Shown in pieces: positions 1 through 64,000 of a stretch of DNA of 64,000 nucleotides. The stretch comes from Notoacmeibacter marinus (lineage in GTDB: Bacteria; Pseudomonadota; Alphaproteobacteria; Rhizobiales; Rhizobiaceae): NCBI RefSeq assembly GCF_002238045.1, contig NZ_NBYO01000003.1:434001-498000 (forward strand), given 5' to 3'. The first letter of the stretch is position 1, and each line of letters begins with the position of its first letter. Under the pieces are notes generated by a model. The model was not told the origin of the DNA, did no database searches, and was given only the letters and a program-made list of their open reading frames with translations. A program made the translations under genes and the position numbers.

Positions 1-1
1 G

Positions 2-1153
2 TTCGGCCCCCGTTCGGCTATGGGCTTCTTCCAGCTTCCCATGCTGGAGGACCGCCCTTTCGACCGCAACGCCTTTGCGCTTGCGCTGGCTATCCAGAAC
101 ATCTTCTGGGGTCTCGGCCAGCCGCTATTCGGCGCCGTGGCCGACCGTTACGGCACCTGGCGGGTGCTGATGATGTCCGGCCTGACCTATGCCGCCGGCC
201 TCGCCTTGATGGCGACGGCCGAGACGACGGGGCTCCTCTATCTCGGCGCCGGCGTCCTGGTCGGCCTCGGTGTCGCGGCGGGGAGTTTCGGGATCGTTTT
301 GGCGGCGTTCGCGCGCAACGTCTCGGAAGAGCAGCGCAGCCTGGTCTTCGGTATCGGTACAGCGGCCGGCAGCGCCGGCATGTTCATCTTTGCCCCGCTC
401 AGCCAACAATTCATTGAGATGTTCGGCTGGACTGACGCGCTCTTCTGGATGGCGGCGATGATGCTGGTCATTCCGTTGCTGGCGATCCCGCTCAAGGGTA
501 CGTCGTCTACGGGGCGCATAGCGCCGGTCGCCGACGATCAGACAATTGGTGAGGCGCTTCGGCAAGCCTTCGGCCACCGGTCCTATCTTCTGCTCACCAC
601 CGGGTTCTTCGTCTGTGGTTTTCAGGTTGCCTTCATCACCGCCCATTTCCCCGCCTATCTTGCCGATATCGGCATTGATGCGGACTATGCGGTCGTCGGA
701 CTGGCGCTGATCGGACTGTTCAACATTATCGGCTCGCTCGCTTCCGGCGTGATCGGCCAACGCGCAAGCAAGCCGGCGCTTCTCACCCTGATCTATATCG
801 CCCGGTCCATTGCGGTGACGGCGTTCCTCCTCCTGCCGCAAACCCCAACGACCGTAATCGTGTTTTCCGTCGCGATGGGCCTTCTGTGGCTGTCAACCGT
901 GGCGCCCACCAACGCGCTGGTCGCGGTCATGTTCGGCACGAAATATCTCGGCATGCTGGGCGGGATCGTCTTCCTGTCCCACCAGATCGGCTCTTTTCTC
1001 GGCGTCTGGCTCGGCGGGTATCTTCGGCAGACCATGGGTTCCTACGATCCGGTCTGGTGGATCGGCGTCATTCTCGGGCTGATCGCCGCTATCCTACATT
1101 GGCCGATCAGCGAGCAGCGCGCCGAACGTCCGATTGCGGCGCCCGCCGAATAA
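2..1153 (+). CDS. MFS transporter (5'-truncated by window edge)
   Basis: Inner-membrane major facilitator superfamily permease; substrate unknown. An ATG lies at position 20, but the frame is open to base 2 and the upstream codons read F-G-P-R-S-A, which continues the family's conserved first-helix region. The true start is therefore outside the window, and roughly the first 30-40 residues are missing. The visible part has about eleven hydrophobic segments, the loop 2-3 motif GAVADRYGTWRV (G-x3-D-R-x-G-x2-R) typical of MFS, and a hydrophilic central loop near residue 155. The C-terminal half is complete. It converges on recO with only 9 bp between the stops. Nothing in the sequence identifies the cargo. 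Confidence 0.85.
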   Translation, partial: FGPRSAMGFFQLPMLEDRPFDRNAFALALAIQNIFWGLGQPLFGAVADRYGTWRVLMMSGLTYAAGLALMATAETTGLLYLGAGVLVGLGVAAGSFGIVLAAFARNVSEEQRSLVFGIGTAAGSAGMFIFAPLSQQFIEMFGWTDALFWMAAMMLVIPLLAIPLKGTSSTGRIAPVADDQTIGEALRQAFGHRSYLLLTTGFFVCGFQVAFITAHFPAYLADIGIDADYAVVGLALIGLFNIIGSLASGVIGQRASKPALLTLIYIARSIAVTAFLLLPQTPTTVIVFSVAMGLLWLSTVAPTNALVAVMFGTKYLGMLGGIVFLSHQIGSFLGVWLGGYLRQTMGSYDPVWWIGVILGLIAAILHWPISEQRAERPIAAPAE

Positions 1154-1162
1154 CAGGACAGC

Positions 1163-1903
1163 TTAAAGGGTCGCGTGAACGTTGAGCGCGCGGAACGCCG
1201 CTTCCAAAAACGATTGCCGTTCCGGTCCGGGTGGTTTGCCGCGCGGTCCATGAACGTCGCGTTCGAAGAAATGGATCAAAAGCCGTGCTGCATCCTGCAT
1301 GGAGGCGCGATCCGCCCGTTGCTTCGATTCCCGAAGAAAAGCCGGCAGAGGCAGGAGCTTGTCGGCCCACGGCTCGCCCGCTTCTCTGTTCACCGCACGG
1401 CCGCTCTTCGGCGAAACGTAGATCAGTTCGTCCGTCGTGCCCGTGGCCGCGCATTGCCGCAGATCGAGGCCAAATCCCATCTCGTCCAGGAGCATCAGTT
1501 CGAAGCGCAAAAAGAGTTCGAGCGCCCTTTCCGGCTCTTCGAAATGCTCCACCAACAGCGCTGTCATGTCGAACAGGCGAGGATGGGAATCGCGCTCCGG
1601 CAGAAGACGAAGATGGGCGGCCAGGGCCTGTAGCCCGTAAAGACCGACCGCACTGCCATAAAGCCGCGCGGCGTGGTGCCGAAGCGGCTCCACGGTGTAG
1701 GTGCCAAGATGTTCGTCGAGGCGGGCTCGCCATTCGGCGGCGACACGGTTGCCCGGCTGCAGGACCGGCTGCATGCGCCGTGAGCGCCCACCGCGCACAA
1801 GTCCAAGATGTCGGCCGTGTTGGACCGTCATCAGTTCCAGCACGACCGCGCTTTCGGAGTGGCGGCGGACGCCGAGGACTATGCCTTCATCGGTCCACTG
1901 CAT
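1163..1903 (-). CDS. recO: DNA repair protein RecO
   Basis: Recombination mediator of the RecFOR pathway. It binds SSB-coated single-stranded DNA and helps load RecA. The 246-aa protein has the usual length and the family N-terminus MQWTDEGIVLGVRRHSESA, an OB-fold. The C-terminal domain carries the alphaproteobacterial block with a single Cys (RQCAATG), followed by YVSPKSGRAVNREAG and LPLPAFL. It lacks the four-Cys zinc site found in many other RecO proteins, as is usual in this lineage. It is the last gene of the minus-strand lepB-rnc-era-recO block, 38 bp after era, and is probably co-transcribed with it. Confidence 0.93.
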   Translation of the reverse strand: MQWTDEGIVLGVRRHSESAVVLELMTVQHGRHLGLVRGGRSRRMQPVLQPGNRVAAEWRARLDEHLGTYTVEPLRHHAARLYGSAVGLYGLQALAAHLRLLPERDSHPRLFDMTALLVEHFEEPERALELFLRFELMLLDEMGFGLDLRQCAATGTTDELIYVSPKSGRAVNREAGEPWADKLLPLPAFLRESKQRADRASMQDAARLLIHFFERDVHGPRGKPPGPERQSFLEAAFRALNVHATL

Positions 1904-1941
1904 CGCATCCTCGCTTTACCGGCCAAGATCAGAGTCGGCGC

Positions 1942-2874
1942 CTACTGCGAATAATCCAGGCCAATCTCGCGATACCGGTCCGGATCGTCCGACCAGTTCT
2001 GCCGCACTTTGACGAATAGGAAAAGATGAACCGGCTCGTCCAGAAGCGACGAAAGCTCCTTGCGGGCCGCCGTACCGATGGCCTTGATGGTCTGGCCCTT
2101 ATGGCCGAGCACGATCTTCTTCTGGCTGTCGCGCTCGACATAGATGACCTGCTCGACGCGAACGCCCTTCTTGCCACGTTCCCAACGTTCGGTTTCGACA
2201 TGGGAGGAATAGGGCAATTCCTGATGAAGCCGCAGATAAAGCTTTTCGCGGGTGATCTCGGCGGCCAGAAGCTGCAACGGCGCATCGGCGACCTGATCTT
2301 CAGGATAATACCACGGGCCTAGACTGGCCTGCTTGGCCAACCAGTCCATCACATCGTCCGTACCCGAGCCATTCAGAGCCGAGACCATAAAGGTCTGATC
2401 GAAGGCGACGACCTCATTGGCTTTGGCCGCAAGCTGTAGGATCTGCTCAGGCTTGACGCGATCGACCTTGTTCAGAACGAGGGCCTTGGACTGCCGCGTT
2501 TCGGCGAGGCGCTCCAAGATCGTCCCAGCGTCGCCTTCGAGGCCACGTTCGGCATCGACCACGAACAGAACGATATCGGCGTCGCGCGCGCCGCTCCATG
2601 CACTGGCGACCATAGCGCGGTCCAACCGGCGGCGCGGCTTGAAGATGCCGGGCGTATCGATAAAGACGATCTGCGCGTTCTCATGGATGGCGATGCCGCG
2701 CATGGTTGTGCGCGTCGTCTGCACCTTGTGGGTTACGATGGACACTTTCGAACCGACGAAGCGGTTGAGCAAGGTGGATTTGCCGGCATTGGTCGCGCCG
2801 AGCAGGGTCACGAAGGCCGAACGGGTTTCCACGCCCTTTCCGATGTCGCCGTTTTCTTTCGATTCCGCCATCAA
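1942..2874 (-). CDS. era: GTPase Era
   Basis: Essential Ras-like GTPase that binds the 3' end of 16S rRNA during 30S subunit maturation at the membrane. The 310-aa protein shows the G1 loop GATNAGKST at about residues 26-34, the effector-region TTRTTMRG, the G3 motif DTPG, the G4 motif NKVD and a C-terminal KH domain containing the glycine-rich turn VLGHKGQTIKAIG. Its start overlaps the rnc stop by 4 nt, and era follows rnc in the same direction, a widespread arrangement. About 16 hydrophilic residues precede the G domain, slightly more than in E. coli. Identification is secure. Confidence 0.96.
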   Translation of the reverse strand: MMAESKENGDIGKGVETRSAFVTLLGATNAGKSTLLNRFVGSKVSIVTHKVQTTRTTMRGIAIHENAQIVFIDTPGIFKPRRRLDRAMVASAWSGARDADIVLFVVDAERGLEGDAGTILERLAETRQSKALVLNKVDRVKPEQILQLAAKANEVVAFDQTFMVSALNGSGTDDVMDWLAKQASLGPWYYPEDQVADAPLQLLAAEITREKLYLRLHQELPYSSHVETERWERGKKGVRVEQVIYVERDSQKKIVLGHKGQTIKAIGTAARKELSSLLDEPVHLFLFVKVRQNWSDDPDRYREIGLDYSQ

Positions 2875-3590
2875 CCGGCCGCTCCATCAGCCTGCCAAAC
2901 CTTCTCGGAGATCAGCATCCTCTCTGCTGCAAGGCGCTCGGCCTCGCGCTTGGATGGCCCCTTAGCCTCCTGGGACGTAAACCCTTCGACCTCGACACGA
3001 ACCGTGAAAATCGGATCGTGGTCCGGCCCGCTGCGGTCCAGAATATTATAAACCGGCGGCGCGCCGATCTGCTGATGAGACCATTCCTGCAGCTCGGTCT
3101 TGGCGTCGCGGCGTCCCGCTGTTTTCGACAGCGCGCGGCTTTGCCAGTGTTTTTCGATAAAGGGACGCGCGGCCGACAAGCCACCATCCAGATAAATCGT
3201 CGCGATGACGCTCTCCATAACATCGGCTCGCAGCGACTGGCGCTTGCGTCCGGCAAGGCTCCGGATTTCGGATCCGGTGCGGATCAACTCATGGAGACCG
3301 ATCTCCTCGGCCACCTCGGCGCAGGTCGTGGCGTCCACGAGTTGATTGAGGCGAACGGACAGTTCGCCCTCATCGGCCTTCGGAAAGGCGGTGAACAGCA
3401 TTTCCGCGATGACCAGACCGAGAACGCGGTCGCCCAGAAATTCCAGCCGCTCGTAATTGCTGGTATTGGCATTTCGGGCACTGGAATGGGTCAGCGCCCG
3501 GTCCAGCCGTTCGACATCCCGAAAATCATGGCCCGTCAGTTCGCCGGCGCGCTTGGCCAGCGCTTCCGGGCTTGTTTTGCCGCGCCCCAT
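2871..3590 (-). CDS. rnc: Ribonuclease III
   Basis: Double-strand-specific endoribonuclease for rRNA precursor and mRNA processing. The family signature ERLEFLGDRVL lies at about residues 47-57, where Glu and Asp coordinate magnesium. A second acidic patch (DVMESVIATIYLDGG) follows, then a C-terminal double-stranded-RNA-binding domain from about residue 150. An upstream in-frame ATG at 3647 would overlap lepB by more than 50 bp. The ATG at 3590 sits 2 bp after the lepB stop and gives the normal length of 239 aa, so it is preferred. The 3' end overlaps era by 4 nt, implying translational coupling. Confidence 0.94.
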   Translation of the reverse strand: MGRGKTSPEALAKRAGELTGHDFRDVERLDRALTHSSARNANTSNYERLEFLGDRVLGLVIAEMLFTAFPKADEGELSVRLNQLVDATTCAEVAEEIGLHELIRTGSEIRSLAGRKRQSLRADVMESVIATIYLDGGLSAARPFIEKHWQSRALSKTAGRRDAKTELQEWSHQQIGAPPVYNILDRSGPDHDPIFTVRVEVEGFTSQEAKGPSKREAERLAAERMLISEKVWQADGAAG

Positions 3591-3592
3591 CC

Positions 3593-4357
3593 TCAGTCGA
3601 TCGTGTTCAGCAGGCGGCTGCCGCGAAGCGTCGATGGCCAGCGCCACACAGCCAGCGGACTTGCGCTTTCGGCAACCGAGAAGAAAATGATCTGCGCCTT
3701 TCCGACCAGATTCTCGTACGGCACGAAGCCGACTGCTCCACGGCTGTCATTGGAGTTGTCGCGATTGTCGCCGATCATGAAATAATGGCCTTCCGGCACG
3801 ACGAACTCGCGCGTGGAATCGTAAATGCCGTTTGGCGTGATGTCGAGCGTTTCATAAGCCACACCATTCGGCATGGTCTCGCGATAGACATCGACGGGAC
3901 GGTCCATCTCGGTGATGTCCTCATTGTCAATCGTGCCGATCTTCTCGCGCTCGACAGGTTCGCCATTGATGGAGAGGCTGCCATTCTGCATCTGAATGCG
4001 ATCGCCCGGCAATCCGATGACGCGCTTGATGTAATCCACCGACGGGTCAGGCGGGAACTTGAAGACGGCGACATCGCCGCGCTCCGGTTCACTGCCCAGA
4101 ATCCGTCCCTCGAAGAGATCAAGACCCAGCGGCAGCGAGTAACGCGAATAGCCATAGGACCATTTGCTGACGAACAGATAATCGCCTTCCAGCAGGGTCG
4201 GCCGCATCGAACCGGACGGAATCGAAAAAGGCTGGAACAGGACGGTTCGCAGCACCAGCGCCAGAATAAGCGCCTGTACGATGACGGAAACCGTTTCTGA
4301 AAGACCGCCCTTGCCGGACTTTTCGGCCTTGGCCTTGCTATCGCTCTGTTCTGCCAC
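3593..4357 (-). CDS. lepB: Signal peptidase I
   Basis: Inner-membrane serine protease that removes signal peptides from exported proteins on the periplasmic face. The 254-aa protein has a cytoplasmic lysine-rich N-terminus, a membrane segment at about residues 21-41 and the catalytic motif SGSMRPTL, with Ser50 as nucleophile. The lysine general base is Lys111 in YIKRVIGLPGD, and the conserved GDNRDNSNDSR box follows. Only one N-terminal membrane span is evident, as is common in alphaproteobacteria. It lies 164 bp downstream of acpS and directly upstream of rnc in the conserved lepB-rnc-era order. Confidence 0.95.
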   Translation of the reverse strand: MAEQSDSKAKAEKSGKGGLSETVSVIVQALILALVLRTVLFQPFSIPSGSMRPTLLEGDYLFVSKWSYGYSRYSLPLGLDLFEGRILGSEPERGDVAVFKFPPDPSVDYIKRVIGLPGDRIQMQNGSLSINGEPVEREKIGTIDNEDITEMDRPVDVYRETMPNGVAYETLDITPNGIYDSTREFVVPEGHYFMIGDNRDNSNDSRGAVGFVPYENLVGKAQIIFFSVAESASPLAVWRWPSTLRGSRLLNTID

Positions 4358-4521
4358 GCCGTCCTCGTTTTCGCCGGCCCCAGGGGCGGGGTTCTGGCCC
4401 TGGACGGCGCTGCGTCAGCGTATTTCGTCCATTCGGATTCGTCTTTACAGTTCCAAAGCGCGGGCCGCAATGCGGCAGGCCACTGTATCGAACCTTGCGA
4501 TACTCGCCGAAACCGCGCCAG

Positions 4522-4938
4522 TCATCGGCCCATGGCCTGGGCCTCGGGCAAGGCTTCGATGATGACAAAGGCCTGCGCAAGAGGAAAATCATCGGTTATG
4601 GTCAAATGAATGGCAGGCCTGTGGCCTTGCGGCATCATGGCCAGCAATCTTTCCTGCGCGCCGTTGGTCAGCGCCATGGTCGGTTGACCGGACGGAAGAT
4701 TGACCACGCCCATATCGCGCCAGAAGACCCCTTGCCGAAGGCCCGTTCCAAGCGCCTTGGAGCAGGCTTCCTTCGCCGCAAACCGCTTGGCGTAGGATGC
4801 CGCCCGCTCCGCGCGCCGGTCCGATTTTCGGCGCTCCACCTCGGTGAAGACCCGCGCCTCGAAACGGCCCCCGTGCCGGTTCAACGCCTTCTCGATCCGG
4901 CGAATATCGATAAGATCCGATCCGAGGCCGATAATCAT
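4522..4938 (-). CDS. acpS: Holo-[acyl-carrier-protein] synthase
   Basis: Transfers 4'-phosphopantetheine from CoA to the serine of apo-acyl carrier protein, activating fatty acid synthesis. The chosen start gives 138 aa beginning [16 protein letters not shown], the family N-terminus with metal-binding Asp8. The second motif, [12 protein letters not shown], contains Glu57. A longer in-frame reading exists upstream but would run through the DUF2062 gene. The ATG at 4938 instead overlaps the stop of that gene (ATGA), a good sign of coupling. It precedes lepB, as in other Hyphomicrobiales. Confidence 0.94.
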
Positions 4939-5534
4939 GTCGCGGCTGTACTCTTTTGGCGTGAGAGCGTTTCGCCCTGGAGCCGCGCCCTCGCCTTTGC
5001 CCGTTCCAGCAAACGTCGGCGGCGCTGTTGCTGGAAGGCAGCGATCGAACCGCGCAGCAGGGCATAGGTGGTGAGCGCTGCGACAACGCCCCAGAGCAAC
5101 CCGCCAACCGTCATCGGTTTTAGAAGAGGCTGCCAAAGCGCGTCGAATTCCATATGCATCAGCCGACGTCCGATCCACCTGTCCGAGGGCGCTGCGCTAT
5201 AGCCGAGCAGATAGCGCCCGGTTTCCAATGTGGTCGCCCAGATGAGCGGAAATGTCAGCGGATTGCCCGCGAAAGTGCCCAGTGCCGACGCGATGATATT
5301 GCCGCCAATCAGCCACGCCACGGCGGCCGCGCCGATGATGTGAAAGCCGAGATAGGGCGTGAAGGATGCGAAGACGCCGGCCGCCACACCTGCGGCGATC
5401 GCATGAGGGCTGCCGCTCAGCCGCAATACGCGTTTGGCGAAGTAGGATGTCGAACGAGACCAGGACCGCCGCGGCCAAACGGCGATGCGAAACCGCTTCC
5501 ACCCCGTTTCTGCGCGACGTCGTCTGAACAGCAT
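4935..5534 (-). CDS. DUF2062 domain-containing membrane protein
   Basis: Small integral membrane protein of unknown function, 199 aa. The DUF2062 core covers about residues 40-150, with the block [19 protein letters not shown] followed by [19 protein letters not shown], typical of the family. There are three or four hydrophobic helices, a strongly basic N-terminus and an Arg-rich C-terminal tail after the last helix. The gene is coupled to acpS through a 4-nt overlap, an association recurring in alphaproteobacteria. That suggests a membrane or lipid context, but no activity can be assigned from sequence. Confidence 0.85.
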
Positions 5535-5647
5535 CTCTCTAAATATTCCTGACGCACCGAAATGCTGTCTGCTTCGAAGGTTTGCCCTGCGAACATTTCC
5601 TTCCGAGAACCCGAACGGGCCGGTCGAGACGGCCGACAGGGCGCCAG

Positions 5648-6235
5648 TTAACCGATATTGCGGCTACCCGGTTTAACAGGCGGTATTGCGGCGAGTTCAG
5701 CGGGCAGTTCGTCTGGTGAATAGGCCGGGACTTCATATTCCGCAAGGGCAATGAGCGGCACGCCCACATCGGCCTTACCGGCCGAGCGGTCGATGATGCA
5801 GGCCGCGGCGGCCACTTCGATGCCGATGGCCTGAAGAGCTTCGATGGTCTCGCGAATGGACAGGCCGGTCGTCACGATATCCTCGACAATCACAACCCGT
5901 GAACCAGGCTCCACCTCGAAGCGCCTCAGGCGGAACCGACCATCTTCCCGCTCGACCCAAACCGCCGGGACGCCGAGGTGCCGCGATGTTTCATAGGCTG
6001 GGATCAGCCCTCCGATCGCCGGACCGACGACGTAATCGATCTTGCCTTCCACCGCCTCGCCGATCCGCTCGGCCAGGGCGCGGCAAAGGGTCTCGGTCTT
6101 GTCGGCATGCATGAAGACCCGCGCCTTCTGCAGGAAAACAGGGCTGCGCAGACCGGATGTCAGGATGAAATGACCTTCCAGGACCGCCCCGGCCTGGCGG
6201 AAAACGTCCAGCACTTCGTCGACTGTCATACCCAT
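5648..6235 (-). CDS. pyrE: Orotate phosphoribosyltransferase
   Basis: Converts orotate plus PRPP to orotidine 5'-monophosphate in pyrimidine biosynthesis. The 195-aa protein has the PRPP-binding signature [10 protein letters not shown] at about residues 115-124 and [12 protein letters not shown] near residue 71. It matches the archaeal/alphaproteobacterial short PyrE type. The start at 6235 has a strong ribosome binding site (AGGAGG, 6-nt spacer). It lies 30 bp downstream of rsh and 113 bp upstream of the DUF2062 gene, so it may be expressed from the rsh promoter. Confidence 0.95.
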
Positions 6236-6265
6236 CGCTGTCCTCCTGCTGCCAACGCGTCCGCG

Positions 6266-8515
6266 CTAGCCGAAAAGTCTGCGAATGTCACTGACCATGT
6301 CGCATTCGCGCAGAGCTTGCTGCAGGCGCGTCAAATGTTTCAGGTCCCAGACCTCCAGGTCGATCCGCATCTCCGTGAAGTCGGTCGCGGTGCGGGTCAT
6401 CGAGAGCTCGTGAATATTGGCGTCCAGATCGGCGATGATATTGGCGATCGTCGCCAGCGAGCCCGGCTGGTTGATGAGCGTCACGGCAATCCGCGCCGGG
6501 AAGCGTTCGCCCAGCGCAGAGTCGATATCCCAGCGCACATCCACCCACCGCTCCGGCTGATCCTCGAAGGCGATCAGCGCGTCGGATTGGATGGGATAGA
6601 TGGTAATCAACCGGCCTGGCGTCAGAATGCCGACGATCCGGTCGCCCGGCACCGCACCGGCCGCGCCGAAACTGACCGGCAAATCGCCGGTCACGCCACG
6701 GATGGGAAGCGCGTCGCGCCCCTCCGCTTCGCCCTCGGTCCCGGCCTCGTGGCTCTCTTCGCCCTGGCCGTTTCGCGGCATGTGGAACAGCATGCCCGGC
6801 CCGGCGGACAGGCCGAACCAGCCTTGGCGATCGCGGGGACGCGCATGATCTCTCGCGCTGCTGTCCAGATGCGCGGCGCGGTCTCCCTGCCAGTCTGGGT
6901 AAACCAGCTTCATGACATCGTTGGAGGAAATCTCACCACGACCGACCGCCGCCAGAACGTCCAGCGGGTCGCGCTGACCGAAGCGATGAACATGCGGCGT
7001 CAGAAGTTCAATGGAGAACTCCTTGCCGGCATAGCCGAAGGCTCGTTCGATGATCCGCCGGCCAAGGCCGGAATACTGCTTGCGGATGGCCATACGGGTG
7101 GCGCGGCGAATGGCCGCACGCGCCTTACCTGTCACGACCATGTTCTCCCAAGCGGCAGGTGGCGTCTGCGTTTCGGAGGTGATGATCTCCACCTCATCCC
7201 CATTGACCAGTTCGGTCATCAGTGGGGAGATGGCGCCGTTGATCTTGCAGGAAACCGTCGTGTCGCCGATCTGCGTATGCACGGCATAGGCGAAATCGAT
7301 CGGCGTGGCGCCACGCGGCAGCGCGATCACCCGGCCCTTCGGCGTGAAGCAGAAGACCTGATCGTGAAACAGCTCCAGTTTGGTGTTTTCGAGAAATTCT
7401 TCGGGCGCTTCGCCCTGCACCAGCGTCTCGATGGTCCGCCGTAGATTGGCGAAGGCATGACTCTGGCCCAGCGGATCTTTGCGGCCCTCCTTATAGGCCG
7501 CATGCGCGGCCACGCCATATTCGGCGATCTGGTCCATATCCTCGGTGCGAATCTGCAACTCGATGCGCTGGCGCGACGGGCCGACAATGGTGGTGTGGAT
7601 CGATTGGTAGCCGTTCTGCTTGGGCGTCGAGATGTAGTCCTTGAAACGGCCCGGCACCATCGACCATTCGCGGTGAATCGCCCCGAGCGCCCGATAGCAG
7701 TCGTTTTCGTCGTAGACGACGACGCGGAAACCGAAAATATCCGACAGCTGCTCGAAGGAGAGCGTCTTGCGCTCCATCTTTCGAAAGATGGACCAGGCCG
7801 TCTTCTGGCGGCTCTTCACCCTGGCGTGGATATGCGCCGCTTCGAAGCGTTCGCCGAGCTGGCTCTCGATGGTTTCGATCAGATCGGCGTTGCGGGCAAC
7901 GTAATCGGTCAGCCGGTCGGTCACCATTCTGTATGCAACCGGGTTGATATAGCGAAACGAGAGGGCCTCAAGCTCGTCACGAAGGTCCTGCATGCCCATG
8001 CGTCCGGCGAGCGGCGCGTAGATCTCCATGGTCTCTTCGGAGATACGGATCTGCTTGTCCGCCCGCATCGCCTCCATCGTGCGCATATTGTGTAGCCGGT
8101 CGGCCAGCTTGACGAGAAGAACGCGGACATCGTCCGAGATCGCCAGCAGCAGTTTGCGCAGGTTCTCGGCCTGCTCGGCCTTCTTGGAATGCAGTTCCAG
8201 CTTTTTGAGCTTGGTCAGTCCCTCCACCAGCTTGCCGATGTCGGGGCCGAAGATCTGGTCGATTTCCTGGCGGGTTGCGTCGGTGTCCTCGATGGTGTCG
8301 TGGAGCAGAGCGACGGCTATCGCGGCTTCGTCCAGGTGAAGATCGGTCAGGATCGCGGCGACTTCGAGAGGATGGGAAAAATAGGGATCGCCAGACGCGC
8401 GCTTCTGGTGGCCATGCTTCTGCATCGCATAGACATAGGCCTTGTTGAGCAGCGCCTCGTTCACATCCGGCTTGTAGCGCTGAACGCGCTCCACAAGCTC
8501 GTACTGGCGCATCAT
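6266..8515 (-). CDS. rsh: Bifunctional (p)ppGpp synthetase/hydrolase (RSH)
   Basis: Cytoplasmic alarmone enzyme that makes and degrades (p)ppGpp in the stringent response. At 749 aa it has full RelA/SpoT length. The HD hydrolase domain is intact (LLHDTIEDT, His72-Asp73). The synthetase domain contains PGRFKDYISTPKQNGYQS and FRVVVYDEND. Then come a TGS domain (FTPKGRVIALPRGATPIDF), a linker and a C-terminal ACT domain (about residues 670-745). Having both active sites fits the single bifunctional Rsh of most alphaproteobacteria. It lies between rpoZ and pyrE on the same strand. Confidence 0.95.
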   Translation of the reverse strand: MMRQYELVERVQRYKPDVNEALLNKAYVYAMQKHGHQKRASGDPYFSHPLEVAAILTDLHLDEAAIAVALLHDTIEDTDATRQEIDQIFGPDIGKLVEGLTKLKKLELHSKKAEQAENLRKLLLAISDDVRVLLVKLADRLHNMRTMEAMRADKQIRISEETMEIYAPLAGRMGMQDLRDELEALSFRYINPVAYRMVTDRLTDYVARNADLIETIESQLGERFEAAHIHARVKSRQKTAWSIFRKMERKTLSFEQLSDIFGFRVVVYDENDCYRALGAIHREWSMVPGRFKDYISTPKQNGYQSIHTTIVGPSRQRIELQIRTEDMDQIAEYGVAAHAAYKEGRKDPLGQSHAFANLRRTIETLVQGEAPEEFLENTKLELFHDQVFCFTPKGRVIALPRGATPIDFAYAVHTQIGDTTVSCKINGAISPLMTELVNGDEVEIITSETQTPPAAWENMVVTGKARAAIRRATRMAIRKQYSGLGRRIIERAFGYAGKEFSIELLTPHVHRFGQRDPLDVLAAVGRGEISSNDVMKLVYPDWQGDRAAHLDSSARDHARPRDRQGWFGLSAGPGMLFHMPRNGQGEESHEAGTEGEAEGRDALPIRGVTGDLPVSFGAAGAVPGDRIVGILTPGRLITIYPIQSDALIAFEDQPERWVDVRWDIDSALGERFPARIAVTLINQPGSLATIANIIADLDANIHELSMTRTATDFTEMRIDLEVWDLKHLTRLQQALRECDMVSDIRRLFG

Positions 8516-8574
8516 GGTTTCACCGCTCCCTGAACGCTCATCGACATACGCGCCTTTTTAGCAGACCCCAACGC

Positions 8575-8604
8575 AAAACGCGCCCGACCAATGGGCCGGA
8601 CGCG
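8575..8604 (-). terminator. Rho-independent terminator after rpoZ
   Basis: Read on the minus strand, positions 8604 to 8579 form an 11-bp stem with two G-U pairs and a 4-nt loop, followed at once by four T residues (8578-8575). It lies 34 bp past the rpoZ stop and before rsh. rsh therefore probably has its own promoter or receives only read-through. Confidence 0.65.
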
Positions 8605-8637
8605 CTTCAGTAAAGGCCGACGGCAGGCGTTCGTCGT

Positions 8638-9057
8638 TCAATAATCGTCGCTCTTTTCCGGCGCAACAAGACCTTCGATACCGGCCAGAAGATCTTCCTC
8701 GTTCATCCGGTCGAAGGTGGCGGGCTCATCCACCTCGTCACGGCTCACATCGGGGCCGGCCTCTTCGTCCGCCATCTCGCGGGCAGGCTCGATCAGCGCG
8801 TCGGAGGCAGCATGCTCGTGCTCGTCCACCTCGACATGCTTCTGAAGCGAGTGAATCATATCCTCGCGCAGATCTTCCGGCGACAGCGTCTCTTCGGCAA
8901 TCTCGCGCAGCGAGACCACGGCGTTCTTGTCGTTGTCGCGGTCGACGGTGATCGGAGCCCCCTGGCTGATCAACCGCGCACGGTGGGCTGAGAGAAGAAC
9001 GAGGTCGAACCGGTTGGAGACCTTGTCAATGCAATCTTCGACGGTCACGCGGGCCAT
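8638..9057 (-). CDS. rpoZ: DNA-directed RNA polymerase subunit omega
   Basis: Smallest RNA polymerase subunit, which assists beta-prime folding and assembly. The N-terminal 75 residues carry the family core [19 protein letters not shown] followed by [12 protein letters not shown] and EIAEETL. The protein is 139 aa, longer than the ~90-aa enterobacterial form. The extra C-terminal half is acidic and low in complexity, as commonly seen in Hyphomicrobiales. A clear AAGGAA site precedes the ATG at 9057. It is transcribed away from the NYN gene; the 207-bp gap between them should hold both promoters. Confidence 0.95.
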
Positions 9058-9264
9058 GCCGGGTTCCTTTCAGTGACGGTGCCTGTCTGCTGATGAAGCG
9101 CTGCCTTAGCCGAACAGTGCGGCGAACGCAAGGCATTCCAAGGCGGCAGGCGCGCCGAAGAAGAGATGTGACAAATGCAACGTTTTGTGAGGAGGGCCGT
9201 TCATTCTCAGTGATTTTAGATTTTTCGGCCGTTTTGGCCTTCAGCCTTTTCAGGACGTATTCAA

Positions 9265-9870
9265 ATGTTCGACCAAAGAGAGAAGATCGGCCTTTTTATC
9301 GATGGCGCCAATGTCTACGCGACCAGCAAGGCCCTGGGATTCGATATCGACTATCGTCGCCTTCTGGCGCATTTCAAGTCGCTCGGCTATGTGCTGCGCG
9401 CCTATTATTACACCGCCCTTGTCGAGGATCAGGAATACTCATCGATCCGTCCGCTGATCGACTGGCTGGACTATAATGGCTACACCGTGGTGACGAAGCC
9501 GGCCAAGGAGTTCACCGATTCCATGGGCCGCCGAAAAATCAAAGGCAATATGGACATCGAACTGACGATCGATGCCCTGGAGCTGGTGCCCTCGCTCGAT
9601 CACTACGTCATTTTCTCAGGCGACGGCGATTTCCGCAGTCTGGTCGAAGCGCTTCAGCGCAGGGGTCGCAAGGTCTCAATCATTTCCACATTGTCCAGCC
9701 AGCCGCCCATGATCGCCGATGACCTTCGGCGCCAGGCCGACCACTTTCTCGACATTGCCGATTTGAAGAACGAGATCGGAAGGGACAGCAGCGGAGACCG
9801 GTTGCCGCGACGCTATGCTCCCGATCCTGTCGAGGAAGACGCCGACGATTACGAATATGACGACCAGTAG
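9265..9870 (+). CDS. NYN domain protein (LabA/DUF88 family)
   Basis: Predicted PIN-like ribonuclease of the NYN/LabA family, 201 aa. The domain fills about residues 5-170. The acidic cluster typical of these nucleases is visible: LFIDGANVY (Asp13), an acidic residue in KGNMDIELTIDAL, and FSGDGDFRSLVEAL. The C-terminal 30 residues are an acidic tail ending in DDYEYDDQ. The position between rpoZ and smpB is conserved in Hyphomicrobiales, which suggests a role in RNA metabolism. The actual substrate is not known. Confidence 0.88.
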   Translation: MFDQREKIGLFIDGANVYATSKALGFDIDYRRLLAHFKSLGYVLRAYYYTALVEDQEYSSIRPLIDWLDYNGYTVVTKPAKEFTDSMGRRKIKGNMDIELTIDALELVPSLDHYVIFSGDGDFRSLVEALQRRGRKVSIISTLSSQPPMIADDLRRQADHFLDIADLKNEIGRDSSGDRLPRRYAPDPVEEDADDYEYDDQ

Positions 9871-9916
9871 GCGACAGGCAGTGGAGCGTCTTTGCGATCC
9901 GCGGTTCTAAAACCGC

Positions 9917-10390
9917 TCATCCATGCTCCTTCATCAGCCGCCGCTTCTGGCGGTTCCAATCGCGTTCCTTGCTGGTCTGGCGCTTGTCGGCCACGTTTTT
10001 GCCCTTCGCAATACCCAACAGGAGCTTGGCGACGCCGCGCTCATTGAAATAGAGCTTCAGAGGAATCGCCGTCATGCCCTGACGGTCGATCTCCTTGGCC
10101 AGGCGCGCCATTTCACGCTTGTTCAGAAGCAGTTTGCGCAGACGACGCGGCTCGTGGTTGAAACGATTGCCCTGCGTGTATTCGGGAATATAGCTGTTGA
10201 TCAGCCAATACTCGCCATTCTCCTCGGACGCATAGCTTTCTGCGATATTTGCTTCGCCATTGCGCAGGCTCTTGACCTCGGTGCCTGTCAAAACCAGGCC
10301 CGCCTCGATCGTATCTTCGATCTGATAGTTGAACCGCGCCTTGCGGTTTTCCGCAATGGTCCGGCTGTTGGGGTCGCTCTTTTTTGCCAT
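9917..10390 (-). CDS. smpB: SsrA-binding protein SmpB
   Basis: Binds tmRNA and brings it to stalled ribosomes for trans-translation. The 157-aa protein shows the family blocks [29 protein letters not shown] and [12 protein letters not shown]. The basic C-terminal tail [17 protein letters not shown] enters the mRNA channel of the ribosome in characterised homologues. The gene lies 25 bp downstream of dapA on the same strand, a pairing common in this order. No tmRNA gene is seen in the window. Confidence 0.96.
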
Positions 10391-10415
10391 GCCTCTAGGT
10401 CTGGTCGCCCGGCGC

Positions 10416-11297
10416 TCAGTTCAAGAGGCCGGCGTGGCGCATGGCCGCATCGAGGGTGGTTGCTGTATCCTCGTCCACCGTCACAAGCGGCGAACGCACG
10501 ACATTCTGCATCCGGCCAAGCCGGGAAAGGCAATACTTCGCGCCGGTCGGATTGGGCTCGATAAAGAGCGATTTGTGGAGCGGCATCAGCCGATCCTGCA
10601 ATTCGATCGCTCTGTTCCGGTCGCCGGCAAGCGTTGCCTTCTGGAATTCGGCACAGAGGGCCGGGGCGACATTGGCCGTCACCGAAATGCAGCCGACGCC
10701 GCCATGGGCGTTGAAACCAAGCGCAGTGGAATCCTCGCCGGAGAGCTGAATGAAATCCTTGCCGCAGGCGGCTCGCTGCTCGCTCACCCGGTCCACCTTT
10801 GCTGTCGCATCCTTCACACCAATGAAGTTACTGAAATTGTGGACGAGACGGCCCATCGTCTCCGGCGTCATGTCGACGATCGACCGGCCCGGAATGTTGT
10901 AGATCACGATCGGAATGGAAACCGCTTCGGCAATAGCCGCAAAATGGGCGTAGAGGCCCCGCTGGTTCGGCTTGTTATAATAAGGCGTCACGACGAGAAC
11001 GGCGTCGGCTTTGACGCTCTCGGCAAATCGCGCGAAATCAATAGCCTCGGCTGTGTTGTTGGACCCGGCGCCGGCAACCACGGGCACACGGCCATTGGCG
11101 ATCTCGACGGCCATCTCGATCACGCGCTTGTGTTCGTCATGGGTCAGCGTCGGGCTTTCGCCGCTAGTGCCGACCGGCACCAGACCATCGCTTCCTTCGC
11201 CGATCTGCCATTCGACGAACTCGCCAAACGCTTTCTCGTCGACCGCTCCATCGCGCGTGAATGGGGTGACGAGCGCGGGCAGCGATCCTCTCAACAT
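10416..11297 (-). CDS. dapA: 4-hydroxy-tetrahydrodipicolinate synthase
   Basis: Condenses pyruvate with aspartate semialdehyde, the first committed step to lysine and meso-diaminopimelate. With the start at 11297 the protein has 293 aa. It has the TIM-barrel motif [11 protein letters not shown] (about residues 41-51), the catalytic-triad tyrosine in VIYNIPGRS (Tyr133) and the Schiff-base lysine in [10 protein letters not shown] (Lys162). The start is chosen because GGAG lies 6 nt upstream. An ATG two codons earlier has no room for a ribosome binding site, and a still longer frame begins MKSGLM without family similarity. Confidence 0.95.
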
Positions 11298-11567
11298 GAT
11301 CATCTCCAGATGGCGGGGCGGGCGCGAGGGGTTCGCGCCTCGGTCAGAAGCGGCGCACCATAATTTGCAGCCCTTGGCGCGGCAAGCCTCCTGCGATGCG
11401 GAAAGTGATGCTGTCCATTGGATCGAATTGGATCGGCCGGCGCAAGATTTCATTAACCCGGACTTCACTGTCGCACCGTATTGTTGTGCGCTAATGTAGG
11501 CTGGTTGACATGCGCCATCGCGCGGAGGCCGGCTCGAGTCCCCCTGTTCCGCTTAACTGGAGCGATC

Positions 11568-13553
11568 ATGCGTTTGCGTTCTCTTCTCTCCGCCAGTGTT
11601 GTTCTGTCCGTCCTGTTCGCCGCAGCGCCATCGGGGCCGCTGGCGCAGGAAACCTCGGCCATTCCTCCGCGAACCGAAGCCCCCTCCGCTTACAATCCCG
11701 CGCGGCTGAAGGCCGGGCTCGACGCGATCACGGCGGACCGGTGGGACCAGGCGCGCGCCATCCGCGACAGCCTTACGGGGCTCGACCGAGAGATCATGAG
11801 CTGGGCCGTCGCTTTCTATGGCGGCAAGAACATTCCGTCGGGCGAGATCGCGGCGGCTGCCGCCACACTGCCGGACTGGCCCGGCATGAAGACACTTCGC
11901 CAAAATTCCGAACGGGCGCTTGCTTCCGAGAACCATCCCCCGCGTTCCATCGTAGCCGCTTTTGGCAACAGCCAGCCGGAGACGATCGAAGGCGCGCGTG
12001 CGCTGGCCAATGCGCAACTGGCGCTCGGCAACAAATCCGGAGCAGCCGCCGCCATAACGCCGCTATGGCGGACGGCAAAGCTCGATGCCGCGGACGAGGC
12101 CGCTATTTTGCGCCGATACGGTGCGATCATTCCCCGGGGCGCTCACTGCGACCGGATGGAAGCCATGCTCTACAAAGATCGCATCCGCAGCGCGGAACGA
12201 GTGGCCGGGCCGTGCGGACGGGCGCGCCTTCATGCCGCCTTCGCAGCCGTGACCCGCAAGCAAAAGGATACGTGGGGCCGGCTGTCGGCCGTTCCGAAGA
12301 GCGAGCGCAGCGACGCGTTCTATTTCGCCAAGGCCCGGCATCTGCGCTGGCAAGGCAAATATCACGAGGCCGCTAAAACCCTGCTCGCCGCACCGGAGAA
12401 ATCCGGCCGTATCGACCCGGAAGCCTGGTGGTTCGAGCGGCGCGTGCTTTCGCGCGAACTGCTCGATATCAAACAGCCTGCCCTCGCCTATCGCGTGGTG
12501 TCGGAGCATGGCGGCGGCAAGCCACGCACCCGTATCGACGCATCCTTCCACGCCGGTTGGTATGCACTACGTTTTCTGCAGGAGCCGAAACGGGCCGCGA
12601 GCCATTTCCGCAACATCCTGCTGCGCGCCGAAGGACCGATCTCGCGGGCGCGTGGCTATTACTGGATGGGCCGCGCCTCGGAAGCCGGCGGCGGCGGTAC
12701 CCCGCAGGAATATTACGCCCAAGCTGCCCGTTACGATGTGGCATTTTACGGCCAGCTCGCAGCAGCCAAGCTCGGCCGAAACCGCCTGAGCGTCGATTTC
12801 CCGAAACCATCGAACGCCGACCGGGCACGCTTTTCCCAACGCCACGCCGTGCAGGCCATTCAACGTCTGGAGGCCGCCGGGCACGAGCACCGCGCTCGCC
12901 AACTCTATTTCGATCTGGCGCGCGAACTGACCAGCCCGGGCGAGCTTGCTCTTCTCGCCGTCAAGGCCGAGCGCAGCAAGGGCCATTATATGGGCCTCAA
13001 GGTCGGCAAGATTGCTGCATCGCGCGGGCTCGATATCGGTGCGCTCGCTCATCCCATCGGCGCGATCCCAGCCCAGGCGCAGATCGGCGGCTCGGACAAG
13101 GCTCTTGCCTACGCCATTGCGCGCCAGGAGAGCGAGTTCAACGCCGGCGCGGTCTCCCATGCCGGAGCGCGCGGCCTTCTGCAACTAATGCCCGGCACGG
13201 CCAAGCAGATGGCCCGCAAGGCCGGCCTTGCCTATAATTCGCGACGGCTGACGAGCGACCCGGCTTACAACGCCATTCTCGGGACGCATTATCTCGGCGA
13301 ACAGCTCGACCGATTCGACGGTTCGATGATCCTGACCTTCGCCGGTTACAATGCCGGTCCGCGCCGGGCTGCCGAATGGGTGCAGAGATATGGCGATCCG
13401 CGCGGCAAGAGTGTGGAGGCTGTCATCGACTGGGTCGAACGCATTCCCTATACGGAGACGCGAGGCTACGTGCAGCGCGTGATGGAAAACTACCAGGTCT
13501 ATCGCATGCGGCTGACCGGAACGGTGAACCCGGCCGCCGATCTCACCCGGTAG
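11568..13553 (+). CDS. Soluble lytic murein transglycosylase (Slt family)
   Basis: Periplasmic enzyme cleaving peptidoglycan between MurNAc and GlcNAc to give 1,6-anhydro products. The 661-aa product starts at 11568, where GGAG precedes the ATG. It has a signal peptide of about 26 residues (basic start, hydrophobic core, A-A-P-S-G-P-L-A-Q). A long helical superhelix region precedes a C-terminal SLT domain (about residues 515-640). That domain contains the catalytic Glu in ARQESEFN, then GARGLLQLMPGTA and FAGYNAGPRRA. The domain order matches Slt70-type enzymes. It is transcribed divergently from dapA. Confidence 0.93.
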   Translation: MRLRSLLSASVVLSVLFAAAPSGPLAQETSAIPPRTEAPSAYNPARLKAGLDAITADRWDQARAIRDSLTGLDREIMSWAVAFYGGKNIPSGEIAAAAATLPDWPGMKTLRQNSERALASENHPPRSIVAAFGNSQPETIEGARALANAQLALGNKSGAAAAITPLWRTAKLDAADEAAILRRYGAIIPRGAHCDRMEAMLYKDRIRSAERVAGPCGRARLHAAFAAVTRKQKDTWGRLSAVPKSERSDAFYFAKARHLRWQGKYHEAAKTLLAAPEKSGRIDPEAWWFERRVLSRELLDIKQPALAYRVVSEHGGGKPRTRIDASFHAGWYALRFLQEPKRAASHFRNILLRAEGPISRARGYYWMGRASEAGGGGTPQEYYAQAARYDVAFYGQLAAAKLGRNRLSVDFPKPSNADRARFSQRHAVQAIQRLEAAGHEHRARQLYFDLARELTSPGELALLAVKAERSKGHYMGLKVGKIAASRGLDIGALAHPIGAIPAQAQIGGSDKALAYAIARQESEFNAGAVSHAGARGLLQLMPGTAKQMARKAGLAYNSRRLTSDPAYNAILGTHYLGEQLDRFDGSMILTFAGYNAGPRRAAEWVQRYGDPRGKSVEAVIDWVERIPYTETRGYVQRVMENYQVYRMRLTGTVNPAADLTR

Positions 13554-13617
13554 CGCTGGAATTTCCCGTGTTCACGCCTATCCTCTGATCGGAACAAACC
13601 GAAAAGGGATAGCGGCG

Positions 13618-14541
13618 ATGATCGATGATGAAGCCCTCGGCCACGAAGGCGAAGTGCGCCGATTCGGCGCACCGGACGGCACCGAGATTGCCGTTCGTAT
13701 CTTCGGCGCGCCAGTTCCCGGCCGCCTGCCGGTGGTGTGTTTACCGGGCCTGACCCGCAACAGCCGCGATTTCACCGCGCTTGCGAAAATCCTGATGGAA
13801 ACCGGCGAGGGCCGGCAGATCTTTGCCTTCGATTTTCGCGGACGCGGCCTATCCCGGCCCAGCGAGAACTGGGAAGACTACAATATCATCGTGGAAGCCG
13901 GCGACGTTCTGGCCGGCATGACGGCGCTTGGGCTTCCCGACGCGCTTTTTATCGGCACCTCGCGCGGCGGGATGGTCATGCACGTTCTTGCCGCCATGCG
14001 GCCGACCGCCATGGTGGCCGGCGTGCTGAACGATGTCGGCCCGGTGATCGGACTGAAAGGCCTTGCCCATATCAAGAACTATCTGTCCCGCGCCGGACGG
14101 GAAGTGGACGAGGACGCCGTTCTGCCTGGAATGCGCAAGGCGCTTGGCGATGCGTTTTCTGCGGTGCCCGACGATGATTTCAGGCGTTTCGGCCTCGCCG
14201 GAATGCGGTGGACGGAGGACGACAAGCTCGTTTCCGATTTCGACCTCGACCTGCTCAAGACCCTCGAAGCGTGGGAACCCGGCAAACCGCTTCCGCCCTT
14301 GTGGGACCAGTTCGAAAGCCTCGCTGCGATGCCGCTAATGGTCATCCGTGGCGGGAATTCGGAATTGCTGGAGGCTACGACGCTGGAGCAGATGCAGGAG
14401 GCCGACCCCGACATGACAACTATTACCGTATCAGGACAAGGACACCCGGTTCTGTTGGAAACCGGCGACCTGCCTCAGCGGATCGCCGCCTTTTTCGACG
14501 AGGCGGAGACCCGCCACAACGAGACGGTCGGCGCACTCTGA
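13618..14541 (+). CDS. Alpha/beta-fold hydrolase
   Basis: Predicted serine hydrolase of the alpha/beta fold, 307 aa, without a signal peptide, so cytoplasmic. The nucleophile elbow is GTSRGG near residue 122. The oxyanion-region motif LPGLTRNSRDF precedes it, and the likely catalytic His is in GQGHPVLLE near the end. The early motif FDFRGRGLS and a cap region fit esterase- or haloalkane-dehalogenase-like families, but the substrate is not evident. It follows the transglycosylase by 64 bp in the same direction and converges with the helix-hairpin-helix gene. Confidence 0.85.
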   Translation: MIDDEALGHEGEVRRFGAPDGTEIAVRIFGAPVPGRLPVVCLPGLTRNSRDFTALAKILMETGEGRQIFAFDFRGRGLSRPSENWEDYNIIVEAGDVLAGMTALGLPDALFIGTSRGGMVMHVLAAMRPTAMVAGVLNDVGPVIGLKGLAHIKNYLSRAGREVDEDAVLPGMRKALGDAFSAVPDDDFRRFGLAGMRWTEDDKLVSDFDLDLLKTLEAWEPGKPLPPLWDQFESLAAMPLMVIRGGNSELLEATTLEQMQEADPDMTTITVSGQGHPVLLETGDLPQRIAAFFDEAETRHNETVGAL

Positions 14542-14563
14542 CATTGGTTTCAGATCGAGCGGT

Positions 14564-16459
14564 TCAGCCCTGGTCGCTTCCCTCGTTCATCAATTCGCGC
14601 GCCAGTTCGATCCAGTTCTCCCGTTCCACGCGACCAGGGAAAAAAAGCTGCTCGCCGAACCACGCCGCCTCATCCGGCCCCCAGGCCGCAATCTGCGCGT
14701 AGCTCGTCACGCCGAGTTCATGCAGGCGCTGCTCTGTCGCCGGGCCTACGCCCCTGATGCGGCTGAGATCATCCGACCCATGCGGATGCGCCGACCCCGC
14801 GGGAGGATCGGACGGCACCGCCTCATTGGTCCTATCGACCGGCGGCGGCATATCAAGCCATTCCGATCCGTCGACCGGCTGCCCCGATCCGACAGGCGCG
14901 GCACCTCGATCATGACTGTCCCGGAGGATCGGCTCGAACCCATCCTCGATAGAGGTTTCATCATCCTCGTCGCTCGGTCCGGGTGACAGGACCGTCTTAC
15001 TTTGAGAAGAAGCCTGGTTGTCATCAGAAAGGGCCTCATCCTCCGATGCGACCCGCCGCATTTCGCTCTCCTCGATCCGCGGGACCGGCCGATCTTCCTC
15101 GGCCGGCTCGCTTTCTTCGGCAAGTTTTTCGACTGCCCCGGCAAGACGCTCAGGTCGCGCCTCATCATCCATACCGATTGCGAAGGCGGTTCCATCAGCC
15201 TGGAATGCAGAAGGATCGCCGGAATCGAAATCCTCGATCACCTCTCCGTGCGAAGGCGAACCGGCACTTCGGCCCAATGCTTGAGCAGCGACGGCAGACG
15301 GCAGGGGCATCGCGACAGCTGGGCCCCATAGTCGCCCCTTCGGAATCTCATGGTCCATATTCAGGATCGGGTCGTCTTTACTGTCTTCAGTCACGCTCTT
15401 ATCCAATGTCCCGGAAGATGGAGGCGAGACGCCCCATTTTGTTCGCACCAACGCATCAACATCGCCAATCGGGCGAAACGGCGGCCTCACTTCCGAACGC
15501 GCCTCGCTTCTTTTCGAAGGACGCCAGCTCTCCGCACCCTTGGATGCGGTCAGGCTCGCCGGATCGCTCGCATAAATGTCGCTCGACGGACTGTCTTCAA
15601 CAGTTCGCGGCCGAATTTGGAGCCGCATCGCTTCATCCGTGGCTGATGGCGGAAGTGAAGGAGCGGCCTTGCCCTCGGTCGCGGCGCGACCACGCCACAG
15701 TGCGGTGTTCAACGCAGGCAGATCGAGCGGCTCACGTGCGTTTGTCGCTTCGTTCACAGCAGCCGCATCAGAAGACGGCGAGGTATCGCGCGTCGTTCCG
15801 GAAGGCACGATGCTGACGACAGCGGGCCGTTGACCGTCGTCGGGCAGCGCCTGGGCACCGAGAACGGCACCCGCGATCGCCGGGTCGAGCGGTCGGAATA
15901 CCCGTGCCTCAGTGGATGACGGCGCATAATCTCCATGGGCAGGGCGTTTGGCCCGCCAATCGGTCGCGTTTGGACCTTGATCGTCAGTCGCCCTTGCCGG
16001 CCAGCCTTCTACAGCCTCGACCGGGGGCATGGACGCGACCTGCAACCGCCAACGCTCATCGGACGTCAGCGGCGGCAAGGACGGCGGTGGACCATTTGCA
16101 GCACTTGCCATGGCCAGCGCGCTGGCCGAGCGCGCCATATCCGCCAGACGATCCTCGGTGAGGCGGAGACGGACCGGAAGGCGCGGATCAGACCGCTCGA
16201 ATGCGGCACCCTTTCTATCGGCACCATCAATCTCGCCTTGCGCCGAGCCATTTTCCACCACCTCATCTTTGACCGACCTGGCGGGGCTCGATGTCTCGAC
16301 CTCGGTCGAACACGATACCGCATCAACCGTCGGCCTCGGCGCGGTACGTCGCTGGAACAGGGCGAAGAACCGTCTAAGAATCCAGCCCAAAACGATGCCG
16401 AGCAGCGTGACCCAGACAAACAGAATCAGCGCTTGCAGAAAGGGTAAACTGACGTTCAC
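14564..16459 (-). CDS. Membrane-anchored acidic protein with C-terminal helix-hairpin-helix domain
   Basis: Not a recognised named protein. The 631-aa product starts at GTG 16459, which overlaps the stop of the upstream 64-aa gene (GTGA). One N-terminal membrane span (about residues 5-28) is followed by a basic stretch, then about 500 residues of low-complexity, acidic, Ser/Pro/Asp-rich sequence with little predicted order. The last 70 residues form a globular domain with LSRIRGVGPATEQRLHELGV and ITSYAQ/WGPDE-like segments. This resembles the helix-hairpin-helix domain seen as an extension on some alphaproteobacterial NADH dehydrogenase subunits. The HhH call is from motif only. A role in scaffolding or nucleic-acid contact at the membrane is speculation. 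Confidence 0.7.
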   Translation of the reverse strand: MNVSLPFLQALILFVWVTLLGIVLGWILRRFFALFQRRTAPRPTVDAVSCSTEVETSSPARSVKDEVVENGSAQGEIDGADRKGAAFERSDPRLPVRLRLTEDRLADMARSASALAMASAANGPPPSLPPLTSDERWRLQVASMPPVEAVEGWPARATDDQGPNATDWRAKRPAHGDYAPSSTEARVFRPLDPAIAGAVLGAQALPDDGQRPAVVSIVPSGTTRDTSPSSDAAAVNEATNAREPLDLPALNTALWRGRAATEGKAAPSLPPSATDEAMRLQIRPRTVEDSPSSDIYASDPASLTASKGAESWRPSKRSEARSEVRPPFRPIGDVDALVRTKWGVSPPSSGTLDKSVTEDSKDDPILNMDHEIPKGRLWGPAVAMPLPSAVAAQALGRSAGSPSHGEVIEDFDSGDPSAFQADGTAFAIGMDDEARPERLAGAVEKLAEESEPAEEDRPVPRIEESEMRRVASEDEALSDDNQASSQSKTVLSPGPSDEDDETSIEDGFEPILRDSHDRGAAPVGSGQPVDGSEWLDMPPPVDRTNEAVPSDPPAGSAHPHGSDDLSRIRGVGPATEQRLHELGVTSYAQIAAWGPDEAAWFGEQLFFPGRVERENWIELARELMNEGSDQG

Positions 16460-16650
16460 CGTCCCCTCCCCGGCGCGCCGAGCCTCCAGCCGATTGCAAG
16501 TGAGAAGAGAAAGACGATGAGAAGCAGCCACCAGATCTGCCCGACAAGACCGGCCACCGGAGCAGGCAAGATGGTCGTGGCCCGATCAGCTACCATAACG
16601 CCGATATCGTCCAGTCCGGTCGACCAACGCTCACCCAGCACTCTTTCCAT
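16456..16650 (-). CDS. Small single-span membrane protein
   Basis: Unrecognised 64-aa protein with one hydrophobic segment at about residues 37-58 (IWWLLLIVFLFSLAIGW) and a basic C-terminus. A strong AGGAGG lies 7 nt before the ATG. The stop overlaps the GTG start of the next gene, so translation of the two is probably coupled. This spacing is the main reason to accept it as a real gene. It probably sits in the inner membrane with the larger partner. Confidence 0.65.
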   Translation of the reverse strand: MERVLGERWSTGLDDIGVMVADRATTILPAPVAGLVGQIWWLLLIVFLFSLAIGWRLGAPGRGR

Positions 16651-16745
16651 CGCGCCGCCTCCTCGCGCTCCAACATGGGCAGCAAGGTTCTTCTCTCAAC
16701 GCCGAGAATGCAAGTGCGATACGCCGATACCGGCCTGACAGAAGC

Positions 16746-17123
16746 TCAGCCCGCAGCGCGTTCCGGTTCGACGATCTCCTGCGCAAACCGCCGAAGCAAC
16801 ACCGGCCAGTCGCACGGCTTCTGCCAGACAGTTACATCCGCCAAAACGCCTGTCGTCACATCGCTGTCCATGCCGCCGGTACAGAAAACGAAGGGCTTGC
16901 CCCTGTCGTGCAGGGCCAGGCCGATAGCCTTGCTGGTGCCGTCCGACAATTTGTGATCGAGGATCGCCGCATCGAACTGGATCGTCTCCAGCGCCTTTTC
17001 GGCCGCCGCAACCGAACGCAGATCGGCCACGACCTGCCCGCCGAGGCTTTCGATCTCCGTGGCGATATCGAGCGCGATCAGCGGTTCGTCCTCAAGAACG
17101 AGAAATCGTTTTCCCTGGAACAT
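16746..17123 (-). CDS. Stand-alone response regulator receiver protein
   Basis: A single CheY-like receiver domain (125 aa) with no output domain. The expected residues are present: the acidic pair in VLEDEPLIALD, phospho-acceptor Asp in ILDHKLSDG (near residue 56), Thr in FVFCTGGMD and Lys in VWQKPCD. Single-domain receivers of this sort in alphaproteobacteria often act as phosphate carriers or sinks in stress-response phosphorelays. No histidine kinase is adjacent. A 145-bp AT-rich gap separates it from the upstream Crp/Fnr gene and probably holds its promoter. Confidence 0.85.
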   Translation of the reverse strand: MFQGKRFLVLEDEPLIALDIATEIESLGGQVVADLRSVAAAEKALETIQFDAAILDHKLSDGTSKAIGLALHDRGKPFVFCTGGMDSDVTTGVLADVTVWQKPCDWPVLLRRFAQEIVEPERAAG

Positions 17124-17268
17124 CGCTTCGATCCGCTACCCTCACGATACAGCATCGGAAGCTGCATCTTCGCCTCTCACGTACGGGCTTACGACTGGGC
17201 GAGCTACAATCGAAATTGAAATTTATCATTATACAATATCAACATACGCCAAACTGGGTCTTCACAGT

Positions 17269-18009
17269 CTAGTATTCCGGGAACCAGCTCGTATCGAGGG
17301 CCCGGTGATAATTTTCGTAGTCGACGATCCGCTCCATTGCGGCCTCGTTCAGGATCTCCAGCCGGTAGCCATCCGAGCGGGCGATCAGACCTTCGCGCTC
17401 AAGCCGGATCAGCGTCTTAGAGACGTGCACATTGGTCAGGCCGACATAGTCGCCAATCTCCGTCTGCGAGAGCGGTATCGTGAACGGCCATTTGACGTCC
17501 GCATCGGTGAGACGGATCTGGTTGATTGTGTCGAGCAGCATCTGAATGAGGCGTTCGCGCGCATCCATACGGCCAATGGCGCGCAGACGGCTCACCATGC
17601 TCTCCTGATCGCGGCACGACATGGCGAATAGAATGGCGGCCAGGCGCTCCGCCTTGCTGAAGACCATCTGCAGCGCTTCTGGCAGGAAAGGGCAAAGTAC
17701 GACCGTGCTCGCGCTGCGAACGCTGCAAGCCACAGTGGCCGATGGCAGGCTTTCGAAACCGATCAGATCGCCCGGCATGTGCAGTTTGACGATCTGGCGG
17801 CGGCCATCGCGCGTATCGACATAGGAGTAGGCCCAGCCTTCCTTGACGATGTAGAGGTTTTTCAGCGGCTCGCCGGCGGCGACGATCTCGTAATGGCGCT
17901 GAAACGTCTGTTCCTCACGCTCGAGCAATGCCAGATGCGCAAGATCCCGTTCAGTCAAAAGAACGTAATTTGACAATTTGGCCGCAAGGCAGCCCATCGA
18001 ATCGTGCAT
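17269..18009 (-). CDS. Crp/Fnr family transcriptional regulator
   Basis: DNA-binding regulator with an N-terminal cyclic-nucleotide-binding-like beta barrel (about residues 25-140) and a C-terminal winged helix. The recognition region reads SQTEIGDYVGLTNVHVSKTLIRLEREGLI. The FNR-type N-terminal Cys cluster is absent, so it is unlikely to be an Fe-S oxygen sensor; the ligand is unknown. The start is taken at ATG 18009 because GGGGG lies 5 nt upstream; a GTG two codons earlier lacks that spacing. It is divergent from galU, and an inverted repeat in the shared region could be its operator. Confidence 0.85.
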   Translation of the reverse strand: MHDSMGCLAAKLSNYVLLTERDLAHLALLEREEQTFQRHYEIVAAGEPLKNLYIVKEGWAYSYVDTRDGRRQIVKLHMPGDLIGFESLPSATVACSVRSASTVVLCPFLPEALQMVFSKAERLAAILFAMSCRDQESMVSRLRAIGRMDARERLIQMLLDTINQIRLTDADVKWPFTIPLSQTEIGDYVGLTNVHVSKTLIRLEREGLIARSDGYRLEILNEAAMERIVDYENYHRALDTSWFPEY

Positions 18010-18057
18010 CCACACCCCCGCTACATGCTGTGACTAGTCGCCAAGCGGCCCATCCGA

Positions 18058-18075
18058 CCTTAAACAGGATTAAGG
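18058..18075. promoter_or_regulatory. Inverted repeat between Crp/Fnr gene and galU
   Basis: CCTTAA and TTAAGG form a perfect 6-bp inverted repeat with a 6-nt spacer, located 48 bp upstream of the Crp/Fnr gene start in the divergent intergenic region. The geometry is compatible with a dimeric regulator, possibly the adjacent Crp/Fnr protein. It is not a CtrA box, whose TTAA half-sites are 7 nt apart. Function is inferred from symmetry and position alone. Confidence 0.35.
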
Positions 18076-18210
18076 CAGTGCGGGTTTCACACATTTTCGA
18101 ATGGCGCACCAACTTCAAAAAGGTGAAAGGCTTCAGACTTGGAGGCCTGCGATCGGTGCCTATAGTTTAGAACGCGATCAAGACTGTTATTCAAGGGGAG
18201 ACTAAAACAT

Positions 18211-19071
18211 ATGGCGTCGAATGGTGCAGAAGCCCGCAAATTGCGCAAGGCGATCATTCCCGCAGCCGGTTTCGGCTCCCGCATGCTTCCGGCAACCAAG
18301 AGCATTCCGAAGGAAATGCTGCCCGTCGTCGACCGTCCTCTTATCCATTACATCGTCGCCGAGGCGCTTGAGGCCGGCATCGAGCACGTCGCCATCGTCA
18401 CGTCGCGTCAGAAGGGCGAGATCGAGGATTATTTCGACGAGCATTTCGAGCTGGATCGCACACTTCGCGAAAGCGGAAAGAACGAACTGGCCGATCGCCT
18501 CCAGTCGGATGTGCCGGGCGTCGGATCCGTCTCCTTTGTGCGGCAGCAGCGGGCCGAGGGTCTCGGCCATGCCATCTGGAGCGCCCGCCAACTCGTCGGC
18601 GACGAGCCTTTCGCCGTGCTTCTGCCGGACATGCTGAAGGTCGGCGCCAGAGGATGTCTTGCAGAAATGGTGGAGATGTATGACGAGACCGGCGGCAATA
18701 TCATCGCCGTGATGTCCTGCGATCCGGCCGACACGCATAAATACGGGATCGTCTCGCTGGAGGGCGACGGCCCTCTGATCAACGCCATCGTTGAGAAGCC
18801 GGAAAAGGGCACCGCCCCATCCAATCTCTACGTGTCGGGGCGCTACATTCTCCAACCCGAAATCTTCAACATAATCGAGACGTTGGAGCGCGGCGCCGGC
18901 AATGAGATTCAACTGACCGACGCCATTGTGAAGCTGATGGACGACCAGGAGGTTCGCGCCTGCGAGTTCCAGGGCCATGTCTATGATTGCGGCAATCCCG
19001 CCGGCTATGTCTCGGCAAATGTGAATGTCGCAAGACGGCGCGGCATCGCCATCGAGGTCCATGAGGATTAG
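18211..19071 (+). CDS. galU: UTP-glucose-1-phosphate uridylyltransferase
   Basis: Makes UDP-glucose from UTP and glucose 1-phosphate, the precursor for UDP-glucuronate and many surface glycans. The 286-aa protein has the nucleotidyltransferase signature AAGFGSRMLPATKSIPKEM near the N-terminus, then MLPVVDRPLIHYIV and later GIVSLEGDGPLI with VEKPEKGTAPSN. AAGGGGAG lies upstream of the ATG. It stands alone on the plus strand, convergent with frcA. Its product would feed Ugd (53635-54939) in the polysaccharide region. Confidence 0.95.
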   Translation: MASNGAEARKLRKAIIPAAGFGSRMLPATKSIPKEMLPVVDRPLIHYIVAEALEAGIEHVAIVTSRQKGEIEDYFDEHFELDRTLRESGKNELADRLQSDVPGVGSVSFVRQQRAEGLGHAIWSARQLVGDEPFAVLLPDMLKVGARGCLAEMVEMYDETGGNIIAVMSCDPADTHKYGIVSLEGDGPLINAIVEKPEKGTAPSNLYVSGRYILQPEIFNIIETLERGAGNEIQLTDAIVKLMDDQEVRACEFQGHVYDCGNPAGYVSANVNVARRRGIAIEVHED

Positions 19072-19095
19072 GCCGAGGTCCGGCTGGCGGCGCGG

Positions 19096-19874
<779 letters not shown>

Positions 19875-19878
<4 letters not shown>

Positions 19879-20948
19879 GCCGAGACCTTTCTGATCCACT
19901 GGTCCACGGCGACCGCGCCGATAATGAGAAATCCGATCAGCATGTAGGTCCATTGCGGGTCGGTCCCGATGATCCGAAGCCCCAGATTGAAGACGCCGAC
20001 GATCAGCGCGCCGAACAGCATGCCCATGATGGAGCCGCGCCCGCCGAACAGGGAAATGCCGCCGATCACCACTGCGGTGATGCTCTCAATATTTGTGAAC
20101 TGGCCGGATGTCGGAGAGACCGAGCCGAGCCGGCCGATCAGCACCCAGCCGGCGAAGGCGCAGATCACGCCGGCCAAAATATAAACCGACAGAACGGTGC
20201 GCTTGACCTGCACGCCCGATAATTCGGCCGCCTCCGCATCGTCGCCCACTGCATAGACGTGGCGGCCCCAGGCCGTGTTGTTCAACGCATAGGCCAGACC
20301 CACGACCAGCAGAACCATGGCGATGACGCCGAAAGTGAAGACCGCGCCGCCAAAGCGAATGCTTTCGCCAAAGAACTGCAATAGAGGGGCTTCCTGCGCA
20401 ATCTCCTGGCTGCGGATGGTTTCGTTGGCCGAGTAGAGAAAGTTCGTCGCCAGGAAAATCTGCCAGGTGCCGAGCGTCACGATAAAGGGTGGCAGTTTGA
20501 CCCAGGCAACCAGAAAGCCGTTGATCGCGCCGCATAACGCGCCAACCCCAAAGCCGACCGCAATGGCGAGCGGAGCCGGCAGTCCGACATTCATGGCCAT
20601 CTGGCCCATGACGACGGAAGACAGCACCATGATGGCGCCGACGGACAGTTCGATGCCCGCAATCAGAATGACCAGACTCTGTGCCGCGCCGACAATGCCG
20701 ACAATCGCCACCTGCTGAAGAATCAGCGTCAGAGCGAAAGCCGACATGAAGCGGCTGCCCAGATAGAGGCCGAAGATCAGTACCGAGGCCGTCAGAACGA
20801 TCAGCGGCACCAGCGAAGGATTGGAATGCAGCATATGCTGGATATTCTCCAGCGTGCTGCGCTTGCGTTCGAAGCTCGCCACGTTCCGGCTCGAACCGGC
20901 CAGAACGGACTCGTAATCGTCCGATTTCGAGGTGTCGCCCGTGCTCAT
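19875..20948 (-). CDS. frcC: Fructose ABC transporter, permease
   Basis: Integral membrane permease of the RbsC/FrcC family, 357 aa. About nine or ten hydrophobic segments follow a 60-residue hydrophilic N-terminus. The family's cytoplasmic coupling region ITAVVIGGISLFGGRGS is clear. The start at 20948 is preferred over an upstream in-frame ATG because GGGAGGGG precedes it at a suitable distance. It lies 124 bp downstream of frcB and overlaps frcA by 4 nt. Together with FrcA and FrcB it would form a sugar importer. Confidence 0.88.
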
Positions 20949-21072
20949 ATCGCCCCTCCCGGTCTCCAATCCGCCTGCGAACATACGCGCTGGCGCATCG
21001 CTGGTACATATCCGGACGATCGGCAGGTCCGTGGCCCGCCGATCACCCGTTTTCCGCTATCGCTTCGAGCCG

Positions 21073-22107
21073 TCAGCCCCAGCAGCGGTCGGTGCCTTCG
21101 CCGACGTCGATGGATTCCACCCCGTCGACCGCTTCGCCTGTCACCAGATTCACGCCGGTATCTGTGAAGTTCTTGCCTTCGGTGGTTTCGGGTTTCGTGC
21201 CGTCCTTGGCGTAAGCCGCGATGGCCTCAATCCCCTTTGACGCCATCAGCAGAGGATATTGCTGGCTCGTCGCGCCGATCACGCCATCTTCGACATTCTT
21301 GACGCCCGGACAGCCGCCATCGACCGAGACAATCAGAACATCGCCTTCCTTGCCGACGGATTTCAGCGCTTCATAAGCGCCGGCCGCTGCCGGTTCGTTG
21401 ATGGTGTAGACAACGTTGATGCCCGGATCCTTCTGCAGGCAATTCTCCATGGCCCTTCGGCCACCTTCCTCATTGCCATCGGTCACATCGTTGCAGACAA
21501 TGCGAGGATCGTCCTCGTCGCCGATCACGTTCTCATCCTTCGTGTCGATCCCGAAGCCGGTCAGGAAGCCCTGATCGCGAAGCACGTCGACTGTGGGTTG
21601 CGACTCGGCAAGATCGAGCATCGCGATTTTGGCATTCTCGGCCTCCTCGCCAAGTTTCGCGTTGGCCCATTGGCCGATCAGTTCACCGGCAACGAAATTG
21701 TCGGTTGCGAATGTCGCGTCGGCGGCATCGATCGGATCGAGCGGGGTGTCGAGCGCGATCACCAGAAGACCCGCATCGCGCGCCTTCTGCACGGAATCGA
21801 CAATGGCCTTCGTGTCCGAGGGCGTGATCAGTATGCCTTTCGCCCCGGCTGCAATGCAGCTCTCGATCGCCTGCACCTGGCTTTGATTGTCGCCGTCGAT
21901 ACGGCCCGCATAGCTTTGCAGCTGAATGCCGAGTTCCTCAGCCTTCTGCTGGGCACCCTCTTTCATCTTTACGAAGAAGGGATTGGTGTCGGTCTTGGTG
22001 ATCAGGCAGGCCGTCGTGCCGTCCTGTGCGCTTGCCGGCGCTGCGAGAGCCAGTCCCGAAACGGCTGCGCCAGCCATAAGCATCGCGCGAAAGCAAATCG
22101 AAGTCAT
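21073..22107 (-). CDS. frcB: Fructose ABC transporter, periplasmic substrate-binding protein
   Basis: Periplasmic sugar-binding protein of the RbsB/FrcB family, 344 aa. It has a signal peptide with core [12 protein letters not shown], cleaved near residue 28. The fold-type-I motifs are present: [38 protein letters not shown] and [14 protein letters not shown] stands about 7 nt before the ATG at 22107, which decides the start. It is the first gene of the importer operon and is divergent from frcR. The operator 117-150 bp upstream of its start should control both directions. Confidence 0.9.
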
Positions 22108-22223
22108 GTCATTTCCTCCCATTGGTCAGACTCGGGCAGGACGACCAAAGCCCTGCCCCGACTACGCAGACCGGCCTCCCCCGGTCCGCTTCGAGTTTCA
22201 GCATTGCGAGATCGCGACCCGGT

Positions 22224-22257
22224 GTCAATAATAAATCACAGTGATTTAATAATTGAC
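22224..22257. promoter_or_regulatory. Palindromic operator in the frcB-frcR intergenic region
   Basis: The inner core TAAATCAC-A-GTGATTTA (22232-22248) is a perfect 8-bp inverted repeat around a single central A. Flanking it, GTCAAT (22224-22229) and ATTGAC (22252-22257) form a second inverted repeat offset by one base. It is the only AT-rich patch in an otherwise GC-rich 219-bp divergent gap between a ROK regulator and the importer. It is most simply the FrcR binding site and probably overlaps a promoter. Binding has not been shown. Confidence 0.6.
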
Positions 22258-22326
22258 GACAGCCCCCTGCCTCATTCATGATTGGCACGCTTGAAGCCGG
22301 AGCCGGCCGATAGCAGGGAGGTTGTC

Positions 22327-23583
22327 ATGAGCACATCGAATGATGTCTCGCAGGAGGAGGTCGGGCGATTCGGGCGCGGCTCCAATCAATCCGTTCTTCG
22401 GGCGCATAATGAACGGCTCGTTCTGACGCTGCTGCGCAATCACGGTCCGCTGGCCAAATCGCAAATCGCCAAAATGACCGGCCTGTCCGCACAGGCGGCC
22501 GGCGTCATCATGGGCCGGCTGGAGATGGAAGGGCTTCTGCGACGCGGCGTTCCGCGACGGGGGCGTGTGGGCCAACCATCCGTTCCCATGACCATCGCGC
22601 CCGACTGCGCCTTTTTCATCGGGTTGAAGATCGGTCGCCGGGTCAGCGAACTCGTTCTGATCGATTTCATGGGCCGCGCCATCTGCCAATTGTCCCAACC
22701 GCACTTCTGCCCGACACCGGACGAGACGATCGTCTTCGCCAAGGATGGCACACGGCGTCTGCTGGAATCGCTGGACCCGGCCGCCCGCGAACGTGTTGCC
22801 GGCATGGGCGTGGCCACGCCGTTCCAGCTCTGGGAGTGGGCCGAACAGATTGGAGCGCCGGCCGAGACCATCGCCTCCTGGCGTGATGCGGATGTGGGCG
22901 CGCGGCTGCGGGCCAGCTTTTCTTGGCCCGTGCATATTCAGAACGATGCGTCGGCGGCCTGCGGCGCCGAACTGGCCTTCGCCAATCCGCCGGAAGATGA
23001 TTTTCTCTACTTCTTTGTCGGCTCGCTGATCGGTGGCGGCGTCGTTCTGAATGGCAGCCTTTATACCGGCCGCCGGGGCAATGCCGGCGCGCTGGGGTCC
23101 ATGCCGGTCACGCGCCGCGACCGGGCCGGCCATCCGCTGGCCCAGCTCATCGATATCGCTTCCATCTCTTCGCTGGAGCGCAAGATGATCTTCGCCGACC
23201 TTCCACTCTCCGGCGTTCGCGACGCCGCCGCCTGTTGGACAATACCGGACGAACTGCTGGACAAATGGATCGGCGAGGCGGGCGACGCGTTGGCGCAGGC
23301 GATCCTGTCCGCCTGCGCCGTGATCGATTTCGAGGCGGCTATCATCGATGGCAGCCTGCCGGAGGCCGTCCGCAAGCGCCTGGTTCAACGCGCCAGAGAT
23401 ACGCTTTGCGGCATGAACGATCGCGGCATCGATCTGCCGGTCGTACGTGAGGGCGCGGTTGGCGCCAATGCGCGGGCGCTTGGCGCTGCCAGCCTGCCGC
23501 TCTTCGACCGGTTTCTGCTGTCGCCGAGAACGCTCGCGGCCTCGCAGATATGGTCTGGCCAGGCCAGCATGCCATTGACCTGA
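22327..23583 (+). CDS. frcR: ROK family transcriptional regulator (FrcR-like)
   Basis: Predicted sugar-responsive repressor. The 418-aa protein has an N-terminal winged helix (about residues 28-85, GPLAKSQIAKMTGLSAQAA) followed by a ROK sugar-kinase-like domain. The region where catalytic ROK kinases carry the CxCGxxGC zinc motif has no Cys cluster here, so it is a regulator and not a kinase. AGGGAGG precedes the ATG at 22327; an upstream ATG in frame lacks a site. Divergent from frcB and followed by frcK, it probably controls both through the palindrome at 22224-22257. Confidence 0.86.
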   Translation: MSTSNDVSQEEVGRFGRGSNQSVLRAHNERLVLTLLRNHGPLAKSQIAKMTGLSAQAAGVIMGRLEMEGLLRRGVPRRGRVGQPSVPMTIAPDCAFFIGLKIGRRVSELVLIDFMGRAICQLSQPHFCPTPDETIVFAKDGTRRLLESLDPAARERVAGMGVATPFQLWEWAEQIGAPAETIASWRDADVGARLRASFSWPVHIQNDASAACGAELAFANPPEDDFLYFFVGSLIGGGVVLNGSLYTGRRGNAGALGSMPVTRRDRAGHPLAQLIDIASISSLERKMIFADLPLSGVRDAAACWTIPDELLDKWIGEAGDALAQAILSACAVIDFEAAIIDGSLPEAVRKRLVQRARDTLCGMNDRGIDLPVVREGAVGANARALGAASLPLFDRFLLSPRTLAASQIWSGQASMPLT

Positions 23584-23673
23584 AAGGCAGATTTTTTAAC
23601 CGCGGCCCGCCAAACGGGCCATGACGTTTTCAATAGCTAGAGAGAGGCGCTGCCATCGTGGCGGTGAAACAGA

Positions 23674-24603
23674 ATGATCCTTTGTTGCGGCGAGGCCCTG
23701 ATCGACATGCTGCCCCGCCAGACCGCCGATGGCGAAACGGCATTTCTGCCCGTCTCGGGCGGCGCCGTGTTCAACACCGCCATTGCCCTTGGCCGTCTCG
23801 GCGCACCGACCGGCTTCTTCTCCGGCCTGTCGATCGATCTGTTCGGCGAGCAATTGTGCCGATCGCTTGAAGAAAGCGGCGTCGATTATTCCATGGCGGC
23901 GCGAACTGACCAGCCTACCACGCTTGCCTTCGTCACGCTGAAGGATGGCCAGGCGCGATACAATTTCTACGATGAGAACACCGCCGGGCGCATGCTGGAT
24001 AACAGCGCCTCGCCCGATCTCGAAAGCATGCCGCTCGAAGCGCTTTTCTTCGGCGGGATTTCGCTGATCAACGAGCCTGCGGCGCGAACTTACGAAGCCT
24101 TCATGCTGAGCGCCGCCAACCGGGTACCGGTGATGCTCGATCCGAATATCCGCGCCAATTTCATCGGCGACGAACCGGCCTATCGCGCACGGATCGAGCG
24201 AATGATCGCAGCCAGCACGATTCTGAAAGTTTCGGACGAGGACCTCGCATGGCTGATGGGATCTGGCGACCCCCACGATATTGCGCGTCGCCTGCTGCAA
24301 AACGGGCCGGCTATGATTATCGTAACGCGCGGTGCGGAAGGCGCATTCGCCATCACACAAAGCGCGCGGACTGCCCTGCCCGCCCAGCGCGTCGAGGTGG
24401 TCGATACGGTCGGCGCCGGCGATACGTTCAATGCGGGCGTCCTGTGCGCCCTGCACGAGACGGGCAATCTGTCGCGCGAAGTCATCGAAGCACTGAGCGA
24501 CGAAGAGATCGCCGAATGTCTTCGCCTTGGCATTGAGGCTGCGGCGATAACCGTCACCCGGGCCGGCGCGAACCCGCCACGGCGGGATGAACTGGCTGTC
24601 TGA
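23674..24603 (+). CDS. frcK: Fructokinase, PfkB family
   Basis: Cytoplasmic ribokinase-type sugar kinase, 309 aa, expected to phosphorylate the sugar imported by FrcBCA. N-terminal ILCCGEALIDMLPR and GGAVFNTAIALGRLG form the substrate-binding region. The C-terminal PfkB signature DTVGAGDTFNAGVL holds the catalytic Asp. It follows frcR by 90 bp in the same direction. The ribosome binding site is weak. The fructose assignment is from context and from similarity to FrcK-type kinases; other ketoses are possible. Confidence 0.85.
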   Translation: MILCCGEALIDMLPRQTADGETAFLPVSGGAVFNTAIALGRLGAPTGFFSGLSIDLFGEQLCRSLEESGVDYSMAARTDQPTTLAFVTLKDGQARYNFYDENTAGRMLDNSASPDLESMPLEALFFGGISLINEPAARTYEAFMLSAANRVPVMLDPNIRANFIGDEPAYRARIERMIAASTILKVSDEDLAWLMGSGDPHDIARRLLQNGPAMIIVTRGAEGAFAITQSARTALPAQRVEVVDTVGAGDTFNAGVLCALHETGNLSREVIEALSDEEIAECLRLGIEAAAITVTRAGANPPRRDELAV

Positions 24604-24655
24604 ACGGCAAGCGCAAACGCCGTGGAACGATCTCGCAATCTTTGCCCTTTTTCTA

Positions 24656-24685
24656 TTGCGAAACGGCAGTCATTTGGCCTAGATG
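24656..24685 (+). promoter_or_regulatory. Candidate promoter of tRNA-Ser
   Basis: TTGCGA (24656-24661) and TAGATG (24680-24685) are separated by 18 nt, and the -10-like element ends 8 nt before the mature tRNA 5' end. This fits a housekeeping sigma promoter. The match is moderate and rests on position as much as on sequence. Confidence 0.4.
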
Positions 24686-24693
24686 CGGCGCGT

Positions 24694-24783
24694 GGAGAGG
24701 TGGCCGAGTGGTCGAAGGCGCTCCCCTGCTAAGGGAGTAGACGGGAGACCGTCTCGAGGGTTCGAATCCCTTCCTCTCCGCCA
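24694..24783 (+). tRNA. tRNA-Ser (anticodon GCT)
   Basis: A full class II tRNA can be folded. The acceptor stem GGAGAGG pairs with CCTCTCC, the discriminator is G and CCA is encoded (24781-24783). The D arm starts TGGCCGAGTGG. The anticodon stem CTCCC/GGGAG encloses the loop CTGCTAA with anticodon GCT. A long variable arm (GACGG...CCGTC) is characteristic of tRNA-Ser, and the T arm contains GGTTCGAATCC. It reads AGC/AGU serine codons. It sits alone between frcK and pntB. Confidence 0.95.
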
Positions 24784-24853
24784 TTTGCTCATCAAAATTC
24801 GCTCGACATGTTCGGTCGATACGGGACTCGCGATAGCGAGGTGGCCTGTGATG

Positions 24854-24886
24854 AAAAAAAACGCGCCCTTTCGGGCGCGCCTTTTT
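24854..24886. terminator. Bidirectional rho-independent terminator
   Basis: A perfect 7-bp stem CGCGCCC/GGGCGCG with a TTTC loop (24862-24879). On the minus strand it is followed by eight T residues, and on the plus strand by CC and five T residues. It can end the pntAB transcript coming from the right and the tRNA-Ser transcript coming from the left. Confidence 0.8.
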
Positions 24887-24911
24887 GTTTCTCGAAAGCC
24901 GATCTCTTCGG

Positions 24912-26408
24912 TCAGTCGATCAGAGCCAGAAGATCGGTGACGGAGGCCTTCGCGTCGCCATAGAACATGCGGGTGTTGTCCTTGTAAAAGAGCGGGTTCT
25001 CGATGCCCGAATAGCCGGTGCCCTGCCCGCGCTTGGACACGAAAACCTGCTTGGCCTTCCACACTTCCAGAACCGGCATGCCGGCTATGGGCGAATTGGG
25101 ATCGTCCTGCGCCGCCGGATTGACGATATCGTTGGAGCCGATGACGATCACCACGTCGGTCGACGGGAAATCGTCGTTGATCTCGTCCATTTCGAGCACG
25201 ATGTCGTAAGGCACCTTCGCTTCGGCCAGCAATACGTTCATATGGCCCGGCAGACGACCGGCCACGGGATGGATCGCGAATCGCACGTCCTTGCCCATGC
25301 TGCGCAGCTTGCGGGTCAATTCGGAGACCGCCTGCTGGGCCTGCGCCACCGCCATGCCGTAACCTGGCACGATGACGATGCTGTCGGCCTCCTGCAAGGC
25401 ATTGGCCACGCCATCGGCATCGATCGCCACCTGCTCGCCATCCATCTCCATTGCCGGGCCGGAAGCGCCGCCGAAACCGCCCAGAATCACGGAAATGAAG
25501 GAGCGGTTCATGGCCTTGCACATGATGTAGGAAAGGATCGCGCCGGACGAGCCGACCAGCGCACCGGTGACGATCAGCAGATCGTTGCCGAGCGAAAAGC
25601 CGATAGCCGACGCTGCCCAGCCCGAATAGGAATTCAACATGGACACCACGACAGGCATGTCGGCACCGCCAATACCCATGATGAGATGGTAACCGATAAA
25701 GAGCGCCAGAATCGTCAGAAGAACCAGCGTCCACGACCCCATGCCGCTCAAATACATCACGGTCAGCAGCAGCGAGCCGGCAGCGGCGGCGGCGTTCAGC
25801 ATATGCCCGCCCGGAAGCTGTTTGGCCGCGGAGTTCACCTTGCCGGCCAGCTTTCCATAGGCGACGACCGACCCGGTGAAGGTCACCGCGCCGATCCAGA
25901 TACCAAGGACCAGTTCGACGCGCAGGATACCGATCTCGACCGAGGACTTCTTTGCGATGAGCTGGCCGAAGGAGGAAAGCCCCTCGTGGATCACCTTCGG
26001 CAGGCCGATGGCGGTGTAACCATCGGCGTCGACCGCGCCGAAGATCTGGCCAGCGCCCGCGTAGATCCCGGCGACATGATTGATCATGATATCGGCGTTG
26101 AATCCGACAAAGACCGCCGCCAGGCCCACCAGCGAATGCATGATCGCGACAAGCTCCGGCATCTGGGTCATCTGGACCCGGGTGGCGAGCACATAGCCGA
26201 CGCCAGCGCCCAATGCGATCAGAACGAGCGAGACGACAAAGAAGCCCTGCCCCGGCCCGGCCATGGTGGCGATAACGGCGATGGCCATGCCGACAATGCC
26301 GTACCAGACGGCGCGCTTGGCGCTTTCCTGCCCGCTGAGGCCGCCAAGCGAAAGGATGAAGAGAACAGCCGCAATCGCGTAGGCTGCAATGGTAAATCCG
26401 AATTCCAT
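24912..26408 (-). CDS. pntB: NAD(P) transhydrogenase subunit beta
   Basis: Membrane subunit of the proton-translocating transhydrogenase, which reduces NADP+ with NADH using the proton-motive force. The 498-aa protein has about nine membrane helices in the first 300 residues. The cytosolic NADP-binding domain III follows, with [15 protein letters not shown] (the GxGxxxA-type fold), [14 protein letters not shown] and [14 protein letters not shown]. The length is a little above the 462 aa of E. coli. It is 13 bp downstream of pntA and ends at the bidirectional terminator. Confidence 0.94.
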
Positions 26409-26421
26409 ATCCGTGGCCCCT

Positions 26422-27996
26422 CTAGGATTTCTGGAACATGGCGAGCATACGCCGGGTCACGAGGAAGCCGCCGAAGATATTGACGGAGGCCATGAAAATA
26501 CTCGCTGCAGCCAGAACCTTGATGGGTATCGAAAACGAGCCGATCTGAATAAGCGCACCAAGAATGATGATCGATGAAATGGCGTTCGTGACAGCCATCA
26601 GCGGGGTGTGCAGACTGTGGCTGACATTCCAGATCACCTGGAAGCCGATGAAGACCGACAGTACGAAAACAATGAAATGCTGCATGAAGCTGGCCGGCGC
26701 AATCAGGCCCACCGCCAGAACCAGCGCCGCGCCGATTGCCAGAAGCGTCACTTGTTGCCTGGTCTGCGCCTTGAACGCCGCCAGTTCGGCCGTCTTCTTC
26801 TCCTCGGCGGTCAGTTCGCGCGGCTTTTCCTTGGGCTTCTGCGCGGCAATGGCCTTCACCTTTGGCGGCGGTGGGGGGAACGTGATTTCGCCTTTGTGCG
26901 CAACAGTTGCACCGCGAATGACGTCATCATCCATATTGTGGTTGACGACGCCATCCTTGTCCGGCGTCAGATCCGTCATCAGATGGCGGATATTGTTGGC
27001 GTAGAGCGACGATGACTGGGTTGCCATGCGCGAGGGAAAATCGGTGTAGCCGATAATGGTCACGCCATTGTCGGTGACGATCTTTTCGTCCTTGACGGTG
27101 AGTTCGCAATTGCCGCCGCGCTCGGCAGCCAGATCGACGATGACGGAGCCCGGCTTCATGGCTTCGACCATATCGGCCGTCCAGAGAACGGGCGCGTCGC
27201 GACCGGGAATAAGAGCCGTCGAGATGACGATGTCGATATCCGGCGCCAATTCGCGGAACTTCTCCAGCTGCGCCTTCTGGAACTCCGGCGAGGACGGTTT
27301 GGCATAACCGCCCGTTTCCGCGCCGTCGGTCTGCTCCTCGGAGAAGTCGAGATACACGAATTCGGCGCCCATGCTCTCGATCTGTTCGGCCACTTCGGGC
27401 CGCACGTCGAACGCATAGGTGATCGCACCCAGCGACGTGGACGCGCCGATGGCCGCCAGGCCCGCCACGCCCGCGCCGATGACCAGCACGCGCGCCGGCG
27501 GCACCTTGCCCGCAGCCGTGACCTGGCCGGTGAAGAACCGGCCGAAATTGTTGGCGGCCTCAATAACGGCGCGGTAGCCCGCGATGTTCGCCATGGAAGA
27601 CAGGGCGTCCATCTTCTGCGCGCGGGAAATGCGCGGCACCATATCCATTGCGATAATTGAGGCACCGGTCGCCTTTACCGCTTCCAAGCGCTCGGGATTG
27701 GCGGCCGGGTAGAAGAAGGACACCAGCGTCTTGTCGTCCGAAAGACGCGCGATTTCCTCATCCGACGGCGGCTGCACCTTCGCGATGATGTCGGCCTGCC
27801 GGAACAGATCGTCGGCACTGTCGACCACTTCCACCCCTGCCGCGCGATAATCCTCGTCGGAGAACCCGGCTAGCGCCCCTGCCCCCTTTTCCACCATCGC
27901 TTCGTGACCGAGCTTGGCCAGGTCCTTGGCCGATGCCGGCGTCAGCGCAACGCGCCGTTCGCCGGGCGCGCTCTCTTTCGGTGAGCCTAGTTTCAT
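26422..27996 (-). CDS. pntA: NAD(P) transhydrogenase subunit alpha
   Basis: NAD(H)-binding subunit of the proton-translocating transhydrogenase. The 524-aa protein carries the alanine-dehydrogenase-like N-terminal region (about 1-380), with [18 protein letters not shown] as NAD-binding loop and the signature around [10 protein letters not shown] charged linker ([14 protein letters not shown]) is followed by three or four C-terminal membrane helices. It is therefore the fused E. coli-type alpha subunit and not the split PntAA/PntAB form found in many alphaproteobacteria. GAGG lies close to the ATG. It forms an operon with pntB. Confidence 0.94.
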
Positions 27997-28179
27997 GGGT
28001 CCTCACGATGTTCAGGTCGAATGGCAGATGGGCGTTTTACCTATTGGATCGGAATGATGCAGGCAACAGACGTTCCAATGCAACGTGCCATGTGGAATTC
28101 ACATGCCTGGCAACGGCGTTAGGAGAAAGGGCGTTCCAGCAGGAGCGATCCGGTGGCCCGTACGCCGCGACGGTGAGGC

Positions 28180-29217
28180 TCAGACCAGCCCCATTTCCAG
28201 CAATTCCTTCAGATGCGCGGCGCCGACGATCGCACCCTCTTCATCGCGAATGAGGACCGCGCCGATCTTTCGGTCCTGACAGAGGTTCAGAGCGTCGATC
28301 GCCAGGCGGTCCGCGCCGATCGTCACCGGATCGCGCGACATGATCTCTTCCGCCGTCCTGTCGAAGCATTCGCGCCCGGTCAGCGCCCGACGCAGATCGC
28401 CATCGGTCACGATCCCGATCATGCCGCCATCGCGGTCCGCCACGCCGGCAATGCCGCGCCGGCCATCGGTTATCGTCGTGATCACCTCGGTCATCGGCGC
28501 ATCGAACGCAACCCAGGAAAGCGCCACGCGCTCGGGCTGAAGCTCGACGATTTCACGCAGTCGCAGCAATTGCGCGCCCAGCTTGCCGGCGGGATGGAAT
28601 TTGGCGAAATCGTCCCGCTGAAAACCGCGAGCGCGGATGAGCGCTGCCGCAACAGCATCGCCCATCGCCAGCATCAGCGTCGTCGACGTCATGGGGGCCA
28701 GCCCCATGGGACAGGCCTCTTTCGAACGCGGTAGCAGAAGCAGCAGATCGGCATATTGCCCGAGTGACGATTTGGGTGCGGACGTCATTACGATCAGAAA
28801 GATCGAGAAGCGCCGGCAATATTGCAGCACCGGCTTGAACTCGACGCTTTCGCCGGAGTTCGAAATGCAAAGGACAATATCGTTCGAGCCAATCATGCCG
28901 AGATCGCCGTGAGCCGCCTCCGCCGCATGGACGAAAAAGGATGGCGTGCCGGTTGAGGCAAAGGTTGCGGCGATCTTGCTTCCAATATGACCCGATTTGC
29001 CAATACCCACGATGATGACGCGACCCGTGCATCGATGGATGTGCGAGACAACCCGCGCGAAATCCTCGCCGAAGGATTGCTGCAACTCGCGCAGTCCGTC
29101 GATTTCGATCCCGACCGTGGACCGTGCCATCTCGATCAGTTCTGCCGATCCTCTTGCCGTTTCGTCCGGCTGCCGCGTGGCATCGTTCTGCTGAACAGTC
29201 GCGATCATTCGTTTCAT
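28180..29217 (-). CDS. kdsD: Arabinose-5-phosphate isomerase (KpsF/GutQ family)
   Basis: Interconverts ribulose 5-phosphate and arabinose 5-phosphate, the first step to the acidic sugar KDO. The 345-aa protein has an SIS domain (VGIGKSGHIGSKIAATFASTGT, HAAEAAHGDLG, SNSGES) followed by two CBS domains in the last 130 residues (TDGDLRR in the first). The full SIS-CBS-CBS architecture matches KpsF/KdsD. It lies 83 bp downstream of the Wza-like gene on the same strand at the edge of the polysaccharide region. It could serve lipopolysaccharide core, a KDO-containing glycan, or both. Confidence 0.9.
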   Translation of the reverse strand: MKRMIATVQQNDATRQPDETARGSAELIEMARSTVGIEIDGLRELQQSFGEDFARVVSHIHRCTGRVIIVGIGKSGHIGSKIAATFASTGTPSFFVHAAEAAHGDLGMIGSNDIVLCISNSGESVEFKPVLQYCRRFSIFLIVMTSAPKSSLGQYADLLLLLPRSKEACPMGLAPMTSTTLMLAMGDAVAAALIRARGFQRDDFAKFHPAGKLGAQLLRLREIVELQPERVALSWVAFDAPMTEVITTITDGRRGIAGVADRDGGMIGIVTDGDLRRALTGRECFDRTAEEIMSRDPVTIGADRLAIDALNLCQDRKIGAVLIRDEEGAIVGAAHLKELLEMGLV

Positions 29218-29300
29218 TCCTATCTGAAGCGGCCCGCGCGTTCGTCTCCAACGCCAATGCCAATGCCAGTGAAGGTCGACGCGACGTTTACGAAATGGCC

Positions 29301-30068
29301 TTACTGAACCAGCGGTACGCCCCGAGCAATTCCGGTCACGCCACTTGTGGCGACTCCCAGCGCTTCTTTCAGGTTGCGCATTGCAACCCGGCCACCGGAT
29401 GCGAAGACCACGACGACATCGCCGCCGTAGAGACGCGGGTCCCGGCGCTCGCCTTTGCGAATGTCCTTCAGCGAGTAGTTTGCAACGACCCGCTCGCGAC
29501 CGATATCGCGAAACACATAGACCCGATCGGAGTCTGCAATATCGGTCAAGCCGCCCGCCTGGGCAATAAGGCCTGTCAGCGACGATTGCAGTGTGCCATC
29601 AAATACGCCGGGTTTGCGCACCTCGCCGTCCACAGTCACCTTCTGGGCGGAGGATTCCTTGACGAAAACGCTGACCTGCGGGTTCTGCAGATAGGACCGA
29701 CTGTAAGAGGCCGCGATCAACTGCTCCAGTTCGCTGGCGCTTTTTCCAGCAGCCTGCACCTTGCCGATCAGAGGTAGGGAAATTGCGCCATTCGCGCTAA
29801 CCTGCACCGTGCGGTCCAGTTCATCCACCTGGAAGACATCGACTTCGAGAATATCGTTTGGAGCAAGAGGCTGTTCCCCACTTGCCGAAGAGGGAGGGGC
29901 CGGCAGCTCGGCCACCACGCGCACACCACCGCTTTGCTCGCCAACGGTCGCGTCAGCGCTTGTAAGAGAATTGGCTTCCGGCACGGCCATACTCGTACAC
30001 GCCGACAGAGCGAAAACGATCCAGACGGGAATGATGAAGCGCAAGATGGTTTTCTGAATCACTAACAC
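29301..30068 (-). CDS. Polysaccharide export lipoprotein (Wza family)
   Basis: Outer-membrane or periplasmic component of polysaccharide export. The 255-aa product starts with a lipoprotein signal whose lipobox is LSAC, giving a lipid-modified Cys near residue 24. A Poly_export domain (LAPNDILEVDVFQVDELDRTVQV) and SLBB-type repeats (VTVDGEVRKPGVF, DSDRVYVFRD) follow. It is much shorter than E. coli Wza (379 aa) and lacks an obvious C-terminal amphipathic helix, so it may need another outer-membrane partner. The start is GTG at 30068; a second GTG at 30062 has better Shine-Dalgarno spacing. Confidence 0.86.
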   Translation of the reverse strand: MLVIQKTILRFIIPVWIVFALSACTSMAVPEANSLTSADATVGEQSGGVRVVAELPAPPSSASGEQPLAPNDILEVDVFQVDELDRTVQVSANGAISLPLIGKVQAAGKSASELEQLIAASYSRSYLQNPQVSVFVKESSAQKVTVDGEVRKPGVFDGTLQSSLTGLIAQAGGLTDIADSDRVYVFRDIGRERVVANYSLKDIRKGERRDPRLYGGDVVVVFASGGRVAMRNLKEALGVATSGVTGIARGVPLVQ

Positions 30069-30073
30069 TATCC

Positions 30074-30895
30074 TCAGCGTAGGAGTCGTTCCCAGAGGCG
30101 CTGCGGCGCACGAGAACGTGTTGGCGTCTGCTGCATCTTTACCTGTTCGACACTACTCATGCCAACAGGCTCGAGCGCCTCATTTCTTAGAATGGATGCC
30201 GGCCGCTCGACCGTCATCCGCCATTGTTCGGCCTCGCCGGCGGCATCTGCGATCAGGGCGGCAGCAGCCGACAGGCGCGGTGGGCGTGACGTCAAATTGT
30301 GGGCGTCCGAGGCGATGATGTCGATCCGGCCTTCGTCGAGCATACGCCAGGCAAGTTCCTTGGCTTCGCTGCCGAACCGACCTTCCAGGGAGCCTGCCGT
30401 TACCTGTACCAGACAGCCGGCCCGGATCAGCCCTTCGAAAACGTCGTAGTGTCGGCGTACCCAACGCAGACGCTCCGGATGGGTCAGGATCGGCCGGAAG
30501 CCTGCCGCTCTCACCTTCTCTACCAGTTCGATCAGCCGCGGCGGCAGGAACTGGTGCGGCGGTTCGAATAGAAAATAGTCGGATTTGGCCAGCCGATATT
30601 CTGGTTCCGCTGCCAAAAGCTCCGGCAGTTCTGGACAGATATGGATGTCGGACCCGCCACAGATGGTGAGAGGAATACCGGCCTTGTCCAGCTCCGTCCG
30701 AAAGGCGGAAACGGAGCTGCGGATCTGATCTGCCGTGGTATCGTACAGGCCCGGCGTCCTATGCGGCGTGCAGGCCATCAGCCGCGTACCGTCCTCGACC
30801 GCCATCTTCGCCATGGCCAGCGAAGTCTGAAGGTCCGGGGAACCATCGTCCAAGCCAGGAAGCAGGTGACTGTGAAGATCGATCATGAACCGCAT
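30074..30895 (-). CDS. PHP-type tyrosine-protein phosphatase (CpsB/YwqE family)
   Basis: Predicted metal-dependent protein tyrosine phosphatase of the PHP superfamily, the expected counterpart of the tyrosine autokinase at 34097-36463. The 273-aa protein has the metal-binding motifs DLHSHLLPGLDDG, CTPHR, GSDIHI, LTHPERL and SDAHN. No low-molecular-weight Wzb phosphatase is seen nearby, so this PHP enzyme probably fills that role. The second Met (30886) is also a possible start and places DLHSHL at residue 3. It begins only 9 nt after the T tract of a terminator, so expression may depend on read-through. It precedes the Wza-like gene by 5 bp. Confidence 0.88.
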   Translation of the reverse strand: MRFMIDLHSHLLPGLDDGSPDLQTSLAMAKMAVEDGTRLMACTPHRTPGLYDTTADQIRSSVSAFRTELDKAGIPLTICGGSDIHICPELPELLAAEPEYRLAKSDYFLFEPPHQFLPPRLIELVEKVRAAGFRPILTHPERLRWVRRHYDVFEGLIRAGCLVQVTAGSLEGRFGSEAKELAWRMLDEGRIDIIASDAHNLTSRPPRLSAAAALIADAAGEAEQWRMTVERPASILRNEALEPVGMSSVEQVKMQQTPTRSRAPQRLWERLLR

Positions 30896-30903
30896 CGAAC
30901 ATT

Positions 30904-30935
30904 AAAAAGGGGCGACAGGAAGAACCCGCCACCCC
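30904..30935 (-). terminator. Terminator between the FecR-like gene and the phosphatase gene
   Basis: On the minus strand, positions 30935 to 30909 form an 11-bp stem with several G-U pairs and a 5-nt loop, followed by five T residues (30908-30904). It lies 33 bp past the FecR-like stop and just before the phosphatase start, so it may attenuate the downstream genes. Confidence 0.6.
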
Positions 30936-30967
30936 GATTTTCAAACAAAACCAAGATTGAAATTCAA

Positions 30968-31432
30968 TCAATCGCTGGCGTCGTCATCGTCGTCCAGAGC
31001 GGAAGATGCCGCTGCAGCGATACCCGCTACGATGATACCGCCGCCAATGGCCAAGATTGGCCCGGCGGAACGAAGCGTCTGACCGTAGGCCGCATCCCGG
31101 CCTACCTGCGGAACATCGAGAACGGATGTCGAAGCGAGGCATATGCCACCTGAGTTCGCCGGCATTGCGCTGACGTCAGTGTTCGAAGGGACCGAAAGTT
31201 CGCAGTTGGCGCCCGATAGCTGGGCTGCACCCTTGTCGCCGGTCGAAAGACGCGAACCTGCGGCCAAGATCGCGCCGGGACGGACGCTGACCAAGCCGTC
31301 CTGGCCCGTCATGTGAACATCGCCCTGAACGGACGAAACCGTAACGCCGCCCGACGCCACGCAAGAGCAGTCCTCGGCCATGGCGCTGACGGGCATAGCG
31401 GCGAGTGCAACGCCTAGAAAAAGATACTTCAT
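30968..31432 (-). CDS. Small secreted FecR-like protein, copy A
   Basis: Not a named family member. The 154-aa product has a signal peptide (about residues 1-19, ending S-A-M-A), then a mature region starting DCSCV with four Cys in total. The repeated glycine pattern, G-D-V near residue 38 and PGAILAAGSRLSTG, resembles the FecR beta fold. A hydrophobic, glycine-rich segment (GPILAIGGGIIVAGIAAAA) and a tail of five Asp ending D-A-S-D close the protein. The ATG at 31432 has GGGGAA upstream. A clear paralogue lies at 60143-60613. It is 36 bp upstream of a terminator within the export gene set. Function unknown; FecR similarity is from pattern only. Confidence 0.75.
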   Translation of the reverse strand: MKYLFLGVALAAMPVSAMAEDCSCVASGGVTVSSVQGDVHMTGQDGLVSVRPGAILAAGSRLSTGDKGAAQLSGANCELSVPSNTDVSAMPANSGGICLASTSVLDVPQVGRDAAYGQTLRSAGPILAIGGGIIVAGIAAAASSALDDDDDASD

Positions 31433-31627
31433 GAGCAGTTCCCCTGTTGGGCCGGAATGTAGTCCTACCAAACGCATATCTCCAGCGATCTGGCAAGGCA
31501 CTTTACGGAACGGCTAATTTATTTACGTCGAATACTCTACCAGCGTTGCCCGCTGATCACACTGCCATCGGACCTTTGTTCGGAATGTGACGCAAAATGG
31601 TGAAAATTCCCTTACCGACCGACATAT

Positions 31628-32959
31628 TCAATTTGCGTTTGATCTCCGAGAAAACCCCATCTCCCGTTGATACACCTTATGTTCCCCAGTCGAGGTATGG
31701 CGCCGTTTGTGGCGGTGCTTTGCGGTCGCAGAGATCGCCGGCGCAAAGTGACGTTGTTCCGCCAGGGTGAACAGGAACGTGGCCAGAACGGAAATAGCGA
31801 ATGTGCGAAGAGGATAATCCACCAGAGAGTGCAGCAGAATCATCATGAAACCGATCAGGGCAGGCAGATTGTCCCGATGGCTTTTCATAAATAGGCGTAC
31901 AAAATAGATCAGGAACACGGCTATCAAAAGACCGGTAAACAATCCGCCCTCAAGAAGGAGTTCCAGATACTCGTTGTGGGCATGGTTGACCTGCGCCGGA
32001 TAGATAGTCGGCTCGTAGACTTTATAGACATTGAGAAAGCTGCCGAAGCCTGTCCCAAAGGGCAAATTGGCAAGAGCGGCAGCGAGGGTGGTCTGAAACG
32101 CTTCATCGCGAATGGGATCCAGGCCGATACTCTCGGACCTGTAACGTTGCGTTATGCCAAAATAAGCCAAACCGGCCAATGCCGCAGTGATGCCGAGACC
32201 CAAGCGCAGCGAGCGCTGCCGGAAAAAAATCATGGCGGCACCAAGGACGGCGACAGCCATACCAGCAAAAGCCGCTGCTTGCGACGCCGTCGCAAACAGA
32301 GCCGTCAAGGCCAAAAAGCAGTAAATTATCGCGAAGAGTAACAGGCCGCGCCGGAGCAAAAAGAAAATCGCCAGAACCATCGTGGAGAAGATCAATGTTC
32401 CAAAGTGATTCCGGTTCGAAAAGCCGGCAGCTTTCGCTTCATACCCAAAAAGATCGATACTGGAATTCGTCACCACGGCGAATGTCATCAAGGCCAGCGT
32501 CATATTAAGAAAGACGCCAGCCAATACGAACGGAACAAGGGCACGCAACTCGTCACCGTCAAGGCTTGCAAGAGCAGCCGTAAAAATGGTCAGCGTCCCG
32601 ACCCAAAGAAAGCTGTCGAATGTCCGGCCCGGAGCAAGCGAAATCGGTAGCCAATCACGATTGGCCAAGCCGAATTGCGCACCTTCTACGATCGCATCTG
32701 CCCGTCCAAACTCAACAAGCCCGGCTGGAAGCGGTATGAGTTGGGTCAAACAAAGCAAAGTGGCGGCCACTCCCAACCATAAAGCCGGGGAACGGGTGAA
32801 GTCGCGTGAGGGCTTGACCAGGACCGCGAGGCTAACTGCGACGATGAACGCCTGAAGCAGAGAGTCGATCAGAAGATGGCTATCTGTTCCGCCTCCCAGC
32901 AGGAGTGCGGCGAGCATGGCTATACCCAAGAGAAGCTTTCGTTTCCCGGGAAGCGTCAA
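31628..32959 (-). CDS. O-antigen ligase-type membrane protein
   Basis: Polytopic inner-membrane protein of the O-antigen ligase/polymerase superfamily, with ten to twelve predicted helices. The family loop motif HAHNEYLELLLEGG lies near the C-terminal third, facing the periplasm. The function would be polymerising or transferring lipid-linked glycans. The start is uncertain: TTG at 32959 overlaps the upstream stop (TTGA) and gives 443 aa. An in-frame reading begins further upstream at 33070 but runs through the neighbouring gene. The C-terminus is basic with His-rich residues. It is coupled to the TPR/beta-sandwich gene. Confidence 0.82.
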   Translation of the reverse strand: MTLPGKRKLLLGIAMLAALLLGGGTDSHLLIDSLLQAFIVAVSLAVLVKPSRDFTRSPALWLGVAATLLCLTQLIPLPAGLVEFGRADAIVEGAQFGLANRDWLPISLAPGRTFDSFLWVGTLTIFTAALASLDGDELRALVPFVLAGVFLNMTLALMTFAVVTNSSIDLFGYEAKAAGFSNRNHFGTLIFSTMVLAIFFLLRRGLLLFAIIYCFLALTALFATASQAAAFAGMAVAVLGAAMIFFRQRSLRLGLGITAALAGLAYFGITQRYRSESIGLDPIRDEAFQTTLAAALANLPFGTGFGSFLNVYKVYEPTIYPAQVNHAHNEYLELLLEGGLFTGLLIAVFLIYFVRLFMKSHRDNLPALIGFMMILLHSLVDYPLRTFAISVLATFLFTLAEQRHFAPAISATAKHRHKRRHTSTGEHKVYQREMGFSRRSNAN

Positions 32960-34176
32960 TTCTGCAACCGTGTCAGTTCGACCGTTCTCAACTCCACGAC
33001 ACCAGTATAGCGGTCGCGAAAGCTGCCTCTCACACCAGTTCCAACCAAATTGATAAACCCATATCGACATGCAGCAGTTGAATTGTCGACGGATACCTGC
33101 AGGCGCTGCCAGCTATAACTTCCTGAAGGGACCTCGATCGAAGCGAGTTGCGAACGTTTGGGTTCCAGGCAGCTTAGACGTAATTCGAGGGGCTTGCGAG
33201 CGGCAAAGGCGCTGGATCGTATTTCTGTCGAGAAATCCAAGGCGCCCGGCGGAATAGCAACATATTGAGAGAGGCCAACCGCGTTAACCGGCCTATCGCG
33301 AAATGTTATCTGTACACGTGTTTCCTCGCCCGCCAGCCGCTGTACGGTGGCTCCGCTTGTGCTTTTTAGCCGCCAATCCCAAGGAGACAGCAGGGGCTCG
33401 TATGCAAAATCCGCATTGAAGACATAGCTTACCGGTCGGCTCTCCGGCACTTGCTGAAGGAAGTGTCTAAAGCCTAGGGCAAATCTTCCCTGTTTGATGA
33501 ACTGATAGGCGATAGCGCGATCAATTTGACCGTAGCGCTCGTCAGCTTCAATCTCCCGTGCGCTCAAGATATCGTAAACGATTTCATAGCCATTGTCCTG
33601 GTCGGCCAACGCACGTATGGCCGGAAGCGCCCAACCGGCCTCTTCCTGGAGAATGCGAGCGAAAGCGGTCCTTCCCTTCTTTGTCTCGACCACTACCCTC
33701 AGTAGTTCCACCATAGTAACTGCGTTCGAAGGATTGCGACGAAGCGCGCGCGACAGCACATCTATCGCACCGTCGACATCTCCGCTGACAACGTGGTGGC
33801 GCGCGACAATATTCGCAGCGAAATGATCCGTTGAATCGAGTTTCAAAGCGGACGACGCCAACTCTACGCCGCGTTCCGGCCGATTGTCGTAGAGATAGGC
33901 CACTGCAGCAGCTGACGGGAATCGGCTTTCGATTGGATTGCCTACCGCCGCAGCCATGGACGTATCGAGGACAGTCCGGCGCGCAGTCTGGTCATCCGCA
34001 ATTTTTGCGATCTTACTTTTCAGAATGGCCAGGGCGGCCTTTTCATTCCATGGGTCGATAAGAACCGCCTGAACGGGAGCCGAGTTGGCCAGTGCGTCAC
34101 TCAGTGCGTTCCAGACGATCCCGCAAAGCATTACCAGCCCGGCGAAACCGATCAAATATCGAACCATGTGCGTCAT
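32956..34176 (-). CDS. TPR-like protein with C-terminal beta-sandwich, polysaccharide locus
   Basis: Unnamed protein of about 406 aa. One N-terminal membrane span (YLIGFAGLVMLCGIVW) is followed by about 200 residues of helical repeats resembling TPR units (SAAAVAYLYDNRPERGVELAS, GDVDGAIDVLSRALRRNPSN). The C-terminal 160-residue part looks like a carbohydrate-binding-type beta sandwich, beginning FNADFAYEPLLSPWDWRL. This architecture recurs next to O-antigen-ligase genes in other exopolysaccharide clusters. It probably assists the ligase-like protein in the periplasm. The start at 34176 (or 34167) overlaps the kinase gene by 70-80 bp out of frame and has no clear ribosome binding site, so it is tentative. 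Confidence 0.7.
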   Translation of the reverse strand: MTHMVRYLIGFAGLVMLCGIVWNALSDALANSAPVQAVLIDPWNEKAALAILKSKIAKIADDQTARRTVLDTSMAAAVGNPIESRFPSAAAVAYLYDNRPERGVELASSALKLDSTDHFAANIVARHHVVSGDVDGAIDVLSRALRRNPSNAVTMVELLRVVVETKKGRTAFARILQEEAGWALPAIRALADQDNGYEIVYDILSAREIEADERYGQIDRAIAYQFIKQGRFALGFRHFLQQVPESRPVSYVFNADFAYEPLLSPWDWRLKSTSGATVQRLAGEETRVQITFRDRPVNAVGLSQYVAIPPGALDFSTEIRSSAFAARKPLELRLSCLEPKRSQLASIEVPSGSYSWQRLQVSVDNSTAACRYGFINLVGTGVRGSFRDRYTGVVELRTVELTRLQN

Positions 34177-36463
34177 CCGTTTGGGAGGATTTCGACTGCC
34201 CAGCCGTCGATGAATCACTCGACATGGCCAATTGTTCAGCGCCGTCCGTTCCGCCGTAATGGTAGTAATCGTAGGACATATAGCGGTATCCGGAGTAACC
34301 GTCGGTAACGCCGGCATCGAACTTGTTGAAGATCGCGCCTGCCAGTTGTCCATTGACACGTCGAATTCGTTCAGCGGCATGAACGGCCGATTTTCGAGCA
34401 ACCTGATTTTGCGATACGACCATGATCGTACCTTCGGCCAGCCGCGAGATGACGGGTGCGTCCGACAATCCGATCACCGGTGGACAATCGAAAATAATCA
34501 GATCGAAACGATCGTTCAAAGCGGCGACCAGCTTGGCCATGCGCGAAGAGACCAGAAGGTCGACCGGATTGGGAGGAATCGTACCTGCTGTCATTAGCCG
34601 CAGGCCTTGATACTTCGTCTCGCGAAACACCTTTGCCGCACTCTTGGCGTCGAGCGTACCAGTCAAAAGATTGGATAGACCAATAGTGTTGTCCGTTCCG
34701 AACAAACGATGCTGATTGGGCCGGCGCATATCGCAGTCGACCAGCAAGGTCCGCACGCCGAGCGCGGCGAAATCGCGCGCCAGCTTCTGCGCAACGGTCG
34801 ATTTTCCTTCCGACGGTTCTGTCGACGTAATCGCCAAAGTCCGCGGCGTGCCGTTCGATCCTGAGAACGACAGCGCCGTGCGCAAGGACCGGAACGCTTC
34901 CGATACAGCCGATGTAGGCGATTCCAGATCACCAATGGCCTGATTGTCTGACTTGAAGTACGGGATCACGCCAAGAATCGGAATGTTCAATTCGGTTTCA
35001 ACTTGGTCGGGTGTCATGAACTTGTTGTTCATGAGTTCAATCAAAAAGATCGTTCCTGCCGCTGCAACCAGAGCCAGCAACATAGTCACCAGAATACTCA
35101 AGGAACGGCGCGGCGCGTAAGGTACGATCGGGGCAACAGCGGCTTCGATAATTTCTGCCTTGCGGCTCTGCAGATTGGAGCCGATGCCGACCTCATTGAG
35201 TTTGCCGATCAGGCTTTCGTATTGCGATCTGTAAGAATCGACCTCACGTTTGAGGATCGTGTACTGAACCTTTTTATCCTGAAACTCACGCTGTTCATCT
35301 TCCAGTTCGTTGAGCTTCGCCTTCAGATCGGCTTCGCGCGTCAGAGCAGCCTGGTACTGCGCGCGAACCGACTGTCCGACACCGTCGATAGCCGCGTCGA
35401 GCTGGCGTTCCATTTCGCCGATTTGAGCGGCCAGATTCTGCATGACCGGAAACGCCGGCTTGAAGGTCGCAAGTTTCTCCCGATATTCACCCTTGAGATT
35501 GGCGATCTTCTCGCGGAGGTTGTTCAGCGCATCACTTTCGATGACCTCCGGCAAAGAACCGCCCTTTCCGGCATCGATCTGTTCAACCTTCTGGCTGTAT
35601 TTCAGGCGCTCCTGAATTGCTTCGGACAGCGATTCGTTGAGCGTCCCGATACTCTTCGCGACGAGCGAGTCATCGTCACCCGTAACGGTAATATTCTGCT
35701 CCTTGGCATAGCCTAGAAGAGCCTTTTCCGAATTTTCCAGCTTGGACTTCACGTCACCAACCTGCTCGGTAATGAAGTTCCGCGCCAGATCGGAGGTTTC
35801 AGAACCGATATCGATCCCCTGATCGATAAAGGCTCTCGCCGTCGCGTTGGCTATCGTCGCCGCAATCTGCGAATCGGGAAAACGAACATTGATGTCGATG
35901 ATGCTGGTGTCGCGCTTCGAACTCGGTTCGATGCTCTCACTGAACTTTTCGACCGCTAGCGCCTCGCGTTCGTCGGCAGATAATGAGGATAAGTCGGTTC
36001 CTCCGACGCCAAAAGCACGCTGAAACACATTGGAGATGCCAAGCCCGCTGTCCAGTTTCAAAAAGCGATCGTTCTGGGCCAGGTTCAGTTGCGTGACGAC
36101 GCGCTGAGCTATGCTACGGCTCTTGATCCGTTCAATAGCGGTAAGAATGGCGCGCAGGTCGCTGGAGCTGGACACCATTTCGATATCCTGCAGAACCTTG
36201 GCGGTCGGAGTGGTAAGCTCAAGGCGCGCAGTCGCCTGATACATTTTCGGAGCGATAACCGAATAGGCCAAGCCCAGCAGCAGACCCACCAGCAGAAATA
36301 TGCCGATCAGCCAACGCCACCGAATCGCGTAGCCAAACAAGGCAAGAAGATCGATGTTCTTCTCGTCCTCTGCATCGAACATGCCCGTCGAAAAGCCATA
36401 GCCGGCATCCGTCTGCAGATGAGCGAGTGAACCCTCCGAACCGCCCGTGTATTTCTGAAGCAT
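34097..36463 (-). CDS. Polysaccharide co-polymerase / tyrosine autokinase (Wzc/ExoP type)
   Basis: Inner-membrane protein controlling chain length and export. The 788-aa product has a Wzz domain between two membrane spans (about residues 40-60 and 450-470), a long periplasmic coiled region with GNVR-type signature, and a cytoplasmic BY-kinase domain. That domain has Walker A (EPSEGKSTVAQ, around residue 550), Walker A' (VDCDMRRP) and Walker B (LIIFDCPPV). A tyrosine cluster GYSGYRYMSYDYYHYGG near the end is the expected autophosphorylation site. GGAG lies 7 nt before ATG 36463. It would export glycan with the Wza-like lipoprotein and be dephosphorylated by the PHP phosphatase. Confidence 0.93.
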   Translation of the reverse strand: MLQKYTGGSEGSLAHLQTDAGYGFSTGMFDAEDEKNIDLLALFGYAIRWRWLIGIFLLVGLLLGLAYSVIAPKMYQATARLELTTPTAKVLQDIEMVSSSSDLRAILTAIERIKSRSIAQRVVTQLNLAQNDRFLKLDSGLGISNVFQRAFGVGGTDLSSLSADEREALAVEKFSESIEPSSKRDTSIIDINVRFPDSQIAATIANATARAFIDQGIDIGSETSDLARNFITEQVGDVKSKLENSEKALLGYAKEQNITVTGDDDSLVAKSIGTLNESLSEAIQERLKYSQKVEQIDAGKGGSLPEVIESDALNNLREKIANLKGEYREKLATFKPAFPVMQNLAAQIGEMERQLDAAIDGVGQSVRAQYQAALTREADLKAKLNELEDEQREFQDKKVQYTILKREVDSYRSQYESLIGKLNEVGIGSNLQSRKAEIIEAAVAPIVPYAPRRSLSILVTMLLALVAAAGTIFLIELMNNKFMTPDQVETELNIPILGVIPYFKSDNQAIGDLESPTSAVSEAFRSLRTALSFSGSNGTPRTLAITSTEPSEGKSTVAQKLARDFAALGVRTLLVDCDMRRPNQHRLFGTDNTIGLSNLLTGTLDAKSAAKVFRETKYQGLRLMTAGTIPPNPVDLLVSSRMAKLVAALNDRFDLIIFDCPPVIGLSDAPVISRLAEGTIMVVSQNQVARKSAVHAAERIRRVNGQLAGAIFNKFDAGVTDGYSGYRYMSYDYYHYGGTDGAEQLAMSSDSSTAGQSKSSQTDDAHGSIFDRFRRAGNALRDRLERTE

Positions 36464-36758
36464 TCCCACTCTCCAGACAAGCCGTCAGGCCTTTTGCCTG
36501 CGATCCTGTTCGTATCACTGCGACGACATGCGATCGGACGCCAGCGTCCTGACCTAAATGGTTTTGGCGCTATCGGTAGAGCAACGCCATCCTGCCGCAA
36601 GCCCCGTTTCCCACCGTGATGCTGCGATAACACGAAATACAGACATTATCACTACAAGAATGTGGTGCCAGTTGGATCAGTATTACGATCGGCCTGTTAG
36701 TAAGGTCGTCGTGATTTCGAACCTTTTGCTTTTCACATACCCCCTCACAAAATCGTCG
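36464..36758. other. Non-coding gap between kinase gene and dehydratase gene
   Basis: 295 bp with lower GC than the neighbours and no supported gene. It lies upstream of the Wzc-like gene and downstream of the FlaA1/PglF-like gene, both on the minus strand. It therefore should hold the promoter for the export operon. No convincing terminator or operator was recognised. Confidence 0.5.
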
Positions 36759-38645
36759 CTATGCAATCTGAGGCTGCGTCGTCTCTGATGTGGGCGGGCG
36801 AGATGGCCGATATCCATCGACATACTCGCCCAGCAGTCGAATCACCGCTGCCTCATCGCAGGCGTCGATCATGCCGGCCAACCTTTCAAGCAGATCGTCC
36901 GGCGGCGTCGGCGCTCCTTCCTGCGCGCGCAGGATCTTGGAATGGGGCGTTGGCAGGCTGTCGTTGCCAATCAACAGTTCCTCGTAGAGCTTTTCACCCG
37001 GTCGCAGTCCCGTGATCTGGATCGCAATGTCACCGTCCGGGGTGTCTTCATCCCTGACAGTCATTCCGGACAGCTCGATCATGCGGCGGGCCAGGTCGAC
37101 GATACGCACCGGCTCGCCCATATCGAGCAGAAACACTTCGGCGCCTTCTGCAAACGCGCCCGCCAGCATCACAAGGCGGGCGGCTTCGGGGATGGACATG
37201 AAATAGCGCGTCACGTTCGGATCGGTCACAGTCACCGGACCGCCGGCCTCGATCTGCTCCCGGAACAGCGGAATGACCGAGCCGGAAGAGCCGATGACAT
37301 TGCCGAAGCGAACCGTGGCGTAGGTCGTCGCCGGAAACCGGTCGTGATACATCTGGACGGCGATCTCGGCCATTCTCTTCGTTGCCCCCATGACATTGGT
37401 GGGCCGGACCGCCTTGTCGGTGGAAACCAGCACGAAGCGCTCGATGCCAAGCTCACCTGCCGCCCGCGCCGCGCAGGCCGTGCCGAGAATATTGTTCTTG
37501 GCGCCCTCCAGCACATTGTCCTCCACCATCGGCACATGCTTGTAGGCAGCGGCATGAAAGACATTCGAGACGCTATGTCGGCCGATCACTTGTCGCAGGC
37601 GGTCGACATCCTGGACCGAGCCGAGACAGCTCACCAGTTCAATGCCGCGTTCATCGGCAATCGGCTGCAACTCTTTGGTGATGGTATAGAGCGCGAATTC
37701 AGCAACCTCGAAAAGGACCAGACGGCTCGGCGAGACCTGCATGATGCGCCGGCACAGTTCCGAACCGATGGAGCCGCCGGCGCCCGTCACCATGATGGTC
37801 GCGTCACGATAGGCTTCAGAAATGGTCTCGGAGGTCAAATCGACATGAGGTCTGTTGAGCAGATCGTCGGTCTCCACCGGGCGTATGGCTGTCATCACGC
37901 CGCCTGCCCGGATCAGATCCACATAGGATGGCAGTTCCAGAACGTCGACATCGAACTCGCTGATCGTGTGAAGCAGACGTCGCCGTGCGGGCGTCGAAAG
38001 AGAGGGAATCGCAAGAAAAACCGATTCGAAGCGCCCGGACGCCGCCAGCGAGCCCAGCGAATCCGGGCCGAAGACCCGCAGGCCCATGATTGTCGCGTTA
38101 CGCAGACCGGGCTTGTCGTCCACGAAGAGAACCGGACGGTACTCGGTCGACCGGCGAAGCGCAGACGCCAGCTGAACGCCGCCCGCCCCCGCGCCGTAAA
38201 TTGCAACCGGTTTGCGGTCGGATCCGCCATGACGGCTCCGGTCCAAAACCGCGCGCAGAATAAGCCTTGTCGCCAGGGCGCCGACGAAAAGCAGAAGGGT
38301 GAAGATAAGCGGCACGGTGCGCGGTGCGCCGAGCCAGAACAACACGTTCGCAAAGAAGACGGTCACGCCAATGCCGACGGCCCATATGGCCGTCCGCAGC
38401 ACCGCATTGCTGCCGAAGGTTGAAAGCTGGACCCTGTGGAGCCGTAGTGCGACCCCAAGCAGAATGGAAAGTCCCGTTGCCAGCAAGATCGCGTTTATGC
38501 TGTTCAGCACCCAGAATCGGGGTGTGAAGTCGTTGAGCCGCAGCATCATGGCGGCAATCCAGCAAAACGGCACCAGCAAGATATCCACGGCCAGCAGAAG
38601 CACGGCCTTCTGGCGTCGTGTCAGTCTGTCAGCATACCGATGCAT
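36759..38645 (-). CDS. Nucleotide-sugar 4,6-dehydratase (FlaA1/CapD/PglF/WbpM family)
   Basis: Membrane-anchored dehydratase predicted to convert UDP-GlcNAc to the 4-keto-6-deoxy sugar. The 628-aa protein has four N-terminal membrane helices and a first Rossmann region (AIYGAGAGGVQLASAL). The catalytic SDR domain has TGAGGSIGSELCRRI, FHAAAYKHVPMVEDN and the triad region STDKAVRPTNVMGATKR, where Met replaces the usual SDR Tyr, as in FlaA1-type enzymes. It is the last of four coupled genes with a phosphoglycosyl transferase, an acetyltransferase and an aminotransferase. That set matches PglF/E/D/C and suggests N,N'-diacetylbacillosamine. Confidence 0.9.
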   Translation of the reverse strand: MHRYADRLTRRQKAVLLLAVDILLVPFCWIAAMMLRLNDFTPRFWVLNSINAILLATGLSILLGVALRLHRVQLSTFGSNAVLRTAIWAVGIGVTVFFANVLFWLGAPRTVPLIFTLLLFVGALATRLILRAVLDRSRHGGSDRKPVAIYGAGAGGVQLASALRRSTEYRPVLFVDDKPGLRNATIMGLRVFGPDSLGSLAASGRFESVFLAIPSLSTPARRRLLHTISEFDVDVLELPSYVDLIRAGGVMTAIRPVETDDLLNRPHVDLTSETISEAYRDATIMVTGAGGSIGSELCRRIMQVSPSRLVLFEVAEFALYTITKELQPIADERGIELVSCLGSVQDVDRLRQVIGRHSVSNVFHAAAYKHVPMVEDNVLEGAKNNILGTACAARAAGELGIERFVLVSTDKAVRPTNVMGATKRMAEIAVQMYHDRFPATTYATVRFGNVIGSSGSVIPLFREQIEAGGPVTVTDPNVTRYFMSIPEAARLVMLAGAFAEGAEVFLLDMGEPVRIVDLARRMIELSGMTVRDEDTPDGDIAIQITGLRPGEKLYEELLIGNDSLPTPHSKILRAQEGAPTPPDDLLERLAGMIDACDEAAVIRLLGEYVDGYRPSRPPTSETTQPQIA

Positions 38646-39855
38646 TATGCAGCCGCTCCGGGCTCAAATCAAAGGAAGGAACTGTCAGACCCGGATGGAC
38701 AAGAAAGGTCAGGCTTGTTTCACCCATCCGTTTCGCTGTCGGCAGCCGTTCCGCCGGGCGGCAGCCATATCCATCGAACGCCTTTTCGAGATAGATTTCG
38801 GAGCAGCTTCCCTGCATGCAGGCGACGCCTTGCTCCTGCAAATGGCGGAGAATCCCGTCCCGATCGGCTCGATCTCCGGGCAGTCGTTCCGGTACGACAA
38901 AAGCGGTAAATCGGTACCATGCGTGACGGAATGAGTAATTCTGCATAGCCACCGCCTCATCGGACAGAAACGGGGGTGGAAGCTGTAGAAACCCGTCCGG
39001 ACCGCTATAAGGCGACAGCGCATCGTAAAGGCGGTCGGCATTTTTGCTGCGATCGGCATTCCACTGCTCCATCCGCCGAAGCTGAATACGGCCTATCGCC
39101 GCTTGCATCTCGATCATCCGGCCATTCATGCCGATGGATTCGTGCAGCCAACGAAATCCGGGCGGATGGTCGCGTTCATAAACCGCCTCATAACTCTTGC
39201 CATGGTCCTTGAACGCCCACATGCGACGCCATAAAGCCTCGTCATCGCACGTGACCATGCCGCCTTCACCACCGGTGGTCATGATCTTGTCCTGGCAGAA
39301 GGACCAGGCCGCGACATCGCCGAGGCCGCCAACCGGGCGTCCCTTGTAGAGCGCACCATGCGCCTGCGCGCAGTCCTCAATCAGGAAGACTTCATCGCCA
39401 ACCATCTGTCGAATGGCGTCCATATCGCAGGGCAGTCCGGCAAGGTGAACGCAGATGACGGCGCGCGTCCTTGGGGTCATCGCCGCCGCGATCGTATCCG
39501 GCTCCAGATTACCGCTCACAGCGCCGACATCGGCGAAGACCGGTTTCGCGCCAGCCTGGATCACGCATGAGGCCGATGCGATGAAACTGCGGGGCGTAAC
39601 GATCACCTCATCGTCGGCATCGCCGCCATTGGCCGTGCCGATGCGAAGGCCATGAAGCGCAAGTTCCAAAGCGACCGTTCCGTTCGCGACTGCGATAGCG
39701 TGATCGGTGGCGGCGAATGCGGCAAATTCGTCCTCGAACCGGCGGCATTCCTCTCCGGTCCAGTAATTGACCTTGTTGGACAGCAGAACGCGGCTGACCG
39801 CCTCCGCCTCCTCTTCGGTAAAGTTCGGCCAGGGGGCCATTGCAGACCCCGTCAC
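38629..39855 (-). CDS. DegT/DnrJ/EryC1/StrS sugar aminotransferase
   Basis: PLP-dependent aminotransferase acting on keto nucleotide-sugars, 408 aa. The Schiff-base lysine lies in WSFCQDKIMTTGGEGG. Other conserved blocks are KVNYWTGEE near the N-terminus, VANGTVALELAL, TPRSFIASASC and IEDCAQAHGA. The GTG start at 39855 overlaps the acetyltransferase stop (GTGA), and the 3' end overlaps the dehydratase gene by 17 bp. The simplest reading is a 4-aminotransferase like PglE acting on the dehydratase product. It is the only sugar aminotransferase in the window, so a WbpE-like 3-amination role cannot be excluded. Confidence 0.9.
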   Translation of the reverse strand: MTGSAMAPWPNFTEEEAEAVSRVLLSNKVNYWTGEECRRFEDEFAAFAATDHAIAVANGTVALELALHGLRIGTANGGDADDEVIVTPRSFIASASCVIQAGAKPVFADVGAVSGNLEPDTIAAAMTPRTRAVICVHLAGLPCDMDAIRQMVGDEVFLIEDCAQAHGALYKGRPVGGLGDVAAWSFCQDKIMTTGGEGGMVTCDDEALWRRMWAFKDHGKSYEAVYERDHPPGFRWLHESIGMNGRMIEMQAAIGRIQLRRMEQWNADRSKNADRLYDALSPYSGPDGFLQLPPPFLSDEAVAMQNYSFRHAWYRFTAFVVPERLPGDRADRDGILRHLQEQGVACMQGSCSEIYLEKAFDGYGCRPAERLPTAKRMGETSLTFLVHPGLTVPSFDLSPERLHNASVC

Positions 39856-40487
39856 GAGTTAGATCCGATTCGCTTGGACGGTGCCGCTGGCACACCCATA
39901 ACGGTGGTTCGGTCCGCAACATCGTTCACGACTGTCGCACCCGCTGCGACCATCACGTCCGCCCCGATATTTATGCCCTGCCGCACATTGGCCCCCATAC
40001 CTATCCAGCTTCGTTCGCCCACTGATACCGTGCCGGCAAGGTGCGCTCCCGGCGATAGGTGGACGGCATTATCGAGCCGGCAATCATGGTCGACCGTCGC
40101 GCCCGTGTTCACGATGCCGGCAGCGCCAATCGCAGCAAATGCTTGCAAGATGGCCCCCGCCATAATCACCGTTCCCGCTTCGATTGAAGAATGCGCCGAG
40201 ATAACGGCAGAAGGATGGACAATCCTGGGTAGAGACACCCCGGCAGACGCCAGTTCCTTGAAGAGCCGCAGCCGTGTTCCGTTGTCTCCGACGCTGACAA
40301 AGAGATCGCACTGAGCGGCCATTTCACGCCATTTGACCAAGGGACCGACAATGGGCCAAACGCCATTGGTATCACGGCTCCCAAAGCCATCGTCGAGAAA
40401 GACGACATCGCGCCATCCGGCCATGACGGCCGCGTCGGCAACAACCCGCCCATGACCGCCTGCCCCGAGTAAAACAAGCGTCTTCAT
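39852..40487 (-). CDS. NeuD/PglD-family sugar O/N-acyltransferase
   Basis: Left-handed beta-helix acetyltransferase, 211 aa. The N-terminal Rossmann-like part begins MKTLVLLGAGGHGRVVADAA, the PglD/NeuD hallmark. The C-terminal hexapeptide repeats include HPSAVISAHSSIEAGTVIM and VNTGATVDHDCRL, with the catalytic His in TVDHDCRL. The ATG at 40487 overlaps the upstream stop (ATGA); a longer reading into that gene is rejected. Placed between a phosphoglycosyl transferase and an aminotransferase, it most likely acetylates a 4-amino sugar, as in bacillosamine synthesis. Confidence 0.9.
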   Translation of the reverse strand: MKTLVLLGAGGHGRVVADAAVMAGWRDVVFLDDGFGSRDTNGVWPIVGPLVKWREMAAQCDLFVSVGDNGTRLRLFKELASAGVSLPRIVHPSAVISAHSSIEAGTVIMAGAILQAFAAIGAAGIVNTGATVDHDCRLDNAVHLSPGAHLAGTVSVGERSWIGMGANVRQGINIGADVMVAAGATVVNDVADRTTVMGVPAAPSKRIGSNS

Positions 40488-41074
40488 CGTTCGCCACGGA
40501 ACGGCGGCATGGTTGCCTCGCCCGCCGCGGAAACACCCGAACGGCCCATGACCGTCAGAACGGTCCGAAACAGGATTTTCAGATCCAGCCAGCATGTGCG
40601 GTTTTCGACATACCACACATCCATTTCAAACTTTTCCGGCCAGGATAAGGCGTTGCGTCCGTTGATCTGCGCCCAGCCCGTCAGCCCCGGCCGAACCGCG
40701 TGGCGCTTGCTCTGCCGTTCCGAATAGAGCGGCAGATACTGCACCAGAAGAGGTCGCGGTCCGACCAGACTCATATCGCCCTTCAGCACGTTCCAGAGTT
40801 CCGGCAATTCATCGAGCGAGGTGGACCGCAGCCAGCGGCCGAAGGGCGTCAGCCGTTGGGCGTCCGGAAGAAGCCGACCGTCGACATCGCGTTCATCGGT
40901 CATGGTCCTGAACTTCACCATTTCGAAGATCCGCCCATTCATGCCCGGTCTTTCCTGTCGGAACAGAACCGGCCGGCCCAAACGAAACGCCACCATGAGC
41001 GCCAGAACGGCCATCGGCGGACCAAGCATCGCAAGCGCGATCGATGATACCAGAATGTCCAGCAGGCGTTTCAT
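40484..41074 (-). CDS. Undecaprenyl-phosphate phosphoglycosyl transferase (PglC type)
   Basis: Starts glycan assembly by moving a sugar 1-phosphate from UDP-sugar onto undecaprenyl phosphate. The 196-aa protein is the small monotopic type: one N-terminal re-entrant hydrophobic segment, then RPVLFRQERPG, FEMVKFRTM, STSLDELPELWNVLKGDMSLVGPRP and RPGLTGWAQINGRN. The Asp-Glu pair in SLDELPE is the catalytic dyad region. It lacks the extra domains of WbaP-type enzymes. It is the first gene of the four-gene bacillosamine-type operon, which supports diNAc-bacillosamine as the first sugar. Confidence 0.93.
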   Translation of the reverse strand: MKRLLDILVSSIALAMLGPPMAVLALMVAFRLGRPVLFRQERPGMNGRIFEMVKFRTMTDERDVDGRLLPDAQRLTPFGRWLRSTSLDELPELWNVLKGDMSLVGPRPLLVQYLPLYSERQSKRHAVRPGLTGWAQINGRNALSWPEKFEMDVWYVENRTCWLDLKILFRTVLTVMGRSGVSAAGEATMPPFRGER

Positions 41075-41289
41075 ACAGCCGTCTCACCGATCCGGACCAG
41101 TTTCGCTCACTCCTTTGACATGTCGAATCACGCTTCGGCAAATCGAGCTTGCATCCGGCTTCTATAGGCCGGATCAGGCGCTTGGAAAAGCGAACAGGAA
41201 TTTCCTCCTCCCAGGCAGGGGTGGACGAGGCTTTCCGACGCGTTCAGAATCGTCGCAAGAACGCTCAGACCGGATTGGATCTCAAGCAT

Positions 41290-41886
41290 ATGAACTATTT
41301 CAAGCACGAGAGTGCGATCGTCGATGATGGCGCGGTTCTGGGGGAAGGCTGCCGCGTCTGGCACTTCGTTCATATTTGCGGCGGCGCGCGAATCGGCGCG
41401 CAGTGCTCCCTCGGTCAGGGCGTCTTCGTCGGCAACGATGTGCGGATCGGCGACGGGGTGAAGATCCAGAACCATGTCAGCGTGTATGACGCGGTGACAC
41501 TGGAGGACGACGTCTTCTGCGGTCCGTCCATGGTGTTCACCAATGTCTACAATCCCCGTGCGGCGGTCGAACGGAAGACCGAATATCGACGCACAATCGT
41601 GCGCAAACAGGTGACACTTGGCGCCAATTGCACGATCGTATGTGGCGTCGAGATCGGCCAGGGCGCTTTCATTGCGGCGGGGGCCGTCGTCAATCGCGAT
41701 GTCAGAGACTGGGCCTTGGTCGCCGGCGTGCCGGGTCGCCAGATCGGCTGGATGAGCGCCCATGGCGAGCGTCTGGATCTGCCTCTGGAAGGCGATGCCG
41801 AAGCGCAATGTCCTGCGACCGGCGACCGCTATGTCCTGCGCGGTTGCGATGTGCGTCGCGAACCCTACGGTTCGCAGCCTAACTGA
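41290..41886 (+). CDS. Hexapeptide N-acetyltransferase (WbpD/WlbB-like)
   Basis: Predicted 3-N-acetyltransferase for UDP-2-acetamido-3-amino uronic acids. The 198-aa product starting [20 protein letters not shown] has the typical WbpD/WlbB length and N-terminus. Hexapeptide turns follow ([19 protein letters not shown]), then [16 protein letters not shown] and the CoA-binding repeats near [21 protein letters not shown] longer reading to 41149 has no similarity and is not used. It opens the plus-strand set with the flippase. It fits with the WlbA/WbpB- and WbpA-like dehydrogenases about 10 kb to the right. Confidence 0.85.
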
Positions 41887-42021
41887 CCAATTGTTGAGCA
41901 GCGACAATCAGACATAACAGTCACATCTGTGCTACTCCTTGCCCGAAGAAGATCGCTGCGGCCAAACTGGTGGCAATCGGCAATTGAATCGTCACTCGCA
42001 ACAATATGAGATGAACCGCCG

Positions 42022-43335
42022 ATGCTACGGCCGAGCATGACACGCCTGAGGGCCGCGACCACGCATTTGGTGCGGCACCCACTGCTTCGCGACGTCACGA
42101 AGCTGATGTCTGGTACCGCCATCGCGCAAGCGATCGGCCTCTTGGCCTCCCCTCTTCTGACCCGCCTTTTCTCCCCGAACGATTTCGGCATCTTCTCCAT
42201 CATGATCGCGATGATGACGATCATTGGCGTCTGGGCCACGCTGCGTCTCGACATGATGATCCCGCCGGCGCGCATTGCCGATGCCAGCGCCTTCGTTCGC
42301 TTAATGAATCTGCTCTCAATGCTATTGGCGCTCTGTTCGGCCGGCATCGTCTTCATGTTCGGGCCGGCCATTGCCCGCCTGATAAAACTGCCGCCGGAAA
42401 CCGATGCCGTTCTGTGGCTGCTGCCAATCCTGCTGGTCGCCAATGCCGCTTTCATGGCCATGCGGGCGCTCTCCGTTCGCGAGGGCCGTTTCTCGCGTGT
42501 CGGCGTGTCCGCAATCATTCGCGTCGGGGGCATGACCCTCTTCTGGCTGGCCATCGGCGCAGCCCTTTCGCCGGATGATAGATATGCCGTGATGCCCATC
42601 GGTCACGCATTGGGCCTATTGGCAGCCGCCGCCTATCTCGCGTCGAGCCTGCCAGCGCGCAGCCTGAATCTCCTTCGGTTCGTCCGGCCGCAGTCGATCG
42701 GGCGGGCTCTGAAGGGGCAGATACCCATGGTGGCGGCCGTTGCCGTCGGCCAGACCTTCTCCGTTATCGCCCAGCGCCTACCGATCTTTGTCATCGCGGT
42801 GGCCTATGGCCCTGTTTACGCTGGCTTTTATGCGCTTGCCGAACGGATCGTCCTGGCGCCATCCGTGCTCGTGGCGAACGCCATGGGCGATGTGTACAGA
42901 CAGCGCGCCTCGAAAATGATGCGCGAGGGTCACAGCTTCGCACCGCTTTTGCGTCGCATGGCATTCGCTACGTTCGGACTATCGGCCGCCGGCTTTGTCC
43001 TCCTCGGCCTCATTGTCGTCCCGAACATGGGTTTAGTTTTCGGAATTGAATGGTTGGGTGCAGCATTCACTGTGGCCATCCTGATCGTGAATGCCGCCGT
43101 CGGGTTCGCAACGACGCCGTTCGATTGCACATCGGTCATCGTTGGCGCACGGCGATATGTCGTTGGCTGGCAGACCGCGCGAGTGGCTGGTGTGGTCGCC
43201 TGTTCCGCTGCGGCACTCTATGGGGGATTGTCCTATGAAGTCTTTCTCATCGCCCTCGTTTGCGTTCGGACACTTCTGTATCTCGTCGATTTTATCGCAG
43301 TGAATGTGTTTGCCCGCGTTGCTAACAAGCCATAG
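42022..43335 (+). CDS. Polysaccharide flippase (Wzx family)
   Basis: Integral membrane protein predicted to flip undecaprenyl-linked repeat units to the periplasm. The 437-aa sequence shows about twelve hydrophobic helices and the family N-terminus with SGTAIAQAIGLLASPLLTRLFSPNDFGIFSI. A second half starts at GRALKGQIPMVAAVAVGQTF. It is followed by the C5-epimerase-like and Wzy-like genes in the same direction, the normal setting for Wzx. An alternative Met five codons downstream is possible. Confidence 0.9.
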   Translation: MLRPSMTRLRAATTHLVRHPLLRDVTKLMSGTAIAQAIGLLASPLLTRLFSPNDFGIFSIMIAMMTIIGVWATLRLDMMIPPARIADASAFVRLMNLLSMLLALCSAGIVFMFGPAIARLIKLPPETDAVLWLLPILLVANAAFMAMRALSVREGRFSRVGVSAIIRVGGMTLFWLAIGAALSPDDRYAVMPIGHALGLLAAAAYLASSLPARSLNLLRFVRPQSIGRALKGQIPMVAAVAVGQTFSVIAQRLPIFVIAVAYGPVYAGFYALAERIVLAPSVLVANAMGDVYRQRASKMMREGHSFAPLLRRMAFATFGLSAAGFVLLGLIVVPNMGLVFGIEWLGAAFTVAILIVNAAVGFATTPFDCTSVIVGARRYVVGWQTARVAGVVACSAAALYGGLSYEVFLIALVCVRTLLYLVDFIAVNVFARVANKP

Positions 43336-43350
43336 GGTAACAACCTCGCT

Positions 43351-44466
43351 ATGCTGATCAGCTTACTGCAACGCGTCATGCCATTTCGCCGACGATTAGC
43401 TTGGTCCGCAATATTGGGAATGTTCGTTGGTGCAATTCTTGTCAACAGCTTCGCCTACGAGCTGGAGCAGTTCAACTCCGTCTCTCGTGTTTTTCTGAGA
43501 AACGGAACAACAAGTCTCCGTTCCTTCAACACTGAGGGCCTACCGGTTTCACAAGACCCACGACAGCAACGGGAATTCATTTCACCCTTTTACGTCGTTC
43601 ACTACGGCCTGATTCATTCGAAAACATGCCCCCAGTTCGGTGAGGCATCGAGTTATCACTGGAAGAACGATAGCACGGAGAAATATTGGAACGCCCCTCC
43701 CAAAACTTTGTCTTCCGATATATTTCGAATCTCAGCAGATTGGGTTGTCAACAACATTGCCCGAGATGATAACGGCAATGCACATCTGTTCTACGAGTTC
43801 GATTGGCCTTACGCCAACCTCAACGGAGCCCCCTTGACTGCTCCGTGGTGGTCGGGCCTTACCGATGCAGTGGCAATTTTGCTAATGCTTCGTGCTCACG
43901 ACTGCCTCGGCGGCGATAAATATCTCGACTCCGCTAGAGACCTTTATGATTCTGTCGTCACTCCGTTCGCCGATGGTGGAAGTCTTACCAGATTGAATGG
44001 CCTGCCCTGGGTCGAGGAGTATGCCGACGATCACATTGCCGAAAACGATCTCTCAAGGGTGCTCAACGGCATGGTCTATGCCTATCACGGCATTCGAGCC
44101 CTCGAAGAGCGAGAGCAAGTCGCGCGTTACGCCCCGTCATTTCGAGCTGCCATCTACAAGAACGCCGACTTGTTCTCGAAGGGATACTGGTCCTACTACG
44201 ACAACATCGGCAACGCATCGAACATCAAGTACCATGCCATCAATCTCGCCCTGCTGAAAGACCCAAGAATTGCCGAGGAGGCAAGCATGCAGGTTGAAAA
44301 AAAATGGGCAATCGGTCATCGATTTCCAATTGTCTTCTACCTGCTAGAGGGCCCCCTTTCTGTTGCGAAAATACATTTCGCACTCATATCCGTTCTTATC
44401 ATATCACTCTGCGGACTTGTTGCTTCAGTTGGCTTCCACGTCCTCCAACGCAAAAAATCACGATGA
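43351..44466 (+). CDS. Membrane-tethered D-glucuronyl C5-epimerase-like protein
   Basis: A 371-aa protein resembling the C-terminal catalytic part of D-glucuronyl C5-epimerases. Visible family blocks are APWWSGLTDAVAILLMLRAH (about residues 165-183), LPWVEEYADD, SRVLNGMVYAYHGIRAL and GYWSYYDNIG followed by YHAINLALL. Hydrophobic segments near both termini (about 18-36 and 345-365) would tether it with the domain outside the cytoplasm. The likely reaction is inversion at C5 of uronic acids in the growing polymer. It lies between wzx and the wzy-like gene, 15 bp after the former and overlapping the latter by 4 nt. The sequence is more AT-rich than its neighbours. Confidence 0.72.
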   Translation: MLISLLQRVMPFRRRLAWSAILGMFVGAILVNSFAYELEQFNSVSRVFLRNGTTSLRSFNTEGLPVSQDPRQQREFISPFYVVHYGLIHSKTCPQFGEASSYHWKNDSTEKYWNAPPKTLSSDIFRISADWVVNNIARDDNGNAHLFYEFDWPYANLNGAPLTAPWWSGLTDAVAILLMLRAHDCLGGDKYLDSARDLYDSVVTPFADGGSLTRLNGLPWVEEYADDHIAENDLSRVLNGMVYAYHGIRALEEREQVARYAPSFRAAIYKNADLFSKGYWSYYDNIGNASNIKYHAINLALLKDPRIAEEASMQVEKKWAIGHRFPIVFYLLEGPLSVAKIHFALISVLIISLCGLVASVGFHVLQRKKSR

Positions 44467-45788
44467 AGCGCCTGGCATTTGTCGCACTTTCAATAATAAT
44501 GATATCGTTCCTCAATTATACGATTGGCGCGATATGTGATCGATTTTATTTCGTCGAAGGATTTCAATGTCTTGAACCCCAAATATTCGATATCGTATTT
44601 TTGTCTTTAATTGTCATAGTTCCATCTTTTTTTCTACCCACAGACGACGGCGGCGAAACAATGGTGCTCTGGTATGTTTATTTTTTTCATATCATGAGCG
44701 CTGTCTCGGGAATACTATATCTTAGCCAAATTAATTCAGATTATTATATATTTACTTTATTCTTTGTTGTCACATTTACGATCGGATCGCGCATAATTGC
44801 CAATTTGCAATCCAGATTTGTTGTCGTGAATCTCGACATCAAGACCGTTGAGTATGGCGCGGTTGCGGTGTCTGCTTTGGCATTGGCCACTCTACTGACA
44901 GTCTTTTCAATAACTTTTATACTCCCCAGCATTACAGACGTCTATGGCGTTCGTAGTGAATACAAGGCAGCAATCGAGACTACATCTGTAAGGATTCTCT
45001 CCTATCTTCCGATATGGTCAGGTTATGTTTTTGCTGTGGTGTGTATTTTTTTGGCCACGATATCTTATTTTCGGGGCCGTACGGTGTTGGCCCTCGGAAT
45101 TTTTGCTCTGGCTGCAACGCATTCACTGGCCGTTTTTTCGCTAGCAGCGTATAAAAGCGTGGCTTTCATTTTTTTGATTGTCCTGGTGCTCCTCTTTGTT
45201 CTGAGTAGAAGCAAATCCCCACTTCTTACATTTCTGTGCGGGTTGCTCGGAGTTGGCATTTTTGCGCTTCTTATCGCGGCGGCAGGATTTAACGACGACG
45301 GTTACTATCACTGGGTTCGTCGTTCGATGATCGCGCCGGGTATGAATGTTGCATACCATTTGGAATTGTTCGGGCTCTGGAACAGTCAGAGCTACCCGGA
45401 CGCACCGCGGCTCGTCAGTGAGACTTTCTATGGCACGAGCGGGAGCGCCAACACCGGCATGTTGGGCGCAGGAATTGGGCGGGGCGGCCTGCTGGGCGTG
45501 GCCATGCAGATGCTTGTGTTCTTTGTGTTTCTCGCTGTCCTGAAGATCGCGACAAGAAATGTCCCGCCCGCGTTTTCGATGGCGCTCTGCCTGCCGACCG
45601 CATATGCCTTCACCAACAGCTCGGCAACGACGACTCTTGTGACCTATGGCGCAGCTTTTATTGCCATCTTCCTGTTTCTTTGGGGCTCCGCCCTCGCTAC
45701 GAGATCAAGAACGCTCCTTCTTCGATCCGGAACCGGATCTGATCGCTATTTCGGAAACTGGATACAGACGAGAGTGCCGGGCCGCTGA
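44463..45788 (+). CDS. Wzy-like polysaccharide polymerase
   Basis: Polytopic membrane protein of 441 aa with ten or more predicted helices and a long periplasmic loop (about residues 275-335, containing HWVRRSMIAPGMNVAYHLELF). Sequence conservation in this family is low, so the call rests on topology, length and position between wzx and glycosyltransferase genes. The ATG at 44463 overlaps the upstream stop (ATGA). The first 500 bp are markedly AT-rich with many ATA and TTT codons, unlike the rest of the window, suggesting recent acquisition. Confidence 0.75.
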   Translation: MKRLAFVALSIIMISFLNYTIGAICDRFYFVEGFQCLEPQIFDIVFLSLIVIVPSFFLPTDDGGETMVLWYVYFFHIMSAVSGILYLSQINSDYYIFTLFFVVTFTIGSRIIANLQSRFVVVNLDIKTVEYGAVAVSALALATLLTVFSITFILPSITDVYGVRSEYKAAIETTSVRILSYLPIWSGYVFAVVCIFLATISYFRGRTVLALGIFALAATHSLAVFSLAAYKSVAFIFLIVLVLLFVLSRSKSPLLTFLCGLLGVGIFALLIAAAGFNDDGYYHWVRRSMIAPGMNVAYHLELFGLWNSQSYPDAPRLVSETFYGTSGSANTGMLGAGIGRGGLLGVAMQMLVFFVFLAVLKIATRNVPPAFSMALCLPTAYAFTNSSATTTLVTYGAAFIAIFLFLWGSALATRSRTLLLRSGTGSDRYFGNWIQTRVPGR

Positions 45789-45790
45789 AT

Positions 45791-46897
45791 ATGAACATTC
45801 TTCACATCACTTCCGTTCACGCCCGCAACGATACGCGTATCTTCAACAAGATGTGCCAATCGCTTGCCGCTGACGGCGCGGAGGTCACGCTGATCATGGC
45901 CGACGGCTTGGGCGACGCGGTTGTCGGTGGCGTCGAGATCGTCGATGTCGGCGGCAGCGGCACTCGGGTCGACCGTATGATCAGAGCGGTCCGCCGGGTC
46001 GCGGGGGCGGCTGCGACGCGTTCGCCGGATATCATTCATTTCCACGATCCCGAATTCATCCAGATGATTCCGGCGCTCAGAAAAACGGGCGCGAAAATCG
46101 TCATGGACGCTCATGAGGATGTGGAGAAGCAGATCTTTTCCAAACCCTATCTGCACCCCGCCACCCGAAAACTCGTCTCGCTCGCCTACAGCCTGGTGGA
46201 ACGTCGCATGATACGCCATGTGGATCTGGTCATCGGAGCGACTCCGGCAATTTCGGCCAAATTCGAAGGGCAAGGCCTGAGAACCGCGACCGTCAACAAT
46301 TTTCCCATACTGGGCGAACTCGCCGTGCCAGACATCGACTGGACATTGAAGCAGCCCGTCGCCTGTTATGTCGGCGGGATGTCCGCCATTCGCGGCGCGT
46401 CGCAGGTGGGACAGGCTGCCGCGCTGCTGGAGCCGCCCATCACCATCGAGTTCGCAGGAGGCTTCGCACCGCCGGAACTGGGCGAAACGGTCGCAACGCT
46501 TGGCGGCGATCGGATAAAGCGGCTCGGTCATCTCGACAGGGAGCAGGTGCGCGACCTCATGGCGCGTTCGATGGCCGGCATCGTCACCTTTCTGCCCGCG
46601 CCCAATCATATGGACGCTCAACCCAACAAGATGTTCGAGTATATGAGCGCCGGGCTGCCGGTCATCGCCTCCGATTTTCCGCTGTGGCGGCAGATCATTG
46701 CCGAGGCCGATTGCGGTATTCTCGTCGACCCCATGGACCCGAAGGCGATCGCCGACGCCATCAACGCGCTCGTCAACGATCCGGAGCGCGCCGAACGGCT
46801 CGGCCGCAACGGCCAGCGAGCCGTCAGGGAGCGCTACAACTGGGCCAGCGAGTTCGCCACGCTGCAAAATGCCTATGAACGGCTCATAGCCGCCTGA
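45791..46897 (+). CDS. Glycosyltransferase, GT4-like
   Basis: Cytoplasmic GT-B glycosyltransferase, 368 aa. N-terminus MNILHITSVHARNDTRIFNKM is typical of a GT4 subgroup found in O-antigen and exopolysaccharide clusters. The C-terminal donor-binding region has PAPNHMDAQPNKMFEYMSAGLPVIASDFPLW (E-x7-E-type area) and LVDPMDPKAIADAI. It begins 2 nt after the polymerase stop and returns to the GC-rich codon use of the window. Donor and acceptor are unknown; it should add one sugar of the repeat unit. Confidence 0.88.
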   Translation: MNILHITSVHARNDTRIFNKMCQSLAADGAEVTLIMADGLGDAVVGGVEIVDVGGSGTRVDRMIRAVRRVAGAAATRSPDIIHFHDPEFIQMIPALRKTGAKIVMDAHEDVEKQIFSKPYLHPATRKLVSLAYSLVERRMIRHVDLVIGATPAISAKFEGQGLRTATVNNFPILGELAVPDIDWTLKQPVACYVGGMSAIRGASQVGQAAALLEPPITIEFAGGFAPPELGETVATLGGDRIKRLGHLDREQVRDLMARSMAGIVTFLPAPNHMDAQPNKMFEYMSAGLPVIASDFPLWRQIIAEADCGILVDPMDPKAIADAINALVNDPERAERLGRNGQRAVRERYNWASEFATLQNAYERLIAA

Positions 46898-46965
46898 TTA
46901 CCTTCGGGCCTTTCGAACGTTGCACTCGACGACTAGAAGCGGGTGGCCAGAAACAGGAGCGATTC

Positions 46966-48045
46966 ATGAGCAAGACGGTGATGACCGTGATTGGCGCGCG
47001 GCCACAATTCATCAAGGCTGCCACGACCTCGCGCGCATTTCTGGGCACGGAAGGTATTGACGAGCGCATTGTCCATACCGGCCAGCACTACGATGACAAT
47101 ATGAGCGCGGTCTTCTTCGAAGAACTCGGCATTCCGGCGCCGCACCACCATCTCGGCATCGGTGGCGGCGGTCACGGTGCCATGACGGGCCGGATGCTGG
47201 AGGCGCTCGAACGCGTGATGCTGGATGAGCGGCCCGACCTGGTGTTGCTGTTCGGCGATACCAACTCGACGCTTGCCGGCGCGCTCGCCGCCGCCAAGCT
47301 GCACGTGCCGGTCGCCCATGTGGAGGCCGGCCTGCGCTCCTTCAACCGACGCATGCCCGAGGAAATCAACCGCATTCTGACCGACCATTGTTCGGCGCTG
47401 CTTTTTCCGCCCACGGCAACCGGCACTACCAATCTGAAAGCTGAGGGCATCGCGGGCGACAAGGTGATCGAGGTTGGCGACGTGATGTATGATGCAGCGC
47501 TCATGTTCGGCGAGCTGGTCGAACGGCGCGGCAGCGAACATCGCCCCAGTGGCGACTATGTTCTGGCCACCGTCCACCGCCAGGAGAACACCGACGATCC
47601 CGCGCGCCTGGACGCCATTATCGACGGGCTGGCGGAGGTTTCCGAACAGATTGCCGTGGTCCTGCCGCTGCATCCGCGCACCGCGGCCCGAATCGGCGCC
47701 GACCGCCGCGCCACCCTGCCAGAGAACTTTCGCGTTATCGATCCGGTCGGCTATCTGGACATGGTCGCCCTGCAAAAGGGCGCCTGCGTCATCGCGACCG
47801 ATTCCGGCGGCGTGCAGAAGGAAGCCTTCTTCCATGGCGTGCCGGCCATCACGCTGCGCGACGAGACCGAATGGACCGAACTGATCGACAGCGGCTGGAA
47901 CCGCCTGGTGACGCCGACCTCTTCCGCGGATGTCCGTGAGGCGATCCTCGCGATGCGGTGCCAGAAGGGCGAAGACATGCAGCCCTATGGCGACGGCGAT
48001 GCCGCCGGAAAGATTGTCGCGGCCATCGAAAAGGCACTGGCATGA
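46966..48045 (+). CDS. wecB: UDP-GlcNAc 2-epimerase family, non-hydrolysing (WecB/WbpI)
   Basis: Inverts C2 of UDP-GlcNAc or of its 2,3-diacetamido uronic acid derivative. The 359-aa protein has VIGARPQFIKAA, HTGQHYDDNMS, HVEAGLRSFNRRMPEEINR and DSGGVQKEAFF, all typical of the GT-B-like epimerases. The family cannot be split safely into WecB (ManNAc) and WbpI (ManNAc3NAcA) by eye. The presence of WbpA-, WlbA/WbpB- and WbpD-like genes in the same region makes a WbpI-like role attractive. AGGAG precedes the start. Its stop overlaps the next ATG (ATGA). Confidence 0.88.
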   Translation: MSKTVMTVIGARPQFIKAATTSRAFLGTEGIDERIVHTGQHYDDNMSAVFFEELGIPAPHHHLGIGGGGHGAMTGRMLEALERVMLDERPDLVLLFGDTNSTLAGALAAAKLHVPVAHVEAGLRSFNRRMPEEINRILTDHCSALLFPPTATGTTNLKAEGIAGDKVIEVGDVMYDAALMFGELVERRGSEHRPSGDYVLATVHRQENTDDPARLDAIIDGLAEVSEQIAVVLPLHPRTAARIGADRRATLPENFRVIDPVGYLDMVALQKGACVIATDSGGVQKEAFFHGVPAITLRDETEWTELIDSGWNRLVTPTSSADVREAILAMRCQKGEDMQPYGDGDAAGKIVAAIEKALA

Positions 48046-49265
48046 GCCGCATCTGGATCATCAATCAGTACGCCTCCATTCCCAAGACTGGCGTCGGTGG
48101 CCGCCACCGTCATCTGGCACGCGAACTGACCGGCCTAGGCCATGAGGTGACGGTCATCGCGGCGAGCTGGACACATCTTCATCCAGCGGAACTCGACCCC
48201 AAGACACTGCCCTTCAGCGAGCAGTTCGAAGGGTTTACCTTCGTCCATCTGCCCGTGCCGCCTTATGCCCATGCTCACGACAAGAAGCGCGTGCTCAACT
48301 GGCTGCGTTTTTCCGCCGCCCTGCCCGGCCTGCCGAAGCGGCTGAACGCCAAACCGGATATCGTCCTGGTATCCTCGCCGAGCCCCTTCGCCTATCTGGG
48401 CGCGGAAAGGCTGGCGCGCCGCGTCGGCGCAAAGCTGGTTTTCGAGGTGCGGGACATCTGGCCGCTTTCGCTGGTCCAGATCGGTAATTACAGCCCGCGT
48501 CACCCGATGATTCGCCTGATGCAGTGGATCGAGGATCGCGCCTATCGCAACAGCGATGCCGTCATCTCCAACCTGCCCGGCGCAGTGGAGCATATGATCG
48601 AACGCGGCATGGACCCCGGAAAGTTTGCCTGGATCCCCAACGGTTTTTCGAAGCGGGACGTTGAGGACCCGGAACCAGTTGACGGAGAGATCGAGGCGAT
48701 GCTTCCGGCTGACAAGTTTATTGTCGGCTATGCGGGCACGGTCGGCGTGGCCAACGCCCTTGATACGCTTGTGGATGCCGCGACGCTGATGAGAGACCAG
48801 CCCGATATCCTATTTGCCATTATCGGCGAAGGGCGTGAAAAGCCAAAATTACAAGGGTTGGTAAAAGACCGGGGTCTATCAAACGTCACTTTTGTTCCAC
48901 GGGTGCCGAAACGCCAGATCGCCACGGTTTTGCAGCGTCTCGCGGTGTGTTATTTCAGTCTTCTGCCGGATGAGGTTTTCAAGTTCGGGATCGCGTCCAA
49001 CAAGTTTTTTGACTATCTCGTTGCCGCGAAACCTATTTTATACGCTGTCGATTCCGGGGTCTATCGACCGGTCGACGACTTCGATTGCGGCATTACGGTT
49101 CCACCGGTTTCACCTGAGGCGGTTGTACACGCGATTCTCGAACTTAAGAATTCCTCGAAAACCCGTCTCCAGGACATGGGCGCGAACGGGCGCGCAGCCG
49201 CCTATAACCACCATGAATACAGCCAAATCGCGCGCAAGCTCGATGCAACCCTTTCGAACCTCTGA
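48042..49265 (+). CDS. Glycosyltransferase, WbuB-like GT4
   Basis: GT-B glycosyltransferase of 407 aa. N-terminus IWIINQYASIPKTGVGGRHRHLARELTGLGHEV closely follows the WbuB subgroup. Later blocks are VFEVRDIWPLSL, IPNGF, VGYAGTVGVANALDTLVDAA and KFGIASNKFFDYLVAAKPI. WbuB enzymes transfer N-acetylated deoxy sugars in O-antigens; the donor here is unknown. Coupled to the 2-epimerase gene by a 4-nt overlap, it may use that enzyme's product. It converges with the DUF2793 gene, 14 bp apart. Confidence 0.88.
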   Translation: MSRIWIINQYASIPKTGVGGRHRHLARELTGLGHEVTVIAASWTHLHPAELDPKTLPFSEQFEGFTFVHLPVPPYAHAHDKKRVLNWLRFSAALPGLPKRLNAKPDIVLVSSPSPFAYLGAERLARRVGAKLVFEVRDIWPLSLVQIGNYSPRHPMIRLMQWIEDRAYRNSDAVISNLPGAVEHMIERGMDPGKFAWIPNGFSKRDVEDPEPVDGEIEAMLPADKFIVGYAGTVGVANALDTLVDAATLMRDQPDILFAIIGEGREKPKLQGLVKDRGLSNVTFVPRVPKRQIATVLQRLAVCYFSLLPDEVFKFGIASNKFFDYLVAAKPILYAVDSGVYRPVDDFDCGITVPPVSPEAVVHAILELKNSSKTRLQDMGANGRAAAYNHHEYSQIARKLDATLSNL

Positions 49266-49279
49266 CGAAAGGACGCTCG

Positions 49280-50629
49280 CTATCGCCAGACTTCCAGGCT
49301 TGGCGTAACCAGGACGATCTGGCCGTCGCCCATAGCAGCATGGCCAGGCATGACGGTGGGCGCAGCCAACAGAAGCTCCGTGCCGGGCGTAGCATAGAAG
49401 CCGAACGCCGATGGGTGATAACCTGCAAAGCCGGATGCGTCTCTGTCGTACAGACGGGTCGCCTGACGCCAGCCATCCGACGGGGCGATCCGCGTCGTCG
49501 AGGCGACCTGCCAGCCGTCGATGAAGGTGCGGCCGAGGCTGTCGGCCAGAATGGCAGCGGATCCGGACAATACACGAATATGATAATTGACGGTCAATTG
49601 CGCAGGGATCGGCACGCTCGGCGACGTGACGACGAGGAAGTGTGATTGCGCGTCTGGCACAGCTATGGGTGCGGCAGTACCAGCGCCCGCAATAATGCGT
49701 AGCGTATGAAATTCGACACCATAGCGCCGCGCCGTGCCCGTTCGAAGCCCGCTCACCAGCGCTTCGATTTCGCCGTCGAGCACGCCCCCCGAACCGCCGA
49801 ACGTCGCGTTGTTGTGGTGGAATTGCGGGCCCGTGGCGATCTGCGCACCATTGTAAGACGATATGTAGTTCGGTGCGACGAAGGACCCCGCATAAACCGA
49901 CGTGGACTCAGGCGCACCACCGAAGCGGCCACCATCTTTCAGCAAGTTGAACGGCGCGGCGATCGGCGGCGTGGCCGGCAGTGCCACCCGGCCGGATTGA
50001 CGGTCCACGACGATGGCCGGATGAAAGTCCGATCCATTCGCCGAGACTTTCATCTGAAGGTCGTCCTCTTCATTAAGCCCTATCTCCGCGCGTCCTGCGA
50101 AACCGGTCTGCAGAATAAGGCTCGCCGAATCGTTCTCCGACTTTCTGTTCAGCGCCACCCGGACGCTGCCATTGCCCGGCGTGACGTCGTCATGACTGAA
50201 GAGGACGGCATCGGACTTCACCGCCAGCCGGTTGGTCGCATCGGGATCGGTGTTGACGCCCAATTGCGGTGTCATCGTATGCCACCGGGACAACAAATTC
50301 ACCCATTCGGCTCCATCGAACACAAGCAGGATAGCCTCATCGACGATATAGGCCAGCCAGCCCGGGCGCGGTTCGCAGAAGGACCAGCCACCGTCCTGCC
50401 AAGCCGCCAGTTCGCTATCATGTCCGTCCCAAGCGCCGAGAGCCTGCCCACCGACGATCCAGCAATCCCCATCCTGTGGGTCCAGAGACTGCGGATCCGC
50501 AACACTGCGGCTGCGCGGAGCAGCCTGTACCAGCATGTCGAGAAGCTTCAACGCTTCGTTCACCGTGACATGCTTCTGCGCCTGCTGCGGATAAAGATAG
50601 GGCAGCGCCAGGTTTGCTGTGGTCGACAT
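49280..50629 (-). CDS. DUF2793 domain-containing protein
   Basis: Protein of 449 aa, no signal peptide or membrane segment. The N-terminal DUF2793 domain (about residues 1-110) reads LALPYLYPQQAQKHVTVNEAL and later DGDCWIVGG, FCEPRPGWLAYI. The domain is best known from phage and gene-transfer-agent-related loci of alphaproteobacteria, where it is linked to tail or host-recognition proteins. The remaining 340 residues look like beta-rich repeats. No other phage gene is present; the neighbours are all sugar genes. A glycan-binding or surface role is possible but unproven. AAGGAT precedes the ATG. Confidence 0.82.
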   Translation of the reverse strand: MSTTANLALPYLYPQQAQKHVTVNEALKLLDMLVQAAPRSRSVADPQSLDPQDGDCWIVGGQALGAWDGHDSELAAWQDGGWSFCEPRPGWLAYIVDEAILLVFDGAEWVNLLSRWHTMTPQLGVNTDPDATNRLAVKSDAVLFSHDDVTPGNGSVRVALNRKSENDSASLILQTGFAGRAEIGLNEEDDLQMKVSANGSDFHPAIVVDRQSGRVALPATPPIAAPFNLLKDGGRFGGAPESTSVYAGSFVAPNYISSYNGAQIATGPQFHHNNATFGGSGGVLDGEIEALVSGLRTGTARRYGVEFHTLRIIAGAGTAAPIAVPDAQSHFLVVTSPSVPIPAQLTVNYHIRVLSGSAAILADSLGRTFIDGWQVASTTRIAPSDGWRQATRLYDRDASGFAGYHPSAFGFYATPGTELLLAAPTVMPGHAAMGDGQIVLVTPSLEVWR

Positions 50630-50783
50630 GACTCAATCATCCTTGTTCGATGGCGGAGTCATTCTAACAGTTGCGTGAAGGTGGTGAATTTGAGTCGATC
50701 GTGGTGACGGCTCCTCCGACATCAAGTGATCGGGCGTTCGACTACGATAAAAAACGGATCGCGACGGCGATCGATCCGGGAGA

Positions 50784-50807
50784 CATAGCGGAGCGTGGAC
50801 CGCTATG
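50784..50807. repeat. Inverted repeat upstream of the DUF2793 gene
   Basis: CATAGCGG and CCGCTATG form a perfect 8-bp inverted repeat with an 8-nt loop in the 272-bp gap between the DUF2793 gene start and the WlbA-like gene stop. No T tract follows on either side. It could be a weak transcription end for the WlbA-like gene or a regulator site. Confidence 0.35.
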
Positions 50808-50901
50808 CCCGCGGCTTTGAAGAACCCAAGAGGGAGCGGAGGAACGCCTTGCTACGCCGATGCGCGTCCATCCCCTCATTGCGTAGGCTCTTTTCCAGCC
50901 C

Positions 50902-51858
50902 TCAGCTCTTCTGCGCTGCCTCGGGCAAGTCGCCCGGCGTCACCGGCAACGTCCGGATAGCCGCAACCGTTTCGATCGAAGGGCGGGTTTCTGAGAGAGG
51001 GAACCCGTTCCCCTTGAGAATTTCCTGATATGACAATGTGTGCAGATCGGTGAAGCCTGCCGAAAATTCAATCTCGCTGCCATCGACAGTAATCGAGCGG
51101 AAAGTTCGCTGCCCTGCCTCTTTTTGTGCAGCCGGCAAATCGTCACTGTCGATTGAAAGGAACCAACGAACACGAGCGCGTTCATATTCAAGGTACCCCC
51201 CAGCCTTGGTTTCCTCGCGCAAATGAAGCCGGTTTTCCTGCAGGTCGCCGAAGACGAAATACAACATATCGAAGAAATGCACTCCGATATTCGTTGCTAT
51301 GCCGCCGGATTTCTTGTCGTCGCCCTTCCAGCTGCGCAGATACCAATTGCCGCGTGACGTGATATAGGTCAGATCGACTTCATGCTTTGCGCTCTGATCT
51401 GCCGCTTTAACCCTGTCGCGCAATTCGATGATAGACGGATGAAGCCGCAATTGAAGGATCGTATTGATCTTGCGATCGGTCGACCGTTCGATCTCCTGCA
51501 GGCCGTCGATATTCCAAGGATTTAGTACGACCGGTTTTTCACAAATGGCATCGGCCTCGGAGCGCAGCGCAAATCGGATATGGCTGTCGTGTAGGTGATT
51601 TGGCGAACAGATCGAGACATAGTCGATATTCGGCCCGTTCGCGCGCCGCATCTTGTCGATATGGCGATCGAACCGTTCGAACTCAGTGAAGAAACGGGTA
51701 TCGGGATAATAGCTATCGATCACACCGACAGAATCGTTTGGGTCGAGAGCCGCCATCAGGTTGCCGTCGACTTCACGGATCGCCTTCAGGTGACGTGGCG
51801 CGATATATCCCCCAAGTCCGATAAGAGCGAAATTGCGTTTGGTTTGATCGGTCTGCAT
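50902..51858 (-). CDS. Gfo/Idh/MocA oxidoreductase (WlbA/WbpB-like)
   Basis: Predicted UDP-N-acetyl-glucosaminuronate 3-dehydrogenase, which makes the 3-keto sugar for later amination. The 318-aa protein has the N-terminal NAD-binding loop GLGGYIAPRHLKAI, ICSPNHLHDSHI and the signature EKPVVLNPWNI, whose Lys is catalytic in the family. The substrate-domain region TSRGNWYLRSWKGDDKKSGG and the GVHFFDMLYFVFG block strongly resemble WlbA. It is divergent from the WbpA/TviB-like gene across a 443-bp gap. WbpB-type enzymes normally work with a WbpE aminotransferase, not recognised nearby. Confidence 0.88.
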   Translation of the reverse strand: MQTDQTKRNFALIGLGGYIAPRHLKAIREVDGNLMAALDPNDSVGVIDSYYPDTRFFTEFERFDRHIDKMRRANGPNIDYVSICSPNHLHDSHIRFALRSEADAICEKPVVLNPWNIDGLQEIERSTDRKINTILQLRLHPSIIELRDRVKAADQSAKHEVDLTYITSRGNWYLRSWKGDDKKSGGIATNIGVHFFDMLYFVFGDLQENRLHLREETKAGGYLEYERARVRWFLSIDSDDLPAAQKEAGQRTFRSITVDGSEIEFSAGFTDLHTLSYQEILKGNGFPLSETRPSIETVAAIRTLPVTPGDLPEAAQKS

Positions 51859-52301
51859 TTGTCGCCATAACCTTCCAGCGTAAAAATTGATAAGATCGTA
51901 CCTGTCGATTAGGACCTTGGAACTTCGTCAACATGATGAAATCACTTGCGTTGATAACATGGTTCCAGCATGACGCAATCACTGAAGGGCCATGATGGTA
52001 CTGCTGCTCCAAGGCGGACCGTTCCAGTAAATATCCGGCCATCAAACTAACGTGATTTCCTCAACATCAGGCCGTGCTCTACAGCGGTTTAGAGCAGAAT
52101 GTCCCGAGATCCTGTTCTTCAAACTTCATCATGCAGAAGTATGTAGCTTTATCGTATTCCGTTCATGGCGGACTCCCGGTATCAGGGCCGAGGTGTCCCG
52201 CTCCGTTTTTGGTGACGCATAAAAAGTCAGCTCTGTGTTTTGGCGATAAATCACAACGTGACGTTTTGCAGTGCCCACGGCACTAAGGAGATCGACCGAA
52301 T
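51859..52301. other. 443-bp non-coding divergent region
   Basis: No supported gene. It separates the WlbA-like gene (minus) from the WbpA/TviB-like gene (plus), so it should contain both promoters, and it is less GC-rich than the genes. Three small inverted repeats are visible: GCTCTA/TAGAGC with an 8-nt loop (52076-52095), TCAC/GTGA with a 3-nt spacer (52251-52261), and GTGCC/GGCAC with a 3-nt loop (52271-52283) just before the AAGGAG of the plus-strand gene. The last could affect translation initiation. None is a known consensus. Confidence 0.55.
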
Positions 52302-53573
52302 ATGAAGCTCGAGGGAAAAATCGCCATTATCGGTTTGGGCTATGTCGGCCTACCGTTGGCTGTCGCCTTTGGTGAAAAGCGACCAGTGATCGGTTTCGAC
52401 ATTCGTCAGCAGCGAATCGGTGAGCTTCGGGCGGGCAAGGACGCCACGCTCGAAACCACGGACGATGAGCTGGCTGCGGCAACGCAACTGACCTATACGA
52501 GCGATCCGGACGATCTGAGGGGATGCCAGACCTTCATCATCACCGTGCCGACGCCCGTAGACAACGCCAACCGGCCCGATCTGACCCCAGTGCGGATGGC
52601 ATCACAAACGGTCGGAAGGCTTATCGGACCGGACTCGGTCGTTATCTACGAATCAACCGTTTTCCCCGGATGCACGGAAAATGTCTGCGTGCCTATCCTG
52701 GAGGCGGAAAGCGGCTTGAAGCACAACCGCGATTTTTATACCGGTTACTCGCCGGAACGCATCAATCCTGGCGACCGGACACACCGCCTGCAGACCATCG
52801 TCAAAGTCACGGCTGGCTCCACGCCCGATGTCGCCAAGGCAGTCGACGCGCTCTATGGCGAAATCATCGAGGCCGGAACCTATAAGGCTTCATCGATCGA
52901 GGTGGCCGAAGCCGCCAAAGTTATCGAAAACACACAGCGGGACGTCAACATCGCCCTGATGAACGAACTCTCGATCATCTTCGACAAACTCGATATCGAC
53001 ACGATGGAGGTTTTGAAAGCGGCCGGCACAAAGTGGAATTTCCTGCCGTTTCGACCGGGACTGGTCGGCGGACACTGTATCGGCGTGGATCCCTATTACC
53101 TCACCTACCGCGCCGAAGAGATCGGCTATCATCCGCAGGTCATCCTGGCCGGTCGACGCATCAATGACGGCATGGGCCGTGGCGTGGCCGACCGTGTCAT
53201 GAAACTGATGATGAAGCGTGGCTTCCCTGTGGTAAACAGCCGCATTCTCGTTCTCGGCCTGGCGTTCAAGGAAAACTGCCCGGACCTCCGCAACAGCAAG
53301 GTGATCGATGTTATCGAAGCCCTTGCGGACTTCAATGCGAAACTTGATGTTCACGATCCGTGGGCGAACGCAGAGCAAGCCAATCACGAATATGGCGTCG
53401 ATCTCGTCGAAGCGCCCGAAGAAGGCGTTTACGACGCCGTGATCCTGGCTGTTGGCCATCGCGAATATATCGATATGGGCGCCGAAAAGTTACGGACTTT
53501 CGGCAAGCCGGGCGCCGTTTTCTACGATGTCAAATCGGTCTTCGAGCGAAGCGAGAGCGACGGAAGACTTTAA
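52302..53573 (+). CDS. UDP-GlcNAc 6-dehydrogenase (WbpA/TviB-like)
   Basis: NAD-dependent enzyme oxidising C6 of a UDP-N-acetylhexosamine to the uronic acid. The 423-aa protein has IAIIGLGYVGLPLAVAFGE, YESTVFPGCTE, GYSPERINPGD and the catalytic Cys in GLVGGHCIGVDPYYLTYRA. The GHCIGVDPYYL block separates the WbpA/TviB group from the GGSCFPKD group represented by the neighbouring Ugd. It would give UDP-GlcNAcA for the WlbA-like enzyme. It converges with ugd, 61 bp apart, with an 8-bp inverted repeat between the genes. Confidence 0.9.
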   Translation: MKLEGKIAIIGLGYVGLPLAVAFGEKRPVIGFDIRQQRIGELRAGKDATLETTDDELAAATQLTYTSDPDDLRGCQTFIITVPTPVDNANRPDLTPVRMASQTVGRLIGPDSVVIYESTVFPGCTENVCVPILEAESGLKHNRDFYTGYSPERINPGDRTHRLQTIVKVTAGSTPDVAKAVDALYGEIIEAGTYKASSIEVAEAAKVIENTQRDVNIALMNELSIIFDKLDIDTMEVLKAAGTKWNFLPFRPGLVGGHCIGVDPYYLTYRAEEIGYHPQVILAGRRINDGMGRGVADRVMKLMMKRGFPVVNSRILVLGLAFKENCPDLRNSKVIDVIEALADFNAKLDVHDPWANAEQANHEYGVDLVEAPEEGVYDAVILAVGHREYIDMGAEKLRTFGKPGAVFYDVKSVFERSESDGRL

Positions 53574-53583
53574 AAGAAGCCTT

Positions 53584-53614
53584 ACTGCGGTTATGGGTCA
53601 GGCGCGACCGCAGT
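53584..53614. repeat. Inverted repeat between convergent dehydrogenase genes
   Basis: ACTGCGGT and ACCGCAGT form a perfect 8-bp stem with a 15-nt loop in the 61-bp gap between the stops of the WbpA/TviB-like gene and ugd. There is no good T tract, so termination is possible but not convincing. Confidence 0.35.
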
Positions 53615-53634
53615 TGGCGTGGGTCCACAAGCGG

Positions 53635-54939
53635 TCAGGGGCGGCCGAGCGAGTGATAAGTCAGCCCGAAGCTGCGCACCTCCTCTGGACGATAGATGTT
53701 ACGCAGGTCAATCAGTATCTTGTCGGCAAGGCTGTCGCTCAGACGCTTCATGTCCAGTGCACGGAACTCGTTCCACTCCGTCAGAATCACCGCGAGGTCA
53801 GCGCCCCGCAACGTGTCGTAAGCGTCGTCGGCATAGGTTACATCCTCAAAATGCCGCCTGGCTTCGCCGATCGATTCCGGATCGAAAGCACGGATCGTAG
53901 CGCCCATCTTCTGCAGAGCGGGAATAATGGCGAGCGAAGGCGCATCGCGCATGTCATCGGTATTCGGTTTGAAGGCCAGACCGAGAACCGCAACCGTCTT
54001 GCCTTCCAGCGAACCGCCGGCAGCCCGCTTGATGCGCTCCGCCATCGACGCCTTCCTCCGATCGTTCGAAGCGATCACGGCATCGACGATGGTGACCGGC
54101 GTGCCTGCGTCACTCGCCGTCCGCGACAGGGCCAGCGTGTCCTTTGGAAAGCAGGAGCCGCCATAGCCGGGACTGGCGTGCAGAAACTTCGAGCCGATGC
54201 GGTTATCGAGACCGATGCCGCGTGAGACCTGCTGTACATCGGCGCCCATCGCCTCGCACAGATCGGCCATCTGATTGATGAAGCCGATCTTGGTCGCCAG
54301 AAAAGCGTTGGCGGCATACTTGATCAGTTCCGAGGTGCGACGGTCGGTCACGACCAGAGGCGTTTCGTTAAGGTAAAGAGGACGATAGAGTTCGCGCATG
54401 ACTTTCTCTGCGCGTTCAGATGTAACGCCGACGACCACGCGGTCGGGCCGTTTGAAGTCCTCGATCGCTGCGCCTTCCCTCAGAAATTCCGGATTGGATA
54501 CCACGTCGAAATCGGCATCCGGGTTGGATCGCGCGATGATCGCCTCGACCTCGTCACCGGTCCCGACCGGCACGGTCGATTTCGTGACGACGACCGTCGG
54601 GCCGTTCAAATGGCGCGCCAGTTCTTCGGCGGCTGCGTAGACATAGGTGAGATCGGCATAGCCGTCGCCACGGCGGCTGGGCGTGCCAACGGCGATGAAA
54701 ACGACATCGGCTTCGGCGACCGGGTCCGCCAGTTCGGTCGTGAACGACAGCCGGCCGGCCTCGACATTGCTTTCGACGAGGCGGTCGAGTCCGGGCTCGT
54801 AAATCGGCATGACGCCATTGTTGAGCTTTTCGACGCGCTCGGCGTTCTTGTCGACGCAGACCACTTCATGGCCGAAATCGGCAAAGCAGGTTCCCGAGAC
54901 CAGGCCGACATAGCCCACTCCGATCATGACGACGCGCAT
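53635..54939 (-). CDS. ugd: UDP-glucose 6-dehydrogenase
   Basis: Oxidises UDP-glucose twice to UDP-glucuronate. The 434-aa protein begins MRVVMIGVGYVGLVSGTCFADFGHEV and has VTKSTVPVGTGDEV, NPEFLREGAAIEDF and the catalytic Cys in GYGGSCFPKDTLAL. GAGGGA precedes the start. It is followed, further along the minus strand, by the convergent WbpA/TviB-like gene, and preceded by the UDP-glucuronate 4-epimerase 142 bp upstream. With GalU it supplies glucuronate and, through the epimerase, galacturonate. Confidence 0.93.
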   Translation of the reverse strand: MRVVMIGVGYVGLVSGTCFADFGHEVVCVDKNAERVEKLNNGVMPIYEPGLDRLVESNVEAGRLSFTTELADPVAEADVVFIAVGTPSRRGDGYADLTYVYAAAEELARHLNGPTVVVTKSTVPVGTGDEVEAIIARSNPDADFDVVSNPEFLREGAAIEDFKRPDRVVVGVTSERAEKVMRELYRPLYLNETPLVVTDRRTSELIKYAANAFLATKIGFINQMADLCEAMGADVQQVSRGIGLDNRIGSKFLHASPGYGGSCFPKDTLALSRTASDAGTPVTIVDAVIASNDRRKASMAERIKRAAGGSLEGKTVAVLGLAFKPNTDDMRDAPSLAIIPALQKMGATIRAFDPESIGEARRHFEDVTYADDAYDTLRGADLAVILTEWNEFRALDMKRLSDSLADKILIDLRNIYRPEEVRSFGLTYHSLGRP

Positions 54940-55081
54940 ACCAAATCCCTCTTCACTTCAGTTTGCGGGCAAATGACGAAAAATCATGGCTGGGGCAACT
55001 GATGCGTTGCTGCGTAGCTTAGCCGCGATATGGCGAAAGCGAATGATGGACATACGACGCTTCTCGACATTTCGACATCCA

Positions 55082-56104
55082 TTACACTTCGTAATAAGCG
55101 CGGTACCAGTCCATAAAGCGCCCGACACCCTCTTTCACCGGCGTTGCCGGGCGATAGTCGACCGCCTCGGAAAGGCGGCCGGTATCGGCATAGGTGTCCG
55201 GCACGTCGCCCGGCTGAAGCGGCAGCAAATCCAGTTTTGCCTTGATACCCAGGGCCTCTTCGATCGCCTCGATATAGGCGAGAAGTTTGACAGGCGATCC
55301 ATTACCGATGTTGAAGACACGGAACGGAGCATTCGATGTCGCAGGATCGGGATCGTGTGCATTCCATTGAGGGTCGGGCGCCGCCGGGCGGTCGTTCGCG
55401 CGAATGATCCCTTCGACGATATCGTCCACGAAGGTGAAGTCGCGGCTGTGATGACCGTGGTTGAAGACCGGGATCGGTTCGCCCGCCAGAATCTTCCTGG
55501 TGAACAGGAAGAGCGCCATGTCCGGCCGGCCCCACGGCCCGTAAACGGTGAAGAAACGCAGCCCGGTGGTCGGTAGCCGATAAAGATGGCTATAGGCATG
55601 CGCCATCAACTCATTGGCCCGCTTCGTGGCCGCGTAAAACTGCAGCGGATGATCGACGCCATGCTGTTCCGAAAACGGCATGTTCTGATTGGCGCCGTAA
55701 ACCGATGAGGTGGACGCATAAGTCAGATGCTCCACATCGAACCGCCGGCATCCTTCCAGAATATTGGTGAACCCTGTCAGATTGCTTTCGACGTAGGCGT
55801 GCGGGTTCTCCAGGCTGTAGCGGACGCCTGCCTGGGCCGCGAGGTTGATCACGCGGTCCGGCCGGTGCTCTTCGAATGCTTCGGTCAGCCTTGGCAGATC
55901 GGCCAGATTGGCGCGAATGAAGCTGTAACCGGCATTGGTGCTTCGCGCTTTTTCGGCGAGCAGTTCCAGCCGCCGCTCCTTCAGTTCGACATCGTAATAG
56001 TCGTTGACGACGTCGAAGCCGATGACGCTGTCGCCCCGCTCCAGCAGCCGCATCGCAGTATGAAAGCCGATAAAGCCTGCCGTTCCCGTTACCAGAACCT
56101 TCAC
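55082..56104 (-). CDS. UDP-glucuronate 4-epimerase
   Basis: Extended SDR enzyme converting UDP-GlcA to UDP-GalA. With the GTG start at 56104 (GGAG 8 nt upstream) the protein is 340 aa and opens [24 protein letters not shown]. The catalytic residues are in [14 protein letters not shown] and [28 protein letters not shown] is the substrate-binding block typical of the LpsL/Cap1J group. An upstream in-frame ATG (56191) adds an unrelated basic stretch and is not used. It is in line with ugd and probably shares its function in uronic acid supply. Confidence 0.9.
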
Positions 56105-56316
56105 GTCGCACACTCCATCATAGCGGTGCGGCCATGCGGTTCGGCGCCATTGGGCAGCGTTGCCAGGCACTGGCGCAGGCCGGTTCATCATCCATATCGG
56201 AACGCCCTACCAGCATCGCCGACATCGCGCCACAGTCCGGCAGGCCGACTTCACCGAAAACAGGACCAAGGCGTGGATGCCGGACAAATCTTCCTTAACC
56301 CGACGACGCTAATGTC

Positions 56317-57639
56317 GTGGAAATCAAGGAACTCAGTGCGCCCATGTCCAGCCAAAGTTGCGGTTTCGAAAGACCAGCCGCTTTCAGCCCGGCAAATCTT
56401 CATGCTTACCTGATCTGCTTCGTTCTGGCCGCCCTGCCGCTTCTGTTCAGCTATCGGTTCTGGCCGGGACACGATCCGGTCTCCGATCCAAATAACGAGC
56501 AATTCGTTCTCATCCTTTTTATACAAATCTGCGCGATCATTCTTTCCGGCGTCCTGCGCACCCCTCCCCGGCATTGGGACATCAGGTCGATCTTTTTCCT
56601 GTCGCTCGTTCCGATTGCGATCCAGGCGGGGCATACCGTCGTTCAAGCCGATATGATGGCCGTATCGAGCCTTTTGCGCTGGATGGTCCTCATCGCGTTC
56701 GGCACGTCCATCTATATCGGGATCCGCGACCGGCACCTGATCCTCTCGAACGATATGGCTGCGATGGCCGTGGCTGGCGCAGCGCTGGCCTATGCCACGC
56801 TTTTCGTGCTGATCTATGCCGACCAACAGGAACGCGACCGCCTCGAATCGATTGTGATCGGCTTTACCAATATCCGCTATACCGGCTACTTCGTTGCACC
56901 CGCTATTGCGATCCTTCTGGCGTTTACGACGCGTTTCGCCACCCTCGATCGTCGGTCGCTGGTCGCTCTCGGCTTCGCTGCGTTTTTATGCGCATTTACC
57001 TTTTATACCGGTACGCGCAGTTCAGTTTTGAGCGTGACCGCGACAATCCTTGCCCTGGCTCTGTTTTCTCCCCGCTTTCGTCTCTGGCGCCTACTGCCCG
57101 CCTTCCTTGTCGCCGGTGTGATCGGCTATGCCCTCGCCAGCATTGCGCCACCGCCGGCCGATTCGAGCTTTATGATCTCATCGCGACTTCATAAAATGGA
57201 TTCCGGTCGTCTACAGATCTGGCTCATGCTTTTGCAGCACTGGACGACCGCCCCTCTATTCGGTTTTGGCGAAATCGATATCGGCCCGATGATCGGCGGC
57301 TTCGTCGCCCAGGCCCATAACAGCGTCGTGCAAAACCTGATTAGCGTCGGCCTGGTCGGCAGCTTAGCGATCTGGCCACTGGTCGCCATTCTGTTCTGGC
57401 GAATGCTGCAATCCCTGCGAAGCGAAGAGCGGTCGGATGTGCCGCTCATGGCAGGCATCACCTGCATGTTCGCCCATTCCATGCTTGATGGTTCGCTTTT
57501 CTTTTCCTACCCGCTCGCGCTCTGCGCATTGATGATCGCAACGTTCCTCGCGCATCGGCCCACAACGCCAAATTCAACCGCAACCGAGGCTTCCGCGCAG
57601 GACGATCAAGCGTCGGGCCTGGCTTTCGGCCCAAGATAA
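56317..57639 (+). CDS. O-antigen ligase/polymerase-like membrane protein, second copy type
   Basis: Polytopic membrane protein of 440 aa with about ten helices. A ligase-family loop motif AHNSVVQNLISVGLVG lies near residue 338, preceded by RLQIWLMLLQHW. It is distinct from the protein at 31628-32959 and from the Wzy-like protein at 44463-45788. The region therefore has three polymerase/ligase-type proteins. The start may be GTG 56317 or ATG 56344; neither has a strong ribosome binding site. Its 3' end overlaps the convergent GMP-AGE gene by 34 bp. Confidence 0.82.
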   Translation: MEIKELSAPMSSQSCGFERPAAFSPANLHAYLICFVLAALPLLFSYRFWPGHDPVSDPNNEQFVLILFIQICAIILSGVLRTPPRHWDIRSIFFLSLVPIAIQAGHTVVQADMMAVSSLLRWMVLIAFGTSIYIGIRDRHLILSNDMAAMAVAGAALAYATLFVLIYADQQERDRLESIVIGFTNIRYTGYFVAPAIAILLAFTTRFATLDRRSLVALGFAAFLCAFTFYTGTRSSVLSVTATILALALFSPRFRLWRLLPAFLVAGVIGYALASIAPPPADSSFMISSRLHKMDSGRLQIWLMLLQHWTTAPLFGFGEIDIGPMIGGFVAQAHNSVVQNLISVGLVGSLAIWPLVAILFWRMLQSLRSEERSDVPLMAGITCMFAHSMLDGSLFFSYPLALCALMIATFLAHRPTTPNSTATEASAQDDQASGLAFGPR

Positions 57640-59846
57640 AGCATCAGCGCGGATAATAAGTGGTAGAAGATCGATGCCGGCACGTCCTGCGCGATGGGCT
57701 GTCCCTTCTCGCTGATCGTATCCACCCACATGCCCCGCGGCGCCGGATCGAGATGCCATCGGAAAAGCCGGGCGACCCTGTCCTCGATTTCCGGCCGCAT
57801 ATCCGGCGGACCGCTTTCATCGAGCGCGATCGCCGCCTTGATAATCTCGGTCTGCGGCCATGAACGGGAATTGCGATCGAACGGCACCCCGTGCCGGCTG
57901 ACGGCGTTGTAGGCAAGTCCCGTCCAGCGATTCAGACCGTAGGCCGAGCCGGTCGCGTAGAGCCGGCGCGCCATCTCGCGCAGATCGTGCTGACCGGACG
58001 CATTGGCGAACTGGATCAACAGCCAGCTCCATTCGAAATGATGGCCAGGTTCGGTCCAAAGCCCCTGATCGCCATCGACGGGCTGCCAATCGTCGTCGAA
58101 ATATTCGCCGAGCGTCCAGCTTTCCTTATCGAAGAAAGCGTTGCGAAACAGGTCCACAATGCGGCTCGCCCGACGCAAATAAGTGCGTTCCCCGGTCGCT
58201 TCATACCAAGCCAGCAACGCTTCGAGCATATGCATGTGCGGATTTGAGCGGCGTACGCGCTTGCCACCCGGCTCCTCCAGAAAGCCGCGCAACGAGTTAT
58301 CTTCCAGATAAGTATCGACAAAGGCGAACGTTTCCTGACCGAGCGCGAAAGCGTCGGGATGGCCGCAGCGATGCGCATGAGCCAAAGCGAACAGAACGAA
58401 GGCGGTGTCGTAGAAATCCTCGGTCGGATCGACCACCGTGCCATCGGGCGCCAGAACGGCGCACCAACCGCCGCGATCCGTGCGCCCCCTCTTCATGAAG
58501 GCAATTCCGTGATCGATCAGGTCGGCCGCGGGCCCGTCCCATCCCTCTCCATGCGCAACGCAGAAAGCGTAGGTCTGCCGTGCCATGGTGCGCATGCGCT
58601 TGTTCTTGCCGGTCGGTTCTCCATCGAAAGTCAGACTTTCGTGGAAACCACCGTGCCGGCGATCGACCCCCTGATGTGACCAAAGCGGCAGCGTTTCCTC
58701 AAAAAGCCACTGCCGAACCCGACGGCGATGCGCGCCCGCTTCGATCACCCTGTCCGGTGTCGGCGTAAAGCGCGCCTCCAGACGGCCCGATCGCTCCAGT
58801 TCGGAGACCACCGTCTTGACGTTCTGGCTTTCACTGACAGGCGCCACGAAGATCGCATCGGCAGTCGCAATCACCGCCGTATCCTTCAAACCAACGGCCG
58901 AAACGAGGCGGCCCTGGCTTCGCAGATAACAATGATCGCAATCGATGGCGATGACGTCGCCGGCAACGACATTGCCCCGGTCATCGGTTGCCGCGACATC
59001 AAGCAAAGCGCTCCAGGAACCCAGATCGTTCCAGCGGAAGCCGGCTTCGACGAGCGCAATGCGATCGAACCGTTCCATGATCGCGTAATCGATCGAATCG
59101 TCTTCGATCGTCTCGTAAATCTCCTCCGGCAGGTAGAGCGCGCCATCCTGCGCACGGCGACGGCCATAAGCCCGGGCGACATCCGCCCACATTTTCGGCC
59201 GATGGGTCTCGAATGCTTCACGCATTACCGAGGCGCGAAACAGAAAGATGCCGGCGTTCCAGAAGAAATTGCCGTTCGCCAGATAGGTCTTCGCGGTTGC
59301 CTCGTCCGGCTTTTCCACGAACCGCTTGACGTTGCGGGCAGCGCCCGTTCCGAAGTCGCCGACCTCGATGTAGCCGAAGCCTGTCTCCGGCGCGGTCGGG
59401 CGAATGCCGAAAACGACGATCTGCCCGCTTTCGGCGGCATCTACCCCGTCCTCGACCGTCTGCCAGAACTGTTCGGTGGTTTCGATAACATGATCGGACG
59501 GCATGACGAGGCACAGTCCATCCTCTTCGCCATCAAGCACAATCTGTGCGGCCAGCGCGACGGCCGGGGCCGTATTGCGGCCAACCGGTTCGAAAACGGC
59601 CTGACCGCCGCGAAGATCGACCGCAGCCAGTTCGTCGGCGACACGCGCTGCATGACGTTCACTGCCAATCAGATAGACCGAGGAGGAGCCGGCGGTGCGC
59701 GCAAGGCTACGGCGGACTGTGCTCATCAGCATCGAGCCATTGCCTGCAAGATCGTGAAACTGTTTGGGATTGTCCTCCCGGGAGAGCGGCCACAGACGCG
59801 AACCGATGCCTCCGCTCATCACGAAACAGGCGATTGGCGCATTCAT
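57606..59846 (-). CDS. Mannose-1-phosphate guanylyltransferase fused to AGE-family isomerase
   Basis: A 746-aa fusion. Residues 1-345 form a GDP-mannose pyrophosphorylase with FVMSGGIGSRLWPLSRE (signature with catalytic Arg), NPKQFHDL, VFEPVGRNTAPAVALAA, PSDHVI and VEKPDEATA. Residues 360-746 form an N-acylglucosamine 2-epimerase / mannose isomerase-like (alpha/alpha)6 domain with HGGFHESL, MRTMARQTYAFC, NPHMHMLEALLAWYEATGE and PGHHFEWSWLL. In common bifunctional enzymes the second domain is a cupin phosphomannose isomerase. Here an AGE domain takes its place and may supply mannose 6-phosphate by another fold. The start is at MNAPIAC, position 59846. Confidence 0.9.
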   Translation of the reverse strand: MNAPIACFVMSGGIGSRLWPLSREDNPKQFHDLAGNGSMLMSTVRRSLARTAGSSSVYLIGSERHAARVADELAAVDLRGGQAVFEPVGRNTAPAVALAAQIVLDGEEDGLCLVMPSDHVIETTEQFWQTVEDGVDAAESGQIVVFGIRPTAPETGFGYIEVGDFGTGAARNVKRFVEKPDEATAKTYLANGNFFWNAGIFLFRASVMREAFETHRPKMWADVARAYGRRRAQDGALYLPEEIYETIEDDSIDYAIMERFDRIALVEAGFRWNDLGSWSALLDVAATDDRGNVVAGDVIAIDCDHCYLRSQGRLVSAVGLKDTAVIATADAIFVAPVSESQNVKTVVSELERSGRLEARFTPTPDRVIEAGAHRRRVRQWLFEETLPLWSHQGVDRRHGGFHESLTFDGEPTGKNKRMRTMARQTYAFCVAHGEGWDGPAADLIDHGIAFMKRGRTDRGGWCAVLAPDGTVVDPTEDFYDTAFVLFALAHAHRCGHPDAFALGQETFAFVDTYLEDNSLRGFLEEPGGKRVRRSNPHMHMLEALLAWYEATGERTYLRRASRIVDLFRNAFFDKESWTLGEYFDDDWQPVDGDQGLWTEPGHHFEWSWLLIQFANASGQHDLREMARRLYATGSAYGLNRWTGLAYNAVSRHGVPFDRNSRSWPQTEIIKAAIALDESGPPDMRPEIEDRVARLFRWHLDPAPRGMWVDTISEKGQPIAQDVPASIFYHLLSALMLYLGPKARPDA

Positions 59847-60060
59847 GTCAGGATCAGTCCTTTCGGCATCGGAGCCTTTCCGGATGGCTCCCTCCACCCA
59901 GTCCCTCGGTCAAGCGTCGAATCATCGCCGCCGCAGCATCATCTTAGTCGCATCGGAAAAATCGCGCACGGCACGGACGCTTCGCCGAATATGCGCCTTC
60001 CGCTGAACATCCCATCCAATACCGATTGGTTACGAACAAAGGGTTCGGGAAAGATCAACG

Positions 60061-60092
60061 CAAAACGGGCAGCCGAAACAATCGGCTGCCCG
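60061..60092 (-). terminator. Terminator after FecR-like copy B
   Basis: A perfect 11-bp inverted repeat (60066-60076 with 60082-60092) and a 5-nt loop. On the minus strand it is followed by four T residues. It lies 51 bp past the stop of the FecR-like gene and separates it from the GMP-AGE gene. Confidence 0.75.
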
Positions 60093-60142
60093 TACGCAGA
60101 ATGTGTCAGTCAGGCGATGCGGTTGTCCTGATGGCCTGCCAG

Positions 60143-60613
60143 TCAGTCGCTGGCGTCATTGTCATCGGAGAGAGCCGCGGCGGCAACAATGCCACCGACG
60201 ATCACGGCGCCACCAATGACGAGCAACGGAACCGGAGCGCCATTCAGCGTCTGGCCATACGCCGCCTGCTTATTGAGCTGCGGCACATTTGTGACGGAAG
60301 CGGTCGCGAGGCAGATGCCCTTGCCGTCAGCCGGCAGAATGTCCACGTCCGTATCCGATGCGACCGAGAGATCACAGCCGGCCCCGGAAAGCTCTGCATT
60401 GCTACTGGCACCGGTGGAAAGCCGAGAACCGACGCCGAGCACGGTGCCAGGAACGGCACTGGCAAAACCCTCTTCGCCGGTAACGCGAACGTCGCCGCTG
60501 ACATTGGAAACGGTCACATTGCCCGATACCACGCAGGAGCAGTCAGCCGCCGCAGCCGCATTGAGAGGAAAGGCCGCAAGAGCGACACCTAAAACGAGAT
60601 ACTTACCGAGCAT
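60143..60613 (-). CDS. Small secreted FecR-like protein, copy B
   Basis: A 156-aa paralogue of the protein at 30968-31432, collinear over its whole length and clearly more than half identical. It shares the signal peptide, the DCSCV mature start, GSRLSTG, the third and fourth Cys (GCDLS, ICLATAS), AAYGQTL, a glycine-rich hydrophobic segment and the ending DDNDASD. The ATG at 60613 has AGGGGG 8 nt upstream. It has its own terminator and a 236-bp upstream gap, so it is probably monocistronic. Function unknown. Its place at the right edge of the polysaccharide region mirrors that of copy A on the left. Confidence 0.75.
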   Translation of the reverse strand: MLGKYLVLGVALAAFPLNAAAAADCSCVVSGNVTVSNVSGDVRVTGEEGFASAVPGTVLGVGSRLSTGASSNAELSGAGCDLSVASDTDVDILPADGKGICLATASVTNVPQLNKQAAYGQTLNGAPVPLLVIGGAVIVGGIVAAAALSDDNDASD

Positions 60614-60849
60614 GACTATCACCCCCTGACGTTCAGAAGCCCAAAACCTACCAAAGGCCTAGTCGCGTGCTGCCAGTTTGGCAAGACGTCGTGCTGTCCC
60701 AATTGGCCCTAAAGTTAGTTAAACCTTGATAATGTAACACTTTCAATACAACCCGCCGCTTACCGACACAACCAACTTTTGTATCGGAAGCCTGCAAACG
60801 ACCCCGAGGAAGATTAAACCGCTGCAAAGACAAGCAAGCTGACTGTGTT

Positions 60850-62127
60850 TCAGCGCAGCAGAAGTATCTGTATATCCGCCACATTCGTTCCGGTCGGCCC
60901 GGTTGTTAGAAGATCGCCCGAAGCGGCCAACGCCTTGTTGGAATCGTTGTTCGCCAAAAGGGCGTCCGGCATAACGCCCGCATCGATGATCCGCTGCCAG
61001 CTGCCGGCATCGACCAGACCGCCCGCCGCATCCGTCGGGCCGTCGCGGCCATCCGTTCCGCCGCTGAGAAAGCACCAGTCCCGCTTGAAAGGCCTTTCGT
61101 GACAAATTCGTGCAAGTCGCAGCGCCAGTTCCTGATTGCGACCGCCGCGCCCTTCGCCCGTTACGGTCACAGAGGTTTCGCCCCCGGCAAGAATGGCCAC
61201 CGGCGCATCTGACCTCACACAATCCTGCGCGGCTGCGTGGAATCGTTCCGCGGCATCGGCCACGTCGCCTTCGAGCCAGCGATCCAGGATGACAGTCTTC
61301 CAGCCCATTTTCTCAGCGAATGCCGCAACCGCATCGAGGCTGATGGAATTGCTGCCGACGATACGGTTGATGACATCGCCTGGGGTAGGCGGTTCGGCGC
61401 GGGTCGCAGCAATGGGCTTCAGCTTCTCCGGCGAAAACCCAGCCGCGCCGACGCGTTCGATGGCCTTCGTCAAAGCGCTAGGATTGGCGGCGCCAGGCGC
61501 CGTGGGTCCGCTCGCCACAACCGCCGGATCGTCGCCCGGAACATCGGAGAGAATCAGACCGAGAACGCTCGCCGGAGCGGCCAGATACGCCAGACCACCG
61601 CCCTTCAGACGCGAGGCGGCAGAGCGAAGCGCATTCATTTCGATAATGTCCGCACCGGATCGCAGCAGTGCCCGATTGAGTGCGATCTTGTCGGAAAGGT
61701 CCAACCCATCGATCGGCGCAACCGCAAGGGCCGACCCGCCGCCGCTGATCAGCGCGAGCACGAGATCGCCCCCGCCGGCCTGCGTCGCCGCCCGCGCCAG
61801 CGCCTCCCCGCCCACCAGGCTGCCTTCGTTGGGAACGGGATGACCGCCAGCGATCACCTCCAGATTTTCGACCGGTTCGGCCGCCATCTCGGTCGTCACG
61901 ACGACGCCATAGCGCAACTTCTCGCCGACAATCGGAAGCGCTGCCCGGGCCATGGCAACGGCGCCCTTGCCGAAAGCCAGAAGCGTCACGGATTTCGCCG
62001 CTTCGATCACCTCGGATCGGTTTAAAAGCGCGCGTGCCGTCGCCGGGCCGGGATCGGCGGCGTCGATGGCGACATGGAACAGGTCGGCTGCTTCCTGACG
62101 CAGTTCTTCGACAGTCCGTTTCACCAT
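60850..62127 (-). CDS. Glycerate 2-kinase (TtuD/GckA-like, DUF4147)
   Basis: Predicted cytoplasmic kinase forming 2-phosphoglycerate from glycerate, of the MOFRL/DUF4147 family once annotated as hydroxypyruvate reductase. The 425-aa product has the N-terminal LLAFGKGAVAMARAA, GGHPVPNEGSLVGGEALARAA and LALISGGGSALAV. The C-terminal MOFRL region has GRGGRNQELALRLA, SGGTDGRDGPTDAAGG and GPTGTNVADIQI. The second in-frame start (62127) places the family N-terminus correctly and is preferred to 62175. It is divergent from folD and probably unrelated to the glycan genes. Confidence 0.9.
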   Translation of the reverse strand: MVKRTVEELRQEAADLFHVAIDAADPGPATARALLNRSEVIEAAKSVTLLAFGKGAVAMARAALPIVGEKLRYGVVVTTEMAAEPVENLEVIAGGHPVPNEGSLVGGEALARAATQAGGGDLVLALISGGGSALAVAPIDGLDLSDKIALNRALLRSGADIIEMNALRSAASRLKGGGLAYLAAPASVLGLILSDVPGDDPAVVASGPTAPGAANPSALTKAIERVGAAGFSPEKLKPIAATRAEPPTPGDVINRIVGSNSISLDAVAAFAEKMGWKTVILDRWLEGDVADAAERFHAAAQDCVRSDAPVAILAGGETSVTVTGEGRGGRNQELALRLARICHERPFKRDWCFLSGGTDGRDGPTDAAGGLVDAGSWQRIIDAGVMPDALLANNDSNKALAASGDLLTTGPTGTNVADIQILLLR

Positions 62128-62264
62128 CACGCCCGCCCTGCAACCGAATTCTTCGTCAAAAGGTCCAAGGCTCACTGCTTTCCATCGTTCAGGCGGTTGC
62201 CGTCACAGGCGTCATCGTGTCATAGCGCCACGGCAACGCCAACAGATCAAGGATGCCACGCCCG

Positions 62265-63158
62265 ATGACGGCAAAAATCATCGATGGCAAGGCCTTTGCC
62301 GCAAATGTCCGTGGTCGCGTCGCCGACCATGTCGCCCGCCTGAAAGAGGTGAACGGGCTGACTCCCGGCCTCGCCGTGGTGCTTGTCGGAGCGGACCCGG
62401 CCAGCGAGGTCTATGTCCGAAACAAGGGCAAGCAAACCGTCGCCGCCGGCATGAACTCCTATAAGCACAGACTGCCGGCGGAAACGACGCAGACCGAACT
62501 GCTCGGCCTGATCGACAGGCTCAATGCCGACCCGGACGTGCACGGTATTCTGGTGCAGTTGCCCCTGCCCACCCATCTCGACGAAGCCTTGGTGATCAAC
62601 GCCATCGCGCCGCAAAAGGATGTCGACGGGTTCCATATCAGCAATGCCGGAAAGCTGGCCACCGGCCAGAAGGCGATGGTGCCGTGCACGCCGCTCGGCT
62701 GCCTGATGATGCTGCGCGACACGCTCGGTTCGCTCGCCGGCAAGAATGCTGTTGTGGTGGGGCGCTCCAATATTGTCGGCAAGCCGATGGCGCAGTTGCT
62801 GCTGCGCGACAGTTGTACAGTAACGATCGCCCACAGCCGGACCCAGGATCTCGCGACCGTGTGCCGAAATGCCGATATCCTCGTCGTCGCCGTCGGTCGG
62901 CCCGAACTCATTACCGGCGATCACATCAAGCAAGGCGCGGTCGTCATCGATGTCGGCATGAATCGCCTGACCAGGGACGACGGCAAGACAAAGCTGGTCG
63001 GCGATGTCGAATTTGCCAGAGCCAGCGAACGCGCGGGCGCGATCACGCCCGTTCCGGGCGGTGTCGGGCCGATGACGATTGCCTGCCTTCTGGCGAACAC
63101 GCTCACCGCGACGTGCCGCGCACATGGGCTGCCCGAACCCGGCGATCTCACACCCTGA
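62265..63158 (+). CDS. folD: Methylenetetrahydrofolate dehydrogenase/cyclohydrolase
   Basis: Bifunctional NADP-dependent enzyme interconverting 5,10-methylene- and 10-formyl-tetrahydrofolate. About 297 aa from [15 protein letters not shown]. Key motifs are [14 protein letters not shown] with the catalytic Lys, [38 protein letters not shown] and [15 protein letters not shown]. An ATG four codons upstream (62253) is also possible. AAGG lies directly before that upstream codon and 12 nt before the chosen one, so the start is not certain. All catalytic residues appear intact. Confidence 0.94.
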
Positions 63159-63170
63159 GCCTTCACACTC

Positions 63171-64000
63171 TCAAAGGCGGTTCTTGAACGCTTTCAAATC
63201 GTAGCCGGCCTCTTCCAGCGCCGTACGGTCCAGTTCGACGCCGGCAGCGAGGAGCCGCCGGGCCATCAGGTGGTCGCCCGGCGCATTGACCGTTTCCAGT
63301 CCGATGTAGCGCCCATCCCGAAAGCAGTGGACCAAAAAGCCGCCGCGGTCATTGCGACGGACCACCCGGCCGTTAGCACCTGCGGTCAGACCCGCGATCT
63401 GGAGCTTGCGGTCGCCCTGATCGCTCCAGAACCAGGGAAAACCCGAATAGGGCGGATGACCGCCACCACCCTGCCCCTCAGCAAGACGAAGAGCCACGGC
63501 CCGCGCCTGGTCCGTCGCATTCTGGACGGATTCGATCCGCATCCGGCTGTCGCCGAGCGGATGGATAAAGGATGCGCAGTCACCGATGGCGCTGATCGCC
63601 GGATCGGCGGTCTGCAACATCGTGTCGACGACGATCCCGTTCTCGACCGGCAGCCCGGCTTCGCGCGCCAGTTCGTCCCGCGCCGCCACCCCGGCGGCAA
63701 CCAGAACCAGATCGGCCTCCACGCGAGTGCCATCTTTCAGAACAACCCCACCGGTATGGCCGTCGTCACGGTCGATGATCTTGTCGACACCGGCCCCGAG
63801 CCGCAGATCGACGCCGATGGATCGGTGAAATTCGTCGAAATAGGCGCTGGTTTCCGGAGCAATGGCACGCGCCATCACCCGGTCCGCCAGTTCCAGAACG
63901 GTGACGTCCGTGCCAAGCCCTCGCGCCATGGCCGCAAATTCCAGCCCGATGAAGCCGCCGCCGATGATCGCGATATGATCGGCGGCGCCCATCCGCCCAC
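63171..64000 (-). CDS. FAD-dependent ferredoxin reductase-like protein (partial)
   Basis: C-terminal 276 residues or so of a pyridine-nucleotide disulfide oxidoreductase family protein; the N-terminus lies beyond the right edge. The NADH-binding loop IAIIGGGFIGLEFAAMARGLG is visible, followed by VLELADRVM. The second FAD motif GIVVDTMLQTADPAISAIGDCA follows, and then a C-terminal reductase domain ending KAFKNRL. It matches ferredoxin reductases of the putidaredoxin/rhodocoxin type serving monooxygenases or dioxygenases. The partner oxygenase is not in the window. It converges with folD 12 bp apart. Confidence 0.88.
   Translation of the reverse strand, partial: GRMGAADHIAIIGGGFIGLEFAAMARGLGTDVTVLELADRVMARAIAPETSAYFDEFHRSIGVDLRLGAGVDKIIDRDDGHTGGVVLKDGTRVEADLVLVAAGVAARDELAREAGLPVENGIVVDTMLQTADPAISAIGDCASFIHPLGDSRMRIESVQNATDQARAVALRLAEGQGGGGHPPYSGFPWFWSDQGDRKLQIAGLTAGANGRVVRRNDRGGFLVHCFRDGRYIGLETVNAPGDHLMARRLLAAGVELDRTALEEAGYDLKAFKNRL

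Follow-up and report, generated by a model that had tools for sequence, protein, structure and literature searches.

A membrane-tethered Glce-fold protein encoded between wzx and wzy in Notoacmeibacter marinus: a candidate C5-epimerase for aminouronic residues

The animal relative of the protein considered here makes the L-iduronic acid of heparin, and the occurrence of such a protein in a bacterial polysaccharide locus raises the question as to which sugar it might act upon. Its gene lies in a 64,000-nucleotide stretch of the Notoacmeibacter marinus genome (hereafter the window), for which a first-pass annotation had proposed conversion of D-uronic to L-uronic residues on the polymer or a lipid-linked intermediate, with an iduronate- or gulose-type product.

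The catalytic domain and its active site

The gene is an intact open reading frame with an ATG start at 43351-44466 on the forward strand, encoding a protein of 371 residues. Its sole Pfam match is to the C5-epim_C domain (PF06662) over residues 145-304, with 90.5 bits (E 1.2e-25) against a curated cut-off of 23.3 bits, in agreement with the earlier recognition of blocks typical of the catalytic C-terminal part of Glce. A search of the PDB with the single sequence returned chance matches only. A profile built from three tethered members, namely this protein and its homologs from a different genus within the family (G017) and from an Emcibacteraceae metagenome-assembled genome (L010), recovered the Glce structures 4PW2, 6HZZ and 6I01 with E-values of 4e-13 to 1e-10 (4e-13 for zebrafish and 4e-11 for human GLCE). 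The catalytic residues of human GLCE are E499, Y500, N510, Y560 and Y578 (PMC13308652), and these align with E223, Y224, N239, Y283 and Y294 respectively, the equivalences being numbered by counting along the printed alignment (human WYEEY, VLNG, YDLRH and WDYH). Thus, the whole set of catalytic tyrosines and acidic residues sought by the first-pass annotation is retained. In the substrate- and product-complex entries 6I01 and 6I02 the last catalytic tyrosine appears as phenylalanine. All five residues are invariant in an alignment of the three tethered proteins, and in an alignment of 12 divergent members the asparagine is present in every sequence and the glutamate in 11 of the 12.

An initial AlphaFold model computed from the three sequences had a pLDDT of 58, and Foldseek returned no match below 0.001 for it. 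The model from the 12-member alignment is of medium confidence (pLDDT 73.9, pTM 0.75), and its loop 283-291, which carries one of the catalytic tyrosines, has a pLDDT below 50. GLCE chains make up all of its best eight Foldseek matches in the PDB (E 1.5e-5 to 5e-5), the same chains that were reached by the sequence profile, with a TM-score of about 0.44 over about 224 columns for this medium-confidence model. The match is confined to the C-terminal helical part of Glce. Residues 1-120 comprise a transmembrane helix and a short mixed segment, and the N-terminal β-hairpin dimerisation and β-sandwich domains of full-length Glce (EC 5.1.3.17) have no counterpart in the profile, model or Foldseek comparisons.

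The protein is thus a member of the Glce-fold family with an intact catalytic set, and it probably acts as a C5-epimerase on a polymeric or lipid-linked uronic residue. Uronyl epimerases and lyases have their first chemical step in common, and the profile alignment shows a shorter loop than in Glce between the two most C-terminal catalytic tyrosines; both features could be accommodated by a periplasmic lyase that uses C5-proton removal to cleave uronyl 4-linkages, thereby clearing misplaced polymer or limiting chain length. Such an activity seems highly improbable given that the entire acid-base set of Glce is retained and that the nearest folds are those of Glce rather than of lyases.

Gene neighborhood and membrane topology

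The predicted genes for assembly of the repeat unit around the epimerase gene are:

36759..41074, reverse strand: pglF/pglE/pglD/pglC-like set (Pfam families)
42022..43335, forward strand: wzx-type flippase (PF13440; PF01943, Polysacc_synt)
43351..44466, forward strand: C5-epimerase-fold protein, 371 residues (PF06662, Glce profile match, Foldseek, topology)
44463..45788, forward strand: Wzy-like polymerase with 11 predicted transmembrane segments (size, place, transmembrane count)
45791..46897, forward strand: GT4 glycosyltransferase, 51% identical to the one following wzy in G017
47958..49265, forward strand: GT4 (WcaI-like) glycosyltransferase, true start possibly downstream of 47958

The flippase gene ends 15 bases before the start of the epimerase gene, which in turn overlaps the Wzy-like gene by an ATGA stop-start at 44463-44466, so that the reported position between a flippase and a polymerase gene holds. 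The product of 44463-45788 matched no family in a Pfam search; it is about 32% identical to the protein encoded at the same place in G017. Parts of a Wzx/Wzy-dependent pathway found in the window include Wzx, a Wzz-type co-polymerase, an export protein and, as initiating transferase, a Bac_transf protein, with Wzy assigned by place and transmembrane count. The pgl-like set is predicted to make an N-acetylated 4-amino sugar and to attach it to lipid phosphate, thereby initiating the repeat unit. This placement of the epimerase gene implies action on a lipid-linked or polymeric sugar. Two further Wzy_C (ligase/polymerase) proteins are encoded at 31628-33070 (reverse strand) and 56317-57639 (forward strand), and hence more than a single polysaccharide system may be partly represented in the window. 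In a 763-residue reading frame at 57606-59897 (reverse strand) a nucleotidyl transferase domain, similar to mannose-1-phosphate guanylyltransferase, is fused to a GlcNAc 2-epimerase-family domain.

The hydrophobic segments noted at both ends of the epimerase map to residues 16-38 and 334-366, and in all three tethered proteins a hydrophobic helix lies close to either terminus, most of the positive charges being found on the outer flanks. Under the positive-inside rule this arrangement would make both termini cytoplasmic and the catalytic domain periplasmic. The tether and the location next to wzx and wzy in three loci might also suggest a catalytically inactive, structural partner of Wzx or Wzy that merely retains the fold, but the invariance of the catalytic residues among members that are 35-44% identical overall makes this highly improbable. 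A distant C5-epim_C protein of 319 residues in genome G1404 (L027:1363-2322, reverse strand), encoded between GT4 and wzx genes, is devoid of end helices and might carry out the corresponding step in the cytoplasm.

Sugar supply at the locus and in related genomes

The first-pass annotation had looked to glucuronate (GlcA) supply and did not identify the first four of the following genes, which correspond to the pathway for UDP-2,3-diacetamido-2,3-dideoxy-D-mannuronic acid (UDP-ManNAc3NAcA):

41290..41886, forward strand: wbpD-type UDP-GlcNAc3NA N-acetyltransferase directly upstream of wzx (299 bits to 3MQG; 68% identical to the L010 homolog)
46966..48045, forward strand: wbpI-type UDP-GlcNAc3NAcA 2-epimerase (436 bits to 8SXV/8SXY)
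50902..51858, reverse strand: wbpB-type UDP-GlcNAcA 3-dehydrogenase (383 bits to P. aeruginosa WbpB, 3OA2; 64% identical to L010 wbpB)
52302..53573, forward strand: TviB/WbpA-type UDP-HexNAc 6-dehydrogenase (573 bits to the TviB model, just below its cut-off of 592)
49280..50629, reverse strand: DUF2793 protein (PF10983; 37% identical to L011:6658-8106, and also found beside the G017 epimerase locus)

WecB of the UDP-ManNAcA pathway was rejected as an identity for 46966-48045, which scores 154 bits to E. coli WecB (1F6D) versus 436 to the WbpI-type structures. The pathway to UDP-ManNAc3NAcA proceeds in five steps catalyzed by WbpA, B, E, D and I (PMC10622841). Four of these are represented in the window, B, D and I clearly and A by the TviB-like protein just under its cut-off. 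The DegT gene inside the window is PglE-like in appearance, and a wbpE homolog (51% identity) that may perform the aminotransferase step lies beyond the window on the same contig (G000:C3:616363-617457), separated from the epimerase gene by about 138 kb; it stands alone, in a region with Na/Ca exchanger and ABC transport genes, and this location counts against the assignment of the locus to ManNAc3NAcA. Together, wbpD, wbpI, wbpB and the wbpA/tviB-like gene are predicted to make UDP-ManNAc3NAcA, and the genes around the epimerase do not appear to be mainly for GlcA. The reading frame 49706-50704 (forward strand) was discarded as a gene as it lies opposite the DUF2793 gene. DUF2793 proteins adjoin four C5-epim_C loci, those of the window, G017, G1404 and G1293 (49280-50629, reverse strand; L011:6658-8106; L036; L037), and in G017 the DUF2793 gene also adjoins type I secretion genes.

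The searches recovered only two close homologs of the epimerase, that of G017 (44% identity) and that of the Emcibacteraceae genome, which belongs to another order (40% over the best segment). It is a rare gene, with a single further match among 397 genomes of the order and no additional one among 385 genomes of the class; the search of viral contigs yielded no relatives, and P0001 had no matches in plasmids or in E. coli. The order wzx-epimerase-wzy, with or without an intervening asnB, is common to both homologous loci, and both contain Wbp genes: wza-wzc-wbpB-wbpD-wbpE-wzx-epimerase-wzy in L010 (wbpB and wbpD being assigned by comparison) and DUF2793-wbpA-wzx-asnB-epimerase-wzy-GT-Gfo/Idh-wbpD-wbpI-wbpE in G017, where comparisons of the Gfo/Idh gene fit neither a WbpB nor a WlbA assignment firmly. 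Asparagine-synthase-type amidotransferase genes occur near C5-epim_C genes in several genomes (L011:10870-12813; L036; L044; L039; L040; L025). Amidation of the uronic carboxyl would raise the acidity of C5 and could be coupled to epimerisation.

A broader association is seen across the family, where 9 of 376 genomes gave a match to the three-member profile. A WbpI of this type, counted at 350 bits or more, is found in 19 of 298 genomes: six of the seven with a C5-epim_C match as opposed to 13 of the 291 without one (Fisher p 2e-7, n=298; 3e-6 without the source genome), with G1293, which has no WbpI, assumed as a cautious choice to be among the 298, and with the p-value being optimistic because the genomes are related by descent and both genes reside in polysaccharide clusters. 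In five genomes 1-6 kb separate the two genes, and in the sixth (G1404) the distance is about 21 kb. C5-epim_C loci without a nearby WbpI, which speak against the association, occur in G336, G1293, G1388 and G1319, the two genes being on different contigs in the last of these. On a Priestia megaterium plasmid a distant member of the family is paired with a WbpI-like gene (49% identical).

The window also contains a possible alternative supply of substrate:

53635..54939, reverse strand: ugd, UDP-glucose 6-dehydrogenase (638 bits to 4A7P)
55082..56191, reverse strand: NAD-dependent SDR sugar epimerase/dehydratase, possibly a UDP-GlcA 4-epimerase

Of the pair reported by the first-pass annotation, ugd is borne out by its score, whereas UDP-GlcA 4-epimerase is only a plausible label for 55082-56191, the best solved relative of which is labelled a dTDP-glucose 4,6-dehydratase and which scores far under the TviC cut-off. 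These genes, 9-12 kb away, are the reason for retaining the alternative that the same enzyme acts on GlcA or GalA to give L-iduronic or L-altruronic acid, an option also favored by the family name and by the action of characterized members on GlcA (PMC13308652, PMC4432689). This alternative appears unlikely, though less so than the two discussed above, given that both genes are on the opposite strand to the epimerase and that WbpI co-occurs with the epimerase family far above background. Moreover, the 34 kb examined at the G017 locus contain no close match to ugd or the 4-epimerase, and uronate genes there are only of the Wbp kind.

Proposed function and relationship to known C5-epimerases

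The reading that we favor, with a probability of roughly 0.55, is that the protein is a periplasmic Glce-fold epimerase converting ManNAc3NAcA to L-GulNAc3NAcA. A helix at either terminus would anchor it in the inner membrane, and its (α/α) catalytic domain would project into the periplasm. Wzx would flip the lipid-linked repeat unit, and the epimerase, acting beside Wzx and Wzy, would remove the C5 proton of an aminouronic residue and return a proton from the other face by means of the Glce acid-base set. The most likely substrate, somewhat more probable than not, is a ManNAc3NAcA residue derived from the WbpA/B/E/D/I pathway, and its C5 inversion around the time of polymerisation, on the lipid-linked repeat or nascent chain, would yield L-GulNAc3NAcA. 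The general proposal of polymer-level or lipid-linked conversion accords with the fold, catalytic set, tether at both ends and wzx/wzy location, whereas GlcA from ugd and the 4-epimerase gives way as the probable substrate to the product of the recurring Wbp genes. Likewise, of the two product types envisaged earlier the gulose type fits better; iduronate is less likely than an amino-substituted L-guluronate because the surrounding and recurring genes are those for UDP-ManNAc3NAcA. That the tethered Glce branch with the wzx-epimerase-wzy order, present in at least two alphaproteobacterial orders, as a whole constitutes a periplasmic ManNAc3NAcA to L-GulNAc3NAcA C5-epimerase is a proposition that we regard as evenly poised.

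The protein resembles GLCE (human 6HZZ/6I01/6I02, zebrafish 4PW2/4PXQ) in its helical catalytic domain, five catalytic residues and expected action on an in-chain sugar, and differs in having no match to the β-hairpin and β-sandwich, a shorter Tyr-Tyr loop, the tether at both ends and a likely aminouronic substrate. The Glce family itself is not new to bacteria, as RED65_08024 of Bermanella marisrubri, likened here by its description, is a heparosan C5-epimerase that acts on GlcA in a heparosan-type polymer (PMC4432689); as the one characterized bacterial Glce homolog, with GlcA as its substrate, it counts against the ManNAc3NAcA reading. In their mode of working two other enzymes are comparable. 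Agl32 of Halobacterium salinarum performs C5 inversion on a lipid-linked oligosaccharide in archaeal N-glycan synthesis, but has no Glce catalytic residues and works at a stage that precedes transfer across the membrane (PMC13308652). The mannuronan C5-epimerase AlgG carries out a periplasmic D-manno to L-gulo inversion on the nascent polymer, but belongs to another protein family and uses plain mannuronate.

The O-antigen loci of the P. aeruginosa O2 serogroup (wbpA/B/E/D/I) encode the same UDP-ManNAc3NAcA pathway, and mannuronic/guluronic variants of the repeat have been drawn for this serogroup with no C5-epimerase named (PMC4815439). Amino- and diaminouronic acids of L-gulo configuration are constituents of surface polysaccharides in V. 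cholerae (VPS), V. alginolyticus (EPS) and V. anguillarum/V. ordalii, and as of 2015 the epimerase responsible in VPS was given as unknown (PMC3901696, PMC7600630, PMC3210612, PMC4815439, PMC4432689); we make no claim that the protein described here is identical with the VPS enzyme. In the open-licence literature, which misses most subscription papers, our search found no enzyme assigned to the conversion of ManNAc3NAcA to GulNAc3NAcA, and no description of the tether at both ends, the wzx/wzy location or the tie to ManNAc3NAcA.

If true, the above proposal would supply an enzyme class for L-gulo-configured aminouronic acids. Through a Glce-type enzyme with ties to the Wbp pathway, L-gulo aminouronic sugars would become connected with the family of the heparin epimerase, the step would be open to direct testing, and an enzyme would be available for the production of rare L-aminouronic acids.
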